DNA from: an uncultured Rubrobacteraceae bacterium
GTDB lineage: Bacteria > Actinomycetota > Rubrobacteria > Rubrobacterales > Rubrobacteraceae
Reading direction: 5' to 3'
DNA: 59,743 nucleotides
Assembly (NCBI GenBank): GCA_902806085.1
Contig: CADCVH010000127.1
Span: 1-59,743, forward strand
This document shows positions 1 through 59,743 of this stretch, one piece after another. How positions within the stretch are numbered: position 1 is the first letter of the stretch; each line of letters opens with the position of its first letter. The position numbers and the translations under genes were made by a program. The notes below the pieces were generated by a model. That model saw only the letters and a program-made list of their open reading frames with translations. It was not told the DNA's origin and ran no database searches.

Positions 1-132
1 GAGGACCCCCACCAGCTGGAGAACATCTACGGCGAAGCGCCCGAAGACCTCCTGCGGCGCCTGAACTCCCAGCTAGACTCGCTGCGCCAGTGCGAGGCCG
101 ACGGCTGCCGCGCCGCGGAGGGCGGCCAGTAA
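1..132 (+). CDS. Sulfatase (arylsulfatase-type), C-terminal end only
   Basis: Only the last 43 codons are in the window; the frame is open from base 1 and ends in TAA at 130-132. The tail reads DPHQLENIYGE, then LRQC and GCR. A DP-x-x-L-x-N element followed by two cysteines ending in CR is typical of the C-terminus of secreted arylsulfatase or N-acetylglucosamine-6-sulfatase-like proteins, which hydrolyse sulfate esters. The catalytic Cys/Ser region lies outside the window, so the call rests on the tail alone. The gene converges on argG and is separated from it by about 390 bp. Confidence 0.6.
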   Translation, partial: EDPHQLENIYGEAPEDLLRRLNSQLDSLRQCEADGCRAAEGGQ

Positions 133-136
133 GAGA

Positions 137-196
137 CCGGCACCGCCGTGACCCATAGTAGAGACGATTTCTGAAGGTGAGGGTTGCCGGTGCCGG
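137..196 (+). terminator. Long-loop inverted repeat after the sulfatase gene
   Basis: CCGGCACCG (137-145) and CGGTGCCGG (188-196) are perfect 9-bp inverted arms, five bases after the sulfatase stop. The 42-base loop is long for an intrinsic terminator and no T-run follows, so it may act through Rho or protect the 3' end. A short tandem of GGCCCGGACT lies near 297-312. Confidence 0.3.
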
Positions 197-408
197 GACG
201 GCCGGGACCCCGCCCTCCTCGGCGCCTCCGCGGCGGGTTCCCGGCATGACCCGTATGAGGGGTCGGTCTTCGAGGCCAGGTGAGCCTGGCCCGGACTGGC
301 CCGGACTGGCCGGCTCGGCCGGATCGCTCCGGCCTCCTGCATGGGCATCTCCAACCGGGAACGCCAGCAAAAGCCGGCGCCTCCCTTATCCGAACCTGTA
401 TCTGCAGG

Positions 409-437
409 TTGATATATACCTGAGGTACAGGTATATG
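409..437 (+). promoter_or_regulatory. Sigma-70-like promoter with a palindrome in its spacer
   Basis: TTGATA (409-414), a 17-bp spacer, then TATATG (432-437). The spacer is mostly a perfect inverted repeat: ATATACCTG (414-422), 5 bp, CAGGTATAT (428-436). A third ATATACCTG lies at 509-517, and AACCTG/CAGGTT arms (393-398, 405-410) precede the -35. This looks like an operator-controlled promoter. The only downstream sequence is the antisense 3' end of argG, with no convincing ORF, so the transcript is unknown. The rest of 133-521 shows no gene. Confidence 0.4.
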
Positions 438-521
438 CTTTATCGACGCCCTCGTTCTAGAGCAAAACTGGCGAATGCGCTGCAAAACCGGCTTCTACCG
501 CAGGATATATATACCTGTACT

Positions 522-1766
522 TTAACGTTGTGCGGAGATGGGGTCCTGCTCTGCGCCGCCGTTGACGCCGGCCCACTGGCGGGCGGGGAGGCCCCAGAGG
601 GCGATAAAGCCGGCGGCGGCGGCTTCGTCGAAGGTGCTGTTCGGGTCGTAGGTCGCGAGGTCCTTGCTGTAGAGGGCGTTGGGGGCGGTGCGGCCCACTA
701 CGGTGCTGTTTCCTTTGTAGAGCTTGAGGCGGACGGTGCCCGTTACGGTCTTCTGGGTCTCCGTTACGAAGGCGTCGAGGGCGGTTTTTAGGGGGGTGAA
801 CCAGAGGCCGTCGTAGGTGAGCTCGGCGTAGCGTTGTTCGATGGTCGCCTTGAAGCGGAGGACGTCCTTGGTGAGGGTCAGGGTTTCGAGTTCCTGGTGG
901 GCCTGGATAATGGCGAGGGCGGCGGGGGCTTCGTAGATCTCGCGGCTCTTTATGCCGACGAGGCGGTCCTCGACCATGTCGATGCGGCCGACGCCGTGGG
1001 CCCCTGCGGTCGTGTTGAGATCTTCGATCAGGTCTACCAGCGGCAGCTCCCGGCCGTCGAGGGCGGTCGGCAGGCCCTCCTCGAAGCCGATCTCGACGTA
1101 GCGCGGCTCGTCGGGCGCGTCCTCGGGGTCGGCGGTCAGCTCGAAGACGTCAGGGGTGGGTTCGTGGTCGGGGTCTTCGAGGGGACCGGCCTCGACGGAG
1201 CGTCCCCAGAGGTTCTGGTCCACGCTGTAGGGGGATTTCTTGGTGGTCGGGACGGGGATGCCGTGCTCCTCGGCGTAGGCCATCTCCTCGGGGCGGCTCA
1301 TGTTCCAGTCGCGCACCGGGGCGACCACGGTCAGGTCCGGGGCGACGGAGGCGGTCGTGACGTCGAAGCGGACCTGGTCGTTGCCCTTCCCCGTCGAGCC
1401 GTGGGCGATGTGGGTCGCGCCCACCTCCCGGGCGGCCTCGACCAGCTTCTTCGCTATAAGCGGACGCCCGAGCGCCGTGAAGAGCGGGTACTTGCCCCCG
1501 TAGAGGGCGTTCGCCTTTATGGCCGGGGCCACGTACTCATCGACGAACTCGGCCTTCGCGTCGCGCACGAAGGCGTCCGCGGCCCCTATGTTTAGCGCCT
1601 TCGCCCGCACGTCGTCGGCCGGCTCCCCCTGCCCGAGGTCGAGGTAGAGCGCGTAGGGAATCGCGCCCTGCAGCTCCAGCCACTTCACGCAGACCGAGGT
1701 GTCCAACCCGCCCGAGTAGGCGAGCACGACCTTCTTGTTTTCGAGCGTCTTGTTTTCGAGCGTCAT
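522..1766 (-). CDS. argG: Argininosuccinate synthase
   Basis: This 414-aa protein makes argininosuccinate from citrulline and aspartate with ATP, the penultimate step of arginine synthesis. The N-terminal ATP-pyrophosphatase loop reads AYSGGLDTSV, and the citrulline/aspartate-binding core includes STGKGNDQVRF. The ATG at 1766 is chosen because GGAGGAAAG precedes it and it overlaps the upstream stop in ATGA, giving translational coupling. Longer in-frame extensions have no family similarity. It is the last gene of the argC-argR-MBL-ACT/GNAT-argG operon. The first residues contain a doubled TLENK from a 15-bp tandem duplication (1734-1763). Length is normal for the family. Confidence 0.97.
   Translation of the reverse strand: MTLENKTLENKKVVLAYSGGLDTSVCVKWLELQGAIPYALYLDLGQGEPADDVRAKALNIGAADAFVRDAKAEFVDEYVAPAIKANALYGGKYPLFTALGRPLIAKKLVEAAREVGATHIAHGSTGKGNDQVRFDVTTASVAPDLTVVAPVRDWNMSRPEEMAYAEEHGIPVPTTKKSPYSVDQNLWGRSVEAGPLEDPDHEPTPDVFELTADPEDAPDEPRYVEIGFEEGLPTALDGRELPLVDLIEDLNTTAGAHGVGRIDMVEDRLVGIKSREIYEAPAALAIIQAHQELETLTLTKDVLRFKATIEQRYAELTYDGLWFTPLKTALDAFVTETQKTVTGTVRLKLYKGNSTVVGRTAPNALYSKDLATYDPNSTFDEAAAAGFIALWGLPARQWAGVNGGAEQDPISAQR
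1734..1763. repeat. 15-bp tandem duplication in the argG start region
   Basis: The unit CTTGTTTTCGAGCGT occurs twice in a row (1734-1748, 1749-1763) and encodes TLENK twice at the N-terminus of ArgG, just before the conserved KKVVLAYSGG. It is in frame and probably neutral. Confidence 0.8.
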
Positions 1767-2716
1767 CTTTCCTCCGTTTGTCGCGCGCCGTTCGCGGGCA
1801 CGTCGTCTGTTATTCTGTCGGCGTACAGTTCGGCCTTCATAACCCGGTCTTCTCCGTCGTCCCGGAGCGTTACGAAACCTTTTCTCTCGTAGAGTTTGGC
1901 GGCGAGGTTGCTCTTGTGGACGCTGAGGCTGATGGCTTCGAACCCCTCGGACCGCGCCGCGCCCACGAGGGCGTCGATCAAGGCCCCACCGACGCCCGTA
2001 CCGCGCCGATCCGGGACCACGGCGAGCGCAATCTCCGGCGTCGCGGCGTCCACGAAACCGTAGCCGGGCGCGCTCGCGGGGAAGAGCCGATACCAGGCGG
2101 CCCCGATCCTGCCACCTTCGGCGTTCAGGGCAACGACGGCGAAGTCGCCCTCCTTCCCCCACCCTTCGAGGTAGCGTCGGAGCCTGTCATCCGACAGCAA
2201 CTCCTCCGGTGACGGCTTCGGGCCGGGCTCCTCGGATGCCCAATGGGCCGCCTCGTAGAGCATCTCCCACATAAACGGCTCGTCGTCCTCCGCGGCCGGG
2301 CGAAAGAGGGTTTTCGCGGCGTCTCCCCGTACGGCGTGGCCCGCCTCGCGTAGCGCGGTGACGGCCCGGTCCAGTTTCTCCCCTTTAACGAGCACGTAGT
2401 CGGTGTCATACGTGGAGACGGCGAAGATGCTGACACCGGCCCCAGCTAGCGACGTCGCCACCGAAGAGAGGACGCCCACCTCCGAGAACTCGAAAGGCCC
2501 CTCCAACTTCAAGACGCGCCACCCCTTCTCGCACCGGACGTCTCCGGGAACGGACGCCTCCGGGCACGCTACCGAGAGCTCGTCCGTGGTGCGTGTTATG
2601 GAGGACAGGCCGCCGGACGTTGCCCACGCGGGGATGGGCGAATCGGGGGCGAGCCGGCAGACGCCCATTCGCCCGTCAAGGACGGAGAGGCGCAGCCCCT
2701 CGCGTGCGGCGTTCAC
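1763..2716 (-). CDS. ACT-domain (CASTOR-like) GNAT acetyltransferase fusion
   Basis: 317 aa. Residues about 8-130 form an ACT-type module: a first part with CRLAPDSPIPAW and SITRTTDELSV, then GPFEFSEVGVL and VSTYDTDYVLV. This matches my memory of the ACT_7/CASTOR-like family (PF13840). Residues about 137-305 are a GNAT acetyltransferase with the acetyl-CoA loop RRGTGVGGAL and a C-terminal LYERKGFV. It starts at GTG 2716 in a GTGA overlap with the MBL gene and stops in an ATGA overlap with argG, so it is tightly coupled inside the arginine operon. Family knowledge: eukaryotic CASTOR1 ACT domains bind arginine. That this protein acetylates an arginine-pathway metabolite under amino-acid control is only inference; the GNAT half resembles general-purpose acetyltransferases. 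Confidence 0.85.
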   Translation of the reverse strand: MNAAREGLRLSVLDGRMGVCRLAPDSPIPAWATSGGLSSITRTTDELSVACPEASVPGDVRCEKGWRVLKLEGPFEFSEVGVLSSVATSLAGAGVSIFAVSTYDTDYVLVKGEKLDRAVTALREAGHAVRGDAAKTLFRPAAEDDEPFMWEMLYEAAHWASEEPGPKPSPEELLSDDRLRRYLEGWGKEGDFAVVALNAEGGRIGAAWYRLFPASAPGYGFVDAATPEIALAVVPDRRGTGVGGALIDALVGAARSEGFEAISLSVHKSNLAAKLYERKGFVTLRDDGEDRVMKAELYADRITDDVPANGARQTEER

Positions 2717-3483
2717 GACGGCGTTTCGAGGATCTCACCGTCGGCTGGGATCTCGACCCGGCCGGCGAGCCCCCGCTCGTCTAGTTCCTCGGCCAGTTCC
2801 TGGCGGGTGAGCAGGCAGTGGTTTATGGCCTCCATGTGGACGGCGATCACGCGCGCTTTGGGTGCCGTCCGGCAGACCTTTGCCACGTCTTCGGCCGTCA
2901 TCGTGATCGGGTCGCCCTCCAGGAACCGCGCGGCCCCGGCGTTCACCACGATCACGTCGGGACGATGGGTGTTCAGCGCCTCCTCTACCTCGTCGCACCA
3001 GATCGTGTCGCCCGCGACGTAGAGGCTCGGTGAGCCCTCCGTCCGAACCACGAACCCGGAGACGGGGGCCATCCGCGCCCCGATCTCCCCCGTACCGTGC
3101 CGGCCACCGGTCCGCGCGAAACGAAGCCCGTTCCACTCCAGTTCCGAGACAACGGGCGAGACGCCCACGAAACCAGCCCCGGAGATCGCGGCCTCGTCCT
3201 CCGGTTGGCAGAGGATCGGGGCCCTTTCCGGGATGAGCTCCCGCGCCCGCCCGTCCCAGTGGTCGGCGTGGGTGTGGGTCACGAGGACGGCGTCCGCGCT
3301 TTCGATGAGGCCGGACAACTCCCCGTCGCCGAGCGGGAGCTCTACGAGGGGGTTGGGCTTGGCGTTCGGCGTGTTGGGGACGGCGGGCGCGGTCCCGGCG
3401 CGGCCGAGCATCGGGTCGACCAGTACGCGGACGGCGCCCGTTTCGAGCACGAACGTGGCGTGCCTGATGAAGTGGATCTTCAC
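2713..3483 (-). CDS. MBL-fold metal-dependent hydrolase (UlaG-like)
   Basis: 256 aa, starting at GTG 3483 (VKIHFIRHATFV), 10 bp after the argR stop; upstream in-frame sequence overlaps argR and is not family-like. The metal motif is THTHADHWD, with GDTIW as a second-metal Asp region and a C-terminal AVHMEAINHC. This is the UlaG/beta-lactamase-fold group of predicted Zn-dependent hydrolases of unknown substrate. It overlaps the next gene by 4 bp (GTGA). Its position between argR and argG suggests an accessory role in arginine metabolism, but no substrate can be read from the sequence. Confidence 0.85.
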   Translation of the reverse strand: MKIHFIRHATFVLETGAVRVLVDPMLGRAGTAPAVPNTPNAKPNPLVELPLGDGELSGLIESADAVLVTHTHADHWDGRARELIPERAPILCQPEDEAAISGAGFVGVSPVVSELEWNGLRFARTGGRHGTGEIGARMAPVSGFVVRTEGSPSLYVAGDTIWCDEVEEALNTHRPDVIVVNAGAARFLEGDPITMTAEDVAKVCRTAPKARVIAVHMEAINHCLLTRQELAEELDERGLAGRVEIPADGEILETPS

Positions 3484-3493
3484 GGGCCCCGCG

Positions 3494-3973
3494 CTACTCG
3501 ACGTTTCCGGCGGGACGGGTCTTGGCGCGGCAGACGTCGGCGATGAGGCCGGCGACCTCCTCGGCCGCCTCGTCGTCCGAGGAGATGGCGAGCACGGTGT
3601 CCTGGCCGGCGATGGTGCCAAGGATCTTGAGCCCCTTCACGCGGTCGAGGACGCTGGAGACGGCGCCGGCGGTGCCGTCCCTGGTGTGGATCACGACCTG
3701 GTTACGGGCCGGGACGATGCCGAGCACGAAGCTCGGCAGCACCTCTATCCCCGCCGAGCCGGGGTCGTGCGGGAGCGCCAGGTAGCGGTTGCCGACCTTT
3801 AGGACCCCGAGCTCCGCCAGGTCCCGGCTCACGGTGGCCTGCGCCACCTCGACGCCCTCGTCGGCCAGGGCCTCGGCCACGCCCTGCTGGGTGCCGAGGT
3901 CCCGCTCGGAGATGAGGCGCAGGATCAGGTCCTGCCTGGTCGTTTTGTCCACCGGTGCGCGCGTCGCGCCCAT
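3494..3973 (-). CDS. argR: Arginine repressor ArgR
   Basis: 159 aa. The N-terminal winged helix contains VAQATVSRDLAELGV, the ArgR recognition helix. The C-terminal oligomerisation and arginine-binding domain contains LGTIAGQDTVLAIS, including the GTIAGxDT signature. ArgR hexamers bound to arginine repress arginine biosynthetic genes at ARG boxes; two candidate boxes lie about 1 kb away between argC and argJ. The ATG at 3973 has a GGAGGAAG site overlapping the argC stop, 10 bp downstream of argC, so ArgR is co-transcribed with argC and likely autoregulated. Confidence 0.97.
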   Translation of the reverse strand: MGATRAPVDKTTRQDLILRLISERDLGTQQGVAEALADEGVEVAQATVSRDLAELGVLKVGNRYLALPHDPGSAGIEVLPSFVLGIVPARNQVVIHTRDGTAGAVSSVLDRVKGLKILGTIAGQDTVLAISSDDEAAEEVAGLIADVCRAKTRPAGNVE

Positions 3974-3983
3974 AATCTTCCTC

Positions 3984-4994
3984 CTACTTGAGGTGCTCGA
4001 GCCCGAGGTCTTCTGCGTACCCGAGCGCCAGGTTCATGTTCTGGACCGCCGCCCCGGAGGCCCCCTTGAGCAGGTTGTCCACCGCCGAAAACAGCAACAG
4101 CTTGCCCGCCCGCCGGTCCACCGCCGCGGAGAGCCGGCACCTGTTCGTGTTCGCCACGTGGGAGACGTGCGGGTACTCCTCCCTGGCCTCCACGAACGCC
4201 GAGCCCCCGTAGTCCTCCGCGTACCAGCCGAGGACATCATCGGCCCCCGGCACCTCCTCAAGGTCCACCACTATGGTCTCGAGCTCGCCGCGGCTGATCG
4301 GGATGAGGTGCGGCACGAACGTTACCGCGGGGCTCTCCCCCACCCTCCGCAGCATGGTCTCGATCTCCGGCGTGTGGCGGTGCAGCGGCGCCCCGTAGGC
4401 GTTCGCGCTCTCGTTGGCGCTCACGAAGTGCGTCTTGACGCTAGGTTTCGCCCCAGCCCCGCTCACCCCCGACAGCGCGTTGATCGTGACGGACCGGACA
4501 CCCCCGCCCACCCGCCGCACCACCGGCGCGAGCGCGAGCACGGCCGCCGTCGGGTAGCAACCCGGGTTCGCCACGATCCGGCCCTCCGCCGCCCCAAAAA
4601 CCTCGGGCAGCCCGTAATGCGCCTCCGCCAACAACCCCGGCGCCGGATGCGCCCCGTACCACTCCTCGTACATCCCAACCTCCGGCAGCCTGAAGTCCGC
4701 CGAGAGGTCGACAACGAGCCCTACCCCCGCCTCCAACAAAGCCGCCACGGTCCCCGCGCTCTCCCCGTGCCCGTAGGCCACGAAAGCCACGTCGAGCCCC
4801 GAAGCCTCGATCTCATCAGGCCCCACAAAAGAACCGCCCGCCGAAAGCTGCGGAAACACCTCCCCGATAGGCCGCCCCGCGTACCCCCGCGAAGCCACCT
4901 CCAACCCGCCCACCTTCGGGTGACCGCCCAGAAGACGCACCAGCTCCGCCCCGGCAAACCCGCTACCGCCGTAAACCCCGACCTTCAAACCCAT
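3984..4994 (-). CDS. argC: N-acetyl-gamma-glutamyl-phosphate reductase
   Basis: 336 aa. It reduces N-acetylglutamyl phosphate to the semialdehyde with NADPH. The N-terminus has the nucleotide loop VYGGSGFAGAELV, the catalytic cysteine sits in ANPGCYPTA, and the C-terminus has the KGASGAAVQNMN motif. It is the first gene of the minus-strand arginine operon. The ATG at 4994 lies only a few bases from a -10-like element, so the mRNA may be leaderless; no Shine-Dalgarno is seen. Divergent argJ shares the control region. Confidence 0.97.
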   Translation of the reverse strand: MGLKVGVYGGSGFAGAELVRLLGGHPKVGGLEVASRGYAGRPIGEVFPQLSAGGSFVGPDEIEASGLDVAFVAYGHGESAGTVAALLEAGVGLVVDLSADFRLPEVGMYEEWYGAHPAPGLLAEAHYGLPEVFGAAEGRIVANPGCYPTAAVLALAPVVRRVGGGVRSVTINALSGVSGAGAKPSVKTHFVSANESANAYGAPLHRHTPEIETMLRRVGESPAVTFVPHLIPISRGELETIVVDLEEVPGADDVLGWYAEDYGGSAFVEAREEYPHVSHVANTNRCRLSAAVDRRAGKLLLFSAVDNLLKGASGAAVQNMNLALGYAEDLGLEHLK

Positions 4995-4998
4995 GGCC

Positions 4999-5029
4999 GT
5001 ATTAGAGCACCCGCCGGATATTTATTCAA
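4999..5029 (-). promoter_or_regulatory. argC promoter
   Basis: On the minus strand TTGAAT (5029-5024) is followed, 17 bp later, by TCTAAT (5006-5001); TAATAC at 5004-4999 is an alternative -10 with a 19-bp spacer. The predicted start of transcription falls at or next to the argC ATG (4994). The -35 overlaps the weaker ARG-box-like site at 5015-5028. Confidence 0.55.
5015..5028. promoter_or_regulatory. Weaker ARG-box-like site
   Basis: CGGAT-ATTT-ATTCA has one consensus arm (ATTCA), an A/T centre and one degenerate arm, relative to the ArgR consensus TGAAT-WWWW-ATTCA. It overlaps the argC -35 element, a position suitable for repression. Confidence 0.4.
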
Positions 5030-5046
5030 GTTCTTGGATATTTGCG

Positions 5047-5075
5047 TTGACGTCCCCACGCACGGGTGCGACAAT
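5047..5075 (+). promoter_or_regulatory. argJ promoter
   Basis: TTGACG (5047-5052), 17 bp, GACAAT (5070-5075). Transcription should begin around 5082-5087, at or just before the ATG at 5087, which implies a leaderless or nearly leaderless mRNA. A GTG at 5066 lies in the -10 region and so is unlikely to be the translation start. Confidence 0.65.
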
Positions 5076-5086
5076 ACGACCCGGTT

Positions 5087-6307
5087 ATGAATAAAGATTC
5101 AACAATCGGAATAACGACTCTCCCCGGTGGGGCGACGGCCCCGGCGGGGTTCGTGGCGGGGGGGGTCGCGTGCGGGGTTCGTGGGTCCGGGACGCCGGAC
5201 CTGGGGTTGCTCTTCTCGGGGCGTCCGTGCGCCGCGGCGGCGGTCTTTACGCGCAACGAGTTCAAGGGGGCGCCGCTTGGCGTGACGCGCGAGGCGGTCG
5301 CGGGGGGCGGTTTGCGGGCCGTGGTGGTCAACAGCGGCAACGCCAACGCGGCCACGGGGAGGCGGGGCGTGGAGGACGCTTACGCGATGCAGGGGGCCGC
5401 GGCGCAGGCGCTCGGGGTCGAGGCCGGGCGGGTGGCGGTCGCCTCTACCGGCGTGATCGGGGAGCACCTGCCCATGGACAACATCCTGGCCGGGATAGGG
5501 GACGCCGCCGGCAGGCTCTCCGGGGACGGGGCGCCCTTCGCCGAGGCCATCCTGACTACCGACACCCGGACCAAGGAGGCCGCGGTGCGGGTGGAGGTCG
5601 GGGGCAGGAGCGTCACCGTAGGCGGGACGGTGAAGGGGAGCGGCATGATCCACCCGAACATGGGCACGATGCTGGCCTTCCTGACCACCGACGCCGCCGT
5701 TGAGCCGGAATGCCTGCAGGAAACGTTGAGCCGGGCCACGGAACACTCCTTCAACCGCGTGACCGTGGACGGCGACACCTCTCCGAGCGACATGGCCCTC
5801 CTCCTGGCGAACGGGGCCGCCGGAAACGAGCCGCTGACGGCGGGGTCGCCCGATTACCCCGCCTTCGTGGGGGCCGTCGAGGCCGTCGCCCGGGAGCTGT
5901 CCAAAGAGATCGCGCGCGACGGCGAGGGCGCGACGCGGCTCGTCGAGGTGGCCGTAGAGGGGGCCGAGGACGAGGAGACGGCGGCGGCGCTCGCGAAGAG
6001 CGTGGTCGGCAGCAGCCTGGTCAAGTCGGCGGTCTTCGGCGAGGACGCCAACTGGGGCCGCGTGCTGACGGCGATGGGCTACGCCGGGGTTCCCTTCGAC
6101 CCTGACGGGCTGGAGCTCTGGTTCGGGCCCGTCAAGGTCTTCGAGGGCGCGCCCGTCCCGCACGAGGTCGCCGAGGCCAACGCGGCGCTCGCGTCCGGGG
6201 AGGTCAGGATCTCGGCGCGGTTGGACGCCGGTGACGCGTCGGCGACCGCGTGGGGCTGCGACCTGAGCTACGAGTACGTCAGGATCAACGGGAGCTACCG
6301 CACGTGA
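5087..6307 (+). CDS. argJ: Glutamate N-acetyltransferase / ornithine acetyltransferase
   Basis: 406 aa from ATG 5087. ArgJ recycles the acetyl group from N-acetylornithine to glutamate; bifunctional forms also use acetyl-CoA. The autoprocessing region reads KGSGMIHPNMGTMLAF, cleaved before the Thr in the family; here the residue before it is Gly rather than the usual Ala. NSGNANA and FGEDANWGR motifs are present. The start was chosen because the upstream GTG (5066) lies in the promoter -10. It overlaps argB by 4 bp (GTGA) and leads argJ-argB-argD-argF. Confidence 0.96.
   Translation: MNKDSTIGITTLPGGATAPAGFVAGGVACGVRGSGTPDLGLLFSGRPCAAAAVFTRNEFKGAPLGVTREAVAGGGLRAVVVNSGNANAATGRRGVEDAYAMQGAAAQALGVEAGRVAVASTGVIGEHLPMDNILAGIGDAAGRLSGDGAPFAEAILTTDTRTKEAAVRVEVGGRSVTVGGTVKGSGMIHPNMGTMLAFLTTDAAVEPECLQETLSRATEHSFNRVTVDGDTSPSDMALLLANGAAGNEPLTAGSPDYPAFVGAVEAVARELSKEIARDGEGATRLVEVAVEGAEDEETAAALAKSVVGSSLVKSAVFGEDANWGRVLTAMGYAGVPFDPDGLELWFGPVKVFEGAPVPHEVAEANAALASGEVRISARLDAGDASATAWGCDLSYEYVRINGSYRT
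5088..5101. promoter_or_regulatory. ArgR operator (ARG box)
   Basis: TGAAT-AAAG-ATTCA has perfect 5-bp arms of the classic ArgR consensus, with a central G as the only departure. It begins one base inside the predicted argJ start codon, immediately downstream of the predicted transcription start. ArgR bound here would block transcription initiation of argJBDF and could also affect argC. Confidence 0.75.
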
Positions 6308-7080
6308 GCGCCGGTAAGCCCATCGTAGTAAAGGTCGGCGGCGGCGCCCTGCGGGGCGGCGCCCTGGAAGACCTGCCGGGGATACTGGCCGGCGGGACGC
6401 CCGTCGTGCTCGTCCACGGCGGCGGCCCGCAGCTCACCCGGATGCTCGACTCTTTGGGCATCGAGAGCGCCTTTCACGAGGGCCTGCGCGTTACGGACGA
6501 GAGGACGCTGGAGGTCGCAGAGATGGTCTTCGCGGGGGGCGTCAACAAGGGGCTCGTGCGGGAGCTTGGCGGGATCGGGGTCTCCGCGGCCGGCATCTCG
6601 GGCACGGACGGGCCGACGATCCTGGTGGAGCCCGTACCGGAGCTCGGCCGGGTGGGGGAGGTCTCGTCCGTCGAGCCGGGGCTGATCGAGACGCTCTGGC
6701 ACGGCGGCTTCGTGCCGGTCGTGGCCCCATTGGGCCTCGGCCCGGAGGGCGCGTACAACGTGAACGCCGATTCCGCCGCGGCGGCACTCGCGACGGGGTT
6801 GGGGGCGGGTCACCTGTTCCTGCTAACCGACGTGGACGGCCTGCTCATGGACGGCGAGGCGGTGGCTGCGCTCGGCCCGGAGGAGTCCGAAGACTTCGTC
6901 AGGAGCGGGCTCGCGGCCGGGGGGATGGTCCCCAAGCTGCGGGCGGCGGCGCGGGCGGCGCGCGGCGGGGTCCGGGCCAGGGTGCTGAACGGCAACACGA
7001 AGGGCGTACTGGCCGGGGCCCTCTCCGGCGGAGACATCGGCACACTCATATACGAAGGAGGGGCGGCATGCAGGCAGTAA
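6304..7080 (+). CDS. argB: Acetylglutamate kinase, short form
   Basis: 258 aa from GTG 6304, overlapping the argJ stop. It phosphorylates N-acetylglutamate with ATP. The nucleotide loop VVKVGGGALRG lies right at the N-terminus, VLVHGGGPQ follows, and AYNVNADSAAAALA is the substrate region. The start leaves no room for the N-terminal helix found in arginine-sensitive hexameric kinases, and the length matches the short dimeric type. Feedback control by arginine at this enzyme is therefore doubtful (inference). argD overlaps its 3' end. Confidence 0.96.
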   Translation: MSAGKPIVVKVGGGALRGGALEDLPGILAGGTPVVLVHGGGPQLTRMLDSLGIESAFHEGLRVTDERTLEVAEMVFAGGVNKGLVRELGGIGVSAAGISGTDGPTILVEPVPELGRVGEVSSVEPGLIETLWHGGFVPVVAPLGLGPEGAYNVNADSAAAALATGLGAGHLFLLTDVDGLLMDGEAVAALGPEESEDFVRSGLAAGGMVPKLRAAARAARGGVRARVLNGNTKGVLAGALSGGDIGTLIYEGGAACRQ

Positions 7081-8261
7081 TGGAGACTTACAAACGGTTG
7101 GGGATCTCGCCGACGAGCGGCCGGGGGAGCTGGCTCTTCGACGACGAGGGCAACCGCTACCTGGACTTTATCGGGGGAATAGCTACCAACTCCCTAGGGC
7201 ACGGGCACCCGGCGCTCGTCGGCGCGATAAAAGACCAGGCGGATAAGTTGATCCATTGCTCCAACCTGTACGAGATCCCGATCCAGGCCGAGGCGGCCGC
7301 CATGCTCACGCAAGCCACGGATTTCGACAGGGTCTTTTTCTGCAACTCCGGCACCGAGAGCGTGGAGGCGGCCATCAAGCTCGCCCGCAAGCACGCCCAC
7401 GAGAACCACGGCCCCGAGAAGCACGAGATCCTGACCTTCTCAAAATCCTTCCACGGCCGCACCTACGGCGGCCTCTCCGCCACCGCCCAACCCGCCCTCA
7501 AGACCGGCTTCGGCCCCATGCTACCCGGCATGGTCCACGCCCCCTACGGCGACCTCGAAGCCGCGAAACGGCTCTCCGGCCCCCAGACGGCCGCCATCGT
7601 CGTGGAACCCATCCAGGGCGAGGGCGGCGTGAACGTCGCGCCTGAGGGTTTCCTGCGGGGCCTGCGCGATCTCTGCGACAGCCTCGACGCGGTCCTCGTC
7701 TTCGACGAGGTGCAGACCGGCGCGGGGCGCACCGGACACCTGTACGCTTACCAGGGAATGGGCGTCGTTCCCGACGTGCTGACGAGCGCGAAGGGCCTGG
7801 GGGGCGGTTTTCCGGTGGGGGCGGTGCTCGCGAAGGAGGAGTTCGCGGCGCTCGGGCCGGGCAACCACGGCTCGACCTTCGGGGGCAACCCGCTGGCGAT
7901 GGCGGCGGTTAAGGCCGTGCTCGGGGTCGTGAACGACGAGGAGTTTTTGGAGGAGGTCCGGTTCAAGGGGAAGGTTCTTAGGAACGCCCTCGAAGCGTTG
8001 GCCGGCAGGGTGCCCGGCGCCGAGGTACGCGGGGAAGGATTGCTGGTCGGCCTTGATCTGAAGGACCCGGACCTGGCGCGGGCGGTCTTCGAGCATTGTC
8101 TAGAAGAAGGCGTGCTGGTCAATTTGGTGGGGGGCACGACCATCCGGATGGCGCCGCCGCTCACCGTGACCAGGACGGAGGTTCGGGCCATGCTCGATAC
8201 CTTTCGAGGCGGCGTGCGGGCGGCGATGAGCGTGGCCGTGCCCGAAGCAGCGGTGGCGTAG
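7068..8261 (+). CDS. argD: Acetylornithine aminotransferase
   Basis: 397 aa, class III PLP aminotransferase converting N-acetylglutamate semialdehyde to N-acetylornithine. Visible motifs are DFIGGIATNSLGHGHP near the N-terminus, VFDEVQTGAGRTGHLYA, and the PLP lysine in LTSAKGLGGG. ATG 7068 is preferred over ATG 7080 because a GAAGGAGG site ends about 7 bases before it; it overlaps argB by 13 bp. Context in argJBDF fixes the acetylornithine assignment against related omega-aminotransferases. Confidence 0.95.
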   Translation: MQAVMETYKRLGISPTSGRGSWLFDDEGNRYLDFIGGIATNSLGHGHPALVGAIKDQADKLIHCSNLYEIPIQAEAAAMLTQATDFDRVFFCNSGTESVEAAIKLARKHAHENHGPEKHEILTFSKSFHGRTYGGLSATAQPALKTGFGPMLPGMVHAPYGDLEAAKRLSGPQTAAIVVEPIQGEGGVNVAPEGFLRGLRDLCDSLDAVLVFDEVQTGAGRTGHLYAYQGMGVVPDVLTSAKGLGGGFPVGAVLAKEEFAALGPGNHGSTFGGNPLAMAAVKAVLGVVNDEEFLEEVRFKGKVLRNALEALAGRVPGAEVRGEGLLVGLDLKDPDLARAVFEHCLEEGVLVNLVGGTTIRMAPPLTVTRTEVRAMLDTFRGGVRAAMSVAVPEAAVA

Positions 8262-8273
8262 GGCGTTTCGGCC

Positions 8274-9227
8274 GTGATTCCGCAGATAGACGACCTCCCG
8301 CCGAAGCCCTCCCCCCTCTCCGGGCGCGACTGCCTGACGCTGGCGGAGTTCGCGCCGGGCGAGGTCGCGCTGATCCTCGACGAGGCCGTCAAGATCAAGG
8401 CCATGCAGAAGAGCCGCATGCCCTACCGCCCCCTGCGCGGCAGGACGCTCGCGATGGTCTTCCAGAAGCCCTCCAACCGTACCCGCGTCTCGTTCGAGGT
8501 CGGGATGTACCAGCTCGGTGGGCACGCGCTCTCGCTCTCCCCGCAGGAGATACAGATGGGCAAGCGCGAGACCCCGTCCGACACCGGCCGCGTCCTCGCC
8601 CGCTACATCGACGCCATCATGGTCCGCACCTTCGACGACGAGGAGCTAGAGGAGCTAGCGGGCGCCGCCGACGTCCCCGTCATAAACGGCCTCTCGGACG
8701 CCCATCACCCCTGTCAGGCCCTGGCGGACCTGCTGACCGTGCGCGAAGAGTTCGGCACGCTGGAGGGCGTCAAGATCTCCTACGTCGGGGACGGAAACAA
8801 CGTCGCCCACTCCCTCGCCATAGCCTGCGCCCTTACCGGCGCCGAGCTCGCCATCGCCCACCCGGAGGGCCACGGTCCCGACGAAAAGGTGCTCGAAACG
8901 GCGAAGAGCCTGGGCGCGGCCCCGGCCACCACCGAAGACCCCCGCGAGGCCGCCTCGGGCGCCAGGGTCGTCTACACGGACGTCTGGGCCAGCATGGGCC
9001 AGGAAGCCGAGGCCGAAGCCCGCAAAGAAGAGTTCGGCCCCTTCCAGGTAAACGAGGAGCTGATGGGCCTCGCCGCCGAAGACGCCATCTTCCTGCACTG
9101 CCTGCCGGCCCACCGGGGCGAGGAGGTGACGGCCGGGGTCATAGACGGGCCCAGGAGCCGCGTCTTCGACCAGGCCGAGAACCGGCTGCACGCCCAGAAG
9201 GCGCTGCTGTACCTGCTGTTGAGTTGA
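8274..9227 (+). CDS. argF: Ornithine carbamoyltransferase
   Basis: 317 aa from GTG 8274, 12 bp after argD. It makes citrulline from ornithine and carbamoyl phosphate. The carbamoyl-phosphate loop reads KPSNRTRVSFE (usually STRTR; the Asn variant keeps both Arg), followed by HPCQALADL and HCLPAHRGEEV, the ornithine-type catalytic Cys loop. It is the last gene of the plus-strand arginine operon. No clear terminator follows; 9228-9290 contains only a short imperfect palindrome. Confidence 0.96.
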   Translation: MIPQIDDLPPKPSPLSGRDCLTLAEFAPGEVALILDEAVKIKAMQKSRMPYRPLRGRTLAMVFQKPSNRTRVSFEVGMYQLGGHALSLSPQEIQMGKRETPSDTGRVLARYIDAIMVRTFDDEELEELAGAADVPVINGLSDAHHPCQALADLLTVREEFGTLEGVKISYVGDGNNVAHSLAIACALTGAELAIAHPEGHGPDEKVLETAKSLGAAPATTEDPREAASGARVVYTDVWASMGQEAEAEARKEEFGPFQVNEELMGLAAEDAIFLHCLPAHRGEEVTAGVIDGPRSRVFDQAENRLHAQKALLYLLLS

Positions 9228-9290
9228 CCCAACCCAGGAGCTTGGCGGTCCGAAGATGGCCGTCCACTTCGCGAGGTGGTCGGGGTACGT

Positions 9291-9764
9291 TTAGCCGGTC
9301 CAACCTCCCGCCACCTGCCTGGTGGGGGCGTTGAGGCGGTTCCAGAGGTTGACCGTTGCGATCGAGAGTACCAGGGCGGCGAGCGTCGCTTCATCGTATA
9401 GCCGGGTTGCCTCGTCCCAGATCTCGTCCGGCACCGGATCCGTCCGGTCGTTGAGCCGGGTGACGGCCTCGGCGAGCGCAAGTGCGGCGCGCTCTTCGCT
9501 TGTGAAGTAGGGCGCCTCCCGCCAGGCGGCGACCGCGAAGAGGCGATCGTCGGTCTCGTCCGCCTTTCTGGCTTCGCGCGAGTGCATGTCGACGCAGAAG
9601 CTGCAGCCGTTGATCTGGCTCGCGCGCAGGTGGACGAGGTCGAGCGTCCGCGAGGGCACGCCGCCCTTCTTCACAGCCGCGCCGAGGGCCATGAGGGCTT
9701 CCATGGCGTCGGGGACAATCACGGCCGGGTTGCCCATCCGGGCCTGCATGATCTCCGCTTGCAT
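9291..9764 (-). CDS. AhpD-like / carboxymuconolactone decarboxylase-fold protein
   Basis: 157 aa. The CSFCVDMH segment holds the CxxC-x3-H redox motif of AhpD-like peroxidases, and the EERAALALAEAVTRL helix is typical of the family. GGAGGAG precedes the ATG at 9764. It is divergent from an ECF sigma factor; known ECF41 factors are regularly paired with such CMD-fold, oxidoreductase or epimerase genes and control them. A matching promoter faces this gene at 9868-9893, leaving a leader of roughly 100 bases. The physiological substrate is unknown. Confidence 0.9.
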   Translation of the reverse strand: MQAEIMQARMGNPAVIVPDAMEALMALGAAVKKGGVPSRTLDLVHLRASQINGCSFCVDMHSREARKADETDDRLFAVAAWREAPYFTSEERAALALAEAVTRLNDRTDPVPDEIWDEATRLYDEATLAALVLSIATVNLWNRLNAPTRQVAGGWTG

Positions 9765-9829
9765 GTTTCTCCTCCTATCGTGTCTTTACCGTTCGCGTTC
9801 CCGCGGGGGCCGGTCTCTTCTTCACCTCC

Positions 9830-9856
9830 CGTCACATCGGCCGCGTTTCGTCGGTC
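9830..9856 (+). promoter_or_regulatory. Candidate ECF41-type promoter toward the sigma gene
   Basis: CGTCACA (9830-9836), 16 bp, GGTC (9853-9856). This resembles the ECF41 pattern TGTCACA, about 16 bp, then a GTC-containing -10. The predicted leader to the GTG at 9896 is about 35 bases. It is the mirror image of the next site. Confidence 0.5.
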
Positions 9857-9867
9857 ATTACTACAAT

Positions 9868-9894
9868 GACCCGACGCGACGGAGGGATGTGACC
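9868..9894 (-). promoter_or_regulatory. Candidate ECF41-type promoter toward the AhpD-like gene
   Basis: On the minus strand GGTCACA (9894-9888) is followed by 16 bp and GGTC (9871-9868). It faces the plus-strand copy at 9830-9856, so the two predicted initiation zones lie only about a dozen bases apart. Confidence 0.5.
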
Positions 9895-9895
9895 G

Positions 9896-10816
9896 GTGGA
9901 CGAGCAGGATCGGCTGGCCGAGCGCTTCGAGGCGCACCGCGCCCGCCTGAGGGCGATAGCTTACAGGATGCTCGGCTCGCCAAGCGAGGCGGATGACGCC
10001 GTTCAGGAAGCCTGGCTCCGCCTCAGCCGCTCGGGCACCGGCGTCGAGAACCTCGGCGGGTGGCTGACGACGGTCGTGGCGAGGGTGTGCCTGAACATGC
10101 TCCGCTCGCGCGGGTCTCGGCGCGAGGAGCCCCTGGTCGGGACGCCTGACGTGCCGGGAGGCGCTCGCGTGCCCGACCCGATAGTCGCCCCCGCGGACGG
10201 GGTCGGCCCCGAGCAGGAGTCGCTTCTGGCCGACGGGGTCGGCCTCGCGCTGCTCGTGGTGCTGGACACGCTCTCCCCCGCGGAGCGGCTCGCCTTCGTG
10301 CTGCACGACGCGTTCGGGCTACCCTTCGCAGAGATCGCCCCGATCGTGGGCCGCTCCCAGGCCGCCACCAGGCAGCTCGCCAGCCGCGCCCGCCGCCGGA
10401 TTCGGGGGACCAACGCGGTCGCCGACGCCGACCTTGCCGGCCAGTGGGAGGTCGTCGATGCTTTCCGGGCCGCCTCGCGCGACGGTGACTTCGCGGCGCT
10501 GCTGGCGGTGCTGGACCCGGACGTCGTGCTCCGGGCGGATTACGGCGCCGCGGGCGCGTCGAGAGCCCTGCGGGGGGCGCGCGCCGTGGCGGGGCAGGCG
10601 CTCGCCTTCACGCGGTTCGCCCCCTTCGCGCGGCCGGCGCTGGTGAACGGGGCCCCGGGGACCGTCACGGTCCCGCCGGGGGGGGATCCGCTCGCGGTCA
10701 TGGGCTTCACCGTGGCGCGGAGCAGGATCGTCGAGATAGACATCCTCGCGGACCCCGCGCGCCTGCGCCGGTTGGATCTCGCGGCGGTTCTCGACACCCG
10801 ACCCCCGCGTCTCTAG
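9896..10816 (+). CDS. ECF sigma factor with SnoaL-like tail (ECF41/SigJ-like)
   Basis: 306 aa from GTG 9896. Region 2 is seen in YRMLGSPSEADDAVQEAWLRL and following residues; region 4 in LSPAERLAFVLHDAFGLPFAEIAPIVGRS. The C-terminal 110 residues (VVDAFRAASRDGDF onward, ending RSRIVEIDILADP) form the SnoaL/NTF2-like extension that replaces an anti-sigma factor in ECF41-like proteins. The WLPEP motif seen in classic ECF41 is absent between regions 2 and 4, so it may belong to a sister group. The paired CMD-fold gene and the promoter motifs suggest autoregulation. Confidence 0.9.
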   Translation: MDEQDRLAERFEAHRARLRAIAYRMLGSPSEADDAVQEAWLRLSRSGTGVENLGGWLTTVVARVCLNMLRSRGSRREEPLVGTPDVPGGARVPDPIVAPADGVGPEQESLLADGVGLALLVVLDTLSPAERLAFVLHDAFGLPFAEIAPIVGRSQAATRQLASRARRRIRGTNAVADADLAGQWEVVDAFRAASRDGDFAALLAVLDPDVVLRADYGAAGASRALRGARAVAGQALAFTRFAPFARPALVNGAPGTVTVPPGGDPLAVMGFTVARSRIVEIDILADPARLRRLDLAAVLDTRPPRL

Positions 10817-10860
10817 GCCAGGCCGCCCCCGGCGCAGCGATCACCGGCGCCGGGTTCGTC

Positions 10861-11112
10861 CTAACGCGCGATCGTCGTAAAGGAGCGGACCTTTCGCTCC
10901 GGCTTGATCTCGACGACGACCCAGCCCCTGGGCTGCCCGGTGGAGTAGGTGACCATCACGAAGGCGAAGACGGTGTTGCGCAGGTACGTGAGCCTCTGTA
11001 TGACGCCCTCGTCCCCCCCACGGATGCCGAGTTCGGGGACGTCTTCGGGGATGGCGAGGCGGTCGTGCTCCTGGTGTAGAAGCGGTGCGCTCTTTGTGGC
11101 CGGTGCTTGCAT
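10861..11112 (-). CDS. Small DUF4926-like protein
   Basis: 83 aa from ATG 11112, which has GAAGGAGA a few bases upstream. The core HDRLAIPEDVPELGIRGGDE and the later VVVEIKPE resemble the compact beta-barrel DUF4926 family found near toxin-antitoxin or regulatory genes. No catalytic motif or signal peptide is visible. It is convergent with the sigma factor gene. Function unknown. Confidence 0.6.
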   Translation of the reverse strand: MQAPATKSAPLLHQEHDRLAIPEDVPELGIRGGDEGVIQRLTYLRNTVFAFVMVTYSTGQPRGWVVVEIKPERKVRSFTTIAR

Positions 11113-11229
11113 GGGGTCTCCTTCGGTCAAATTGCGGGGACGGGTCGCACTATAGTCGCGCGACCCGTCCCGAATCTTTGGCCCGATGGAGGAGATTTCC
11201 GGCCTTTGGGATCGCAGATTTTCTCCGGG

Positions 11230-12039
11230 TCACTCCTGGACGGTCTTGTTGCCCAGGGGGCTCACCGTGGTGCGCGGGATGCGGCGGCGGTGGTCCTCCC
11301 AGCCCTCGTCCACCTTGGTGAGGACCTCGGCGAGGCGGAGCTTCTCCAGGAGACGGATCACGGGCCACGCCGGATCGAACTCGTCCTTGAAAGCCGCGAG
11401 CTTGGCCGAGGCCGGGCGGGCGTGGTGGTTGTTGTGCAGGCCCTCCCCGAAGGTGATGAGCGCCAGCAGCTTGAGGTTCGTCGCGTCGTTCTCGAAGCTC
11501 TTGTAGCCGAAGGTGTGCCCGGCGCCGTTGATGGCGGCGTTCAGGAGCAGGTAGACGACCGCGAGCGTTGCGAGGGCCACGAGGCCGGGGCCGATGCCCC
11601 ACCCGGGGCCGAAGACCCCGAAGAGCACGACGAGGGCCACGCCGGTCAGGGAGAAGCCCAGGGTGCCGCGGCGCAACAGCGCCTTGTCCAGGCGGTCGAA
11701 GGGGAGGTCGGCGGCGTACTTCTCCATCGTGTCGTCGTTGTTTGCCTCGCGGCGGTAGTAGTAGACGTTGCCGATCATGATCTGCCAGTACCCCTCGATG
11801 TGGGGGCTGTGGGGATCACCCTCGACGTCGCTGAAGTTGTGGTGCTTGCGGTGGACGGCGACCCATTCCCTGGGCGAGATGCTGGTGAGCATCCAGGTCC
11901 CGAAGCGCATGAACATCGTCAGCGCCGGGTGGAGCCGGATGGACCTGTGCGAGAGCACCCGGTGCAGGTAGACGGTGGTGATGAGGGTGGCCAGCTGGCT
12001 GAGCGCCAACCCCACGAGCACGGCAACCAAGTATTCCAA
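11230..12039 (-). CDS. Acyl-CoA / fatty acid delta-9 desaturase (DesC-type)
   Basis: 269 aa integral membrane di-iron desaturase. The three His boxes are clear: HRVLSH, HRKHH and HNNHH. Four or more hydrophobic segments flank them, as expected. It introduces a double bond into saturated acyl chains and adjusts membrane fluidity. The start is a TTG at 12039 supported by GGAGGAGGGG six bases upstream. It lies downstream of a cold-shock gene on the same strand, with hairpins between them; a shared cold response is plausible but not shown. Confidence 0.93.
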   Translation of the reverse strand: MEYLVAVLVGLALSQLATLITTVYLHRVLSHRSIRLHPALTMFMRFGTWMLTSISPREWVAVHRKHHNFSDVEGDPHSPHIEGYWQIMIGNVYYYRREANNDDTMEKYAADLPFDRLDKALLRRGTLGFSLTGVALVVLFGVFGPGWGIGPGLVALATLAVVYLLLNAAINGAGHTFGYKSFENDATNLKLLALITFGEGLHNNHHARPASAKLAAFKDEFDPAWPVIRLLEKLRLAEVLTKVDEGWEDHRRRIPRTTVSPLGNKTVQE

Positions 12040-12112
12040 ACGAAACCCCTCCTCCGGACGAGTACCGACGCCCTCATCCGGCGCGGTCTCGTGGTCTTTT
12101 GCGGTACGACGA

Positions 12113-12136
12113 GGGCCGGGGGTTTAACCCCGGCCC
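12113..12136 (-). terminator. GC-rich hairpin downstream of the cold-shock gene
   Basis: Arms GGGCCGGGG (12113-12121) and CCCCGGCCC (12128-12136) form a 9-bp stem with a 6-base loop, about 30 bases past the csp stop. No T-run follows on the minus strand. Confidence 0.5.
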
Positions 12137-12145
12137 CTGCGTTCT

Positions 12146-12161
12146 CCGATAAGCTTATCGG
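12146..12161. repeat. 16-bp perfect palindrome after csp
   Basis: CCGATAAGCTTATCGG is perfectly self-complementary and starts 3 bases after the csp stop codon. It may be a 3' stabilising hairpin or a protein-binding site. Confidence 0.6.
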
Positions 12162-12164
12162 ATG

Positions 12165-12368
12165 TTAGGCGGGAGAGACGTTCTCCGCCTGCATCCCCTT
12201 GCGTCCCTGGGTCGCCTCGTAGGTGACCTTGGCGCCCTCGTCGAGGGTCTTGAAGCCCTCACCGGATATGCCGGTATGATGCACGAAGAGGTCCTCACCC
12301 CCGTCGTCCGGGGAGATAAAGCCGTAGCCCTTCTCGTCGCTGAACCACTTCACTGTTCCTTGGGCCAT
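12165..12368 (-). CDS. Cold-shock protein (CspA family)
   Basis: 67 aa, a full single cold-shock domain. RNP1 is KGYGFISP and RNP2 is DLFVHH; both carry the aromatic residues that stack on single-stranded RNA or DNA. Such proteins act as RNA chaperones. ATG 12368 gives the usual MAQGTVKWF start. A strong promoter about 120 bp upstream implies a long structured leader, as in other cold-shock mRNAs. The following gene is the desaturase. Confidence 0.97.
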
Positions 12369-12416
12369 AATCAGGCGCCCACCTTTCGTGTTTATGGGCC
12401 CTCACCAAACAGAAAG

Positions 12417-12443
12417 GCCACCCTCCATCTTTCTCGGGGTGGC
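12417..12443 (-). promoter_or_regulatory. Hairpin in the cold-shock 5' leader
   Basis: GCCACCC (12417-12423) and GGGTGGC (12437-12443) form a 7-bp stem with a 13-base loop, roughly midway in the leader between the predicted start of transcription (about 12484) and the csp ATG. In known cspA genes the leader is a temperature-responsive structure; that role here is inference. Confidence 0.4.
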
Positions 12444-12489
12444 GCTCCGTCGAATGTAAACCCACCTTACTCTTACGTTACGAGCAGCA

Positions 12490-12519
12490 GTATAACAGAA
12501 TCTCACCGGGTGTCGTCAA
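12490..12519 (-). promoter_or_regulatory. Cold-shock gene promoter
   Basis: On the minus strand TTGACG (12519-12514), 18 bp, TTATAC (12495-12490), a near-consensus housekeeping promoter. It sits just outside the stop codon of the upstream aminotransferase gene (12542). Confidence 0.7.
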
Positions 12520-12541
12520 GGCCTTCGTGACGCGTATCCGG

Positions 12542-13777
12542 CTACGGGCCCCCCCCGACGAGCCCCCAAAGCACCCGGACGAGCCCCTCGACCTCTTCTT
12601 CGGTGTTGTACGGGGCGAGCCCGGCCCGGACGAAGCCGCCCGACCCGGCGAGCCCGAGCCGGCGCGAGAGCGTCGAGGCGTAGAAGTCGCCGGCGGCGAT
12701 AAAGAAGCCGTGGTCGGCCGCGTGCTGGCAGACCTCGAGCGGCGCGCGGCCCCCCAGGCGGAACGCAACGGTCGGGGTCTTGCGGGCGCCGCCGGGGGCG
12801 GCGTAGAGGGTTACGCCCGGGATCTCCCGCAGCGCCACCCGGAAGCCGTCCGCCAGGCGCGTCTCGTGCTCCTCGACGGTCCGCATAGCGTCCAGGAGTC
12901 TCTCGCGCAGGGAGTCGCCGTTCCCGAGCGAAGCGACGAAGTCCAGGGCGCCCTTCACGCCGGCGATGCCCTCGTGGTTCTGGGTGCCGGTCTCGAGCTT
13001 GTCCGGGATGTGGGCGGGCGCGGGGTCGAGCCTGTGGACCTCCATGCTTTCGAAAAGCTCACGCCTGATGGCCGTCACGCCGACGTGCGGGCCGAAGAAC
13101 TTGTAGGCAGAGCAGGTGATGACGTCGGCCCCGATGGCGTCCCTGTCGATCGACAGGTGCGGGGCGGCGTGGACGGCGTCCACCGCGACCACGGCGCCGA
13201 CGGCGTGGGCCCGCTCCGCGATGGCGGCCACGTCGTTGACCGTGCCGACGGCGTTCGAGGCGAGGCCGATGGCGACGAGCCTCGTGTTGGCATTGATCTT
13301 CTGGTCCAGGTCCTTCAGGTTAAGGGTTAGGGTTTCCGGGTCTACCTCGATCCAGCGTACTTTGGCCCCTTTCTCCCTGGCGGTGGAGATCCAGGGGTCC
13401 ACGTTCGCCCGGTGGTCGAGCTCGGTGACGACGACCTCCGAGCCTTCCTCCCAGGTGCGGGAGAGGGCGCGGGCTATGGCGAAGGTAAGGGTGGTCATGT
13501 TTGCGCCGAAGGCGACCTCGTCGGGTTCCGCGCCGAGAAAGGCCGCGCAGGTGTTGCGGGTGTCGGCGAGGATCTCCTCGGTCTCGGTGCTGGTGGGGAA
13601 GACGCCGTGGAGGTTGGCGCCGCCGCGCTGCATGTAGCGGGTCATCGCGTCGATAGAAGACCTCGCCACCTGCGAGCCGCCCGGGCCGTCGAAGTAGGCG
13701 ACGGGTTTGCCCCCGTGCAGGCGCGAGAGCGCAGGGAACTCGGCGCGGACCGCCTCGGTGTCGAACGTCTGCTGCAT
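12542..13777 (-). CDS. Cysteine desulfurase-like class V aminotransferase
   Basis: 411 aa PLP enzyme of the cysteine-desulfurase-like group (TIGR01976 type). The PLP lysine is in CSAYKFFGPHVG; the phosphate-binding region FGANMTTLTFAIAR, the DAVHAAPH aspartate segment and ETGTQNHEGIAGV are conserved. It lacks nearby isc/suf genes, so a housekeeping Fe-S role is unlikely; related proteins have unassigned sulfur or amino-acid lyase roles. It is divergent from the RidA-family gene, which fits PLP-enzyme by-product chemistry (inference). Confidence 0.88.
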   Translation of the reverse strand: MQQTFDTEAVRAEFPALSRLHGGKPVAYFDGPGGSQVARSSIDAMTRYMQRGGANLHGVFPTSTETEEILADTRNTCAAFLGAEPDEVAFGANMTTLTFAIARALSRTWEEGSEVVVTELDHRANVDPWISTAREKGAKVRWIEVDPETLTLNLKDLDQKINANTRLVAIGLASNAVGTVNDVAAIAERAHAVGAVVAVDAVHAAPHLSIDRDAIGADVITCSAYKFFGPHVGVTAIRRELFESMEVHRLDPAPAHIPDKLETGTQNHEGIAGVKGALDFVASLGNGDSLRERLLDAMRTVEEHETRLADGFRVALREIPGVTLYAAPGGARKTPTVAFRLGGRAPLEVCQHAADHGFFIAAGDFYASTLSRRLGLAGSGGFVRAGLAPYNTEEEVEGLVRVLWGLVGGGP

Positions 13778-13876
13778 GCGGGTCCTCCCCTCCGGGTGTG
13801 ATCGGGCGAGTCTACATCAGGCGTGGGGGTGGCGGGGCTGTTAACGTGGCCCCGGAGGCGAAGCGAGGAGGGAACG

Positions 13877-14275
13877 TTGCGCGGGAGGGTAATAGAGAGC
13901 CCGAGGCTGCCGGCGCCGATGCGCGGCGGTGCCTTCTCGGCGGGGGTAGAAGCCCCGGCCGGGAGGACCGTCTACGTCTCGGGGCAGGTGGCGATGGACG
14001 CGGGGGGCAACGTCGTGGGCGAGGGCGACGTCGCTGCCCAGACGGAGCGGGTGCTCCAGAACGTCGCGATAGTCTTGGAAGAGGCCGGCGGCGGCATGGA
14101 AGACGTCGTGAAGGTGACGGTTTTCATCGCGGACATGGGGATGTACGACGGGATCCACGAGGTCAGGCGGAGGTACTTCTCCGAGCCCTACCCGGCGTCG
14201 TCGATGGTCGAGGTGTCGGCCCTCATAGACCCGAGGCTCCTCATCGAGATAGAGGCGGTCGCGGTGATCCCGTAG
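13877..14275 (+). CDS. RidA/YjgF-family protein lacking the usual arginine
   Basis: 132 aa from TTG 13877, chosen because GAGGAGGG lies four bases upstream and the following residues match the family N-terminus. The RidA fold is clear (VYVSGQVAMDAGG, EDVVKVTVFIADM, LIEIEAVAVIP). Classic RidA deaminates enamine/imine intermediates with an Arg in PARS-x-V; here the segment is PASSMVEVSAL, so that Arg is replaced by Ser. This suggests a non-deaminase subgroup. It ends 56 bp before the malic enzyme gene and may be co-transcribed with it. Confidence 0.88.
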   Translation: MRGRVIESPRLPAPMRGGAFSAGVEAPAGRTVYVSGQVAMDAGGNVVGEGDVAAQTERVLQNVAIVLEEAGGGMEDVVKVTVFIADMGMYDGIHEVRRRYFSEPYPASSMVEVSALIDPRLLIEIEAVAVIP

Positions 14276-14331
14276 GAGGCGCCTGCGGGTAGAATTCCTG
14301 TCGGGGAGTCCGGGACAGAAGGGGGTCAGTC

Positions 14332-15666
14332 GTGCCGCTGGATTACACGTACCGCGTCCGTCAGCCGCACCGCACGGGGCAGCTCGCCACCGTGGCGGGG
14401 GCCATAGCGGAGGGCGGGGGGCTTATCGGGGACGTCACGACCATAAACGTGGGCAGGGACTCGTCCGTGCGCGAGATCACGCTCGCCGTCGAGGACCACG
14501 ACCAGGCCGAGCACATCGTGGACCTCCTGAACGGCCTCGAAGGCGTCGAGGTGCTCTGGTCGCGCGACCGGGCGCTGCTCCGCCACGAGGGGGGCAAGCT
14601 CGTTATCACCTCCACCCGGCCCATACGAACGGTCCAGGACATGCGCGACGTCTACACCCCCGGCGTGGCCCGGGCGTGCGTCGCCATCTCCGAAGACCCG
14701 GCGCTCGCCGGGGAGTTGACCATGATCGGGCGCAGCGTCGCCATCTGCACCAACGGGACGCGCGTGCTCGGCCTGGGGGACATCGGCCCCGTGCCCTCGA
14801 TGCCGGTGATGGAGGGCAAGGCCGTCTTCTACCACCAGCTCGCCAACGTCTCGGCCATGCCGATCCTGGTCGACACGAAGGACGTGGACGAGTTCGTCGA
14901 GACCGTGGTCCGCATAGCGCCGACCTTCGGGGGCATACACCTCGAAGACATCTCGGCGCCCGAGTGCTTCGAGATAGAGCGGCGGCTCATCGAGAGGCTG
15001 CCCAAGCCCGTGATGCACGACGACGTGCACGGCACGGCCGTCGTGACGCTCGCGGCGGCGCTCGTCGCCTGCCGCCACGCCGCTCTTGCCCTGGAGGAGG
15101 AAGTCGTCGGCCAGATCGGGCTCGGGGCCGCGGGCTACGGGATAGCGGCGCTCATGGCCGACGCCGGCGCCAAGCGCGTGATCGCCTCGGACCCGAACCC
15201 CCTCTCCCACGACCGGGCCCGTAAAAAGGGCATAGAGATAGTGGAGATGGAAGCGGTCATGAACGAGGCCGACGTCGTGGTCGCCACGACGGGCGTGGCA
15301 GGGCTCATCCGGCCCGGGATGGTGCGCGAGGGGCAGGTCATCCTCGCCCTCACCAACCCCTACCCCGAGATCTCCCCCGAGACCGCCGAAAGGGCCGGCG
15401 CCGCCTTCGCCGCCGACGGCACCAGCGTCAACAACGTCCTCGGCTACCCCGGTATCTTCCGGGGCGCCCTACTCTCCGGCGCCGAGGAGATAACGCTCCC
15501 CATGAAGCTCGCCGCCGCGAAGACGATAGCCGACCTCACCCGGGATTCAGAGCTTGTCCCCGACGCCCTCGACCCGAACGTCCACGAGAGCGTCGCCGCC
15601 GCCGTCCGCGACGCCGCCATAGAGAGTGGCGCGGCCCACATGGACCGGGCCTCGACAAGCCTGTGA
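14332..15666 (+). CDS. Malic enzyme with N-terminal ACT domain
   Basis: 444 aa from GTG 14332 with AGAAGGGGG upstream. Residues 1-80 form an ACT domain ([19 protein letters not shown], then [17 protein letters not shown]). The rest is a malic enzyme: [10 protein letters not shown], the catalytic Lys in [12 protein letters not shown], metal ligands in [15 protein letters not shown], and the NAD(P) fold near [14 protein letters not shown]. It oxidatively decarboxylates malate to pyruvate. An ACT domain implies amino-acid or effector control. Only the malic enzyme portion is family-standard; the fusion is known in bacteria. Confidence 0.94.
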
Positions 15667-15761
15667 GAGACCGGCGTACCACCCGAAGGGCCCCCGACCG
15701 GGTCGTGCCGGGTTTGTGGCGCGCTTCTCGGCCAGAGCCGTTCCGCAGGCGTACGTGTGGC

Positions 15762-16090
<329 letters not shown>

Positions 16091-16171
16091 GACGCCCCGG
16101 CGGGCGAGGTCGGCGTCCGACTTCGGAGGTTCGGGGTAGCCCGGCGATTACTGTTCCGCCGGCCTACCGGT

Positions 16172-16198
16172 GGCCGGGGCAGCTTGGACGCCCCGGCC
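16172..16198 (+). terminator. Hairpin between convergent transcripts
   Basis: GGCCGGGGC (16172-16180) and GCCCCGGCC (16190-16198), a perfect 9-bp stem with a 9-base loop. A second smaller hairpin, CCCGCC (16243-16248) with GGCGGG (16258-16263), lies closer to the menE stop. Both sit between the subtilase relic and menE. Confidence 0.5.
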
Positions 16199-16319
16199 CT
16201 TCCCGCGCTCCGGGCGACGGCCCGGTCTCGTACGGTTCCTATCCCGCCGATTTTTCTGGCGGGGCCCAGCGGGACGCCCGTCTCGCCGAACCATCAAGGG
16301 TTAGGCCGGACGCCTCCGG

Positions 16320-17756
16320 CTATCCGTGGATTCGCCGGGCGTGTTCCCTGAAGAAGGCCCGGTTCGTCTTCATGACGGCGCGGGGGGCCCCGTCAGGCCA
16401 CGGGTAGAAGGCGTCCGGCACCTTGAAGCGCGGAAGAAGCGCACCCAGGCTCCCCGCGAGGTTCGGAGGCGGGTTTGCAGCGTCGAGCATCCGCACGAAG
16501 GCGACGGGCCTCGCCCCGAACTCGGGGTCCGGCACGGGGACCACGACGGCCTCCTGGACGCCTTCGATCCGGCCCAGGGCCTCTTCTATCTCTTCGGGCT
16601 GGACGTTCTCGCCGCCGGTGACGAAGAGGTTGTCCCGGCGCCCCGCCACCCGCAGATACCCGCCGGCGTCCATCTCGCCGAGGTCGCCCGTACGGAACCA
16701 GCCCTCCCCGTCGAGCGGCCGGTTCGGTTCCCCGTCTTGGACGTAGCCCGCGAAGAGCGTACGCCCCCGGACAAGTATCTCCCCGTCTTCGGAGAGGCGC
16801 ACCTCGCGGTGGGCCAGGACGCGTCCCGCCGTGTAGAGCCGTTCTCGCGACGCGCCGGGCGGCGTCGTGGTGACCTGGGAGGCCATCTCGGTGAGGCCGT
16901 AGCTGGTGTGGACGGGGAGGGAACGGTTCGCGGCGCCGCCCACGAGGGAGGGCGGGATCGGGCCTCCTCCCATCAGGACGGCCTTGAGGCTTGAGAGGTC
17001 GGCGTCCTCCCGCAGCAACCGCAGGAGTTGGGTCGAGACCAGGGAGACGTGGGTGGCGCCGAGGACGGGGATGGATTCGCCAATGGCCGCTTCGGGTTTC
17101 GGCAGCGCGACGGTCGCCCCGACGAGCAGGCAGCGGAAGAGGATCGAGAGCCCTCCCACGTGGTAGAGCGGCAACGAGTGCAACCACCGGTCGTCCGTCC
17201 GGAGCGCGATGTTCTCGTTCGAGCCGAGGGCGCTGTAGTAGTGGTTGCCGAACGAGTGAAGCGCCGCCTTCGGTGCCCCGGTGCTGCCGGAGGTAAAGAC
17301 GACCGTCGCGGGCCGGTCGAGCGGAACGTCCAGAGGCTCCTGAGGCCGTTCGTTTTCGGCGCCGTCGAGGAGCGTACCCGGATCAAGCGCGGGAGCCTCG
17401 CCGGCTGCACCGATGGGGCCTATCGCGTCGGAGATCAGGGCCGAGCAGCCGGCCTCTTCCAGCAACGGCGCGACGGCGCCGGCAGGCAGGCGCGTGCTCA
17501 CCGGGCAGGCCACCAGGCCGGTCCGGATCAGGGCGAGTAGGAGGACCACGTAGTCCAGGCTCTTCGGCAAATATAGGGCGACCCGGCCGCCGGGCTCGAT
17601 GCCGAACTCGCCGATGCGCCTCCCGGCCGCGGACACCCGGCGGTCGAGTTCTGTGTACGAGACGGTCCAACCCGGGCCCGCGACGGCCGCGGCCTCCGGG
17701 GAGGCGAGGGCCGCCGACCTTAGCGGGCAGGGGACGCGTGTGTGGTCTCTGGTCAC
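16320..17756 (-). CDS. menE: O-succinylbenzoate-CoA ligase
   Basis: 478 aa AMP-forming acyl-CoA synthetase. The P-loop-like motif is VVFTSGSTGAPKA; YGLTEMAS, GWFRTGDLGEMD and GRRDNLFVTGGENV follow in the usual order, and the C-terminal KTNRA carries the catalytic Lys. In this cluster the substrate is o-succinylbenzoate from MenC, which is activated for ring closure by MenB. GTG 17756 starts four bases after the ABC-F stop, so the genes are coupled. Acyl-CoA ligases are hard to assign alone; the men context supports the name. Confidence 0.9.
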   Translation of the reverse strand: MTRDHTRVPCPLRSAALASPEAAAVAGPGWTVSYTELDRRVSAAGRRIGEFGIEPGGRVALYLPKSLDYVVLLLALIRTGLVACPVSTRLPAGAVAPLLEEAGCSALISDAIGPIGAAGEAPALDPGTLLDGAENERPQEPLDVPLDRPATVVFTSGSTGAPKAALHSFGNHYYSALGSNENIALRTDDRWLHSLPLYHVGGLSILFRCLLVGATVALPKPEAAIGESIPVLGATHVSLVSTQLLRLLREDADLSSLKAVLMGGGPIPPSLVGGAANRSLPVHTSYGLTEMASQVTTTPPGASRERLYTAGRVLAHREVRLSEDGEILVRGRTLFAGYVQDGEPNRPLDGEGWFRTGDLGEMDAGGYLRVAGRRDNLFVTGGENVQPEEIEEALGRIEGVQEAVVVPVPDPEFGARPVAFVRMLDAANPPPNLAGSLGALLPRFKVPDAFYPWPDGAPRAVMKTNRAFFREHARRIHG

Positions 17757-17760
17757 CTTT

Positions 17761-19371
17761 CTATGTTATCCCGAGCCGCAGGGTCGCCGTCGCGAGCGCG
17801 TCCACGAAGTACCGGTCGTGGGAGACGAAGAGCACGCCGCCGGGGAAATCTCCGAGCGCTTCGAGCAGCACGTCCTGGGTCTCTATGTCCAGGTGGTTGG
17901 TCGGCTCGTCGAGCACGAGCAGGTCGTTGTCGCCGAGCACGAGGCGGGTGAGCAGCACCTTCGCCCGCTCGCCGGAGCTCAAGCTGGCAGCCGGCTTGTT
18001 CACGGTCTCCCTCCTCACCCCCATCCTGCCGAGGACGGTGCGGGCCAGCGTCTCGTCCCCCGCCTCGCGCAGGATCTCCAGCGCCGTAATGCCCGGCGCC
18101 GGCAGGCGGTGGTCCTGGTCGAAGTACCCCACCCGTGCGGAGGGCGAGACTCGGGCCCCGCCCGAGAGCGGCGGAACCTCGCCGAGCACGGTGCGAAGTA
18201 GGGCGGTCTTGCCGCAGCCGTTGGGGCCCAGCACCGCGAGCCTCTCGCCGGCGGAGAGGTCGAAGGAGATCCCGGCGGCCAGCGGGTCCTGCGCCGAGTA
18301 CCCCACCTTCAGGTTTTCCGCGCGGATCAGGCCCCGCCCCCGGGACGTGCCGAACTCTATCTTGATCCCATCGCCCTCGAAGGGCTTCTCGGTCCTGGCG
18401 TTCTCCGCCGCCTCCTCCATGCGCCTGCGGGCCACGAGCGAGCGCTTCATGACCTTGGCGGCCCTGTGGCCCACGAAGCCCTTGTCCGCCGCCCCGCGCT
18501 TCCCCCTCTCCCCCGCCTCGGACCACCTCCTGTAGTCCTGGGCCTGGCGCCGGAGCTTCTTCTCCTGCTTGCGGCTCTTCTCGTACCGGCGCCAGCCCTC
18601 TTCTTCGGCCTGCTCGACTTGATCCCGGAACGCCGTGTAGTTTCCCGCATAGAGGGAGAGCCCCGCCCTGTCGAGGTGCGCGACCTTCCCCGAGACCGCG
18701 TCCAGAAAACGGCGGTCGTGGGAGACGACCACGTAAGCCGTCTTCGAGCCTTTCAGGTGATCCTCCAGCCACTCGCGGGCGGGGACATCGAGGTGGTTGG
18801 TCGGCTCGTCGAAAAGGATCAAGTCGTGCTCCCCCAGCAGTATCTTCGCCAGCGCGAGCCGCATCCGTTGCCCCGCAGAGAGCCCCGACACCCCGCGTTT
18901 CCAGAAGGTTTCGGTCAACCCAAGCCCCGTCAGCGTGGCCTCCGTCCTCGCCCTGAACTCGTAGCCGCCGGAGGCCTCGAAGCGCTGCTGGGCCTCACCG
19001 AGCTCTTCCATCAGGGCGGGCGCGGGTTCGTCCCCCCGGCCAAGCTTCGCGGCAAGGCCTTCGATGCGGTTTTCGAGCTCGATCAGGCCCGCAAAAGGCT
19101 CGAGCGCGGCCTCCATGCAGGTGCGTTCCGGCCCGTCCTCCGGCCCGGAGAAGTCCTGCTCCAGGTGCCCGATCCGGACGCCCCCGGCCCACGACACCGT
19201 CCCGGCATCGGGCCGAAGCCCTCCGGTTAGCATCCGAAAGAGGCTCGTCTTCCCCGCCCCGTTGGGGCCGACGAGCGAGATCCTGTCCCCCGGATACACG
19301 GTCAGGGAGACGTCCTTTAAGACTACTTTGTCCGGAAACGACAGCGAGACGTTCGTGAGTTGCGCGAGCAC
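17761..19371 (-). CDS. ABC-F family ATPase
   Basis: 536 aa with two ATP-binding cassettes and no membrane segment. Walker A motifs are GPNGAGKTS and GPNGCGKTA; signatures are LSAGQRMRL and LSSGERAKV; both Walker B regions end DEPTNHLD. The charged linker between cassettes (EEEGWRRYEKSRKQEKKLRR region) is the P-site tRNA interaction motif. ABC-F proteins act on ribosomes as translation factors or antibiotic protection factors. GTG 19371 is the start. It lies between menC and menE, a position with no obvious link to quinone synthesis. Confidence 0.93.
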   Translation of the reverse strand: MLAQLTNVSLSFPDKVVLKDVSLTVYPGDRISLVGPNGAGKTSLFRMLTGGLRPDAGTVSWAGGVRIGHLEQDFSGPEDGPERTCMEAALEPFAGLIELENRIEGLAAKLGRGDEPAPALMEELGEAQQRFEASGGYEFRARTEATLTGLGLTETFWKRGVSGLSAGQRMRLALAKILLGEHDLILFDEPTNHLDVPAREWLEDHLKGSKTAYVVVSHDRRFLDAVSGKVAHLDRAGLSLYAGNYTAFRDQVEQAEEEGWRRYEKSRKQEKKLRRQAQDYRRWSEAGERGKRGAADKGFVGHRAAKVMKRSLVARRRMEEAAENARTEKPFEGDGIKIEFGTSRGRGLIRAENLKVGYSAQDPLAAGISFDLSAGERLAVLGPNGCGKTALLRTVLGEVPPLSGGARVSPSARVGYFDQDHRLPAPGITALEILREAGDETLARTVLGRMGVRRETVNKPAASLSSGERAKVLLTRLVLGDNDLLVLDEPTNHLDIETQDVLLEALGDFPGGVLFVSHDRYFVDALATATLRLGIT

Positions 19372-19473
19372 GGGGAGATCCTTCGCGGTTCGGAGAGACG
19401 GGTGAGACCCTGTTGCAAAGGAAGCTCGCTACATGAGCCCCAGTATACCCCAGCGTCACATCCGAACGCATCG

Positions 19474-20535
19474 CTACCCCCGTACGGGCTCCAGCTTGCG
19501 GACGTCCACCCGCCGCGCGGCATCCACGGCCCTTCGGACGTCCACGAAGGGCGCGGGAAGGTCCAGGGGAACCTCGATCGCGTCTTCGGCCAGCCTGCGA
19601 TAAGTGTCCAGCCCCACCGGCTCGTCCCCGATCGCAGCCGCCAACGCAACGAGCCCCCCCGTCCCCACGCCGCTCTCGTAAGACGAGCTGATAACCGCCC
19701 TCATGCCGAGCGCCTCCGCCTCTTCCGCGAAACGCAAAGCACGCGACACCCCGCCGATCAGGGTCGGCTTGAGCACCACCGCCCGCGCGTACCGGTGCCC
19801 CACAAGGCCCTCCGGCCCCATCCCGGCCAGCGACTCGTCGAGCGCCACGGCCAAGCCCCACCGCCCGGCCAGCTCACCCAACCGCCAGGCCTCCGACAGC
19901 GGCTCCTCCACGTACTCCACCCGCACGTCCGGCAAACCCCGCCCGAACTCCAACGCCTCCCCAAAGCCCCACGCCCGGTTCGCGTCGAGCCGCAACGACA
20001 CGCCATCCCCGAGCACTTCCCCGATCTCACGAACGAGCCGCAGGTCCTCCGCGATCCCCCGGCCCCCGACCTTCAGCTTCACGGCCCGGTAACCCGTCGC
20101 ACGCATCCTGCCCGCCTCTTCTACCAGCTTCTCGTATGAACCGGATAGTAGTCCGTTTACTCGCATCGCTTCTCTGGGGGAGTTGTTTATCGGCCCTGGC
20201 GATACCTCTCCGGATGAGTTCGCGGACAGGTTCCACGTGGCGAGTTCCAGGCCGAAGCGGACGGAGGGGGTGAGATCCACCCCGTCGGGCACGCCTGCGG
20301 AGACCTCCCGGCCCGGCATCGAGGCCGCAAGACCGAGAAGTTGGTCGGTCGCTTCTTCGAGCGTTTCGGGGCTAAAGCCGGGAAGCGGCGCGGTCTCGCC
20401 CCAGCCCATCGAGCCGTCTTCCGCGGTGAGCCGGATCAGGACCCCCTCGCGATCGATGAGCCTGGATCTCTTGAGTACGACGGGTTGGGTGAAGGCGAGG
20501 GAGTAGCGGAAGAGGTCGAAGTTCGCGAGTCTCAT
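19474..20535 (-). CDS. menC: O-succinylbenzoate synthase
   Basis: 353 aa enolase-superfamily dehydratase. The catalytic Lys is in AVKLKVG, metal ligands are in LRLDANRAW, YVEEPL and ALDES, and the second Lys is in VVLKPTLIGG. It dehydrates SHCHC to o-succinylbenzoate. These enzymes can also be dipeptide epimerases or N-acylamino-acid racemases; the neighbouring men genes favour MenC. It follows the DUF4097-like gene by 15 bp on the same strand and precedes the ABC-F gene by about 100 bp. Confidence 0.93.
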   Translation of the reverse strand: MRLANFDLFRYSLAFTQPVVLKRSRLIDREGVLIRLTAEDGSMGWGETAPLPGFSPETLEEATDQLLGLAASMPGREVSAGVPDGVDLTPSVRFGLELATWNLSANSSGEVSPGPINNSPREAMRVNGLLSGSYEKLVEEAGRMRATGYRAVKLKVGGRGIAEDLRLVREIGEVLGDGVSLRLDANRAWGFGEALEFGRGLPDVRVEYVEEPLSEAWRLGELAGRWGLAVALDESLAGMGPEGLVGHRYARAVVLKPTLIGGVSRALRFAEEAEALGMRAVISSSYESGVGTGGLVALAAAIGDEPVGLDTYRRLAEDAIEVPLDLPAPFVDVRRAVDAARRVDVRKLEPVRG

Positions 20536-20550
20536 TCCGGCGGCGTGGTC

Positions 20551-21414
20551 CTACTGATCTGTCGCCCTGACGAGGAGGATGCCTCCCGAGACGGTCTTGA
20601 CGCGCAGGCGCGCGGTTGCGCCCCTGCCGTCCCCGGCCGAGAAGTCGCTGCGGATGTCCCCGGAGACGGTGTCGAGATCCACCTCCAGGCCGCGGCCTGG
20701 TCGAAGCCCGATCCTGACGTCGCCGGAGGTTGTATTGCACCCAAGATCCTCGCCCTCGTAGCGGCCCACCCCCAGGTTGCCGCTCTGCGTGGAGACGGAG
20801 AGCGGGCCGAACGCGTCTCCCAGGCCGACCTCGCCCGAGGCAGTGTTCAACGTGGCGCGTCCCCTCGCCCCTCGCACCTTGATGTCCCCCGGAGCCGTGT
20901 TCACGGCCGCGTCGCCGGCCACCTCCCCGATCTCCACGTCGCCGGAGGCCGAACGGACGACCGCGTCGCCCCCCACGTCCCCGACCCTGAGGTCCCCTGA
21001 GGCCACGTCCACGCCCAGGGAACCCGAGAGGTCCCTCACGAGAAAGGAGTTCACCGACTCACCGGCGGATCGGGCCGCCTCCTCGACGGCGGCCTTCAAG
21101 CTCGGGGGGAGGCGGAGCGCGATCCTAGCCTCGTACTCCTCCCCCGCCGGCCGCCTCTCGGCCTCCTCCCCGGCCCTGACCACCAGCGCGGGCTCTCCCC
21201 CCCGCAACACCATCTCGACCCGCCCGTAGGGCACCTGCGCGTCGACCTCGTCCGCCGCCTGCTCCGTAAGCTCCAGCGCGAGCTGCCGCGCCGCAGGCCC
21301 GAGAGCATCCCGCAAAGCTTTGGCTGCCGCCTCCACAGCAGGGTCCCCGCCCGCCGGCGCCACCCCGCCGGTCACGGCCGCCTCGAACCTTGCTATGACC
21401 GCCTTGCTGTCCAC
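20551..21414 (-). CDS. DUF4097-type beta-helix protein with ribbon-helix-helix-like segment
   Basis: 287 aa from GTG 21414, with GAGGAGG upstream. Residues about 115-155 (ALRLPPSLKAAVEEAARSAG, then ESVNSFLVRDL) look like a HicB/Arc-type ribbon-helix-helix element. The C-terminal half has repeated SGDIxV-type strands (ASGDLRVGDV, ASGDVEIGEV, TASGEVGLGD, TTSGDVRIG, TVSGDIRSDF), the DUF4097/YvlB beta-helix. No signal peptide is visible, so it is probably cytoplasmic. Function unknown; DUF4097 proteins are linked to stress responses in other bacteria. It leads the menC-ABC-F-menE run. Confidence 0.8.
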   Translation of the reverse strand: MDSKAVIARFEAAVTGGVAPAGGDPAVEAAAKALRDALGPAARQLALELTEQAADEVDAQVPYGRVEMVLRGGEPALVVRAGEEAERRPAGEEYEARIALRLPPSLKAAVEEAARSAGESVNSFLVRDLSGSLGVDVASGDLRVGDVGGDAVVRSASGDVEIGEVAGDAAVNTAPGDIKVRGARGRATLNTASGEVGLGDAFGPLSVSTQSGNLGVGRYEGEDLGCNTTSGDVRIGLRPGRGLEVDLDTVSGDIRSDFSAGDGRGATARLRVKTVSGGILLVRATDQ

Positions 21415-21854
21415 GCGACACCTCCTCGAAGTCCCGGCAACCGCACCCCGGCGGCAACGCGCCCTCCGGGGCCTCACCCGCGCCCCATCACCTTCGCGTT
21501 TCGCCTCGGGCCCACTATACCCGAGCGCGACGAGCCCCCGCCGCAACAAGCCACGCCACCCCGCCGCCAGGCCATCCCGCCCACCCGGACGAACCAGGTT
21601 CGACCCCGCCTCGCGCAGCAGTTCCAACCGGCGCTCCCGCCAGCAAACCTAGCCGTGAAGCGCGCGACGCATAGCGGAACCAACGCTGTCGGCACACACC
21701 GGGGTGCCGCGCAAACTCGGCCAAGAATAGCGCAACGCCGGGCTGCAGCCGACGAGCACGGAGCCGCCAAACCCGCGGGAGAGCCGGCGGCCGTGGCCGG
21801 GTCATAACCGGGGACCCTACCCGGATGCCCGTGCTTCCCCCCCTTGGCGCGGCA
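21415..21854. other. Intergenic stretch without a supported gene
   Basis: Between the DUF4097-like gene and the SDR control region. Open frames exist on both strands but are Arg/Cys-rich, lack ribosome sites and show no family features. An in-frame extension of the DUF4097-like gene reaches 21627 but has no homology. This is the left edge of the accessory stretch that splits the men genes. Confidence 0.5.
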
Positions 21855-21904
21855 GGTTGACAATGTACACCCGTCGTGCAACACTGTGGTTGACAACGTA
21901 CACC
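21855..21904 (+). promoter_or_regulatory. Direct-repeat operator upstream of the SDR gene
   Basis: GGTTGACAATGTACACC (21855-21871) recurs with one change at 21888-21904, a 33-bp period. Each copy contains TTGACA, so either can serve as a -35 element. The likely binder is the TetR-family protein encoded just downstream; repression of its own operon is the usual arrangement. Confidence 0.55.
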
Positions 21905-21919
21905 AGGAAGGAGCTAGTT

Positions 21920-22888
21920 ATGCCAACGGTCCTCATCACAGGCGGACACACAGGTCTCGGGCTGGAAGCCGCCAAGGAGCTCGCGTCGGGCGCGCGCCTG
22001 GATCTCCTTCTCGCCGGGCGCGATCCCAACCGAGTCGAGGTCGCCGCCCGGCAGATCCGGTCCCGATACGGGGTCGACGTGGGCGTCCTCGAGCTCGACC
22101 TCTCTTCCCTGGCATCGGTAAGGGCCGCGGCCGCGCGTGTCCGGGCCATGCTGGAGACCGGAGAGATAGATTCGCTTCGGGCGATCCTCTCCAACGCGGG
22201 CGCGCAGTTCCGGGGTCCCGTCTCCTACAGCGCCGACGGCTACGAGGAGACGTTCGCGGTCAACCACCTGGGGCCGTTCCTGCTCGTGAACCTGCTGCTC
22301 GACCTCGTCTCGGAGAGGGGACGGATCGTGTTCACCGCGAGCGGCACGCACGACCCGGAGACGATGGACGGCAAGATGGTCGGGGCCGCCGTGGAGCCGG
22401 ACGCCGATGCCCTCGCGCTCGAGGGCAAGAACGGGGAAAAGCTGATCTCGGGCGGCAAGCGCTACACCACGTCGAAACTAGCCACGATGCTCTTCGCCTA
22501 CGAGCTCGACCGCAGGCTCCGCCGCGGCCAGAGCTCGCTCGCGTCCATCGCGTTCGACCCGGGCCTGATACCGGAGACCGGGCTGACCAGGACGTCGCCC
22601 GGGGCCGTGCGATGGGTCGCGCGCACGTCCCCGATGAAGTGGTTCCTCGAGAGGCTCGGCGTCACCATGGGGAGCCTGTCGTTCTCGGGCCCCGCCCTGG
22701 CCCGCGTCGCCTACGACCCCTCCTTCGCCGACGGGTCCGGCAAGTACTTCCAGTCCAAGAACGGCTCGCTGATCGAGGCCCGATCCTCGAAGGCGTCCTA
22801 CGACGAGGAGCGTGCGGCGAGGCTGTGGCGCGACTCGGAGCGACTCGTCCACCTGCGGGGCAAGGAAGCGCCCGCCTTACTCCGATAA
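21920..22888 (+). CDS. Short-chain dehydrogenase/reductase
   Basis: 322 aa from ATG 21920 with GGAAGGAG upstream. The NAD(P) loop is TGGHTGLGLEAA; LSNAG and FAVNHLGPFLL follow; the catalytic YTTSK holds Tyr-x3-Lys, with Ser in FTASGTHD. The length and NHLG motif match the retinol-dehydrogenase/protochlorophyllide-reductase-like SDR branch. Substrate unknown. It is followed 11 bp later by a TetR-type regulator gene, so the two are co-transcribed and probably self-controlled through the direct repeats upstream. Confidence 0.9.
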   Translation: MPTVLITGGHTGLGLEAAKELASGARLDLLLAGRDPNRVEVAARQIRSRYGVDVGVLELDLSSLASVRAAAARVRAMLETGEIDSLRAILSNAGAQFRGPVSYSADGYEETFAVNHLGPFLLVNLLLDLVSERGRIVFTASGTHDPETMDGKMVGAAVEPDADALALEGKNGEKLISGGKRYTTSKLATMLFAYELDRRLRRGQSSLASIAFDPGLIPETGLTRTSPGAVRWVARTSPMKWFLERLGVTMGSLSFSGPALARVAYDPSFADGSGKYFQSKNGSLIEARSSKASYDEERAARLWRDSERLVHLRGKEAPALLR

Positions 22889-22899
22889 ACTCCACCCGA

Positions 22900-23496
22900 A
22901 TGAGCACGAGGCAACAGACGGGCACGAGGGAAAAGCTGGTGTCGGCCGCCGCGGCCCTCCTGGACTCGGGCGGCGAGGGCGCCGTGACGCTGCGCGCCGT
23001 CGGGAAGGCCGTCGGGGTCTCCCACAACGCGCCCTACAAGCACTTCGAGGACCGCGGCGCGCTGCTGGCGGCGGTAGCGATCGAAGATTTTGGGATGCTC
23101 GCGGAAGAATCCGCGGGCATCCGCCTGTCCCCCCTGGAACCGACTGTCAAGCTGAGGCGCGCGCTAGGGACGCTCATCGACTACGGACGCGAGCACCCGT
23201 CACGCTACCGGCTGCTCTTCAGCGATCCCGGCATCGCCGCGCGGGGGGGCGAACTCGAGGAGGCCGCCCTCCGGGCTTTCGCCGGGTTCGCGGCCATCGT
23301 CGGGGAGTGCCAGTCCTCGGGGCACCTTCCCGAGACGCCGAACGTAGCGCTCACGGGTCTCTTGTACGCCTCCGCGCACGGGCTCATCGACATCGAGGCC
23401 GGCGGGCGGATGCGGCGCGAGAAGGGGCTCGTTGGCGTCGCCGAGGGCATGGACCTGCTGATCGATCTCCTTTCGCGGGGCGGCACGACAGACTAG
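22900..23496 (+). CDS. TetR-family regulator with WHG-type C-terminal domain
   Basis: 198 aa from ATG 22900. The N-terminal HTH reads VTLRAVGKAVGVSHNAPYKHF, the standard TetR recognition region. The C-terminal part (EHPSRYRLLFSDP, ALTGLLYASAHGLIDIE) matches the TetR_C WHG ligand-binding domain. It probably represses the SDR-TetR operon via the two 17-bp direct repeats at 21855-21904. The ligand is likely the SDR substrate or a related lipophilic compound (inference). Confidence 0.92.
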   Translation: MSTRQQTGTREKLVSAAAALLDSGGEGAVTLRAVGKAVGVSHNAPYKHFEDRGALLAAVAIEDFGMLAEESAGIRLSPLEPTVKLRRALGTLIDYGREHPSRYRLLFSDPGIAARGGELEEAALRAFAGFAAIVGECQSSGHLPETPNVALTGLLYASAHGLIDIEAGGRMRREKGLVGVAEGMDLLIDLLSRGGTTD

Positions 23497-23887
23497 GCCA
23501 TAAACCCCGGGCTCTCCCGATCTTTTGGTGAAGAGAAGCTCGGGCGCGTTCGAGCGCCTGGATCTGCACCCGATCGCAACGCCCTCGACGGACATCGCCA
23601 CCGCTTGACGGCCTTTCGGACAGTTGCGAGAAGCCGATGCAGGCCCCGATTTCTGCCGATCACCAGGATTGCGGGAGAGCCAAACCCCGTCACACCGGTG
23701 TACCGAGAGGGTGGCAGGAACCCAGGAGGCGGTCGCCACGCGCCCGGGCGGGCCGTGTACCATGTCGGCACTTCCGGACGATGGACGCGCACCTCGCCAG
23801 CAGATGAGAACGGCGGACTCCGGGAGGCCGGGTGCCCGCAACGCGAGCGAAAGTTCTTCCGAACAAGCGGAGCTGAAGGAGCGCACG
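23497..23887. other. Intergenic stretch without a supported gene
   Basis: About 390 bp between the TetR and Nudix genes. Frames are open on both strands but have no ribosome sites or recognisable motifs. No tRNA, strong hairpin or repeat was seen. Confidence 0.5.
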
Positions 23888-24418
23888 ATGGGAGAGTATC
23901 CGACTCGACACTCGGCGCGATGCGTGCTGGTGCGTAAGGGAAGTGTGCTCCTGATGCGCTATGGAGACGCTCCAGAGGCCGCGGCGTCCGAGTTTGCGGC
24001 TACGTTCTGGGCAACTCCCGGGGGAGGTGTCAGGGCCGGTGAAAGGCTGGGGGACACACTGCGCCGAGAGAAGCTCGAGGAGCATAACCTGACGCATCTC
24101 ACTATCGGTGGCGAGCTCGCCGTCAGGGAAAGCGTGTTCGAGATCAAAGGTACTCCGACGCGGAGTATCGAACACTACTTCTTGTGCGCGTCGCCCACCG
24201 AGATTCTGGACCACTCAGGCATGACAGATAGCGAACGTTCCCTGCATAAAGAGAGCACGTGGGTAGATCTGCGCGATGAAGATTGGTGGCGCGAAGCCGA
24301 GCTGCGACCGTATCGATGCAAAAGATGGATCATGGAGAATCGGCGAGTCCTGTCGGAGCCGGGCCCGGACGGGCTGCGGAAGTGTCATTTCCGACGGATC
24401 GAAAACTGGGCAGATTGA
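23888..24418 (+). CDS. Nudix hydrolase with degenerate Nudix box
   Basis: 176 aa from ATG 23888, with GAAGGAG nearby upstream. The Nudix box is G-x5-E-x7-RE-x2-EE (GGGVRAGERLGD then REKLEEHNL), keeping the metal-binding RE..EE but replacing the expected hydrophobic residue by Lys and the final Gly by Asn. The fold is otherwise typical (RCVLVRKGSVLLMRYG, FWATPGGG). Nudix enzymes hydrolyse nucleoside diphosphates linked to other groups. Codon use is less GC-biased than in neighbours, which suggests transfer. Confidence 0.8.
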   Translation: MGEYPTRHSARCVLVRKGSVLLMRYGDAPEAAASEFAATFWATPGGGVRAGERLGDTLRREKLEEHNLTHLTIGGELAVRESVFEIKGTPTRSIEHYFLCASPTEILDHSGMTDSERSLHKESTWVDLRDEDWWREAELRPYRCKRWIMENRRVLSEPGPDGLRKCHFRRIENWAD

Positions 24419-24449
24419 TGAGCAAGGCCTCCGAATGTGCGAACTCATA

Positions 24450-24701
24450 TTAGCGCGGGGCGGTGCTCGTGCGTTGCCCGACGCCCGGTCCGACCCAGAG
24501 GCCGTGGGCCCCGCGGTCGTCGACCGCATCGTTGCTGGGCGCCGGCTCCCCGACGCCGTGGTTCGCCGGCCGGCCGGTCTGGCTCGGGCTCCAGCGCCCG
24601 TTTATGGCGACCCTCCTCCGGCCGTTGGCCCTCAAGCCGGAAGAATACGCGCCCCGGCGGCCCTCCGACCCGATGGCCCGCAAGGGGTCCTTTCCCTGCA
24701 T
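24450..24701 (-). CDS. Possible small hypothetical protein
   Basis: An 83-codon frame with strong G/C at third positions and a GGAAGG site five bases before ATG 24701. No domain or signal is recognised. In DNA of this composition, antisense or random frames can look similar, so it is listed only as possible. The surrounding 24419-24738 shows nothing else. Confidence 0.25.
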   Translation of the reverse strand: MQGKDPLRAIGSEGRRGAYSSGLRANGRRRVAINGRWSPSQTGRPANHGVGEPAPSNDAVDDRGAHGLWVGPGVGQRTSTAPR

Positions 24702-24738
24702 CGGTGCCTTCCGGCGGACGCGTGTCCCGAAGCACCCG

Positions 24739-25122
24739 CTACTTCTGGGCGATCTGGATCAGGTTCCCGCACGTGTCGTCGAACACAGCCGTCGTGACGT
24801 CGCCGAACTTGGTCGGGGGCTGCGTGAATACGACGCCGAGGCCTTCGAGGCGGGCGTGCTCGGTCTCGACGTCCTCGACGCCGAAGCTCGCGAACGGGAT
24901 GCCGTCCTCGACAAGCGCCCGCTTGAACGGCTCGACGGCGGGGTGACCGCTCGGCTCCAGCAGCAGCTCGACCCCTTCCGGCTCCTCCGGTGAGACGACC
25001 GTCAGCCAGCGGTCCTCGCCCAGCGGGGCGTCCTCCTTCTTACGGAACCCCAAGACTTCCGTGTAGAAGCCCAAAGCCTTCTCCTGATCTTCTACGAACA
25101 CGCCGGTCACGACGATCCGCAT
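24739..25122 (-). CDS. VOC-family (glyoxalase-fold) protein
   Basis: 127 aa from ATG 25122, with AAGGAGGAG upstream. It has the paired beta-alpha-beta-beta-beta modules: VTGVFVEDQEKALGFYTEVL and, in the second half, FDDTCGNLIQI with the metal-site region. Family members include glyoxalases, dioxygenases and antibiotic-binding proteins; the EKALGFYTEVLGF start is typical of small stand-alone bacterial VOC proteins. It overlaps the upstream ArsR gene by 16 bp, so it is the regulated partner. Substrate unknown. Confidence 0.88.
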   Translation of the reverse strand: MRIVVTGVFVEDQEKALGFYTEVLGFRKKEDAPLGEDRWLTVVSPEEPEGVELLLEPSGHPAVEPFKRALVEDGIPFASFGVEDVETEHARLEGLGVVFTQPPTKFGDVTTAVFDDTCGNLIQIAQK

Positions 25123-25436
25123 CCGACTCCTCCTTCCCGTTTGTGCTTGCTCAACCACCCGACGAGCCGGGGCAGGTGCGCCGACAGCCTGCCGGAGTGC
25201 AGCTTCGTGCGGCCCTCCCAACGGACGCCCACGAGGTCGGCGTCTTCCAGCACCGCCAGGTGCTTGGAGATCGCCTGCCTCGTGAGGCTCATGCCGTGGC
25301 CTTCCACGAGGCGGACGCAGATCTCGAACAACGGCTGCTCGTCCCGTTCGGCCAACCCGTCCAGGATCGCGCGCCTGGTCGGATCGGCCAGGGCGCGAAA
25401 CACCGCGTCGAGGTCCCTGTCGTCGGTGGCTGCCAT
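25107..25436 (-). CDS. ArsR-family transcriptional repressor
   Basis: 109 aa from ATG 25436. The winged helix reads FRALADPTRRAILDGLAE and SLTRQAISKHLAVLEDADLV, characteristic of the ArsR branch that pairs with activator-of-Hsp90 or VOC proteins. No CxC metal site is present, so it is not an arsenic sensor. Its promoter contains a perfect palindrome between -35 and -10, and the start of transcription falls about at the ATG, implying a leaderless mRNA. It overlaps the VOC gene. Confidence 0.92.
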   Translation of the reverse strand: MAATDDRDLDAVFRALADPTRRAILDGLAERDEQPLFEICVRLVEGHGMSLTRQAISKHLAVLEDADLVGVRWEGRTKLHSGRLSAHLPRLVGWLSKHKREGGVGCGSS

Positions 25437-25444
25437 GTTCCACC

Positions 25445-25474
25445 ATTTTATGCAACCATACGGTTGCATGTCAA
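25445..25474 (-). promoter_or_regulatory. ArsR promoter with operator palindrome
   Basis: On the minus strand TTGACA (25474-25469), 18 bp, TAAAAT (25450-25445). The spacer is almost filled by ATGCAACC-ATAC-GGTTGCAT (25450-25469 on the plus strand), 8-bp perfect arms around 4 bp. A repressor bound here would directly exclude RNA polymerase. Confidence 0.75.
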
Positions 25475-25709
25475 GTCCGCGTCCGAGCGCGGACGCCTCG
25501 GGGTGGCCCAGGTGAACTCTCGTAGCAGCTCCAGGGGAGACCTCGCCTTTAAGTCTGGGACCCATGGCGGGACATGGCCTGCCTTCGGCGGAAGAGGCGC
25601 TCCCGGCGGAAGGCCAGGCCGTGCGCGTCTAGTAGGTGGCTAACCGGCGTCCACCGGTGCGGCAGGCCGGGGCGGCTCGGGCGCGTACTCCTCGGGGCGT
25701 CGCACGGCG

Positions 25710-26064
25710 TCACGTGGGGTCCCGACGAGCCGTGGGCATCTCATGAGAAGTCCGCTTCGGAGAGGACGTCGGGATGCCCTGTGGGCCACTGAACCAGCTC
25801 GTCCAGAAATCGTCGGAGCCGTCCGGTGACTTCGGTGCTTCCGTATCGATTCCCTGGGCCGTGAGGCGGGCGATGGTTTCTTGCAACGCCTCCACCTGGA
25901 TGCGGATCTTGTCGATGAGCCTGGCGTTGAGGTACGAACGGCCGTCGGCGCCGCGTCGAGGACACGTGGTCGATCCGAGCCCGCGCAGGTGGTACGACGC
26001 CGACAGACCCGCCTGGTCGGCCCCGATCGCCACTGCGTCGTACGCGTGTACGGTGGTGCAACAG
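25710..26064 (-). pseudogene. Possible flavoprotein N-terminal relic joined to unknown sequence
   Basis: Reading leftward from about 26064, the frame begins YDAVAIGADQAGLSASYHL, which resembles the FAD-binding start of flavin monooxygenases (GxGxxG, here GADQAG). No start codon with a ribosome site precedes it. After about 26 residues the similarity stops and an unrelated helix-rich tail follows (LIDKIRIQVEALQETIARL). It is likely a recombined fragment. Confidence 0.35.
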
Positions 26065-26119
26065 CGGACCAGCACCGGGTATGCCGCCCCCGGACCGGCC
26101 GGGGCGGTAGCGACGGCGG

Positions 26120-26989
26120 TCAGCGGCTGAGCGTGACCTCTTCGTCCAGGCGGGCTAGCTTGTGCGGGTTGCGGATCGCGTAGATGCGACTGATCCGGCC
26201 GTCCTCGACCACCAGGCTGACCGCCGTGTCTTTCTCGCCGGCAAGATCGATCCGGACGGCGGCAGCGCCGTTCAGCCACACGGTGCCGACCACCGCATCC
26301 GGCGCGAGCGTCCTGAAGCGGGAGAGGAGGGTCGCCACCCGGTCGCGGCCCACCAACGGGCGTCGGAAAGCTGCCACCTCGCCGCCGCCGTCGGCGACCA
26401 GCACCACCTCGGGTGCGAGCACGTCGAGCAGCACCTGGAGATCACCGGTCCGCAGCGCCGCCAGGAACCGGTCGACCACCCGCTGGTGCTCGGCACGATC
26501 TACCCGCACTCGCGGCCGGCGCGCGGCCACGTGCTCCCGGGCCCGGTGGGCGATCTGCCGAACGGCGGCCGGCGCCTTGTCGACCGCCGCGGCGATTTCG
26601 GCGTAGGGCAGGTCGAACACCTCGCGCAGGACGAAGACCGCCCGTTCGGCGGGCGCGAGGGTCTCCAGCACGGTCAGCATCGCGATCGAGACGCTCTCGG
26701 CTAACTCGACGTCCTCGGCCACGTCGGGGCTGGTGGGCAGCGGCTCGGGCAGCCACTCCCCGACGTACTCCTCGCGCCGCCGCGCCAGCGTCCGCAGCCG
26801 GTTGAGCGCCTGCCGGGTGACGATCCGGACCAGGTAGGCCCGCGGGTACCGCACCTCGGCGCGGTCGACCTCGGCCCACCGCAGCCAGGTCTCCTGGACG
26901 ACGTCCTCGGCGTCGGCCGCGGAGCCGAGCATCTCGTAGGCGACGGTGAACAGCAGGCTGCGGTGGGTGACGAACGGGTCTTCGGTCAT
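26120..26989 (-). CDS. ECF41-type sigma factor (SigJ-like)
   Basis: 289 aa from ATG 26989, overlapping the CMD gene stop by 4 bp (ATGA). Region 2: AYEMLGSAADAEDVVQETWLR. The ECF41 hallmark WLPEP occurs between regions 2 and 4 (GEWLPEPLPT). Region 4: LAPAERAVFVLREVFDLPYAEI. The C-terminal NTF2/SnoaL-like extension (VDRFLAALRTGDLQVLLDVL, DGRISRIYAIRNPHKL) acts as a built-in regulator in studied ECF41 factors. It is co-transcribed with the CMD-fold gene, which has a matching promoter. Confidence 0.94.
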   Translation of the reverse strand: MTEDPFVTHRSLLFTVAYEMLGSAADAEDVVQETWLRWAEVDRAEVRYPRAYLVRIVTRQALNRLRTLARRREEYVGEWLPEPLPTSPDVAEDVELAESVSIAMLTVLETLAPAERAVFVLREVFDLPYAEIAAAVDKAPAAVRQIAHRAREHVAARRPRVRVDRAEHQRVVDRFLAALRTGDLQVLLDVLAPEVVLVADGGGEVAAFRRPLVGRDRVATLLSRFRTLAPDAVVGTVWLNGAAAVRIDLAGEKDTAVSLVVEDGRISRIYAIRNPHKLARLDEEVTLSR

Positions 26990-27585
26990 GAAGCGGACGC
27001 TACTCCCGGCCGGGCGGTCGGCACGGCCAGCGGCTTCAGGTCGCACGCCTCCGCGAAGCCGTCCGACTCGATCCCGAGTGCCACGTTGCCCCTCGTGGTG
27101 AGGTTGGCGAACGAGATGACCGCCGTCAGCTCGACGAGCGCCGCCGCGCCGATCCGCTCCAGCAGCCGGGCCGACAACTCGTCGGTGACCGTCGGCGGCG
27201 TCTGGCTCATCGCTTCGGCGTACGCCATCACGTCGCGCTCCAGCGGCGTGAACACGTCCGACTCGCGCCACCGCGGCACCTCGCGCGCCTTCTCCAGGTC
27301 GAGGTTCTCGTTGTACGCCTGGAAATAGTTGAAGTCCAGACACCAAGTGCAACCGACCAGCGACGCGACGGCCATGTGGGCGAACGACTTCAGGTTCTCG
27401 TCACACGTGTCCCACTTCTGGACCTTGTTGCCGATCGCGAAGCTGGCCTTCAGCACCTTGGGGTTGTGCCAGTACACCCCGAGTGGTGTCGGCACCTTTC
27501 CCATCATCTTTGTGGCCATTCGCTTCATCAGCGCCCCCTTGATGCCGGTGATCTCGGCCGGCGGGACCCTGGTGGTGCTGGTCAT
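26986..27585 (-). CDS. Carboxymuconolactone decarboxylase-fold protein (ECF41 partner)
   Basis: 199 aa from ATG 27585, with GGAGGAG upstream. The redox motif is GCTWCLDFN (CxxC), and the helical AhpD-like fold continues through RDVMAYAEAMSQTPP and LTTRGNVALG. It precedes the ECF41 sigma gene with a 4-bp overlap. CMD-fold proteins are the best-known targets of ECF41 factors. The promoter TGTCACA-16-TGTC upstream fits this. Enzymatic substrate is unknown. Confidence 0.9.
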   Translation of the reverse strand: MTSTTRVPPAEITGIKGALMKRMATKMMGKVPTPLGVYWHNPKVLKASFAIGNKVQKWDTCDENLKSFAHMAVASLVGCTWCLDFNYFQAYNENLDLEKAREVPRWRESDVFTPLERDVMAYAEAMSQTPPTVTDELSARLLERIGAAALVELTAVISFANLTTRGNVALGIESDGFAEACDLKPLAVPTARPGVASAS

Positions 27586-27618
27586 GTCTCCTCCTTTGTC
27601 GGTGGTTCTGAACATGGA

Positions 27619-27645
27619 GACACCGGACACGAGTCGAATGTGACA
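27619..27645 (-). promoter_or_regulatory. ECF41-type promoter of the CMD-sigma operon
   Basis: On the minus strand TGTCACA (27645-27639), 16 bp, TGTC (27622-27619). The -35 is an exact match to the remembered ECF41 motif. Predicted transcription starts about 25-30 bases before the ATG at 27585. Confidence 0.65.
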
Positions 27646-27674
27646 GACCGCGGCGATATCCTCGCCAGTCGTGG

Positions 27675-28232
27675 CTAAGTCTGCCGGGCCCACGCCTCCA
27701 CCGCCGCGGCCTGGGCCTGGGTCTCCACGGAGCCCGGCCTGAGGGCGCGGACGTGCCGGATCGCCTCTTCCGCGCCTAGCCCCTCGCTGCTCGCGAGGTA
27801 GCACGCGAGCAGGGTGCCCGTGCGCCCGAGGCCGCCCCCGCAGTGGACCGCCGCGGCCGCCCCCGCCGCCAGGGCACCGAGGATGGCGTTCACGCCGCGC
27901 TCGACTTGGTCGGTAGAAGGAGCGGCGAAGTCCTCGACCGGCAGGTGAACCTCCCCCAGGCCGTGGCGTTCGAGGCGGGCCGGGTCGTGGGGCCGCCCGT
28001 GAAGGTTGACCAGCAGCCGCACCCCGCTTCCCGAGAGCGCGGCCAGGGCCCGCTCCGTGCGCGGGTAGGCGCACCCGAGCACGCCGGGCGCGACCCAACC
28101 TCCCCGATCGGTCAGGCGCAAGAGCATACGGAGGGCGACCCCCGCCTGCGCCAGGCGGCGCCCGCGCGCCGCGAACGGCTCCCGTCCGGCATGCGTCAGA
28201 TTCGCCACCCGCAAACCGTACCGCTCGGCCAT
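27675..28232 (-). CDS. Dual-specificity / tyrosine protein phosphatase
   Basis: 185 aa. The phosphatase loop is VHCGGGLGRTGT (C-x5-R-T), with the general-acid region VEDFAAPS upstream and the family start WVAPGVLGCAYPRT. It would remove phosphate from Tyr/Ser/Thr or a small molecule. The first 45 residues before GGWVAPG are basic and unlike the family, so a later start is possible; ATG 28232 lacks a clear ribosome site. It lies downstream of the truncated permease and upstream of the ECF41 operon. Confidence 0.85.
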   Translation of the reverse strand: MAERYGLRVANLTHAGREPFAARGRRLAQAGVALRMLLRLTDRGGWVAPGVLGCAYPRTERALAALSGSGVRLLVNLHGRPHDPARLERHGLGEVHLPVEDFAAPSTDQVERGVNAILGALAAGAAAAVHCGGGLGRTGTLLACYLASSEGLGAEEAIRHVRALRPGSVETQAQAAAVEAWARQT

Positions 28233-28568
28233 CCCGACGGCAACCGTGGGCCCCGCATCGGTCGGCCTACGACGACCGCCGGCCGTTGGGCGGGGTCCGC
28301 GACGGATCCTCCGCCATCCCCGCGCCGGCGAGGCCGCACCGGCGAGACCGGCGCGTTCGTGGGCGTCCCCCGGCAGAGGCCCGAAAACCCGTAACGGAAA
28401 GCGTCTCAGCCAAAGAAAGTGGGCCGAGAGCGGCTCTCTTGCCGTACTATTTGCCTCCGATCATGCGATGACCCCACAGGGGCCGCCTCTCCGGCACCCA
28501 GAGACGGCTCCCGGGGGTTGCGTACGGGATCACCGGCTTTTGGCATTACTTTGGCATTACACCCGCGC
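28233..28568. other. Intergenic stretch at the accessory-region border
   Basis: About 335 bp with no supported gene. At its right end TTTGGCATTAC occurs twice in tandem (28539-28549, 28550-28560), immediately before the permease relic. This could be a rearrangement footprint. Confidence 0.5.
28539..28560. repeat. 11-bp perfect tandem repeat
   Basis: TTTGGCATTAC twice in direct succession, 8 bp from the stop codon of the truncated sugar permease. It is AT-richer than its surroundings. Confidence 0.8.
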
Positions 28569-28750
28569 CTAAGACGTACGACGGCGGCGGCTTGACGCGG
28601 CGTCTATCGTCGCCGCTACCAGGAGCACCGCCCCGGTGACCATGAACTTGATCGAGGAGTCGAACGCCAGGAGGTCCATGCCGTTTGAGATGGACCCGAT
28701 AACCAGGGCCCCGAGCAGCGCGGACCAGACCGAGCCCCGGCCCCCCCTCG
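28569..28750 (-). pseudogene. Sugar ABC transporter permease (XylH/RbsC-like), 3' relic
   Basis: Reading leftward from about 28750, the frame gives GGRGSVWSALLGALVIGSIS, then NGMDLLAFDSSIKFMVTGAV, then LLVAATIDA and an Arg-rich tail, ending in TAG at 28571-28569. This is the conserved last transmembrane part of RbsC/XylH-type permeases. The upstream 300 or so residues are missing and sequence to its right has no homology in this frame. It is probably what remains of a sugar transporter gene. Confidence 0.75.
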
Positions 28751-28887
28751 TGCTCCGTCGCGGAGCCCAGCTGATGGGCGGGACCGCGCTTGGGTCGGCC
28801 GCGGGCCACTGACCGGCGGGGCGTCGGGGAGGTCCCGGACACCAGGGCGTGGGCGCCGGATCTACCAGGGCCCCGTGTATCTCTGGC

Positions 28888-29739
28888 CTACGGGCGGCGG
28901 GGGAACTGGGAGAAGTCCGGTCTGCGCTTCTCCTTGTAGGCGTCGCGGCCTTCCTGGGCCTCCTCGCTACCGTAGAAGAGGAGGTTGGCGTCGTGGGCGA
29001 GTTGCTGGATGCCGGCGAAGCCGTCCTCGTGGGCGTGGAAGCTCGCCTTCAGGAGGCGCAGGGCGAAGGGCGAGTGCTGGAGCATCTCCCGGCACCAGCC
29101 CACCGTCTCCGTTTCCAGATCCGCCAGGGGGACGACCTTGTTGACCAGGCCCATCTCGAAGGCCTCTTCGGCCGAGTACATCCGGCAGAGAAACCAGATC
29201 TCCTTCGCCCTCTTGGGGCCGACGAGCTGGGTGAGAACGGAGGCGCCGTAGCCGCCGTCGAAGGAGCCGACCTTCGGGCCGACCTGGCCGAACTTCGCGT
29301 TATCCGCGGCGATGGTCAGGTCGCATACCACGTGCAGGACGTGCCCCCCGCCGACCGCGTAGCCGGCGACCATGGCGACCACGGGCTTCGGGCAGCGCCG
29401 GATCTGGACGTGCAGGTCCGTGATGTGGAAGCGTCCGACCGAAGCGCCGCCCGGCGTCCGTCGCGGGTCGTCCGGAGAGTCCAGGTACCCGGCGTCGCCG
29501 CGCACCTTCTGGTCGCCGCCGGAGCAGAACGCGTCCGGCCCCTCGCCGGTAAGGACGATCACGCCCGTCTCGTGGTCCTCGCGGGCGTCCTCCAGGGCGC
29601 GCTGCATCTCCGTGACCGTCAACGGTCGGAAGGCGTTGCGCACCTCTGGGCGGTTTATGGTGATCTTGGCGATCCCCTCCGCCTTCTCGTACCTTATGTC
29701 CTCGAATTCCCCGGCCGGTTCCCACGCGATATCAGTCAT
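28888..29739 (-). CDS. menB: 1,4-dihydroxy-2-naphthoyl-CoA synthase
   Basis: 283 aa crotonase-fold enzyme that closes the second ring of menaquinone from o-succinylbenzoyl-CoA. MenB hallmarks: [11 protein letters not shown], the [12 protein letters not shown] oxyanion region, [12 protein letters not shown], and the C-terminal [17 protein letters not shown] 29739 lies inside the menH 3' end (8-bp overlap), so translation is coupled. It is the last gene of the menF-menD-GSCFA-menH-menB run. Confidence 0.97.
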
Positions 29740-30601
29740 GGTGGTGATTATAAGGGGCGCACTCGGATTGGCACCCATCCAGGAAGTTCCGCAGCAGCCT
29801 GAGATACGCCGCGGGAGCCTCCACGCGGACGTTGTGTCCGGCCCCCGGAACGACGACGGTTCGCATCCTGGGACAGGCCCCCTCCATGCGGTGCGAGATG
29901 CCGACAAACTTCCCGTCGAGCCCGCCGGCGACGGCGAGCGCCGGGGCCCGCAAGCCGGGAAGTTCCCCCCACAACGACGGCTGGTTGCCCGTGCCCATGC
30001 CCCGCAGGGATCTCGCCAACTCGTCCGGATCGTTCTCTCTCCGATCCTCCAGCGTTCGCCGCAGGAGCTCCTCGTCCCGCGCGAGCGGCGCGAAGAGCGG
30101 CTGACTGTACCAGTCGCGCAAGAATCGCTCGAAGTCGCCACCCTCCAGGCGGGCGGCCCTCTCCTCGTCGGCGGCCCGGCGGGCGGCCCGCCCCCGCGCG
30201 TCCTCCAGGCCGGGGGAGGCCGATTCGAGAAAGAGCCCGCAGAAGCGGTCGGGGTGGCGCAGCGCCAGGTAGAGGGCGAGCCGCCCGCCCATCGAGTAGC
30301 CGGCCAGGACCGCCTGTTGGACCGGGATCCCGTCCAGGAGATCCAGGACGCCCACGGCCGCCCCCTCCATCGTGTAGCGCCCGGGCGGAAGCCCGGTCGA
30401 GGCGCCGTGGCCCGGCAGGTCCACAGAGACGCAAAAGAAGCGTCCGTCCAGCCCCGCCGCCGTTTCGCGCCAGTCCCGGGCCCGGCCCATAAAGCCGTGG
30501 AGGAAGAGCACGGTGGGGCTCGCCGGGTCCCCGGAAGTGGTGTGATTCAGGCCGATTAAGGGTCCGGTGTCAGGCGCCGCGTTGCGCGACGCCGGCGCCA
30601 T
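29732..30601 (-). CDS. menH: SHCHC synthase (alpha/beta hydrolase)
   Basis: 289 aa. The nucleophile elbow is [11 protein letters not shown]; the oxyanion region is [13 protein letters not shown]; the catalytic His is in [12 protein letters not shown]. MenH eliminates pyruvate from SEPHCHC in menaquinone synthesis. It overlaps the upstream GSCFA gene by 32 bp and menB by 8 bp. ATG 30601 lacks a clear ribosome site, so coupled translation is likely; the first 20 residues are variable. Related hydrolases are diverse, but context is strong. Confidence 0.92.
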
Positions 30602-31571
30602 CCGAAGCGTGGCCGTTCGCGCCGGGGTCGGGCGCCAGGTTCGGGAAGTACGCGCCCAGCATGTGGCCGGTAACGCGTCTGACCACGGCGTCGCGGACGT
30701 GGATGTTGTCCGGGTTGAACGCCCCCAGCCCGCCGCTGCTGACCATCTCGTAGCTCGGGAAATAGTCCACCTGAGGGTACTTTTGCGCCAGTTCCTCGGC
30801 GCAGACCCTGAGGACCGCCTTCGAGAAGCTGTTGGCGACGACGACGTCTTCGCCGCTAAAGGTAGTCCCGAGGGGAACCGGCGAGACGGTCAGCAACACC
30901 CTCTCGACGCCCGCGTCGACCAACCCGCCAAAGGCCCGGTCGAGAAGCGGCAACGCGTCCGACACGCCGAGCCTGTAGAAAGAGTAGCGCTCCGGTTGCT
31001 TCTTGAGGTCCTGCCTCATCGGCATCCGGTTCAAGAACAGGCCGGTCTCCTCGTCGAACCAGGCCTCGATCAGGCCGAGGGTGACGATCACCAGGTCCGA
31101 GGAGAGCAGGCTCTCGTAGACGACCTCGATCTCCTGGCGGCGGGCGACCGCCCGCTCGAAGGGGACGGGGGAACCGCCGGGCAAGAGCAGGTCGATAAAG
31201 CCGTCCTTACCCTCGACGATGGTCTCTTCCGGGTCTCCCCCGCCGCCCACGGCGGAGAGGATGCGCTGGGAGATCGTGCCCGGGTTGTACTCGTTGAGGA
31301 GCCCGTTGGGCCTGAACTCCCACTCGGACTTCGGGACCGAGAACTCGCTTGTGGGCAACTCGATGCCGTCGTGGTCGAGCAACGCCAGCTCGATGTTCCG
31401 CGCAAAGCACGACCCGATAGTAAAGACCTTCGCGGGCGCGTCCAGCACGAACTTCGGTCTCAAGGAAGGGAACAGGAGGTCACCGCCGAACCGCGGGTCT
31501 TCCTCGCTCGGGAACCTCTTGTTGGGGTTGTCCCGCGTGATCTTCAACGCCTCTAGCGCGTCGAGCTTCAT
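30570..31571 (-). CDS. GSCFA-domain protein (SGNH-hydrolase-like)
   Basis: 333 aa from ATG 31571; further upstream in-frame residues lack similarity. The defining motif GSCFARNIE is at about residues 53-61, and DLVIVTLGLIEAWFD, LLTVSPVPLGTTF and NIHVRDAVVRR follow, giving the SGNH-like catalytic blocks. GSCFA proteins are mostly linked to polysaccharide or surface-layer biosynthesis and have no assigned reaction. Here it sits between menD and menH and overlaps menH by 32 bp, an unexpected place. Confidence 0.9.
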   Translation of the reverse strand: MKLDALEALKITRDNPNKRFPSEEDPRFGGDLLFPSLRPKFVLDAPAKVFTIGSCFARNIELALLDHDGIELPTSEFSVPKSEWEFRPNGLLNEYNPGTISQRILSAVGGGGDPEETIVEGKDGFIDLLLPGGSPVPFERAVARRQEIEVVYESLLSSDLVIVTLGLIEAWFDEETGLFLNRMPMRQDLKKQPERYSFYRLGVSDALPLLDRAFGGLVDAGVERVLLTVSPVPLGTTFSGEDVVVANSFSKAVLRVCAEELAQKYPQVDYFPSYEMVSSGGLGAFNPDNIHVRDAVVRRVTGHMLGAYFPNLAPDPGANGHASDGAGVAQRGA

Positions 31572-31683
31572 CGTCTTCTGGCTCCTCGCATAACCGACAA
31601 AACGACCGTGCAGGCGGCCCACCTCGGACAGTATAGTACCTTCGCCGCACGCCGAATCCCGCCGATTCGCCCGCGGCGGGGCC

Positions 31684-33435
31684 TTATCCCGGCCGGATCC
31701 CGGCGGACACCCCCCCGAGAAGCTCCCGGTGAACCGCCACGTTCCCTTCGCGGTCGGTGCGAACTTCGATCAGTACCGGGCCACCCCCCGAACGGCCCGC
31801 CCGGTACGCAGACAAGAACTGTTCCGCCGTCCCGGGGCGCTCGTAGTCGAGGCCGAACATCCTCGCCGCGCTCTCGAACCCCACGCCCTGCGGCGTGCCG
31901 AAGAACGGCTCGAAGAAGTTCTCGTGCCGCGAGACCGGGAGGAAGGAGAAGATCCCACCCCCGTCGTTGTTTAGCACGACAACCGTCACGGGAAGCCCCC
32001 GCAGCATGGCGAGGGAGTTGAGGTCGTGCAGGAGCGCCAGGTCCCCGATGAGCAGGGTCACGGGCCCGCCGAAACCCCGCGCGAAACCCGCCGTCGTGGC
32101 GACGGTGCCGTCTATGCCGCTCGCCCCGCGGTTCGCGGCGACCGGCACGCCCGCGCCGTCCGCGGCGGCGTAGGCGTCGAGGTCGCGCACCGGCATGCTG
32201 CTCGCCACGACCAGCCCGTGACCTTCGGGGATGCCCCGCGAGACCAGGCGCGCCACGAGCGGCTCGTCGAGCCCGTCCCTGCCGGCGAACATCCGGTCCA
32301 GCACGGCGCCCGCCGCGTTCGAGGCGGCGCGCCAGCCGTCCGTCCAGGAGGGGTCTGCCTCTGATGGATTTTCGTCCGCCACCCGGGAGAGGGCGGCGCA
32401 GAAACCCACGACGTCGGACTCGACGCTGTGGGTGACCCTGTGGCCCGGGTCCAACCTGAAAGGGTTCTCCCGGACGACCACGTAAGGGTCGGGACGACCC
32501 CGGACGACGAACCCTTCCAGGCGCTTGCTCAGGGCCCGCCCCCCCACGTGCAGCACCGCCTCCGGCCCGTGGTCTTTAACGAAGGACTCATCCGCCAGCA
32601 GCGCGTCGTAGAAAGCGACGCTCCCGCGGTCTCCGCCGAGGCGGACCTGCGAGCCGACGTCCGGCAAGAGCGGCCACCCCAAAGAGAGGGCGAGCCTCTC
32701 CACGGCCTCGCCCTGCTTGCGGGAGGCCAGCCTGCCCGCGATTACGAGGCCCCGCCCGACCGGCCGCAGCTCCTCCCAGAGCGAGCCTATCTCGGCCTCG
32801 TCCACGGCGGGCTTCGTCGCGGCGTAGCGGGTGTAGGGGGCATCTTTTTCGCGCCAGCGGTCGGGCCCGGAGGGGGGTTCCTCGTCCTCACCGGGGTCGG
32901 GGATGAGGGGTTCGCGGAACATGAGGTTGAGGTGCACGGGGCCGCTTGGGGCGCGCAGGGCGCGGTAGGCGGCCTGGTCCACGGTGGTCAGGACGGAGGC
33001 GGGGTCCACGTCGAGGCCTGGGGCGGGGAGGTCGAAGCGCCAGCGGACGAAATCGCCGAAGATGTCCGGCTGGTCTATCGTCTGGTTCGCGCCGGTCTGG
33101 CGGAGTTCGGGGGGGCGGTCTGCGGTTAGCAGGATCATGGGTACGCCGTCCGTCGCCGCCTCGACCACGGCGGGGAGGCCGTTGGCGACGGCGGTGCCTG
33201 AGGTCGTGATCCAGGCAGCGGGACGCCCCGTGGCCCGCGCGTAGCCGAGCGCCGCAAAAGCCGTGCCCCGCTCGTCGAAGTGGACGAGGCTCTCGGCCCT
33301 CTCGTTGGCGGCGAGGGCCGCGACCAGGGGGGTCGAGCGGGAACCGGGGGCGACGCAGAACAGGCCCACGCCGCAGCGGAGGAGTTCCTCGACGATCAGG
33401 TACGCCCAGAGGCGGTTAGCGCGCGCGGTTTCCAA
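31684..33435 (-). CDS. menD: SEPHCHC synthase
   Basis: 583 aa ThDP enzyme adding 2-oxoglutarate to isochorismate. N-terminal CVAPGSRSTPLV and HFDERGTAFAALGYA are family markers; the ThDP-binding region is LIGDLALLHD then VLNNDGGGIFSFLP. TTG 33435 is chosen because LETARANRLWAYLI begins the MenD fold; it overlaps menF by 20 bp. The next gene, a GSCFA protein, starts about 110 bp downstream. Confidence 0.95.
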   Translation of the reverse strand: METARANRLWAYLIVEELLRCGVGLFCVAPGSRSTPLVAALAANERAESLVHFDERGTAFAALGYARATGRPAAWITTSGTAVANGLPAVVEAATDGVPMILLTADRPPELRQTGANQTIDQPDIFGDFVRWRFDLPAPGLDVDPASVLTTVDQAAYRALRAPSGPVHLNLMFREPLIPDPGEDEEPPSGPDRWREKDAPYTRYAATKPAVDEAEIGSLWEELRPVGRGLVIAGRLASRKQGEAVERLALSLGWPLLPDVGSQVRLGGDRGSVAFYDALLADESFVKDHGPEAVLHVGGRALSKRLEGFVVRGRPDPYVVVRENPFRLDPGHRVTHSVESDVVGFCAALSRVADENPSEADPSWTDGWRAASNAAGAVLDRMFAGRDGLDEPLVARLVSRGIPEGHGLVVASSMPVRDLDAYAAADGAGVPVAANRGASGIDGTVATTAGFARGFGGPVTLLIGDLALLHDLNSLAMLRGLPVTVVVLNNDGGGIFSFLPVSRHENFFEPFFGTPQGVGFESAARMFGLDYERPGTAEQFLSAYRAGRSGGGPVLIEVRTDREGNVAVHRELLGGVSAGIRPG

Positions 33436-34828
33436 GGCCGAACGCCCCGGTGAAGTCCCCGATCTTCTGCTCCACCTCGGCCCACTCCTCCTCCGCTCTG
33501 GAGCCCGGGACGATCCCGGCCCCCGAGAACAGGGCCAAAGTACGCCCCCTGATGAGCCCCGACCGGATCCCGACGGCAAACTCCGAGGCGTCCGCGCCGA
33601 CCCACCCGATGGGCCCCGCCCACCACCCCCGGTCGAAGGGCTCCAACTCCCGGATTCCCTCGAGCGCCGGCCCCCCCGGGTAACCCCCGACGGCGGGCGT
33701 GGGGTGGAGCGCCCGCAGCACCTCGGCGTCCGTGACGCCCTCCCGCAACTCCCCGCGCACCCTGGAGACGAGGTGGCGCCGGCTCGCGAGCTTCATCTCC
33801 GAGACGCCGCTCTCGACCTCCAGCCCGGTGCACAGCGGCCCGAGCGCCTCCCGTATGCCGACCTTCACGAACCCGTGCTCGGAACGGTCCTTCTCGCTGC
33901 CCAGCAGCTCGTCCCGCAAGCCCTCGTCTTCGGCCGAAGAGACGCCGCGCGGGCGGGTGCCGGCCACGGCCTCGCTCCTCACGGAGCGCCCCTCCCGGCG
34001 AAAGAGCCTCTCCGGCGACGCCCCGAGGAAGGCCACGCCCTCCTCGGGCTCGACGTAGAAGCGGAAGCAGTCGGGCGCCGCGTCCCTGAGCTCTTCGGCG
34101 AGAAGGATGCCGTCCAGGTCCTCGCCGAAACCGAACTCCGCCCGGCGGGCGAGCACCACCTTGCCAAGCCCGCCCTCGGAGAAGGCCGCGAGCGCCCGTC
34201 CGACGTTGCCTTCCCAGCCCTCGCGGCCGGGGGCATCCTTCCGGTAGAGGGGTTCGGGCAGGGTTCCGGCCGGCACCCCGGACGGCGTCCGCAGGCCCTC
34301 GATCTGGTCGAGCACCTCTTCCTGGCGGGCCGCGTCCCGGGGAAGCACGAGGTTGCACACCAGCGTGGCCCCCTCCTCCCCGGTGTGGAGCTCGAAGCGG
34401 GGCAGCACGAAGCTGTACGCGCCGAACGGCTCCCACTCCTCGTCCACCACCCGCCCGGGGTCGAAGCGTCCCCCCCCGTAGTACCGGACGTCGCCGTCTC
34501 CGGACTCCAGGAGACGTTTGTGGAGGACGTCTATGTCCTCCGGCTCCCCGCCCGTCTGGAGGTCCGCGATGCCGACGGCGGAGATCCCGGCCCCTCCCTC
34601 CCGGCCGGACCAGTGCATCCTCGGGTACGACCGCTGTTCCCGCAGCCACCCGAGCGCGTCCACCGGTCCCACGGCGACCGAGAGGCGCACGACCCGCCCC
34701 TCGTCCGGGTACCCGGCCGGTGAGGAGAGGACCCGGCTCGCCTTCTCGGCGAGAACCCATCGGGCCCGCGCGGCATCGTCCGGAGCACCCGCCCCGCGGA
34801 TGCGGCCCGCGCGCTCGCTGCTCAACAA
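33416..34828 (-). CDS. menF: Isochorismate synthase
   Basis: 470 aa chorismate-binding enzyme. Motifs are LGKVVLARR, FLGASPERLFRREGR, EAVAGTRPRG, HPTPAVGGYPG and the C-terminal LFSGAGIVPGSRAEEEW. It isomerises chorismate to isochorismate, the first committed step of menaquinone synthesis. The best available start is TTG 34828; no strong ribosome site is seen. A promoter-like TTGTAA-18-TAGATA lies about 45-75 bp upstream. Salicylate- or dihydroxybenzoate-type isochorismate synthases are alternatives excluded by the men context. Confidence 0.93.
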   Translation of the reverse strand: MLSSERAGRIRGAGAPDDAARARWVLAEKASRVLSSPAGYPDEGRVVRLSVAVGPVDALGWLREQRSYPRMHWSGREGGAGISAVGIADLQTGGEPEDIDVLHKRLLESGDGDVRYYGGGRFDPGRVVDEEWEPFGAYSFVLPRFELHTGEEGATLVCNLVLPRDAARQEEVLDQIEGLRTPSGVPAGTLPEPLYRKDAPGREGWEGNVGRALAAFSEGGLGKVVLARRAEFGFGEDLDGILLAEELRDAAPDCFRFYVEPEEGVAFLGASPERLFRREGRSVRSEAVAGTRPRGVSSAEDEGLRDELLGSEKDRSEHGFVKVGIREALGPLCTGLEVESGVSEMKLASRRHLVSRVRGELREGVTDAEVLRALHPTPAVGGYPGGPALEGIRELEPFDRGWWAGPIGWVGADASEFAVGIRSGLIRGRTLALFSGAGIVPGSRAEEEWAEVEQKIGDFTGAFGLGNRAR

Positions 34829-34872
34829 GTTTCGTGCCCCCGTGTCATAGTGTGCGCTAGTGTAGCAAGGAG

Positions 34873-34902
34873 TATCTAGAGGCGGAGCGGCTTCGCTTAC
34901 AA
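34873..34902 (-). promoter_or_regulatory. Candidate promoter of the menF-menD block
   Basis: On the minus strand TTGTAA (34902-34897), 18 bp, TAGATA (34878-34873), between the xylulokinase stop and menF. Confidence 0.45.
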
Positions 34903-34912
34903 TCCCCCTCCA

Positions 34913-36373
34913 TCAGCCGTTTAGCCGCGGGTAGAGCTCCCGGTAGCGCCCGTAGGCGGCTTCGTAGAGGGGCCTCTGTTCTCCCGGCCGCACGGCCTCG
35001 CCGGTAGTCTCTGGTGCGAGGCCCAACGTGTCCTCAGCCCTCCCGTAGACGCCCGCGGCGAGGCCGGCCAGGAGCGCGGCGCCGCGGGCGGAGGCGACGG
35101 GGGCGACGTTCGCGGGCAGCAACCACAGCGGGCGGCCGAGCACGTCGGCGAGCAGTTGGCGCCAGGGTCCGCCGGAATCCCCCCCGGACCCGCCCCCCGC
35201 GAGGCGCAGCTCGGGCGCGGGCGTTCCCGCCTCCTCCAGCGCCTCCAGGCCCTCGCGCAGCGCGAAAGCGACGCCTTCGAGGGCGGCTCGCAGCAGGTGG
35301 CCGCGGGTGTGGTCGAGGCCGAGGCCCGTCCAGGCGCCCCGCGCCGCCGGGTCGAAGCGGGGCGTCCGCTCCCCGCTGAGGTACGGCAAGAACAGGACGC
35401 CGCCCGCGCCGGGGGGGACGAAGAAGGCCTCTCCGTAGACCTCGCTCCAGGAGGCGCCGAGCACCTTCCTGGCCCACTCCAGGGCGAGGCCCGAGTTCTG
35501 GATCGCCGCCATCGAGTACCAGAGGTCGGGCACGGCGGCCCGGTAGAGGTGGGTGCGTTCGTTCGGGTCCGGGACGGGCTCCCCTTTGGCGGAGAAGATC
35601 TGGGCCCCGGTGCCCACGGTGAGCTGCACGGGACCGGGCCGAAGGAGCCCACTCCCGAGCATCGCCGCCGCCGTGTCCGCCGCCCCCGCCGCGACCGGCA
35701 ACCCTTCCCGCAACCCGAGGTCTTCGGCCGCGTCCCGGACGAGGGCCCCCGCGGCCCCTCCCGAAGGGACGAGCGGGGCGAGCAGGCCCCCCCGCAGGCC
35801 GAGGGCCTCGACGACCGGGTGGGCCCAATCGTCGGCCAGGACGTCGTAGAGGAGCGTGGCCGACGCGTCGGAGGGTTCGGCCGCCGCCTCGCCCGTCAGC
35901 CTGAGCCTGATCCAGTCTTTGGGCTGGAGGGCCCACCGGGCGGACCCGTAGACTTCGGGTTCGTTGCGTTCGAGCCAGAGGAGGCTCGGGCCGGCCATGC
36001 CGACGGCGGGCGGATTGCCCAGCCCGCGCCGCAACCCTCCTTCCAGCCCGCGGTAGGCGTCGAGCTCGGCCCCGGACCTGGCATCCGCCCAGAGGACGGC
36101 CGGCCGCAGGGGCCGTCCCCCGCCGTCCGACAGGACAACGCCGTGCATCTGGCCCGAGAGGCCGAGCGCGGCAACCTCGGCACCACGCCCGCCGACGGCG
36201 CCCCGCGCCGCCGCGACCGCCGCGTTCCACCAGTCTTCCGGGGAGGACTCTGCCCACCCGGGGCGGGGCGACCGGACGGGGTAGGCGGCGGAGCCCTCCC
36301 CGAGAACCGCGCCGTCTTCCGCGAGAAGCAAGGCTTTCACCGAGCCGGTACCGAGGTCCAGGCCGAGGAGCAT
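34913..36373 (-). CDS. xylB: Xylulokinase (FGGY kinase)
   Basis: 486 aa. The N-terminal phosphate loop LGLDLGTGSVKALLL, LSGQMHGVVL (xylulokinase-type substrate motif), VGTGAQIFSAKGE, and FLPYLSGERTPRFDP are all present, followed by LAGGGSGGDSGGPWRQLLAD. It phosphorylates D-xylulose with ATP. It directly follows the remains of a sugar isomerase/epimerase gene, and no xylose isomerase or intact transporter is nearby, so its pathway here looks incomplete. ATG 36373 has only a weak ribosome site. Confidence 0.92.
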   Translation of the reverse strand: MLLGLDLGTGSVKALLLAEDGAVLGEGSAAYPVRSPRPGWAESSPEDWWNAAVAAARGAVGGRGAEVAALGLSGQMHGVVLSDGGGRPLRPAVLWADARSGAELDAYRGLEGGLRRGLGNPPAVGMAGPSLLWLERNEPEVYGSARWALQPKDWIRLRLTGEAAAEPSDASATLLYDVLADDWAHPVVEALGLRGGLLAPLVPSGGAAGALVRDAAEDLGLREGLPVAAGAADTAAAMLGSGLLRPGPVQLTVGTGAQIFSAKGEPVPDPNERTHLYRAAVPDLWYSMAAIQNSGLALEWARKVLGASWSEVYGEAFFVPPGAGGVLFLPYLSGERTPRFDPAARGAWTGLGLDHTRGHLLRAALEGVAFALREGLEALEEAGTPAPELRLAGGGSGGDSGGPWRQLLADVLGRPLWLLPANVAPVASARGAALLAGLAAGVYGRAEDTLGLAPETTGEAVRPGEQRPLYEAAYGRYRELYPRLNG

Positions 36374-36412
36374 CTACAAGACGCCTTGACGGGCGGGCCG
36401 GCTTCGCGTCAC

Positions 36413-36799
36413 GCGATGACCCCGTGCTCCGCGCCTTTGGAGCGCAGGAAGGAGAGGCCGTCCCCCAGCAGGGCGTCCGGGTCGCCGAGCGCGGCCGTCA
36501 TCTCGACCGCGCCGTCCAGAGAGCGGGCGGAGCCCTCGGGGCTGGAGGGGAGGTGGGCCTCCCTCCCTCGGAGGGCCGGGCGAGCAGGCGCAGGCCAGGC
36601 CGTGGTCCTCAAGGAGGGATCTTGTGCGCTCGACGTCCACGCCTTCGGGATCTGGTAGCGGTATCTCGACAAAGTCCAGTCCGGCCGACGCGGCGCCGGA
36701 GATCACGCGCTCCGCCCCACCGCGGGACCACCCGCCCACCCAGGTAAACGCGTGCGACCCGAAAGCGGGGACCCCGCCACGCGACAACCGTGCACCCAA
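36413..36799 (-). pseudogene. Sugar phosphate isomerase/epimerase (xylose isomerase-like), frameshifted and truncated
   Basis: It starts at TTG 36799 behind GGAGGAGAG. The first frame gives FGSHAFTWVGGW, ERVISGAASAGLDFVEIPL and EGVDVERTRSLLEDHGLA, the N-terminal part of a DTE/IolE-like TIM barrel. Near 36560 similarity shifts to another frame (REAHLPSSPEG, SLDGAVEMTAALG, SKGAEHGVIA). The remaining half of the barrel, including metal ligands, is missing before xylB. A frameshift plus deletion makes it inactive. Confidence 0.75.
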
Positions 36800-36887
36800 C
36801 CTAAGCTCTCCTCCCTTTGCCTTACCGAATAGTAGGACAAATCGGGGGCCGGGTCCTGCCCGCGCGATGGTTACGTGCGGGAAAGGC

Positions 36888-36918
36888 GAAGGGACCGGGG
36901 TGTTCTCCCGGTCCCTTC
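36888..36918 (-). terminator. Strong hairpin terminator after the sortase gene
   Basis: GAAGGGACCGGG (36888-36899) and CCCGGTCCCTTC (36907-36918) form a perfect 12-bp stem with a 7-base loop, about 30 bp past the sortase stop. Confidence 0.7.
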
Positions 36919-36945
36919 TGCTCCTTTACGGTTTTTCGGCCGCCG

Positions 36946-37641
36946 TCAGGTCTTGATGTCCTTGAGCTCGGCCTGGTAGACCACGCGGTCCGAGTAGTCG
37001 GGCAGGGTGCAGGTCTGGAGGGTGAGGATGTTCTTGCCCTCCACGCGCTTGAGCACGGAGAGGTCGGTGGGCTCCACGATCTTCTTGCTGAAGACCTCGT
37101 AGGTGTACTGCCGGCCCATGGAGTCCTCCACGTAGACCTCGTCGCCGTTCCTGAGGTCTTCGAGGTCGTAGAAGGCCAGGTCGCTGTTGGTGCCCGGGAA
37201 GCCGATGCGGTGTCCGGCGATGTAGACGTTTGCCTCCTCCTGCCACGGGAAGCCCGTGTACGGCAGCCGGACGGCAGCGTAGTCGCGGAAAAGCGCCTCG
37301 TTCGTGCCCTCGCCGGTCGGGATCTCGTCGTTCTTGATCTCCGCCATCTTCGGGACGGTGAGCTTGAGGGTCTTGTCTTTGGCCGGCTCGAGCTTGTTAC
37401 CCTCGCCCTCGGCGTTCCCGCCGCCTCCGGCCTTGGGCGCCACCTGCTGGTCTTTGGCCTCTTCGGTCATCTTCTTGTTTTCGGGCTGCTTCTCTGCCTG
37501 TTCCTCGGGCTGCTCCTGCTTCTGGGAGCCCTGCCCCCCCGAGGGCTTGTCACCGGAGGATTGCTCAGCCGAAGAGCAGGCGGCCAGCGTGGCCGCCACC
37601 AACAGGGCCGCAAGGATCATAACCAGATTCTTGAAACGCAT
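36946..37641 (-). CDS. Sortase with lipoprotein signal peptide
   Basis: 231 aa from ATG 37641. The N-terminus MRFKNLVMILAALL-VAATLAAC ends in a perfect lipobox (LAAC), so the mature protein should be lipid-anchored. A Gln/Glu/Lys-rich linker of about 70 residues follows. The sortase domain has the catalytic His in IAGHRIGFPG, Cys in LTLQTCTLPD and Arg in SDRVVY. The Thr after the Cys and the NDEIPTG-type start suggest a class D/E-like housekeeping sortase. Most sortases use a transmembrane anchor, so the lipobox is unusual. No LPxTG substrate gene is adjacent. Confidence 0.88.
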   Translation of the reverse strand: MRFKNLVMILAALLVAATLAACSSAEQSSGDKPSGGQGSQKQEQPEEQAEKQPENKKMTEEAKDQQVAPKAGGGGNAEGEGNKLEPAKDKTLKLTVPKMAEIKNDEIPTGEGTNEALFRDYAAVRLPYTGFPWQEEANVYIAGHRIGFPGTNSDLAFYDLEDLRNGDEVYVEDSMGRQYTYEVFSKKIVEPTDLSVLKRVEGKNILTLQTCTLPDYSDRVVYQAELKDIKT

Positions 37642-37855
37642 CTCATCACCTCTCGCTGTCTCTCCACCAAACACCGCACGGTGGAGAATACGGACCGAAG
37701 ATTACAACCCGGTAACGTTCCGACCAATAACCCGTTACACCGCGCCAACACGGGACCGAACCCGTTTTTGCCGGCAGTTATCTTAAGATGGCGATCCTCC
37801 TCTGTAAAGGCCAACCTCCCCGAACCGCGCCGCCCCGTCCCCCGGAGCATACTCA

Positions 37856-37883
37856 TTGACGTTTCGGAATCTATGTGTAAACT
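37856..37883 (+). promoter_or_regulatory. Promoter of the phasin-like gene
   Basis: TTGACG (37856-37861), 16 bp, TAAACT (37878-37883), giving a leader of about 30 bases before the start at 37920. The rest of 37642-37919 shows no gene. Confidence 0.5.
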
Positions 37884-37919
37884 GCATATAGATAAGATAG
37901 CGCAAAGAGGAGGAATATT

Positions 37920-38426
37920 TTGGAGACCATGGAGCGGACGGGCAGGACGGCGGAGCGGCTCGCGAAGACGGGCGGCGACGCTTACAAGCTGGTCGTGGAC
38001 CATTTCGCGGCGCAGCAGGAGCGGAACGTGCGTTTCGCGCAGGAGACGCTGGACGGTGTGGTGCGCGAGGTTCGAGATCAGGCCGAGAGCAATCGGGCGC
38101 TCACGCAGGAGTTGGTGGAACGGGCCGAGCAGCAGCGGGGGGCCTACCGGGCCCTGGTGGGTCAGACCGTGGACGCGTACGCGGAGCTTCTCTACGCGCC
38201 GCTCTCATACTACAAGCAGGGTCTGAGGGCCGTGGAGGGTGAGATCGATCGCGCGTCGTTCCCGATCTCCGGCTACGACGAGCTCAACGTCGGGGAGATC
38301 GCCAAGCAGATCGACCGGCTCACCGCCGCGCAGATCCGCGAGGTCCGCGAGTACGAGAAGCGCAACAAGAACCGCGAGACCCTGATCGACCAGCTCGACC
38401 GCAATCTGAAGGCCGTCTCCGCGTAG
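37920..38426 (+). CDS. Phasin-like coiled-coil protein
   Basis: 168 aa. TTG 37920 is preferred to ATG 37929 because AGAGGAGG is 6 bases before it. Almost the whole chain is predicted amphipathic helix (DHFAAQQERNVRFAQETLDG, ALTQELVERAEQQRGAYRAL), as in phasins that coat polyester granules. The C-terminal module, SGYDELNVGEIAKQIDRL then QIREVREYEKRNKNR, recurs in actinobacterial proteins of uncertain role. No signal peptide. No pha genes are in the window, so granule binding is inference. Confidence 0.65.
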   Translation: METMERTGRTAERLAKTGGDAYKLVVDHFAAQQERNVRFAQETLDGVVREVRDQAESNRALTQELVERAEQQRGAYRALVGQTVDAYAELLYAPLSYYKQGLRAVEGEIDRASFPISGYDELNVGEIAKQIDRLTAAQIREVREYEKRNKNRETLIDQLDRNLKAVSA

Positions 38427-38446
38427 GAAAGCTTCAGGCAACAGGC

Positions 38447-38500
38447 ATCGGCCGTCAGATACGGCCGATACAGGGAGGGCCGGGGAGAAAATCCCCGGCC
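38447..38500. terminator. Double hairpin between convergent genes
   Basis: First stem: ATCGGCCGT (38447-38455) with ACGGCCGAT (38461-38469), loop 5. Second stem: GGCCGGGGA (38478-38486) with TCCCCGGCC (38492-38500), loop 5. The second loop is T-rich on the minus strand. They probably end both the phasin-like and CsbD transcripts. Confidence 0.7.
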
Positions 38501-38534
38501 TCTCGCCTATCCATCGACTTGTTTTTACCGGAAC

Positions 38535-38723
38535 CTACTTCAGAAGGTCCTTCAAATGGCCCTTCTTCTCCTTCATAGTGCCCTTGCGCTGGTCCGCGCG
38601 TCCCTCGGCCTTCTTGTCCTTGTTGCCGGAGAGGGCCCCCGCGGCCTCCTTCATGCGGCCCTTGGCCTTGTCCATGGCCCCTTCGTTGCGGTCGTCCTGT
38701 CCCGTCTTGCTCCGCCGACCCAT
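38535..38723 (-). CDS. CsbD-family stress protein
   Basis: 62 aa, Lys/Gly/Asp-rich and hydrophilic, from ATG 38723 with AAGGAGGAG upstream. The central DKAKGRMKEAAGALSGNKD and KAEGRADQRKG are the CsbD repeat. In Bacillus subtilis CsbD is a sigma-B-induced general stress protein of unknown mechanism. It is last on the minus strand after the pxp/CoxL block but separated from it by about 70 bp. Confidence 0.9.
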   Translation of the reverse strand: MGRRSKTGQDDRNEGAMDKAKGRMKEAAGALSGNKDKKAEGRADQRKGTMKEKKGHLKDLLK

Positions 38724-38791
38724 AAGCTCCTCCTTGTGGTGGGTGCAACTGCCCTTTTAGATCCCTCTAGGGCGGGCGGCGGTTACACCTT

Positions 38792-41182
38792 TTAAACCTT
38801 CCCGTTTGTGGTGCCGGGGTTGCGGTCCTTTGCGGCCTGGATCGCCTGCCACACCTTCCACGGCGAGGCCGGCATGTCTATGTGGGTGACGCCGAGGTGG
38901 GCCAGGGCGTCGATCACGGCGTTCACCACGGCCGGTTGGGCGGCTATCGCGCCGGACTCGCCTATGCCTTTCACGCCCATCGGGTTCGTCGGCGAGGGGG
39001 TTTCCGTGCGGTCCAGGATCATGTTCGGTATCTCGGGGGCGCCCGGGATCATGTAGTTCATCATGCTTCCCGTGATGAGGTTCCCCTCGGCGTCATAGAC
39101 CGCCTCTTCGTAGAGGGCCTGGGCTATGCCCTGGGCGATGCCGCCGTGGAGCTGGCCGTCCACGATAGCCGGGTTGACGACGGGGCCGCAGTCGTCGACC
39201 GCGACGTACTTCGGGATGGTGACCCCGCCCGTCTCCGTGTCCACCTCCACGACGCAGACGTGGGTGCCGTAGGGCCAGGTGAAGTTTGGCGGGTCGAAGA
39301 CGTGGCTCTCGCTCAGGACCGGCTCCATGCCCTCGGGGAGGTTGCTCGCCAGGTACGCGGCGCCGGCGACGTCCTGGATAGAGACGTTCGTGCCCGGGGA
39401 ACCCGCGACCGAGAAGCGGCCGTTCTCGAACTCCATGTCGCCCTCGGCGGCCTCGAGCATGTGGGCCGCTATCTTTTTGGCCTTGTCCACGACCTTCTCG
39501 CAGGCGAGGCTGAGCGCCACCCCGCCGACCGCGAGGCTCCGGGAGCCGTAGGTGTCGCGGCCGTAGGGGGAGACCGCCGTGTCGCCGTGCAGGACCTCGA
39601 CGTCGTCGACGTCCACGCCGAAGGCGTCCGCGGCGATCTGGGACCAGCTCGTCTCGTGGCCCTGGCCGTGGGGCGAGGTGCCGGTGACGACCTCGACCTT
39701 GCCGGCGGCGGACATGCGGACGGAGGCGGACTCCCAGCCGCCGCTCTGCAGTCGGACGCCGGCGGCCACCTTCGAGGGCGAGAGGCCGCCGCTCTCGGTG
39801 AAGTTGCCGATGCCGATGCCGAGCTGCACTACGTCCCCCGCCTCGCGGCGGCGGCTTTGTTCGGCGCGAAGGGCATCGTAGTCGGCGAGGTCGAGGGCCC
39901 TTCTCATGCAGGTTTCGTAATCGCCGGAGTCGTACATCACGCCGGCGGGGGTGGCCGTCGGCTCGTCGAACGGGGGGATCAGGTTCATAATCCGAAGCTC
40001 CGCCGGGTCCATGCCGAGCTCCCGGGCCAGGTCGTCCATGATGCGCTCGTGGGCGTAGGCGGCCTCCGAGCGGCCGGCCCCGCGGTAGGCATCGGTAGGC
40101 GTCAGGTTCGTGAAGACCCCGGTGCACTCGAAGGAGTAGGCGTCAAAGGTGTAGAGGCCGGGGTAGGTGAAGGAGCCGAAGATGGCGATGCCGGGTGTGA
40201 GGAGTTGCAGGTAGGCGCCCATGTCCGCGAGCAGTTTGACCCTCATGCCCAGGATCTTGCCGTCCCTCCTGGCGGCGAGCTGGATGTGCTGGACCTGGCC
40301 GCGCCCGTGGGTGGTCGCCACGTGGTTCTCCGAGCGGTCCTCGACCCACTTGACGGGCGTCTTGAGCCTGCGGGCGAGCGCCAGCGCGAGGGCCTCCTCG
40401 GCGTACACGTTCAGCTTGCCGCCGAACCCGCCGCCCACGTCGGGGGCGACGACGCGCAGCTTCGTGTCCGAAACGCCGCACATGAGGGCGAGGATGTCCT
40501 TGACGAAGTGCGGGACCTGGGTCGAGGAGTAGACCGTGAGGGCGCCGGTCGCGGGCTCGGGGTTCACGACCACGGCGCGGGGCTCGATGGCGCTCGGGAT
40601 GAGGCGCTGCTGGATGTACCTTCCGCTGACAACCACGTCCGCCTCTTCGAAGGCCTTGTCTATGTCCCCGGTGCCGAGAGGCCACGTGTAGCACTCGTTC
40701 GTACCGAGCTCCTCGTGGACGAGCGGGGAGTCCTCCTCAAGGGCGGCCTCCACGTCCACCACCGCCGGCAGCGCCTCGTAGTCCACCTCGATAAACTCCA
40801 GGGCGTCCTGCGCCTTGTAGCGGTCGGTCGCCACGACCACGGCCACGCCGTCGCCCGCGTGGTTGACCTCGCCGCGGGCCAGGGGCCAGTGGTCCGGGAT
40901 CTTGATGTCTTCGGTCACCGGCCAGCCCGTGGGGATGCCGATGGCCCACTCATCCGCCAGGTCTTCGCCGGTAAAGACCGCCACGACGCCGGGCCTTTCC
41001 CTCGCAACGGAGACGTCCACGGACAGGATCTTCGCGTGGGCGTGGGGGCTGCGCAACAGCGCGAAGTGGAGCATCCCGGGCAGGCGAATGTCGTCCGTAA
41101 AGCCGCCGTTCCCCGTAACGAGCGCCGGGTCCTCCTTGCGCAACACGCTGCTCCCCATGTACCGCCGGGCCGTCTCCGTCAT
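38792..41182 (-). CDS. CoxL-like molybdenum hydroxylase large subunit (form II)
   Basis: 796 aa xanthine-dehydrogenase-family catalytic subunit. Motifs: VGGGFGGK (cofactor), AYRGAGRSEA (the form II loop; true CO dehydrogenases carry AYRCSFR), SPHGQGHETSW and GVKGIGESG near the end. It needs a Fe-S and a FAD subunit for electron transfer, but neither gene is adjacent. It follows the biotin-carrier gene by 40 bp with GGAGGC before ATG 41182, so it appears to be part of the pxp operon. The substrate is unknown; CO is unlikely from the active-site loop. Confidence 0.9.
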   Translation of the reverse strand: MTETARRYMGSSVLRKEDPALVTGNGGFTDDIRLPGMLHFALLRSPHAHAKILSVDVSVARERPGVVAVFTGEDLADEWAIGIPTGWPVTEDIKIPDHWPLARGEVNHAGDGVAVVVATDRYKAQDALEFIEVDYEALPAVVDVEAALEEDSPLVHEELGTNECYTWPLGTGDIDKAFEEADVVVSGRYIQQRLIPSAIEPRAVVVNPEPATGALTVYSSTQVPHFVKDILALMCGVSDTKLRVVAPDVGGGFGGKLNVYAEEALALALARRLKTPVKWVEDRSENHVATTHGRGQVQHIQLAARRDGKILGMRVKLLADMGAYLQLLTPGIAIFGSFTYPGLYTFDAYSFECTGVFTNLTPTDAYRGAGRSEAAYAHERIMDDLARELGMDPAELRIMNLIPPFDEPTATPAGVMYDSGDYETCMRRALDLADYDALRAEQSRRREAGDVVQLGIGIGNFTESGGLSPSKVAAGVRLQSGGWESASVRMSAAGKVEVVTGTSPHGQGHETSWSQIAADAFGVDVDDVEVLHGDTAVSPYGRDTYGSRSLAVGGVALSLACEKVVDKAKKIAAHMLEAAEGDMEFENGRFSVAGSPGTNVSIQDVAGAAYLASNLPEGMEPVLSESHVFDPPNFTWPYGTHVCVVEVDTETGGVTIPKYVAVDDCGPVVNPAIVDGQLHGGIAQGIAQALYEEAVYDAEGNLITGSMMNYMIPGAPEIPNMILDRTETPSPTNPMGVKGIGESGAIAAQPAVVNAVIDALAHLGVTHIDMPASPWKVWQAIQAAKDRNPGTTNGKV

Positions 41183-41222
41183 GCCGCGCCTCCTATCTGG
41201 TCGGTCTTTCGGGTCGTCCCGG

Positions 41223-41459
41223 CTACTCGAGCTCCAGGAGATCCTGGCCCGCGTCCACGGCGTCCTCGTGCTCGACGAGGAACTTCGAGACGGTGCCGTC
41301 CTCCTCGGCCTTGACCTCGTGGAAGGACTTCATCACCTCGATCAGGCCGACGGTGTCCCCCGCCGAGACGGAGCCGCCTTCTTCCACGTAGAAGTCGCTG
41401 TCCGGGTCCGGGCGCCGGTAGAAGGTGCCGGGCATCTGCGCTTTCACGGTCTTCGCCAA
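41223..41459 (-). CDS. Biotin carboxyl carrier protein (stand-alone domain)
   Basis: 78 aa, a single biotinyl domain. The biotinylated Lys lies in GLIEVMKSFHEV (VMK, a variant of AMKM). The fold starts ADMPGTF-like (VKAQMPGTFYRRPDPD) and ends AGQDLLELE. TTG 41459 has GGGAGGAA upstream. Without the long N-terminal region of AccB it resembles carriers encoded with LamB/YcsF and KipI/KipA homologues. It lies between pxpA and the CoxL-like gene; the biotin carboxylase gene is divergent, 3.5 kb away. Confidence 0.9.
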   Translation of the reverse strand: MAKTVKAQMPGTFYRRPDPDSDFYVEEGGSVSAGDTVGLIEVMKSFHEVKAEEDGTVSKFLVEHEDAVDAGQDLLELE

Positions 41460-41486
41460 TTCTTGTTCCTCCCGCTCCGTGGCCTA

Positions 41487-42260
41487 CTACGAAACCTTCT
41501 CTTCTGACCTTCCGAGGGGCCGCACCTCGACCCCGTTCTCCCCCAGCTCGCGCACTATCGTCTCGGCCAGCTTCACGACCCCGGGCGTGTCGCTGTGGAC
41601 GCAGACGGAGTCGCACTTCACCTTCACCTCGCCGCCGCTTTCGGTCGTCACCCTGCCCTCCTTCACGGCCCGGGCGGTCCGCCGGGCCATCTCCTCGGGG
41701 TCGAGCTCGCCGGCGAGCTTGCGGGTAAAGACGATCTGGCCCTCGTCGTTGTACGCGCGGTCGGCGAAAAACTCAGCCGCCACCGGCTGCCCCATCTCCC
41801 CGGCGATCCTGTAGGTGACGGAGGACTCCATGCAGAACAGGACGAGGCCGGGGTCGACCTGTTGTATAGCTTCAATGATCGCGCGCGAGAGCGCCTCGTC
41901 GCGGGCAGCGACCATGTAGAGCGCGCCGTGCGGCTTAACGTGCTGCACCCCCATCCCGTAGAGGCGGGCGAACTCGCGCAGGGCTCCGAGCTGGTAGACG
42001 AGCTCGTCCCGAAGCTCCTCGGGAGGAGCCTGTATCTCCCTCCTCCCAAACCCAACCAGATCCCGATACCCGCTGTGCACCCCGACGGCGACCCCGTGTT
42101 CCTTCGCCAGCGCCACGGTCTTGCGCATGACGTGCGGATCCCCCGCGTGGAACCCCCCGGCCACGTTCGCCGACGAGATAAACCGCATCAGCCCCTCGTC
42201 GGCCCCGAAACTGTAAGGCCCGAAGCTCTCCCCCATGTCGCAATTGAAGTCGATGTGCAT
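41487..42260 (-). CDS. pxpA: 5-oxoprolinase subunit A (LamB/YcsF)
   Basis: 257 aa. MHIDFNCDMGESFG is the family N-terminus; NVAGGFHAGDP, VGVHSGYRD, HVKPHGALYM and CVHSDTPGVV are conserved. PxpA with PxpB and PxpC cleaves 5-oxoproline to glutamate using ATP. ATG 42260 has AGGGAGG upstream. The gene order pxpB-pxpC-pxpA is kept, and a biotin carrier gene follows within 30 bp. Confidence 0.95.
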   Translation of the reverse strand: MHIDFNCDMGESFGPYSFGADEGLMRFISSANVAGGFHAGDPHVMRKTVALAKEHGVAVGVHSGYRDLVGFGRREIQAPPEELRDELVYQLGALREFARLYGMGVQHVKPHGALYMVAARDEALSRAIIEAIQQVDPGLVLFCMESSVTYRIAGEMGQPVAAEFFADRAYNDEGQIVFTRKLAGELDPEEMARRTARAVKEGRVTTESGGEVKVKCDSVCVHSDTPGVVKLAETIVRELGENGVEVRPLGRSEEKVS

Positions 42261-42371
42261 GCGCCTCCCTTCGGTCGGCAGGTTATGAGGCTCCAGATTC
42301 CTAGGTCTTATAATCGAACCTCTAGATACACCAACCACCTCCTCAAAACCTCGAACCCGGAACCTTACGCC

Positions 42372-43361
42372 TCAAGCCAGCGAATCCTTTATCTCGGCCA
42401 ACGTCTTGCGCCGATCCCCGCGGGCGGCGAGGGCCTCTTCTAGCTCTATCGAGCGGAACCGGGTCTTGTCGTTTGTTTTGGATTGGGCGAGTCGGTCGCG
42501 GTCGGCGCTTATGACGGTGCCGATGGTGGCGTAGCCGCCGCCGGTTACGGCGTCGTTCATGAGGACTATGGGCTCGACGCCGCCGGGGACCTGTATGGAG
42601 CCGATCGGATACCCGAAATCCACGACGTTGGCCGGGTCGCTGCCCGCGCCCGCCGGCTGCTCGCGCTCGACGAACCCGAGCTCGCCGCCCCGGTAACGGT
42701 AGCCGACCCGGTCCGCGTCGGGGGTAACCGTCCACTCCACGTTCAGGAACTCCTTCATGCTCTCCTGCGTGAGCCGGTAGCTCGCGAGGCCGATGATGAC
42801 CCGAAGCTCGGTCTCTTTCGTGTAGCGCGGGATGGCGTCCGCGTCCACCTTCTTGCCGACTTGGGCGTCGCCATTTCGGGCGTCGCCATTTCGGGCGTCG
42901 CCCAGCTGGAGCTCGTCGCCCGCCTGGAGGGCGCGGCCTTCGTATCCCCCGAGCCCGATCAGGGTGTACGTCGAGCGGCTGTGCATGAAGACGGGGACAT
43001 CTATTCCCCCGGCGACCGCGAGGTAGGAGCGGGCACCGTTCCTGAGGTAGTCGAAGGAGAGGACGTCGCCCTCTTCGACCGAAAGCGTCTCCCAGGTCGG
43101 GGCCTCCTCGCCGTTGATCTTGGGCGGCATCTCGGCTCCGGTTACGGCTATGACGGCGCTCTCGGTGAACTCCAGCTCGGGACCGAAGTACGTGATCTCC
43201 AACCCCGCGGAGCCGTCCTCGTTGCCGACGAGGTAGTTGCCCACCTGGTAGGAAAAGACGTCCATGGCCCCCGAAGGCGGCATGCCGATGGCGTACTCGC
43301 CAAAGCGGCCGGTGTCCTGGACCGTCGTCAGAAGACCCGGACTCTTGACTCTAATCGCCAT
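42372..43361 (-). CDS. pxpC: 5-oxoprolinase subunit C (KipA/biotin-dependent carboxylase-type)
   Basis: 329 aa. MAIRVKSPGLLTTVQDTGRFG and GMPPSGAMD form the family start; YLAVAGGIDVPVFMHSRSTY and PVPGG-like IQVPGGVEPIVLMND follow. It is homologous to half of the carboxyltransferase domain of urea carboxylase. It overlaps pxpB by 11 bp. A 15-bp unit repeated nearly three times inserts NGDAR repeats around residues 154-166, in a loop. Confidence 0.95.
   Translation of the reverse strand: MAIRVKSPGLLTTVQDTGRFGEYAIGMPPSGAMDVFSYQVGNYLVGNEDGSAGLEITYFGPELEFTESAVIAVTGAEMPPKINGEEAPTWETLSVEEGDVLSFDYLRNGARSYLAVAGGIDVPVFMHSRSTYTLIGLGGYEGRALQAGDELQLGDARNGDARNGDAQVGKKVDADAIPRYTKETELRVIIGLASYRLTQESMKEFLNVEWTVTPDADRVGYRYRGGELGFVEREQPAGAGSDPANVVDFGYPIGSIQVPGGVEPIVLMNDAVTGGGYATIGTVISADRDRLAQSKTNDKTRFRSIELEEALAARGDRRKTLAEIKDSLA
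42863..42902. repeat. In-frame 15-bp tandem repeat in pxpC
   Basis: GGGCGTCGCCATTTC at 42863-42877 and 42878-42892, then a 10-base partial copy to 42902. It keeps the frame and encodes repeated GDARN. Confidence 0.85.
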
Positions 43362-44256
43362 AGAGCACCCCCAGGATCTCCTCGTTGTACGCGTGCGGGT
43401 CTTCGAGGGCCCGGTCCGCGCGGAAGGTGAAGTCTTTCTTCCTGTACTCGAACGAACCGTCCTCCACGCTAGCCCGGATCTCGTCGAACTCCTCCCGGTC
43501 CACCCCGCGGTAGTTCCACACGTCGCCCGGTTTCGGGAAGACTATGGAGTCCTCGAAGTCCTTCAACCTCTGCTTCACGTCCAACACCGGAGCCGGGGCG
43601 AGACCGTAGAGCTGGTAGCCGCCGGCGCCCTGCACTGAGTAGACGACGGCGAAGCCGCCGCCGAAGCCGAAGGCCCGCTCTGGGGTGAAGGTGCGGGGCC
43701 GGACGTACTTGGGGACCTCGACCTGCTCCTCCGGCGGGACGAGCTGGTAGCACCACGGGAGGCCGGGGACGAAGCCGATCATGGTGATCAGCCACGGCGA
43801 ACCGAGCAACGCCGCGATAAAGTCGTCCTTGGAGTCGTAGCCGTTTATGCGGGCGGAGTACTCGAGGTCGGTCGCCTCCGGGTCCTGGTGGCGGTCGCGG
43901 AAGCGCATGAGGGCCTCGTGGGTCCAGGGGTCCTCCATCATGACGGGCACGTCCACGACGCGGGTCCGGAGCTCGAAGCCCTTCACGTCGCCGACCTCTT
44001 CGTCGATCTCCTTAAGGCGCGAGATGAGCGTGTCGGGGTGCAGCACGTCTGGGTCTATGCGGACCATGTAGGAGGCGTTCGAGGGGCAGACGTCCATCAC
44101 GCCCTCTACCCCCTCCTCCTTGAGCCTGTTCGTGATCGCCATGGCCCTGAAGTTCACCTTGAGGCTCATGGCCTCGGCGAGCTCCACGAAGACGAACTCG
44201 TCCCCGCCGTAGCTGTATCGCGCCTGCGGAAGCCCGGTCTCGACGTCAGCGCTCAT
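43351..44256 (-). CDS. pxpB: 5-oxoprolinase subunit B (KipI-type)
   Basis: 301 aa, longer than the roughly 240 residues of Bacillus KipI. The C-terminal cyclophilin-like part has MIGFVPGLPWCYQL, GGFAVVYSVQGAGGYQLYG and FPKPGDVWNYRG. The first 150 residues hold DEFVFVELAEAMSLKVNFRA and further alpha/beta sequence. First gene of the pxp operon, with a good promoter (44295-44323). Together with PxpC it forms the ATP-dependent part of oxoprolinase; the pair is also homologous to the urea carboxylase carboxyltransferase. Confidence 0.93.
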   Translation of the reverse strand: MSADVETGLPQARYSYGGDEFVFVELAEAMSLKVNFRAMAITNRLKEEGVEGVMDVCPSNASYMVRIDPDVLHPDTLISRLKEIDEEVGDVKGFELRTRVVDVPVMMEDPWTHEALMRFRDRHQDPEATDLEYSARINGYDSKDDFIAALLGSPWLITMIGFVPGLPWCYQLVPPEEQVEVPKYVRPRTFTPERAFGFGGGFAVVYSVQGAGGYQLYGLAPAPVLDVKQRLKDFEDSIVFPKPGDVWNYRGVDREEFDEIRASVEDGSFEYRKKDFTFRADRALEDPHAYNEEILGVLYGD

Positions 44257-44294
44257 GCGGTGGCACCCCCTTTTCCCCTCGTAAAAGTCACCGA

Positions 44295-44323
44295 ATAGTA
44301 CCTACGCCGGAATTTTGGGTCAA
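44295..44323 (-). promoter_or_regulatory. pxp operon promoter
   Basis: On the minus strand TTGACC (44323-44318), 17 bp, TACTAT (44300-44295). Its -35 overlaps the -35 of the divergent bioY promoter, so the two may exclude each other. Confidence 0.7.
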
Positions 44324-44343
44324 CGAATGCTAAAAGGTTATCG
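44315..44343 (+). promoter_or_regulatory. bioY promoter
   Basis: TTGGGT (44315-44320), 17 bp, TTATCG (44338-44343). Predicted initiation is near 44350, just before ATG 44353. No BirA-type operator was recognised. Confidence 0.45.
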
Positions 44344-44352
44344 TAAATACGG

Positions 44353-44910
44353 ATGAGGAGGAGAGCTTTGAACGTAGCCGCGATGACCCGGGTGGCGCTA
44401 ATGGCCGCCTTCACCGCCGTGGCGGCCCAGATCACCATCCCGCTCGAGCCCGTTCCCTTCACGCTGCAGGTGCTGGCCGTCGTTCTCACCGGGCTGTTGC
44501 TGGGGCCGCGCTACGGCGCCCTGGCGATGGGGGTCTATCTGCTCGTCGGCGCCATGGGCGTCCCGGTCTTCGCCGGGTTCCGCGGCGGTCTCGGCATCGT
44601 CTTTGGCGACACGGGTGGTTACCTGCTCGCCTATCCGCTGGCCGCCGCCCTCGCCGGCCTCGCCGCCGGGGCCACCGCGAACTCGCCCCGCCGGCGGGCG
44701 CTCGTCGTGGGCTTCCTGTGGGGCAGCGCGGCGCTGGCCGTGATCTACGCGCTCGGGGCCACCTGGCTCGCGATCCTCGCCGGCCTCTCCCCGGGCGCGG
44801 CCCTGGTCGCGGGCGTCCTGCCTTTCGTTCCCTTCGACCTGATCAAAGTCGGGCTCGCCACCCTCGTCGCCGTCGCCGTCGCCCCGGCGATCGCCACGTC
44901 ACGGGCCTAG
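44353..44910 (+). CDS. bioY: Biotin transporter BioY (S component)
   Basis: 185 aa with six hydrophobic segments. The N-terminal AAFTAVAAQITIPLEPVPFTLQ and GGLGIVFGDTGGYLLAYPLA are BioY signatures for biotin binding. It works alone or with an ECF energising module, which is not in the window. The start is uncertain: ATG 44353 fits a leaderless mRNA, while GGAGGAGAG within the frame would serve TTG 44368. It is upstream of accC by about 60 bp, a logical pairing of biotin uptake with biotin-dependent carboxylase. Confidence 0.93.
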   Translation: MRRRALNVAAMTRVALMAAFTAVAAQITIPLEPVPFTLQVLAVVLTGLLLGPRYGALAMGVYLLVGAMGVPVFAGFRGGLGIVFGDTGGYLLAYPLAAALAGLAAGATANSPRRRALVVGFLWGSAALAVIYALGATWLAILAGLSPGAALVAGVLPFVPFDLIKVGLATLVAVAVAPAIATSRA

Positions 44911-44971
44911 AGAGGCGTGGAGGTAGCTGCGGGACTAGTATGATGGCCTGATCTACAGGAAGGTAAACCCT

Positions 44972-46309
44972 ATGTTCGAGAAGGTGCTGATCGCCAACCG
45001 GGGGGAGATCGCGCTAAGGGTCGTCCGCGCCTGCCAGGAGCTCGGCGTCCCGGCGGTCGCCGTCTACTCCGACGCCGACGAGACGGCCCTCCACGTCCGC
45101 CACGCCGACGAGTCGGCCAACATAGGTCCTCCGGCGGCGGGTAAGAGCTACCTGAACGCGGAGCACCTGATCGAGGCGGCAAAGGAGACGGGCGCCGACG
45201 CTATTCACCCTGGCTACGGCTTTCTCGCCGAGAACGCCGCTTTCGCGAGGGCGGTAACGGACGCCGGGATAAAGTTCATCGGCCCCTCGGCGGAGGCCAT
45301 CGAGAAGCTTGGGGACAAGTCCGCCGCCCGGCGGCTGGCACAGGAGGCGGACGTGCCCGTCGTGCCCGGCTCGGACAACGTCTCCTCGGCGGACGAGGCC
45401 GTTGGCACGGCGGAGGAGATAGGGTACCCCGTCATGATCAAGGCCGCGGCCGGCGGCGGGGGCCGCGGCATCCGGGTGGCCGAGAACGAGGAGGAGTTGC
45501 GCGAGGCGGTGCAGGCCGCCAAGCGCGAGGCGCAGTCCGCCTTTGGCGACGGGACGCTTTATCTGGAGAAGTTCCTCGCGGGCCCGCGCCACGTAGAGGT
45601 GCAGGTCATGGCGGACCACGAGGGCAACGCCATCCACCTCTACGAGCGCGAATGCTCGATGCAGCGCCGCCGCCAGAAGGTGCTGGAGGAGTCCCCCTCG
45701 CCCGGCATAAGCCCCGAAACGCGTGAGAAGATGTGCGGGGCGGCCGTCCGGCTCGCCCGCGAGGCGGATTACGCCAACGCCGGGACGGTCGAGTTCCTGG
45801 TCGAGGGAGACGGGTTCTACTTTATCGAGATGAACACGCGCATACAGGTCGAGCATCCGGTAACGGAGATGCTGACGGGCGTAGATTTGGTCAAAGAGCA
45901 GATCAGGGTCGCGGCCGGCGACCCCTTGAGCCTGAAACAGGAAGACGTCCCCTTCGTCGGGCACTCGATAGAGTTCCGCGTCAACGCGGAGGACCCGGCC
46001 AACGGCTTCATGCCCTCCCCGGGCGAGGTCACGTTCCTCGAAGTGCCGGGCGGCCCCGGCGTCCGCGTGGACTCGGCGGTGTACGCTGGCTACAAGATAC
46101 CGCCGTTCTACGACTCGATGGTTGGCAAGCTCATAGTCTGGGCGCTGACCCGGGACGAGGCCGTAAGCCGCGCCCGCCGCGCCCTGCGCGAGTACCGGCT
46201 CGAAGGGATCAAGACGACCATCCCCCTCCACCTGCGGTTGCTAGAAGACAAAGCTTTCCTGTCAGGCGACTACCACACGGGGTATCTGGAAGAGTTGCTG
46301 CAGGAGTAA
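44972..46309 (+). CDS. accC: Biotin carboxylase
   Basis: 445 aa. VLIANRGEIALRVVRAC, HPGYGFLAENA, the ATP-grasp loop AAAGGGGRGIRV, ECSMQRRRQKV and EMNTRIQVEHPVTE are all present. It carboxylates biotin on a carrier using ATP and bicarbonate. The gene lies next to bioY and divergent from an operon containing a lone biotin carrier and PxpB/PxpC, so it may serve that system rather than, or as well as, acetyl-CoA carboxylase. ATG 44972 follows GGAAGG. Confidence 0.95.
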   Translation: MFEKVLIANRGEIALRVVRACQELGVPAVAVYSDADETALHVRHADESANIGPPAAGKSYLNAEHLIEAAKETGADAIHPGYGFLAENAAFARAVTDAGIKFIGPSAEAIEKLGDKSAARRLAQEADVPVVPGSDNVSSADEAVGTAEEIGYPVMIKAAAGGGGRGIRVAENEEELREAVQAAKREAQSAFGDGTLYLEKFLAGPRHVEVQVMADHEGNAIHLYERECSMQRRRQKVLEESPSPGISPETREKMCGAAVRLAREADYANAGTVEFLVEGDGFYFIEMNTRIQVEHPVTEMLTGVDLVKEQIRVAAGDPLSLKQEDVPFVGHSIEFRVNAEDPANGFMPSPGEVTFLEVPGGPGVRVDSAVYAGYKIPPFYDSMVGKLIVWALTRDEAVSRARRALREYRLEGIKTTIPLHLRLLEDKAFLSGDYHTGYLEELLQE

Positions 46310-46380
46310 CGCGAAGACTTCGGGGTCTCGTGGTCCGAGTATACTTCCGTGGGACCGGGCGAGACATCGGAGGGCTTTCC

Positions 46381-46947
46381 GTGCAGAAGGAGACGCGCGA
46401 GGTCACGCGGCGACGCTTCACCGTCCAGGAGTACCACAGGATGGCCGAGGCCGGGATACTCCACGAGGACGACCGGATCGAGCTTATCGACGGGGAACTG
46501 GTCGAGATGTCCGCCATAGGCACCAGGCACTTCTCCTGCGTGAACCGGCTGAATCACCTGCTCGTGGGAAGTGTGGGCGACGACGTCATCGTCAGCGTCC
46601 AGAACCCGGTTAGGCTGAACGATTATTCGGAGCCACAGCCGGACGTGGCCCTGATCTGGACCAGGGACTACAACGAGTCGCTCCCCACGCCGGAGGACGT
46701 GCTGCTCCTGATCGAGGTCTCCGACACCACCCTCGCCTACGACCGGGGGCTAAAGCTCTCGCGGCGCTACGCCCGGGCCGGCATCCCGGAGGCCTGGATC
46801 GTGGACCTCCAGGGCGAGAAGATCGAACATCACACCGGCCCGTCCGGTGACCGTTACCGGCACGCCGAAAAGGTCCGCCGGGACGAGACGCTCAACTCCG
46901 CCGCGCTGCCCGGACTGGAGGTCCGCGCCGGCGACGTGCTCGGCTAG
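46381..46947 (+). CDS. Uma2-family (DUF820) restriction-endonuclease-like protein
   Basis: 188 aa from GTG 46381. The PD-(D/E)xK core is visible: IELIDGELVEMSAIG, PQPDVALIW, LLLIEVSDTTLAYDRGLKL and YARAGIPEAWIVDL. These putative nucleases are abundant in cyanobacteria and actinobacteria and often act as orphan genes; biological role is not established. It lies between accC and gabT with a large palindrome on its 3' side. Confidence 0.9.
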   Translation: MQKETREVTRRRFTVQEYHRMAEAGILHEDDRIELIDGELVEMSAIGTRHFSCVNRLNHLLVGSVGDDVIVSVQNPVRLNDYSEPQPDVALIWTRDYNESLPTPEDVLLLIEVSDTTLAYDRGLKLSRRYARAGIPEAWIVDLQGEKIEHHTGPSGDRYRHAEKVRRDETLNSAALPGLEVRAGDVLG

Positions 46948-47016
46948 GGAAGCGCCGGAAGGGGAAGGGCCTCCAACCGTCCCACCCCGAACGCCGGCAC
47001 CCGCCATCTGGAACCC

Positions 47017-47048
47017 GTAGGGGGGCGCTTCGCGAAGCGCCCCCCTAC
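47017..47048. terminator. 32-bp perfect palindrome between convergent genes
   Basis: GTAGGGGGGCGCTTCG (47017-47032) is followed directly by its reverse complement (47033-47048). The 16-bp arms, with no spacer, can form a very stable hairpin on either strand. It lies 14 bp from the gabT stop and about 70 bp from the Uma2 stop, consistent with a bidirectional terminator. Confidence 0.75.
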
Positions 47049-47062
47049 AACGGCCGCTCCGC

Positions 47063-48403
47063 TTACGCCACCGAATCCACGGCCCGACCCAGTATGGCGA
47101 GTCCCTCTTCGAGCTCGTCGTCGGCGATGTTCAGCGGCATGAGGGTGCGGATGCAGTTGCTGTACTGGCCGGCGGTAAGCAGGAGCAGGCCCTCCTGCAA
47201 GGCGGCCTGGACTATCTTGGCGTTGCGCTCCTTGTCCGGGGTCTTGCTCGCGGCGTCGGTGACGAACTCCATGGCGGCCATCGGGCCCAGGCCGCGGACG
47301 TCGCCGACAAAGTCGGGGTGCCTCTCCTGGATGTCGCGCATGGCGGACATGACCTTCTCGCCGAGGGCGTTCGCCTGGGTCAGCAGGTCCTCCTCCTCGA
47401 AGGTGTCGAGGACGGCGAGCGCGGCGGCGCAGGCTATGGGGTTGCCGCCGTAGGTGGTGCCGAGGCCGCCGGCGTGGACGGAGTCCATTATCTCGGCCCT
47501 GCCGGTGACGCCGGCTATGGGCAACCCGCCGCCCATGCTCTTGGCCGTGGTCATGATGTCCGGCTCCACCCCGGAATGCTCTATCGCGAACATCTTGCCC
47601 GTCCTGCCGAAGCCGGTCTGGACCTCGTCCACGATCATCACGATACCGTGCTCGTCGCACAGCTCCCTGAGTTGGCGCAGGTAGAAGTCCGGGAACGGGA
47701 TGAACCCGCCCTCACCGCTCACCGGCTCGACGATGATCGCCGCCACGCTGCTCGGGTGAACGGTGCTCACGAACGCCTTCTCTATGGACCCGAAGCAATC
47801 GCCCTGGCAGCCGCCGGAGCAATCCCTGCCTGCCGGACACCTGTACGTATACGGCGACGGCACCCGGTAGACCTCGGGAACGAACGGGCCGAAGCCCTTC
47901 TTGTACGGATCGGTCTTGCCGGTGAGCGTCATCGCGAGCATGGTCCTGCCGTGGAAGGAGTTCTCGAAGGCGATGACGCCGGGCCGCCCGGTGTAGTAGC
48001 GCGCGATCTTGACGGCGTTCTCGACAGCCTCGGCCCCGGAGTTGACGAAGAACGACCGCTTCTCGAAGTCCCCCGGCACGAGCGCGTTGAGCCTCTCCGC
48101 GAGCTCGATGTACTCCTCGTACTCCGTGACGTAGAAGCAGGTGTGGGTCACCTGCCCGGCCTTCTCCCTGACCGCCTCGACCACGCGGGAGTTCGCGTGC
48201 CCGATGTTCATGACGCCGATGCCGCCACCGAAGTCTATGAACGTGTTGCCGTCCACGTCGGTCAGCAACGCGCCCTTCGCCTCCTCGGCGAACATCGGGG
48301 TGGCTATGCCCACGCCCGACGTTACTGCCTTGTGCCGCCGCTCCATCAACGCCCGGCTCTTCGGCCCGGGTATCTCCGTCTTGATCCTCGCGGAATCGAG
48401 CAT
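47063..48403 (-). CDS. gabT: 4-aminobutyrate aminotransferase
   Basis: 446 aa class III PLP enzyme. DFGGGIGVMNIGHANS, SFHGRTMLAMTLTGK, MIVDEVQTGFGRTGKMFA and the PLP Lys in MTTAKSMGGGLP are present. It transfers the GABA amino group to 2-oxoglutarate, giving succinate semialdehyde for GabD. A four-Cys loop (CPAGRDCSGGCQGDC) sits near 47800-47845; cysteine pairs in this region bind an Fe-S cluster in mammalian GABA transaminase, but that role here is unproven. ATG 48403 follows AAGAGGTGG. Confidence 0.94.
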   Translation of the reverse strand: MLDSARIKTEIPGPKSRALMERRHKAVTSGVGIATPMFAEEAKGALLTDVDGNTFIDFGGGIGVMNIGHANSRVVEAVREKAGQVTHTCFYVTEYEEYIELAERLNALVPGDFEKRSFFVNSGAEAVENAVKIARYYTGRPGVIAFENSFHGRTMLAMTLTGKTDPYKKGFGPFVPEVYRVPSPYTYRCPAGRDCSGGCQGDCFGSIEKAFVSTVHPSSVAAIIVEPVSGEGGFIPFPDFYLRQLRELCDEHGIVMIVDEVQTGFGRTGKMFAIEHSGVEPDIMTTAKSMGGGLPIAGVTGRAEIMDSVHAGGLGTTYGGNPIACAAALAVLDTFEEEDLLTQANALGEKVMSAMRDIQERHPDFVGDVRGLGPMAAMEFVTDAASKTPDKERNAKIVQAALQEGLLLLTAGQYSNCIRTLMPLNIADDELEEGLAILGRAVDSVA

Positions 48404-48465
48404 CCTCGCCACCTCTTCCTGTCGGCCTCTCTCGTTCCAGTATACCCATAAGGGTGGACCGGAAC

Positions 48466-49929
48466 CTACGTCCCGGCGATGCCGCCGAGCGAGACGTACT
48501 TCGTGTCCAGGTACTCCTCGATGCCCTGGTGCCCGCCCTCGCGCCCGACGCCGCTCTCCTTCAGCCCGCCGAACGGGGCCTGCGCCGTCGAGGGCATCCC
48601 GTCGTTCGCCCCGATGATCCCGTACTCCAGGCCCTCCGCGAGCCGGAAGACCCGCCCCACGTCGCGGGTGAAGTAGTAGGCGGCGAGCCCGTATACCGTG
48701 GCGTTGGCCCGCCGGACTACCTCTTCTTCCGTGTCGAAGGGCATGATCGCCGCCACCGGCCCGAACGTCTCCTCTTTGGCGACGAGCATCGAGTCGTCGG
48801 CCCCGAGGAGCACCGTCGGGGCGTAGAAGCTGCCGCCGTCTTGCCCGTTCACCTTCTCGCCCCCGAGGGCCACCGTCGCGCCCTTCTCCCTCGCGTCGGC
48901 GACGTGGCGCTCGACCTTCTCTACGGCCTTCGGCTCGATGAGCGGGCCGACCTCGACGCCCTCCTCCATCCCGTCCCCCACCCTCATCGCGGCCATCTTC
49001 CCGGTGAGCTTCTTCGCGAACTCGTCCAGGACGCCGCGCTGGACGAATACGCGGTTGGCGCAGACGCAGGTCTGGCCCATGTTGCGCATCTTGGAGACGA
49101 GGGCGCCCTCGACGGCCGCGTCTGTATCGGCGTCGTCGAAGACTATGAACGGGGCGTGGCCGCCGAGCTCCAGGGAGAGGCGCTTCATGGTGTCGGCGGA
49201 CTGCTTCATCAGGAGCTTGCCGACCTCTGTGGAGCCGGTGAAGGAGAGCTTGCGCACGCGCCTCTCCTCCATGATCGGGGCGGTGACGGCCGCCGGGTCC
49301 GTGCCGGCTAGGACCGAGAGGACGCCCTTCGGTAGGCCCGCCTCCTCGAAGATCTTCGCCATCTCCAGGGCGGAGAGGGGGGTGAGCTCGGAGGGCTTTA
49401 TGACCTGCGTGCAGCCGGCGGCGAGGGCGGGGCCGAGCTTGCGCGTGATCATGGCCGCCGGGAAGTTCCACGGCGTGATCGCCGCCGTCACCCCCACCGG
49501 GCGCTTGATGACCATTATCCTCTTGCCCGGGGCGCTCGCCGGGACCGTCTCGCCGTACACGCGCCGCGCTTCCTCGGCGAACCACTCGATAAACGAGGCG
49601 GCGTAGACGATCTCGCCGCGTGACTCCGCCAGCGGCTTGCCCTGCTCCAGGGTCATCACGGTAGCGAGGTGCTCTTTTCTTTCGTGCATCATGCGCGCGG
49701 CCTCGCGCATGATCCCGGCCCGGTAGGCCGCGGTTGTCGCGGCCCACTCCTGCTGGACGGCCGCGGCGGCGTCTATCGCCCGACGCGTCTCCTCGCGGCC
49801 GGCGTCGGGGAGGGTGGCGATGGTCTCGTTGTTGGCGGGGTTCGTGACGCCGAAGGTCGCGCCGGAGTGGGCGGCACCCGTCCATTCGCCTGCGACGAAG
49901 AGTTTTTCGATCGTCTCGGTCTTTATCAT
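48466..49929 (-). CDS. gabD: Succinate-semialdehyde dehydrogenase
   Basis: 487 aa aldehyde dehydrogenase. TPWNFPAAMITRKLGPALAA, KLSFTGSTEVGKLL, the general base in LSLELGGHAP, and the catalytic Cys in GQTCVCANR are clear; the second Cys two residues later is typical of the GabD group. It oxidises succinate semialdehyde to succinate with NAD(P). It precedes gabT by 62 bp and follows the symporter by 25 bp in the same operon. Confidence 0.95.
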   Translation of the reverse strand: MIKTETIEKLFVAGEWTGAAHSGATFGVTNPANNETIATLPDAGREETRRAIDAAAAVQQEWAATTAAYRAGIMREAARMMHERKEHLATVMTLEQGKPLAESRGEIVYAASFIEWFAEEARRVYGETVPASAPGKRIMVIKRPVGVTAAITPWNFPAAMITRKLGPALAAGCTQVIKPSELTPLSALEMAKIFEEAGLPKGVLSVLAGTDPAAVTAPIMEERRVRKLSFTGSTEVGKLLMKQSADTMKRLSLELGGHAPFIVFDDADTDAAVEGALVSKMRNMGQTCVCANRVFVQRGVLDEFAKKLTGKMAAMRVGDGMEEGVEVGPLIEPKAVEKVERHVADAREKGATVALGGEKVNGQDGGSFYAPTVLLGADDSMLVAKEETFGPVAAIMPFDTEEEVVRRANATVYGLAAYYFTRDVGRVFRLAEGLEYGIIGANDGMPSTAQAPFGGLKESGVGREGGHQGIEEYLDTKYVSLGGIAGT

Positions 49930-49954
49930 CTTAACCTCCAGAGGGGGTATGCGC

Positions 49955-51385
49955 CTAAGTTGTACCCTGGCCCGTCATCCTCTGCTCCCAGGCGGACGCC
50001 TCCCGCTCGGAGGCCCCCGGCGTGAGGAGGCTCACGATGACGAAGGTGACGAGGCTCGCCAGGAGGCCGCCGTAGATCGGGCTGTTGGCGAGCAGGCCCT
50101 GCCAGGCCATGAGCCCCACCACGACCACGCCGCCGACGAGCATCGAGGCCAGCGCCCCGGCGCCCGTCGCGCGCCTCCAGAACAGCGCGCCGATTATGGG
50201 GACGAAGAGGGCGCCGACCAGCAGGTCGTAGGCGACCGTCAGGGCGCCCACGACGTCGCTGACGATCACCGAGATGACGAGCACCACCACCCCGACCAGC
50301 AGCGTCGCCAGCCGGCTCGCGTTGTACTCGCCGGCCCCGGCGTGGTCCTCGCGCCGGAAGAGGCCGGCGTAGATGTCGTTGGCGAGGATGGTGGACGAGG
50401 CGAGCAGGCCGGCGCTCGCGGTGGACATCACGGCGGCGAGGGCCGCGGCGAGCACCAGGCCGAGGACCCCGGTCGGCAGGACCTCGGCCGCGACGCGGGC
50501 GAAGGCGTTGTCCGAGTTTGGGAGGTTGGGAATCAGGACGCGGGCGGCCGTCCCGATCAGGGCCCCCACGAGGCCGTATAGCAAACAATAGAGGCCCGCG
50601 ACGACGCCGCCCCACCGGGCGACCGCGGGGCTTCTGGCCGTAAAGACCCGCTGCCAGATGTCCTGCCCGATCATGAGCCCGAAAAAGAACAGCAGAAAGT
50701 AGGTGAAGATCGTGAGCCTGCCGATGGAGAAGGGGTCGAAGTACGAGCCCGGCAACTCCCCGGCCATCCCGGAGAAGCCGCCCGCCCCCGCGACGCTCAG
50801 GGGCAGCAGGATCAGGAATATGCCGACGGTCATCACGCAGAACTGCAGAAAGTCCGTCAGGGTGATCGACCACATGCCGCCAAGCGCCGAGTAGGCGACG
50901 ACCACGCCGCCGGCGATAAGGATGGCGAGCGTCGGCGGCAGCCCGAGAACGACGTCGAAGACCGAGCCGACGGCGATGGTCGAGGTCACCGCGATCATGA
51001 GCGCGTAGGTCGCCACGATGATCGCGGAGATAAGCCGCGACGAGGCCCCGTAACGGATGCCAAGCATCTCAGACACCGTGTAGACGCCGAGCCGGCTCAG
51101 GCGCGTGGAGAGCAGGATGCCGAGCGCGATGATCCCGAGCCCGATCATGAACACCAGCCACATCCCCGAGATACCGTACTCGTAGCCCAAAGAGACGCTG
51201 CCAATGGTAGACGCCCCCCCGAGCACCACCGCGCTCAGGGTCCCGACGTACAACGCCGGCCCGAGCCGCCTCCCGGCTACGAGGTAATCCTCCGTGCTGC
51301 CGGCCCGCCTGAGCCCCCAGTACCCTGCCCCGAGCATCGCGGCGAAGTAGAGGCCGAGGACCAGGTAGTCCAGGGCGCTACCCAT
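49955..51385 (-). CDS. Sodium:solute symporter (SSS family)
   Basis: 476 aa with about 13 hydrophobic segments. SSS features include DYLVAGRRLGPALYVGTLSA near the N-terminus, GGMWSITLTDFLQ and the AALAAVMSTASAGLLASSTI helix with the sodium-site Ser/Thr. ATG 51385 follows GGAGGAAG and overlaps the ureohydrolase stop by 8 bp. In this operon it probably imports GABA, a guanidino compound or a related amine; the substrate cannot be read from sequence. Confidence 0.92.
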   Translation of the reverse strand: MGSALDYLVLGLYFAAMLGAGYWGLRRAGSTEDYLVAGRRLGPALYVGTLSAVVLGGASTIGSVSLGYEYGISGMWLVFMIGLGIIALGILLSTRLSRLGVYTVSEMLGIRYGASSRLISAIIVATYALMIAVTSTIAVGSVFDVVLGLPPTLAILIAGGVVVAYSALGGMWSITLTDFLQFCVMTVGIFLILLPLSVAGAGGFSGMAGELPGSYFDPFSIGRLTIFTYFLLFFFGLMIGQDIWQRVFTARSPAVARWGGVVAGLYCLLYGLVGALIGTAARVLIPNLPNSDNAFARVAAEVLPTGVLGLVLAAALAAVMSTASAGLLASSTILANDIYAGLFRREDHAGAGEYNASRLATLLVGVVVLVISVIVSDVVGALTVAYDLLVGALFVPIIGALFWRRATGAGALASMLVGGVVVVGLMAWQGLLANSPIYGGLLASLVTFVIVSLLTPGASEREASAWEQRMTGQGTT

Positions 51386-52334
51386 CCCGGTTCTTCCTCC
51401 GGAGCGCGATGAGACCCAGAAAGTCGTGGACGATGTTGGCCGCGACGAGCGCCGTGACCTGCCCGGGCCCATCGTAGGCCGGGCAGACCTCGACCACGTC
51501 GCAGCCGACGATGTCGACGCCGGCGAGCCCGCGCACGAACTCCTGCGCCTCGCGGCTCGTGTAGCCCCCGATCTCCGGCGTGCCTGTGCCGGGCGCGTAG
51601 GCCGGGTCGACGAAGTCTATGTCGAAGGAGACGTAGGCCTTCGCGTCGCCTACCCGCTCCTTGACCCGCTCTATGACGGCCGGAACGCCGAGCTCGCGCA
51701 CCTCGTCGGTGGGCACGAGGTCGAAGCCCATGTCTTTCGCGTCGTCCCAGTCGCGCTCGTCGTAGATGGAGCCGCGCATCCCGACCTGGATCGAGCGCGA
51801 AGGGTCGAGCAGGCCCTCCTCGACGGCCCGCCTGAACGGCGTGCCGTGGGTGTGCTTCTGGCCGAAGTAGGCGTCCCAGGTGTCCGGGTGGGAGTCGAAC
51901 TGCACGAGGGCTAAAGGGCCGTGGACGGTAGCGGCGGCGCGGAGCTCCGGGAGGGCTATGGAGTGGTCGCCGCCGAGGACTATCGGGACGACGCCGGCGC
52001 GGTGGATCGGTTCGAGCCCTTCGGCGATCTTCTCGTAGCTCTCCCGGATATAGCCCGGCACGACCGGCACGTCGCCGTAGTCGATCACGGAGAGGTGGTC
52101 GAAGATGGTTACGCCGAGGCCGGAGTTGTGGCGGCGCAAGAGGTGGGAGACGCTCCTTATGGCCTCGGGCCCGAAGCGGGCGCCGACGCGGAACGTGGCG
52201 CCCGTGTCGAAGGGGGCGCCCACTATGGCGGCGTCGGCGTTTTCGAGGTCCCTGTTGTTGGGCAGGCGCATGAACGTGCGCACGTCCGAGAAGCGCGGCG
52301 TCGCGAAGGAGTCGGCGGGTTCGTACCGGGTCAA
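51378..52334 (-). CDS. Agmatinase/guanidinobutyrase-type ureohydrolase
   Basis: 318 aa arginase-fold Mn enzyme. Metal motifs are VLGGDHSI, FDSHPDTWD and SFDIDFVDPAYAPGTGTPE. It releases urea from a guanidino substrate. Agmatinase would give putrescine; guanidinobutyrase would give GABA, the substrate of GabT in the same operon. The operon therefore favours 4-guanidinobutyrate (inference), although the motifs do not distinguish the two. It starts 18 bp after the permease gene. Confidence 0.9.
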   Translation of the reverse strand: MTRYEPADSFATPRFSDVRTFMRLPNNRDLENADAAIVGAPFDTGATFRVGARFGPEAIRSVSHLLRRHNSGLGVTIFDHLSVIDYGDVPVVPGYIRESYEKIAEGLEPIHRAGVVPIVLGGDHSIALPELRAAATVHGPLALVQFDSHPDTWDAYFGQKHTHGTPFRRAVEEGLLDPSRSIQVGMRGSIYDERDWDDAKDMGFDLVPTDEVRELGVPAVIERVKERVGDAKAYVSFDIDFVDPAYAPGTGTPEIGGYTSREAQEFVRGLAGVDIVGCDVVEVCPAYDGPGQVTALVAANIVHDFLGLIALRRKNRDG

Positions 52335-52352
52335 GCGGGTCCCTCTTTCCGT

Positions 52353-53813
52353 CTAGTTTCCTCGGGCAGCCTCTTGTCGGGCGGTCGTCTCCTCGTTGAT
52401 CACCGCGTCGGGGGCCCTCTGCGGCGGCCCGAAGGCGCGACGCAGGAAGTAAGCTACAAGGATCACGCCGAGGCTGATGAGGCTGGCGATGATCTGGGGC
52501 CGCAGGCCCTCTATAAAGAACATCGCGATGAGCACGGCGAGGATGCCGAAGATCGAGAGGTACGTCAGCCACGGGTAGAACCACATCCTCAACTGGAGGA
52601 GCTCCGGGTTGTCGCGCTCCAGGCGGCGGCGCATCACGAGCTGGGAGACGGCTATCAGCAGGTAGACGAACAGGGCGATGGCGCCGGAGGCGTTGATGAG
52701 CCAGGTGAACACGTCCTCAGGGAAAAAGTAGAAGATAGCCACGGAGACGTAGGCGAAGACGGTGCCGGCCAGGATCGCCCAGATCGGCACCCCGCGCCTG
52801 GTCGTGTTTGTCAGGAACCCCGGCGCGTCGTTGTGGCGGGTCAGCGCGAAGAGCATCCTGCTCGTCGTGTACAGGCTGGAGTTCAGGACGGAGAGCACGG
52901 CGGTCAGCACGACGAGGTTCATGATCAGGGGCGCGTAGGGTATCCCCATCTCCCCGAAGGCGAGGGTGAACGGGCTCTTGAGCACGTCGTCGGTAAAGCC
53001 GGTGTCCCACGGGACTATCGCCGCGACGAAAAAGACGGAGATGACGTAGAAGATAAGTACCCGGTAGATGACCGCGTTGGTCGCCCGGGCGACGTTCCGT
53101 CCCGGCTCGTCGGACTCGGCGGCGGCTATCGTCACGATCTCGGCCCCGACGAACGCGAAGATCACGGTCGCAACCCCGCTGAACATCGCCAGCGGCCCGT
53201 TCGGGAAGAACCCGCCTTCGGCGTAGAGGTTGGTCAGGCCAGGCGAGCTCCCGCCCGGCCACAGCCCGATCACGAACAGGGCCGCGAGGCCTATAAAGAT
53301 AAGTATCGCCACGACCTTTATCCCGGCGAACCAGAACTCGAACTCCCCGTAAGACCCGACGGAGTAGAGGTTGGTCGCCGTGAGCAGCAAGAGCAGGGCC
53401 AGTGCCATCACCCATGGCGGTATCCCCGGTATGTACTGCCCCAATATTCCGGCCGCAACCGTCGCCTCGAACCCGACGACGATGGCCCAGAAGTACCAGT
53501 AGAGCCACCCGATCGCGAACCCTGCCCAGTTGCCAAGGGCCATCCGCCCGTAGTCGGAGAAGGACCCGACCGAGGGCCGGGCCACGGCCATCTCCCCGAG
53601 CATCCGCATGATGAGGATGAGGAGGCCCCCCGTGAGCGCGTACGTGAGTATGGTCGCGGGACCCGCCTGGTTGAGTATCGGGCCCGTGCCGACGAAGAGG
53701 CCGGCGCCGATGATCCCGCCGAGCGAGATCATGGTCATGTGACGCCGCTTTAAGCCGGCTTGAAGCTTGTTCTGCCCCTCTCGGGTCTGCTTGCCCGCGG
53801 TCGCCTCGGCCAT
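52353..53813 (-). CDS. APC-family amino acid permease (GabP-like)
   Basis: 486 aa with 12 hydrophobic segments. The first helix motif SLGGIIGAGLFVGTG, then GEMAVARPSVGSFSDYGRMA, and FAFVGAEIVTIAAAESDEP, are typical of the amino acid transporter branch that includes GabP and AnsP. ATG 53813 follows GAGAGGGAAG. It leads the ureohydrolase-SSS-gabD-gabT operon, which supports GABA or guanidinobutyrate uptake. Confidence 0.92.
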   Translation of the reverse strand: MAEATAGKQTREGQNKLQAGLKRRHMTMISLGGIIGAGLFVGTGPILNQAGPATILTYALTGGLLILIMRMLGEMAVARPSVGSFSDYGRMALGNWAGFAIGWLYWYFWAIVVGFEATVAAGILGQYIPGIPPWVMALALLLLLTATNLYSVGSYGEFEFWFAGIKVVAILIFIGLAALFVIGLWPGGSSPGLTNLYAEGGFFPNGPLAMFSGVATVIFAFVGAEIVTIAAAESDEPGRNVARATNAVIYRVLIFYVISVFFVAAIVPWDTGFTDDVLKSPFTLAFGEMGIPYAPLIMNLVVLTAVLSVLNSSLYTTSRMLFALTRHNDAPGFLTNTTRRGVPIWAILAGTVFAYVSVAIFYFFPEDVFTWLINASGAIALFVYLLIAVSQLVMRRRLERDNPELLQLRMWFYPWLTYLSIFGILAVLIAMFFIEGLRPQIIASLISLGVILVAYFLRRAFGPPQRAPDAVINEETTARQEAARGN

Positions 53814-53920
53814 ACTTCCCCTCTCATCGACGCTCCATCCCCTCGGGCGCAGCTTACATGCTACGCCCGTTTCTGCACAACCCGGATGGAGGAGGGGCGC
53901 CGGCCGCGGCCTACCGCGGC

Positions 53921-55051
53921 CTACCGCGCCCCGCTGAGGAGCTTCTGGGGGTCCGTGTACGGGAGGCCGTGGGCCTCGGCCACGGGTGCATGGACGAGCC
54001 CCCCATTAAGCGTCGAGAGGCCCTTGGCCAGGTTCGGGTCCTTCGCGACCGCCCCCTCAACACCCTCGTCGGCGATCCTGATCAGGTACGGCAGCGTCAC
54101 GCTCGTCAGCGCCAGCGTGGAGGTCCTCGCCACCGCCCCGGGTATGTTCGCCACGCAGTAGTGGACGACCCCCTCCTCAACGTAGGTCGGCTCGGAGTGG
54201 GTCGTCGGCCGGCTCGTCTCGAAGCACCCCCCCTGGTCGATGGCGATGTCCGCCACCACCGAGCCGTCCCGCATGGACGCGATCATCTCCCGGCTCACCA
54301 GCTTGGGCGCCTTGGCCCCCGCCACCAAGACCGCCCCTATCACCACGTCCGACTCCCTGACGTACTGGGCGGTCCTCGCCCGGTTCGGGATCACCAGGTC
54401 GACCCTCCCCTCGAAGATGTCGGAGAGGTACGCCAGCCTCTTGGGGTTGATGTCGAGCACCCTCACTATCGCCCGCATGCCCAGGGCTATCTTCGCCGCC
54501 TCGGTGCCGGAGATGCCCCCGCCGATGATGGTGACCTTCGCCGCCGGCGTCCCCGGCACGCCCCCGAGCAGGAGCCCCGCCCCGCCGTTGGGGCTTTCGA
54601 GGTGGTGGGCGGCGGCCTGCACGGCCATCCTGCCGGCCACCTCGCTCATCGGCGTCAAGAGGGGCAGGCTCCCGTCGGGCGTCTCGACGGTCTCGTAGGC
54701 CACCGCGTCGATCTTCTTGTCCATCAGGAACTCCGTGAGGCCCTTGTCGGCGGCTAAGTGCAGGTAGGTGAAGAGCTTCTGCCCCTCCCTGAAGCGGTCG
54801 TACTCCTCCGGCACGGGCTCCTTGACCTTCACGATGAGGTCCGCGGCCCCGAAGACCTCCTCGGGGCCGTCCACGAGGCGCGCCCCCCCCGCCGCGTACT
54901 CCTCGTCTGCGAAACCGGCGCCCCTCCCGGCCCCGGACTGGACCACCACCTCGTGCCCGTGGTGGACGAGCTCAGCCACCCCGTCCGGCTGCATGGAGAC
55001 GCGACCCTCCATGTCCTTGATCTCCTTCGGTACCCCCACCACCGTCGCCAT
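53921..55051 (-). CDS. ald: Alanine dehydrogenase
   Basis: 376 aa. VGVPKEIKDMEGRVSMQPDG is the N-terminus; catalytic Lys lies in LIVKVKEPVPEE and His in FTYLHLAAD; the NAD loop is IIGGGISGTEAAKIA; the C-terminal AIDQGGCFETSRPTTHSEP is characteristic. It interconverts alanine and pyruvate plus ammonia. It is divergent from the MerR-XRE-cupin gene with a dyad between. About 110 bp separates its stop from the permease start, so it is probably a separate transcript. Confidence 0.95.
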   Translation of the reverse strand: MATVVGVPKEIKDMEGRVSMQPDGVAELVHHGHEVVVQSGAGRGAGFADEEYAAGGARLVDGPEEVFGAADLIVKVKEPVPEEYDRFREGQKLFTYLHLAADKGLTEFLMDKKIDAVAYETVETPDGSLPLLTPMSEVAGRMAVQAAAHHLESPNGGAGLLLGGVPGTPAAKVTIIGGGISGTEAAKIALGMRAIVRVLDINPKRLAYLSDIFEGRVDLVIPNRARTAQYVRESDVVIGAVLVAGAKAPKLVSREMIASMRDGSVVADIAIDQGGCFETSRPTTHSEPTYVEEGVVHYCVANIPGAVARTSTLALTSVTLPYLIRIADEGVEGAVAKDPNLAKGLSTLNGGLVHAPVAEAHGLPYTDPQKLLSGAR

Positions 55052-55110
55052 GCCGCTTCCTTTCCCTAGAAGAACGCGTGATTTTTCTACCTTATAACAA
55101 CGCTACTATA

Positions 55111-55123
55111 AACCTGCAAGGTT
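55111..55123. promoter_or_regulatory. Dyad in the ald promoter region
   Basis: AACCT-GCA-AGGTT. On the minus strand it lies between TTGATA (55131-55126) and TATAGT (55110-55105), a 15-bp spacer. A second possible ald promoter is TTGCAG (55119-55114), 16 bp, TTATAA (55097-55092), where the dyad covers the -35. MerR-family proteins bind such dyads between promoter elements. Confidence 0.45.
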
Positions 55124-55168
55124 GCTATCAAAAGGGTCTATGGCGGGGTTCGTTTGGGCGGGGATGAT

Positions 55169-55197
55169 TTGCTTTTTCGCCGAGTGATTACAATAAT
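55169..55197 (+). promoter_or_regulatory. Promoter of the MerR-XRE-cupin gene
   Basis: TTGCTT (55169-55174), 17 bp, AATAAT (55192-55197). Initiation is predicted at about 55203, exactly the GTG start codon, so the mRNA is probably leaderless. Confidence 0.5.
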
Positions 55198-55202
55198 CGT
55201 TC

Positions 55203-56048
55203 GTGAATGCGTGGGCCTTGACGGGAGGCGGATTGGCGGCGAGTGGTAGTTCGGTTGGGTTCTCCATAGGCGAGGTTTCGCAGGCCGTTGGGCTTGCGCC
55301 GCAGACCTTGAGGTTGTGGGAGAGGGAGCGCCTGATCCGGCCGCGCAGGACGGATCGGGGGTACCGGGTCTACACGGAGCTGGACGTGGACCGGCTGCGG
55401 GAGATCAAGCACCTGAGGAAGGTCGAGGGCCTGAACTTCGCCGCCATCCGCAAGCAGATGGGCGCCGCCGAGACCTCCGAGGGCGCGAACGGCCACCCGC
55501 CGGAAGACCCCGCGGAGGCGCCGGGAGAGCGGCTGCGGCGGTTGCGCGTCAAGGCCCACAAGACGCTCAAGGAGGTCTCCGAGGCCACGGGCCTCTCGAT
55601 CTCGTTCATCTCGGCGCTGGAGCGCGGCGGCTCGGGGGCTTCGGTGGCGTCGCTCAGGCGTTTGGCGGAGGCCTACGGGGTGACCATGCGGGAGCTCTTC
55701 GGGGCCGACTTGGAAGCGGCAACACCGCTCGTGCAGAGCGCGGAGCGCCCCGTCATGCAGTGGGACAACGGCGTGCGCTTCGAGGAGATGGCCTCCGGGG
55801 AGAAGGTGATGGACCCCTCCTACCTGCGGGTGCCCGCCGGGGCGGGCAGCGAGGGGTTCTATTCGCACACGGGCGAGGAGTTCATTTACGTGATCTCCGG
55901 CCACCTCCTCGTGGAGCTCAAGGACCAGGGGACGTTCCGGATGGCCCCCGGCGACACCCTCTACTTCCCCTCCACCACCTCCCACCGCTGGTGGGCCGAA
56001 GAGGAGCCCGTGGAAGCGGTCTACGTCAACACCCCGCCGACGTTTTAG
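55203..56048 (+). CDS. MerR-XRE-cupin triple-domain regulator
   Basis: 281 aa from GTG 55203. Residues about 19-90: a MerR HTH (FSIGEVSQAVGLAPQTLRLW, RGYRVYTELDVDRL). Residues about 108-163: an XRE HTH (LRRLRVKAHKTLKEVSEATG, ISFISALERG, SLRRLAEAYGV). Residues about 200-280: a cupin (GEEFIYVISGHLLVELKD, PGDTLYFPSTTSHRWWAE). XRE-cupin proteins such as PuuR control putrescine and GABA catabolism in Escherichia coli. The added MerR head gives two DNA-binding domains in one chain. Its neighbours are ald and the GABA operon, plausible targets. Confidence 0.92.
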   Translation: MNAWALTGGGLAASGSSVGFSIGEVSQAVGLAPQTLRLWERERLIRPRRTDRGYRVYTELDVDRLREIKHLRKVEGLNFAAIRKQMGAAETSEGANGHPPEDPAEAPGERLRRLRVKAHKTLKEVSEATGLSISFISALERGGSGASVASLRRLAEAYGVTMRELFGADLEAATPLVQSAERPVMQWDNGVRFEEMASGEKVMDPSYLRVPAGAGSEGFYSHTGEEFIYVISGHLLVELKDQGTFRMAPGDTLYFPSTTSHRWWAEEEPVEAVYVNTPPTF

Positions 56049-56186
56049 GCGGTTCCCGGGGCGCCCCCACACCCGCGTGGGGAGACCCCCGGTCCCGGAC
56101 CGCCGGCGTTTGGCGGCTGTTCTTTCGGGGGGCCGCGGGCAGCATGGGGGGCGTTCAAGCAGTCCTACAACTTTTTGGAGGGGATC

Positions 56187-58019
56187 ATGGACACCGACCG
56201 TTACCTCGATGCGTTGCTTTCGGTGCCGGTGCTGTTCGGCCCGGAGGTGTCCCCGGACGGGAGTTGGGTGGCGTGGAGCTGGTCGCGGCTCGGGCCGGCC
56301 GCGGACGTTTTCGCCGCCCCGATCGACGGGTCTTCGCCGCCGGTCCGCCTTACGCAGACGTCGGAGGGCGACACGATGGTGGCGTCCTGGACGCCGAGCG
56401 GGGAGGCGGTCCTGGTCACGCAGGACACGGACGGGGACGAGCGGGAGCGGCTCTACCGGGTGAGGCTGGCGAATCCAGGCGTGATGGAGCCCCTGACCGG
56501 GCCGGGCCCGAACTACTACCTGCGCGGCGGCCAACTGCACCCGAACGGGCGCTGGCTCGTCTACTCGGCCAACCTCGACGCGGAGAGCGGCGAGGAGATC
56601 GAGGCCGACCGGCTGTACCGGCAGGACCTCGAGAACGGGGAACTCCTGGCGCTGGCCCGGCCCGAAAAGGGCAGCATCCCGGGGCCCGAGCTGAACGGTC
56701 CCGGGACCCACGTCCTCTACCGGCGCAACGACCTCGACCCTGCGGGGCAGCAGGTGTGGCTGGTGGATATCGAGGGGCGGGGGGACCGCGAGATCCTGAA
56801 CTTCGGGACTCGGGCGAAGGTCTCGGCCTCGTGGTTCCCAGACGGGCGACGCGTCCTCTTCGTGGCGGAGGCCGGGTCCCACAGGCGGGTAGGCGTCTGG
56901 GACGTGGATGGTGGGGAGGTGCGGTGGCTGCTGGACGACCCCGGGCGCAACGTCGAGCAGGCCTTCGTTCCCCCGAACGGTGGGTCGGTGGTCGTCGTGG
57001 GCGTGGAGGGGGCCGGTATCAGGGCCTCGCTGCTCGACCCGGAGACGGGCGCGGAGTCCGCGCCGCCGCCGGTGCCGGGCAACCTGGTGCCGCTGGCACG
57101 GGCCGCCGGCGGCGGTTGGGCCTGCAAGCACTACGACGCCCGCCACCCCGTCGACCTGATCCGCCCCGACCCTGAGGGCGGCGCGCCGGTTAGCCTCACG
57201 GGCCTTCGGGACCGGGCCTCCCTCGACACGGACCGGCTCGTCGCGGCGGAGGACTTCGGGTGGCGGTCGGTGGACGGGCTGGAGGTCCAGGGCTGGCTGT
57301 ACCGTTCTTCGGGGGCCGGTACGATAGTCCTCGTCCACGGCGGGCCCACGAGCCACGCCGAGGACCGCTTCAACGCCGAGATACACTACCTCGTCTCGCG
57401 GGGCTTCCACGTTTTGACGCCCAACTACCGCGGGAGCACCGGGTTCGGTCTTCCTTTCCAGGACTCGATCAAGGAGGACGGCTGGGGCGGGCGGGAGCAG
57501 GAGGACATCCGGTGCGGGATCGAGGCCCTCATCGACGCCGGCATCGCGCAACCGGGCCGCGTCGGCGTCACGGGCACCTCCTACGGCGGTTACTCGGCGT
57601 GGTGGGCGATCACGCACTACACCACGGACCTCGTCGCAGCCGCCGCCCCCGTCTGCGGCATGACCGACCTGGTCGTCGACTACCACGCCACCCGCCCCGA
57701 CCTTCGTCCCTACAGCGAAGAGATGATGGGCGGCACCCCGGAAGAGGTCCCGGACCGCTACCGCGAACGCTCCCCCATAAACTCCGTCAAGGACATCCGG
57801 GGCAGGCTCCTCATAGTCCAGGGCATGCAAGACCCGAACGTGACCCCCGAGAACGTGGACGTCGTCGTAAAGGCCCTGGGCCGGAATGGCATCCACTACG
57901 ACCTGCTCACCTTCGAAGACGAGGGCCACGGCATCGCCCGCCCCTGGAACCTGAAGGTCCTCTACCCGCGCCTGGCGAACTTCTTCGAGTCGGCGTTCGC
58001 GCGAGACCGTCCGGCCTGA
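56187..58019 (+). CDS. S9-family prolyl oligopeptidase / acylaminoacyl-peptidase
   Basis: 610 aa from ATG 56187 with GGAGGGG upstream. The N-terminal 350 residues form a beta-propeller with repeated SPDGSWVAW, TPSGEAVLV, FPDGRRVLF-type blades. The C-terminal alpha/beta hydrolase has the nucleophile in VTGTSYGGYSAWW, Asp in QGMQDPNVTPE and His in DEGHGIARP. No signal peptide, so it is probably cytoplasmic and degrades short peptides. It is downstream of the MerR-XRE-cupin gene by about 140 bp. Confidence 0.94.
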   Translation: MDTDRYLDALLSVPVLFGPEVSPDGSWVAWSWSRLGPAADVFAAPIDGSSPPVRLTQTSEGDTMVASWTPSGEAVLVTQDTDGDERERLYRVRLANPGVMEPLTGPGPNYYLRGGQLHPNGRWLVYSANLDAESGEEIEADRLYRQDLENGELLALARPEKGSIPGPELNGPGTHVLYRRNDLDPAGQQVWLVDIEGRGDREILNFGTRAKVSASWFPDGRRVLFVAEAGSHRRVGVWDVDGGEVRWLLDDPGRNVEQAFVPPNGGSVVVVGVEGAGIRASLLDPETGAESAPPPVPGNLVPLARAAGGGWACKHYDARHPVDLIRPDPEGGAPVSLTGLRDRASLDTDRLVAAEDFGWRSVDGLEVQGWLYRSSGAGTIVLVHGGPTSHAEDRFNAEIHYLVSRGFHVLTPNYRGSTGFGLPFQDSIKEDGWGGREQEDIRCGIEALIDAGIAQPGRVGVTGTSYGGYSAWWAITHYTTDLVAAAAPVCGMTDLVVDYHATRPDLRPYSEEMMGGTPEEVPDRYRERSPINSVKDIRGRLLIVQGMQDPNVTPENVDVVVKALGRNGIHYDLLTFEDEGHGIARPWNLKVLYPRLANFFESAFARDRPA

Positions 58020-58465
58020 TCCAGAGTCCCCACTTTGCGTTCGGCGCAGCTGGTGTTCTCCGGCAGCCTGTCGGGAAAAGGTTGCGAGACGAAGAGGAAG
58101 ACGCCCTGCGGGTAATCGAGTTTCGCGCCCGCCCCGGGTTTCTGCACGACCACGCGGCCCGGTTCCATGCTGCCCTGCCTCTTGCCGTAAACATACCCCA
58201 GGAATTCTTCCCGCAGCAGGACCCGGCAAGCCCGCCCGACCTCCATGTCAACAACGGCGGGTACGGACGTGGGGCTCAGGTTCGGGGCGCACTGGGCACC
58301 GGCGTCGCGTTCCTCAGCCTCGACCAACGCCATCGTAGTCCCGGCCGGTGTGGACGACGCGTTCTGTTCCCGCCGGGAAGCGTCCCCGGCGCGCCCTGTC
58401 GAGAACAGGACTACCGCGGTCGCGACCATCAGGACACTCTTCGTCTGCCGCGCATCCTTCGTCAA
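57962..58465 (-). CDS. PASTA-domain protein with signal-like N-terminus
   Basis: Up to 167 aa; start uncertain (TTG 58465 or ATG 58429, neither with a strong ribosome site). A hydrophobic stretch (VLMVATAVVLFSTG) resembles a signal peptide. The middle is a PASTA domain: VPAVVDMEVGRACRVL then KPGAGAKLDYPQGVFLFVS. PASTA domains bind cell-wall muropeptides or lipid II in kinases and penicillin-binding proteins; here it is alone and would be exported. It overlaps the S9 peptidase 3' end by 58 bp antisense. Confidence 0.65.
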   Translation of the reverse strand: MTKDARQTKSVLMVATAVVLFSTGRAGDASRREQNASSTPAGTTMALVEAEERDAGAQCAPNLSPTSVPAVVDMEVGRACRVLLREEFLGYVYGKRQGSMEPGRVVVQKPGAGAKLDYPQGVFLFVSQPFPDRLPENTSCAERKVGTLDQAGRSRANADSKKFARRG

Positions 58466-58524
58466 AAGGAGAGGCCGGCGCCCCGAAGGACGCCGGCCCG
58501 GTATGGGGAGTATTTCCGCCTGCT

Positions 58525-59073
58525 TTAGCGGCGCACCCTCTCGCAGTCGCTGGCGACCTTGTCGCCCCTGTCGGCCTCGACGGTGTCGCGGCCGTCGCCG
58601 CAGAAGATCACGTCGCGGGCGTCGTTGCCGTTGGCCGCCAGGATGGTGTCGTTGCCCGCGCCGCCCAAGAGGGTGTCGGCCGACCTGTCGATGCCGAACT
58701 CGCCGGCGTCGTCGAAGAGGTAGTCGGCGCCGTTGCCGCCGCTGATCCTGTCCGCGCCGAGGCCGCCCAGGATGTAGTCGTCGCCCCCGCCGCCAAAGAG
58801 GGTGTCCTGCCCCTTGTCGCCGTTGTCCTGGCCGCCCTTGGGGGCCGAGCCGCGGATGTCGTCTTTGCCGGCGCCGCCGAGGACGGTGTCCTCGCCAAAG
58901 CCGCCGTTTAGCCAGGAGTCGTTGCCGCCGAGGCCCTTGATCGTGTCGTCCCCAGCACCCCCGGTGAGCGTGTCCACCCCCGCCGTGCCGCCCATCGTAG
59001 CCGCGAAGGCCGCGCCCGCCGAAAGAACCACCATCATCGCCACCGCCGCCAGAACCTTGCCCATCCGCCCCAT
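58525..59073 (-). CDS. Secreted RTX-type calcium-binding repeat protein
   Basis: 182 aa from ATG 59073 with AAGGAGG upstream. Signal peptide: KVLAAVAMMVVLSAGAAFA. The rest is a run of GGxGxD nonapeptides (LTGGAGDDTIKGLGGND, VLGGAGKDDIRG, LFGGGGDDYILGGLGAD, LLGGAGNDTI), the calcium-binding parallel beta-roll. The C-terminus ends DKVASDCERVRR with a paired Cys earlier (FCGDGRD). No hydrolase domain is fused and no type I secretion genes are near, so export is probably by Sec. Function unknown. Confidence 0.9.
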   Translation of the reverse strand: MGRMGKVLAAVAMMVVLSAGAAFAATMGGTAGVDTLTGGAGDDTIKGLGGNDSWLNGGFGEDTVLGGAGKDDIRGSAPKGGQDNGDKGQDTLFGGGGDDYILGGLGADRISGGNGADYLFDDAGEFGIDRSADTLLGGAGNDTILAANGNDARDVIFCGDGRDTVEADRGDKVASDCERVRR

Positions 59074-59162
59074 GCCGCCCTCCTTCTCGTCTTCGCCCCC
59101 GGCCTTCCCGGTTGCCGTATTTGGAACTCTAAAGGGGCCACGTAACGTCCTGGCGACGACCG

Positions 59163-59206
59163 GGTAACGCTTCGGTCACGCTTGCATAACACTTTGGTAA
59201 CAAAAA
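59163..59206. promoter_or_regulatory. Four-unit 11-bp direct repeat (OmpR-family-type operator)
   Basis: Units GGTAACGCTTC, GGTCACGCTTG, CATAACACTTT and GGTAACAAAAA follow each other with an 11-bp period. Written as GTAAC-n6-GTCAC-n6-ATAAC-n6-GTAAC, this has the spacing of actinobacterial GlnR or PhoP boxes. It lies between the RTX gene and the last aminotransferase gene; no regulator is encoded nearby. Confidence 0.6.
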
Positions 59207-59301
59207 CGGCCCCGCTCCGGCCGCCGGGATAAGATCTCCCAAACAAAACCCTCCCCCAGTCCAAAGGACCGGCCACCCCTCCCATATATACTCTTCCCGT
59301 C

Positions 59302-59330
59302 TTGATCGGCTTACAGTAACTGTGTAGTAT
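59302..59330 (+). promoter_or_regulatory. Promoter of the last aminotransferase gene
   Basis: TTGATC (59302-59307), 17 bp, TAGTAT (59325-59330), with a leader of about 40 bases to the ATG at 59378. The direct-repeat operator ends about 95 bp upstream. Confidence 0.65.
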
Positions 59331-59377
59331 TCGTGAAGGACAAGGAGCTGGCCGCATCCGGCCTGAGGAGGTATCGC

Positions 59378-59743
59378 ATGGACGTGATGAGGGGTCTGGG
59401 GGAGCACGGCGAGAGCACGCCGCTCGCCGGCGTCGAAAACCTTATGTTGCACTTCACCCCGTACGCGGAGGACTGGTCCAGGCTGCCGGTCATCGTCTCA
59501 GGCGAAGGGTCCTACGTCACCGACGACAGGGGCCGCACCTACATAGACGGGCTGGCCGGCCTGTTCACGACGCAGGTCGGGCACGGCAGGGCGGAGCTCG
59601 CGGACGTTGCGGCGAAGCAGATGAAGGAGCTCGGGTTCTTCCCCAACTGGAGCTTCCAGCACCCGAGGAGTTTGGAACTAGCCGCCAAGATAAGCGAGAT
59701 AGCCCCCGGGGACCTCAACAGCACCTTCTTCGTCTCCTCGGGC
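59378..59743 (+). CDS. Class III aminotransferase, N-terminal part
   Basis: 122 codons are present; the gene continues past the window. ATG 59378 follows GAGGAGG. The start LMLHFTPYAEDW and YIDGLAGLFTTQVGHGRAEL, then FFPNWSFQHPRSLELAAKI, are typical of omega-amino-acid:pyruvate or putrescine-type aminotransferases of the aspartate-aminotransferase (class III) family. The PLP lysine lies outside the window. Likely substrates are beta-alanine, putrescine or related amines, which would fit the nearby GABA genes (inference). Confidence 0.85.
   Translation, partial: MDVMRGLGEHGESTPLAGVENLMLHFTPYAEDWSRLPVIVSGEGSYVTDDRGRTYIDGLAGLFTTQVGHGRAELADVAAKQMKELGFFPNWSFQHPRSLELAAKISEIAPGDLNSTFFVSSG

Follow-up and report, generated by a model that had tools for sequence, protein, structure and literature searches.

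A MerR-XRE-cupin regulator and its predicted operator beside GABA and polyamine genes in Rubrobacteraceae

In PuuR of E. coli and in PauR and PsdR of Pseudomonas, an HTH_3 domain is followed by a Cupin_2 domain at the C-terminus, the gene lies beside its targets, and palindromic sites in core promoters serve polyamine/GABA or peptide genes. The Pseudomonas XRE-cupin proteins are local repressors which bind core promoters next to the genes encoding them, with amine, amino-acid or peptide targets, and PsdR controls dipeptide use (PMC7901475). The window analyzed here, the whole stretch of 59,743 nucleotides, encodes a regulator (REG) with the same HTH_3-Cupin_2 order, for which sites are likewise predicted in core promoters, both its own and those of the catabolic genes next to it. 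REG differs from these proteins in an extra N-terminal MerR-type winged helix and in the presence of alanine dehydrogenase (ald) in the predicted regulon. Orthology to PuuR was rejected, since the equivalog model NF007408 scored REG at 39.2 bits against a cut-off of 211.

With the MerR family (HspR, CueR, EcmrR), REG shares the MerR_1 winged helix and its invariant DNA-contact residues, but it has neither the coiled-coil dimerization helix nor a MerR effector domain nor promoters with 19-20-nt spacers. GlnR and TnrA of Bacillus recognize TGTNA-N7-TNACA, a 5-7-5 layout, and carry a glutamine-synthetase-sensing tail. Both of them, and BldC of Streptomyces, resemble REG in having a MerR-like head without the coiled coil (PMC5859096). 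However, the predicted half-sites of REG are TTRCA/TGYAA, and an XRE-cupin half takes the place of the glutamine-synthetase-sensing tail; BldC binds direct repeats head-to-tail, whereas the predicted cross-phylum site of REG is better read as an inverted repeat. Actinobacterial control of GABA use is described for the PucR-type GabR of Corynebacterium glutamicum (PMC7652997), although this protein family is unrelated to REG.

Domain architecture and distribution of the regulator

The first-pass annotation had placed MerR, XRE and cupin domains in one protein of 281 residues starting at GTG 55203. A Pfam search of 55203-56048 (+ strand) recovered all three domains over their curated cut-offs: MerR_1 at residues 20-86 (E 1.4e-22), HTH_3 (XRE) at residues 111-165 (E 6.2e-15), and Cupin_2 at residues 208-275 (E 1.5e-14). 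The three-domain observation was upheld, with one correction: translation probably begins at the downstream TTG (Table 1). This start is favored because a GGGAGG lies upstream of it (55223-55228), the TTG is kept in many orthologues, and in the orthologue L024 (genome G018) an in-frame TAG falls between the two candidate starts.

All three domains recurred in identical order in eight divergent relatives, so neither coincidence nor a fusion created during assembly accounts for the architecture that had been put up for checking. In an alignment of 29 sequences, R21, W23, E24, R33, G37, R39 and Y41 in the helix and wing of the MerR domain never varied, which indicates that this head is under constraint; the DNA-contact residues on which the earlier proposal depended are thus present. 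The cupin residues H206, G208, E209, E210, D235 and H245 were equally unchanged, with two histidines and one glutamate of the classical metal site retained in REG, and the proteins ended in NTPPTF or a near variant. The same alignment contained no coiled-coil dimerization helix after the MerR winged helix, where a variable linker led directly to the XRE domain. No long helix followed the MerR domain in the AF2 model, which had low confidence there. The model (mean pLDDT 63.5, pTM 0.36) made the domains visible with an unusable arrangement, and its top fold match was the XRE-cupin structure 1y9q.

Orthologues of at least 69% identity were present in 22 of the 39 genomes of the class, the window's own included, and two genomes of another family in the phylum carried a full-length homologue of 35% identity. 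Plasmids contributed 124 records matching REG over at least 80% of its length, with 35-41% identity among the matches listed. These came mostly from Sinorhizobium, Shinella, Ensifer and Agrobacterium and, where annotated, were named merely "MerR family transcriptional regulator." The MerR-XRE-cupin architecture was not found described in the open-licence papers that the literature search covered. The family, common to soil actinobacteria and rhizobia, is apparently undescribed, and both the operator and the regulon given for it here are newly predicted. A widespread three-domain family with no more specific name in databases thereby gains a predicted operator, a predicted regulon and testable targets.

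Some members of the family had other neighbors. Genome G012 had one homologue, of 49% identity (L065 9147-10139), adjoining a carnitine dehydrogenase and a BCCT carnitine-type transporter, which suggests a ligand change within the family. In addition, a second rhizobial branch (L084, L187, L190) lay beside ETF, purU and folD rather than gabT-gabD, a neighborhood of the C1/N-methyl amine oxidation type.

Gene neighborhood and the predicted operator

As shown in Table 1, REG is flanked by ald, a GABA-permease-like transporter and genes for agmatinase, succinate-semialdehyde dehydrogenase (SSADH) and 4-aminobutyrate transaminase, in agreement with the GABA and alanine genes that had been reported beside it. 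The genes behind ald on the same strand follow one another at distances no greater than about 107 nt, and the permease-like gene probably lies behind the ald promoter. Relatives of the SSADH-type dehydrogenase were 52-56% identical to rhizobial TIGR01780 SSADH. From family names and context, the gene set reads as a route from agmatine through putrescine and GABA to succinate, together with polyamine uptake. In most orthologous loci ald was divergent from and next to REG, and the S9 peptidase gene was downstream. The aminotransferase gene, cut by the contig end in the window, was followed in most loci by a FAD oxidoreductase and/or an amine-oxidase-like flavoprotein and then PotA (TIGR01187 over cut-off); in L051 both flavoproteins were present, and the aminotransferase passed the NF005102 cut-off. 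A small protein with RTX calcium-binding repeats (58525-59073, - strand) lies between the S9 peptidase gene and the aminotransferase operon, as it does in L051 and L052. The Rfam search of 40000-59743 returned no known RNA family.

Table 1. Predicted operator sites and genes around REG in the window.
Feature	Coordinates	Strand	Remarks
Predicted operator 1, CTACTATAAACCTGCAA	55103..55119	+	Spans -35 and spacer of the putative ald promoter (- strand)
Predicted operator 2, TTACAATAATCGTTCGT	55188..55204	+	Covers the putative REG -10
Predicted operator 3, TTACAGTAACTGTGTAG	59311..59327	+	In the putative aminotransferase promoter
Possible operator 4, TTACGATAACCTTTTAG / TTACGATAACCTTTTAGCATT	44330..44346	-	Divergent pxpB-bioY gap; kept in G024 with one change
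REG, MerR_1-XRE(HTH_3)-Cupin_2 regulator	55233..56048	+	Likely start TTG 55233, 271 aa
Alanine dehydrogenase (ald), predicted target	53921..55051	-	Divergent from REG; TIGR00518 over cut-off
GABA-permease-like amino acid transporter	52353..53813	-	Top NCBIfam model TIGR01773 GABAperm at 558 bits, under its cut-off of 678
Agmatinase	51378..52334	-	TIGR01230 over cut-off
SSS-family sodium:solute symporter	49955..51421	-	Upstream gene limit provisional
Aldehyde dehydrogenase, succinate-semialdehyde dehydrogenase type	48466..49929	-	Name from similarity and context
4-Aminobutyrate transaminase	47063..48403	-	TIGR00700 over cut-off
S9-family peptidase	56187..58019	+	3' neighbor of REG
Class-III aminotransferase, predicted target	59378..59743	+	Start only, cut by contig end

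When the ald-reg intergenic regions were aligned, a conserved block stood out on either side. The ald-upstream and reg-upstream sets were then submitted to EM motif discovery one by one, and both returned the same motif, TTACARTAAnnnTKCAAG, with scores of 187 (ald) and 138 (reg; in this set the L060 stretch overlaps its own ald box) against 55-60 in shuffled sets. With leave-one-genome-out matrices built from the ald boxes alone, the reg box ranked second or third among 7,000-119,000 positions. Genome comparison gave the predicted operator as a 17-bp inverted repeat, TTRCA-N7-TGYAA, whose Rubrobacter form is TTACARTAAnnnTGYAA. The first-pass annotation had singled out two regions for footprinting: 55080-55203 contains predicted operator 1 and nearly all of predicted operator 2, of which the left half is intact and the right half weak in this genome, while in 53814-53920 neither the combined matrix nor the genome pattern had a match.

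The promoters were read by eye, and a simple sigma-70 scan of the region found none, the hexamers given here not passing it. On this reading, the ald promoter has a -35 TTGCAG (55114-55119) and a -10 TATAAG (55091-55096), the REG promoter TTGCTT (55169-55174) and AATAAT (55192-55197), and the aminotransferase promoter TTGATC (59302-59307) and TAGTAT (59325-59330), each with a 17-nt spacer. Across genomes, the putative aminotransferase promoters had TTGACC, TTGACT or TTGATC, 17 nt, and TAGNAT or similar, with the operator beginning within the spacer. The putative ald promoters had TTGNAN, 16 or 17 nt, and TATAAG after an extended -10; here the operator spanned both -35 and spacer. The motif stood in opposite orientations relative to these two promoters and is therefore not just a part of the promoter.

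Operator searches across genomes

When the intergenic region was masked, the best remaining match of the ald-plus-reg matrix was, in 13 of 13 genomes, the aminotransferase promoter. Matrices with permuted columns (n = 300) gave a mean of 1.46 and a maximum of 10, and none of the 300 reached 13. A first genome pattern (CAAG, two mismatches) did not outperform its reversed control and was replaced by one that did, TTACNRTAANNNTNYARNNNT. Allowing at most one mismatch, the latter had 3-5 matches per genome and 25 in total in six REG genomes, compared with five for the reversed control. Most of these lay inside the REG locus, and since the pattern was derived from REG-locus sites, the off-locus matches are the real test. 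They were found at SSS-SSADH and permease-GABA transaminase genes in G016, at FAD oxidoreductase genes in G014 and G015, at ald or aminotransferase genes on other contigs in G006 and G019, and in the pxpB-bioY gap in two genomes; the remaining ones had no evident link. One operator-like match in G000, TTACAGTAAATTTATATTACT (C84:50407-50427; L117 3408), lies about 20-40 nt 5' of a formate-tetrahydrofolate ligase gene and is possibly due to chance.

Six genomes without a close REG, among them G012 with just its 49% homologue, encode aminotransferase orthologues of 78-85% identity. No convincing site was found upstream of these; the best of them scored 11 bits, compared with 22-34 bits where REG is present. 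The REG-less G036 had one exact match to the operator pattern (C91:14255-14275, L130). The aminotransferase promoters of G001 and G012 (L145, L146), two genomes without a close REG, share another palindrome-containing block, TTGCAT-n-GTCGACG...ATAC, at most 120 nt upstream, as though a different regulator stood in for REG there.

It was in the plasmid relatives that the motif resolved as the inverted repeat. In the loci of the rhizobial and Embleya relatives, matches of at least 9 of 10 positions occurred at 11 of 3,268 positions upstream of the regulator and at 6 of 188,087 elsewhere, a comparison that carries no exact probability because the records are not all independent and some had been seen before the repeat was phrased. 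In five genera the divergent neighbor of the REG relative was gabT(-gabD), and in Shinella, Ensifer, S. meliloti and S. medicae the stretch separating the regulator from gabT contains TTGCATTTTTTCTGCAA. The Embleya homologue, retrieved afterwards, has TTACAGTAACGATGTAA upstream. There was no clear repeat upstream of the ETF-linked rhizobial members (Agrobacterium, S. chiapasense) or of those in Roseateles and Arthrobacter, and it was absent beside REG in genus g11 (L064, L069, L070). Since nearly the same repeat occurs in Rubrobacter, in Embleya and at rhizobial gabT-gabD, the family can be tested in the well-studied S. meliloti.

Proposed mode of action and reading of the repeat

We consider it rather likely that REG is a local repressor of the PuuR/PauR type, controlling an agmatine/putrescine/GABA/alanine regulon by promoter occlusion with release by a metabolite. 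A REG dimer, probably joined by the cupin domain, would bind the 17-bp repeat where it overlaps the core promoters of ald, of reg and of the aminotransferase-oxidase-potA operon; the gabP-agmatinase-SSS-gabD-gabT genes behind ald are probably subject to the same promoter overlap. RNA polymerase would be shut out of these promoters until a pathway metabolite in the cupin freed REG from the operator. The putrescine/GABA control suggested by the first-pass annotation is well supported by the predicted operators at ald, reg and the polyamine-type aminotransferase/oxidase/PotA operon and by the divergent rhizobial gabT-gabD. GABA is the favored ligand, ahead of putrescine, because gabT-gabD is the part common to Rubrobacter and rhizobia. 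The ligand need not be GABA, since some members of the family adjoin other catabolic genes, such as those for carnitine in G012. The place of ald in the predicted regulon is understandable because a pyruvate-using amine transaminase would yield alanine, which Ald would recycle to pyruvate.

MerR activators act on promoters with 19-20-bp spacers (PMC8113463), and the first-pass annotation had suggested such promoter-distorting activation. If REG untwisted its target promoters on ligand binding, with the XRE head just adding affinity, the invariance of the recognition-helix and wing residues over 29 sequences would be expected, and operator 3 does sit mostly inside the promoter spacer, where MerR operators are found. 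But the putative spacers measure 16-17 nt in virtually every genome, the coiled-coil helix is missing after the MerR domain, and in L059-L061 the position of the operator with respect to the ald -10 is shifted by 6-7 bp, which distortion should not tolerate. We set distortion aside on spacer length and the missing coiled coil and regard such an activator as quite unlikely. Given the spacer lengths and the precedent of the Pseudomonas local repressors, occlusion with metabolite release is the best reading.

Two further accounts share parts of this evidence. Because ald and the S9 peptidase gene are the commonest immediate neighbors of REG, and an XRE-cupin protein, PsdR, controls dipeptide use (PMC7901475), REG might chiefly control alanine or peptide use and sense alanine or a peptide, the polyamine/GABA genes being passengers. 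This is unlikely, since no operator was found directly before the S9 gene, the aminotransferase had its own predicted operator in 13 of 13 loci tested, off-locus predicted operators stood at GABA/amine genes, and the rhizobial relatives are paired with gabT-gabD. It is very unlikely that the repeat belongs to another regulator, for example a GlnR-type nitrogen regulator, with REG binding elsewhere: the repeat occurs upstream of REG itself across two phyla, it is missing from the aminotransferase promoters of REG-less relatives, and 3-5 matches per genome are too few for a global regulator, which should have many sites. What speaks for such a regulator is the 5-7-5 layout, shared with GlnR/TnrA sites. 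In addition, ald of Amycolatopsis is reported to be controlled by a GlnR that belongs to another family (PMC4140684).

Under the preferred reading of REG as a local repressor, the question is what a second, different DNA-binding head contributes to an XRE-cupin protein. Geometry does not assign the repeat to one head, because its 12-bp half-site spacing fits both GlnR/TnrA-type MerR heads and XRE dimers, whose half-sites are 12-14 bp apart (PMC12565409). Of the sequence relatives with a solved structure, GlnR was one of the best matches to the REG MerR head. The repeat was absent upstream of eight of nine XRE-cupin paralogues without a MerR head, and for this reason the MerR head is slightly favored as the reader of the outer repeat. 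In the Rubrobacter sites alone, an inner palindrome, TTACNGTAA (TTAC/GTAA), was better conserved than the outer one and may be the contact of the other head. We hold it possible, though doubtful, that the apparently undescribed cross-phylum family as a whole places its two heads on a composite operator (the outer repeat plus, in Rubrobacter, the inner palindrome), with the cupin as GABA/polyamine sensor, two-headed recognition and possible DNA bridging of paired sites. A direct-repeat scan put an 11-bp lag on top by a slight margin (3.01, next lag 2.61); the cross-phylum sites favor an inverted repeat over BldC-like direct repeats.

Possible operator 4 lies beside pxpB, which resembles a 5-oxoprolinase subunit gene, and through this site the control exerted by REG may extend to genes linked to 5-oxoproline or biotin.
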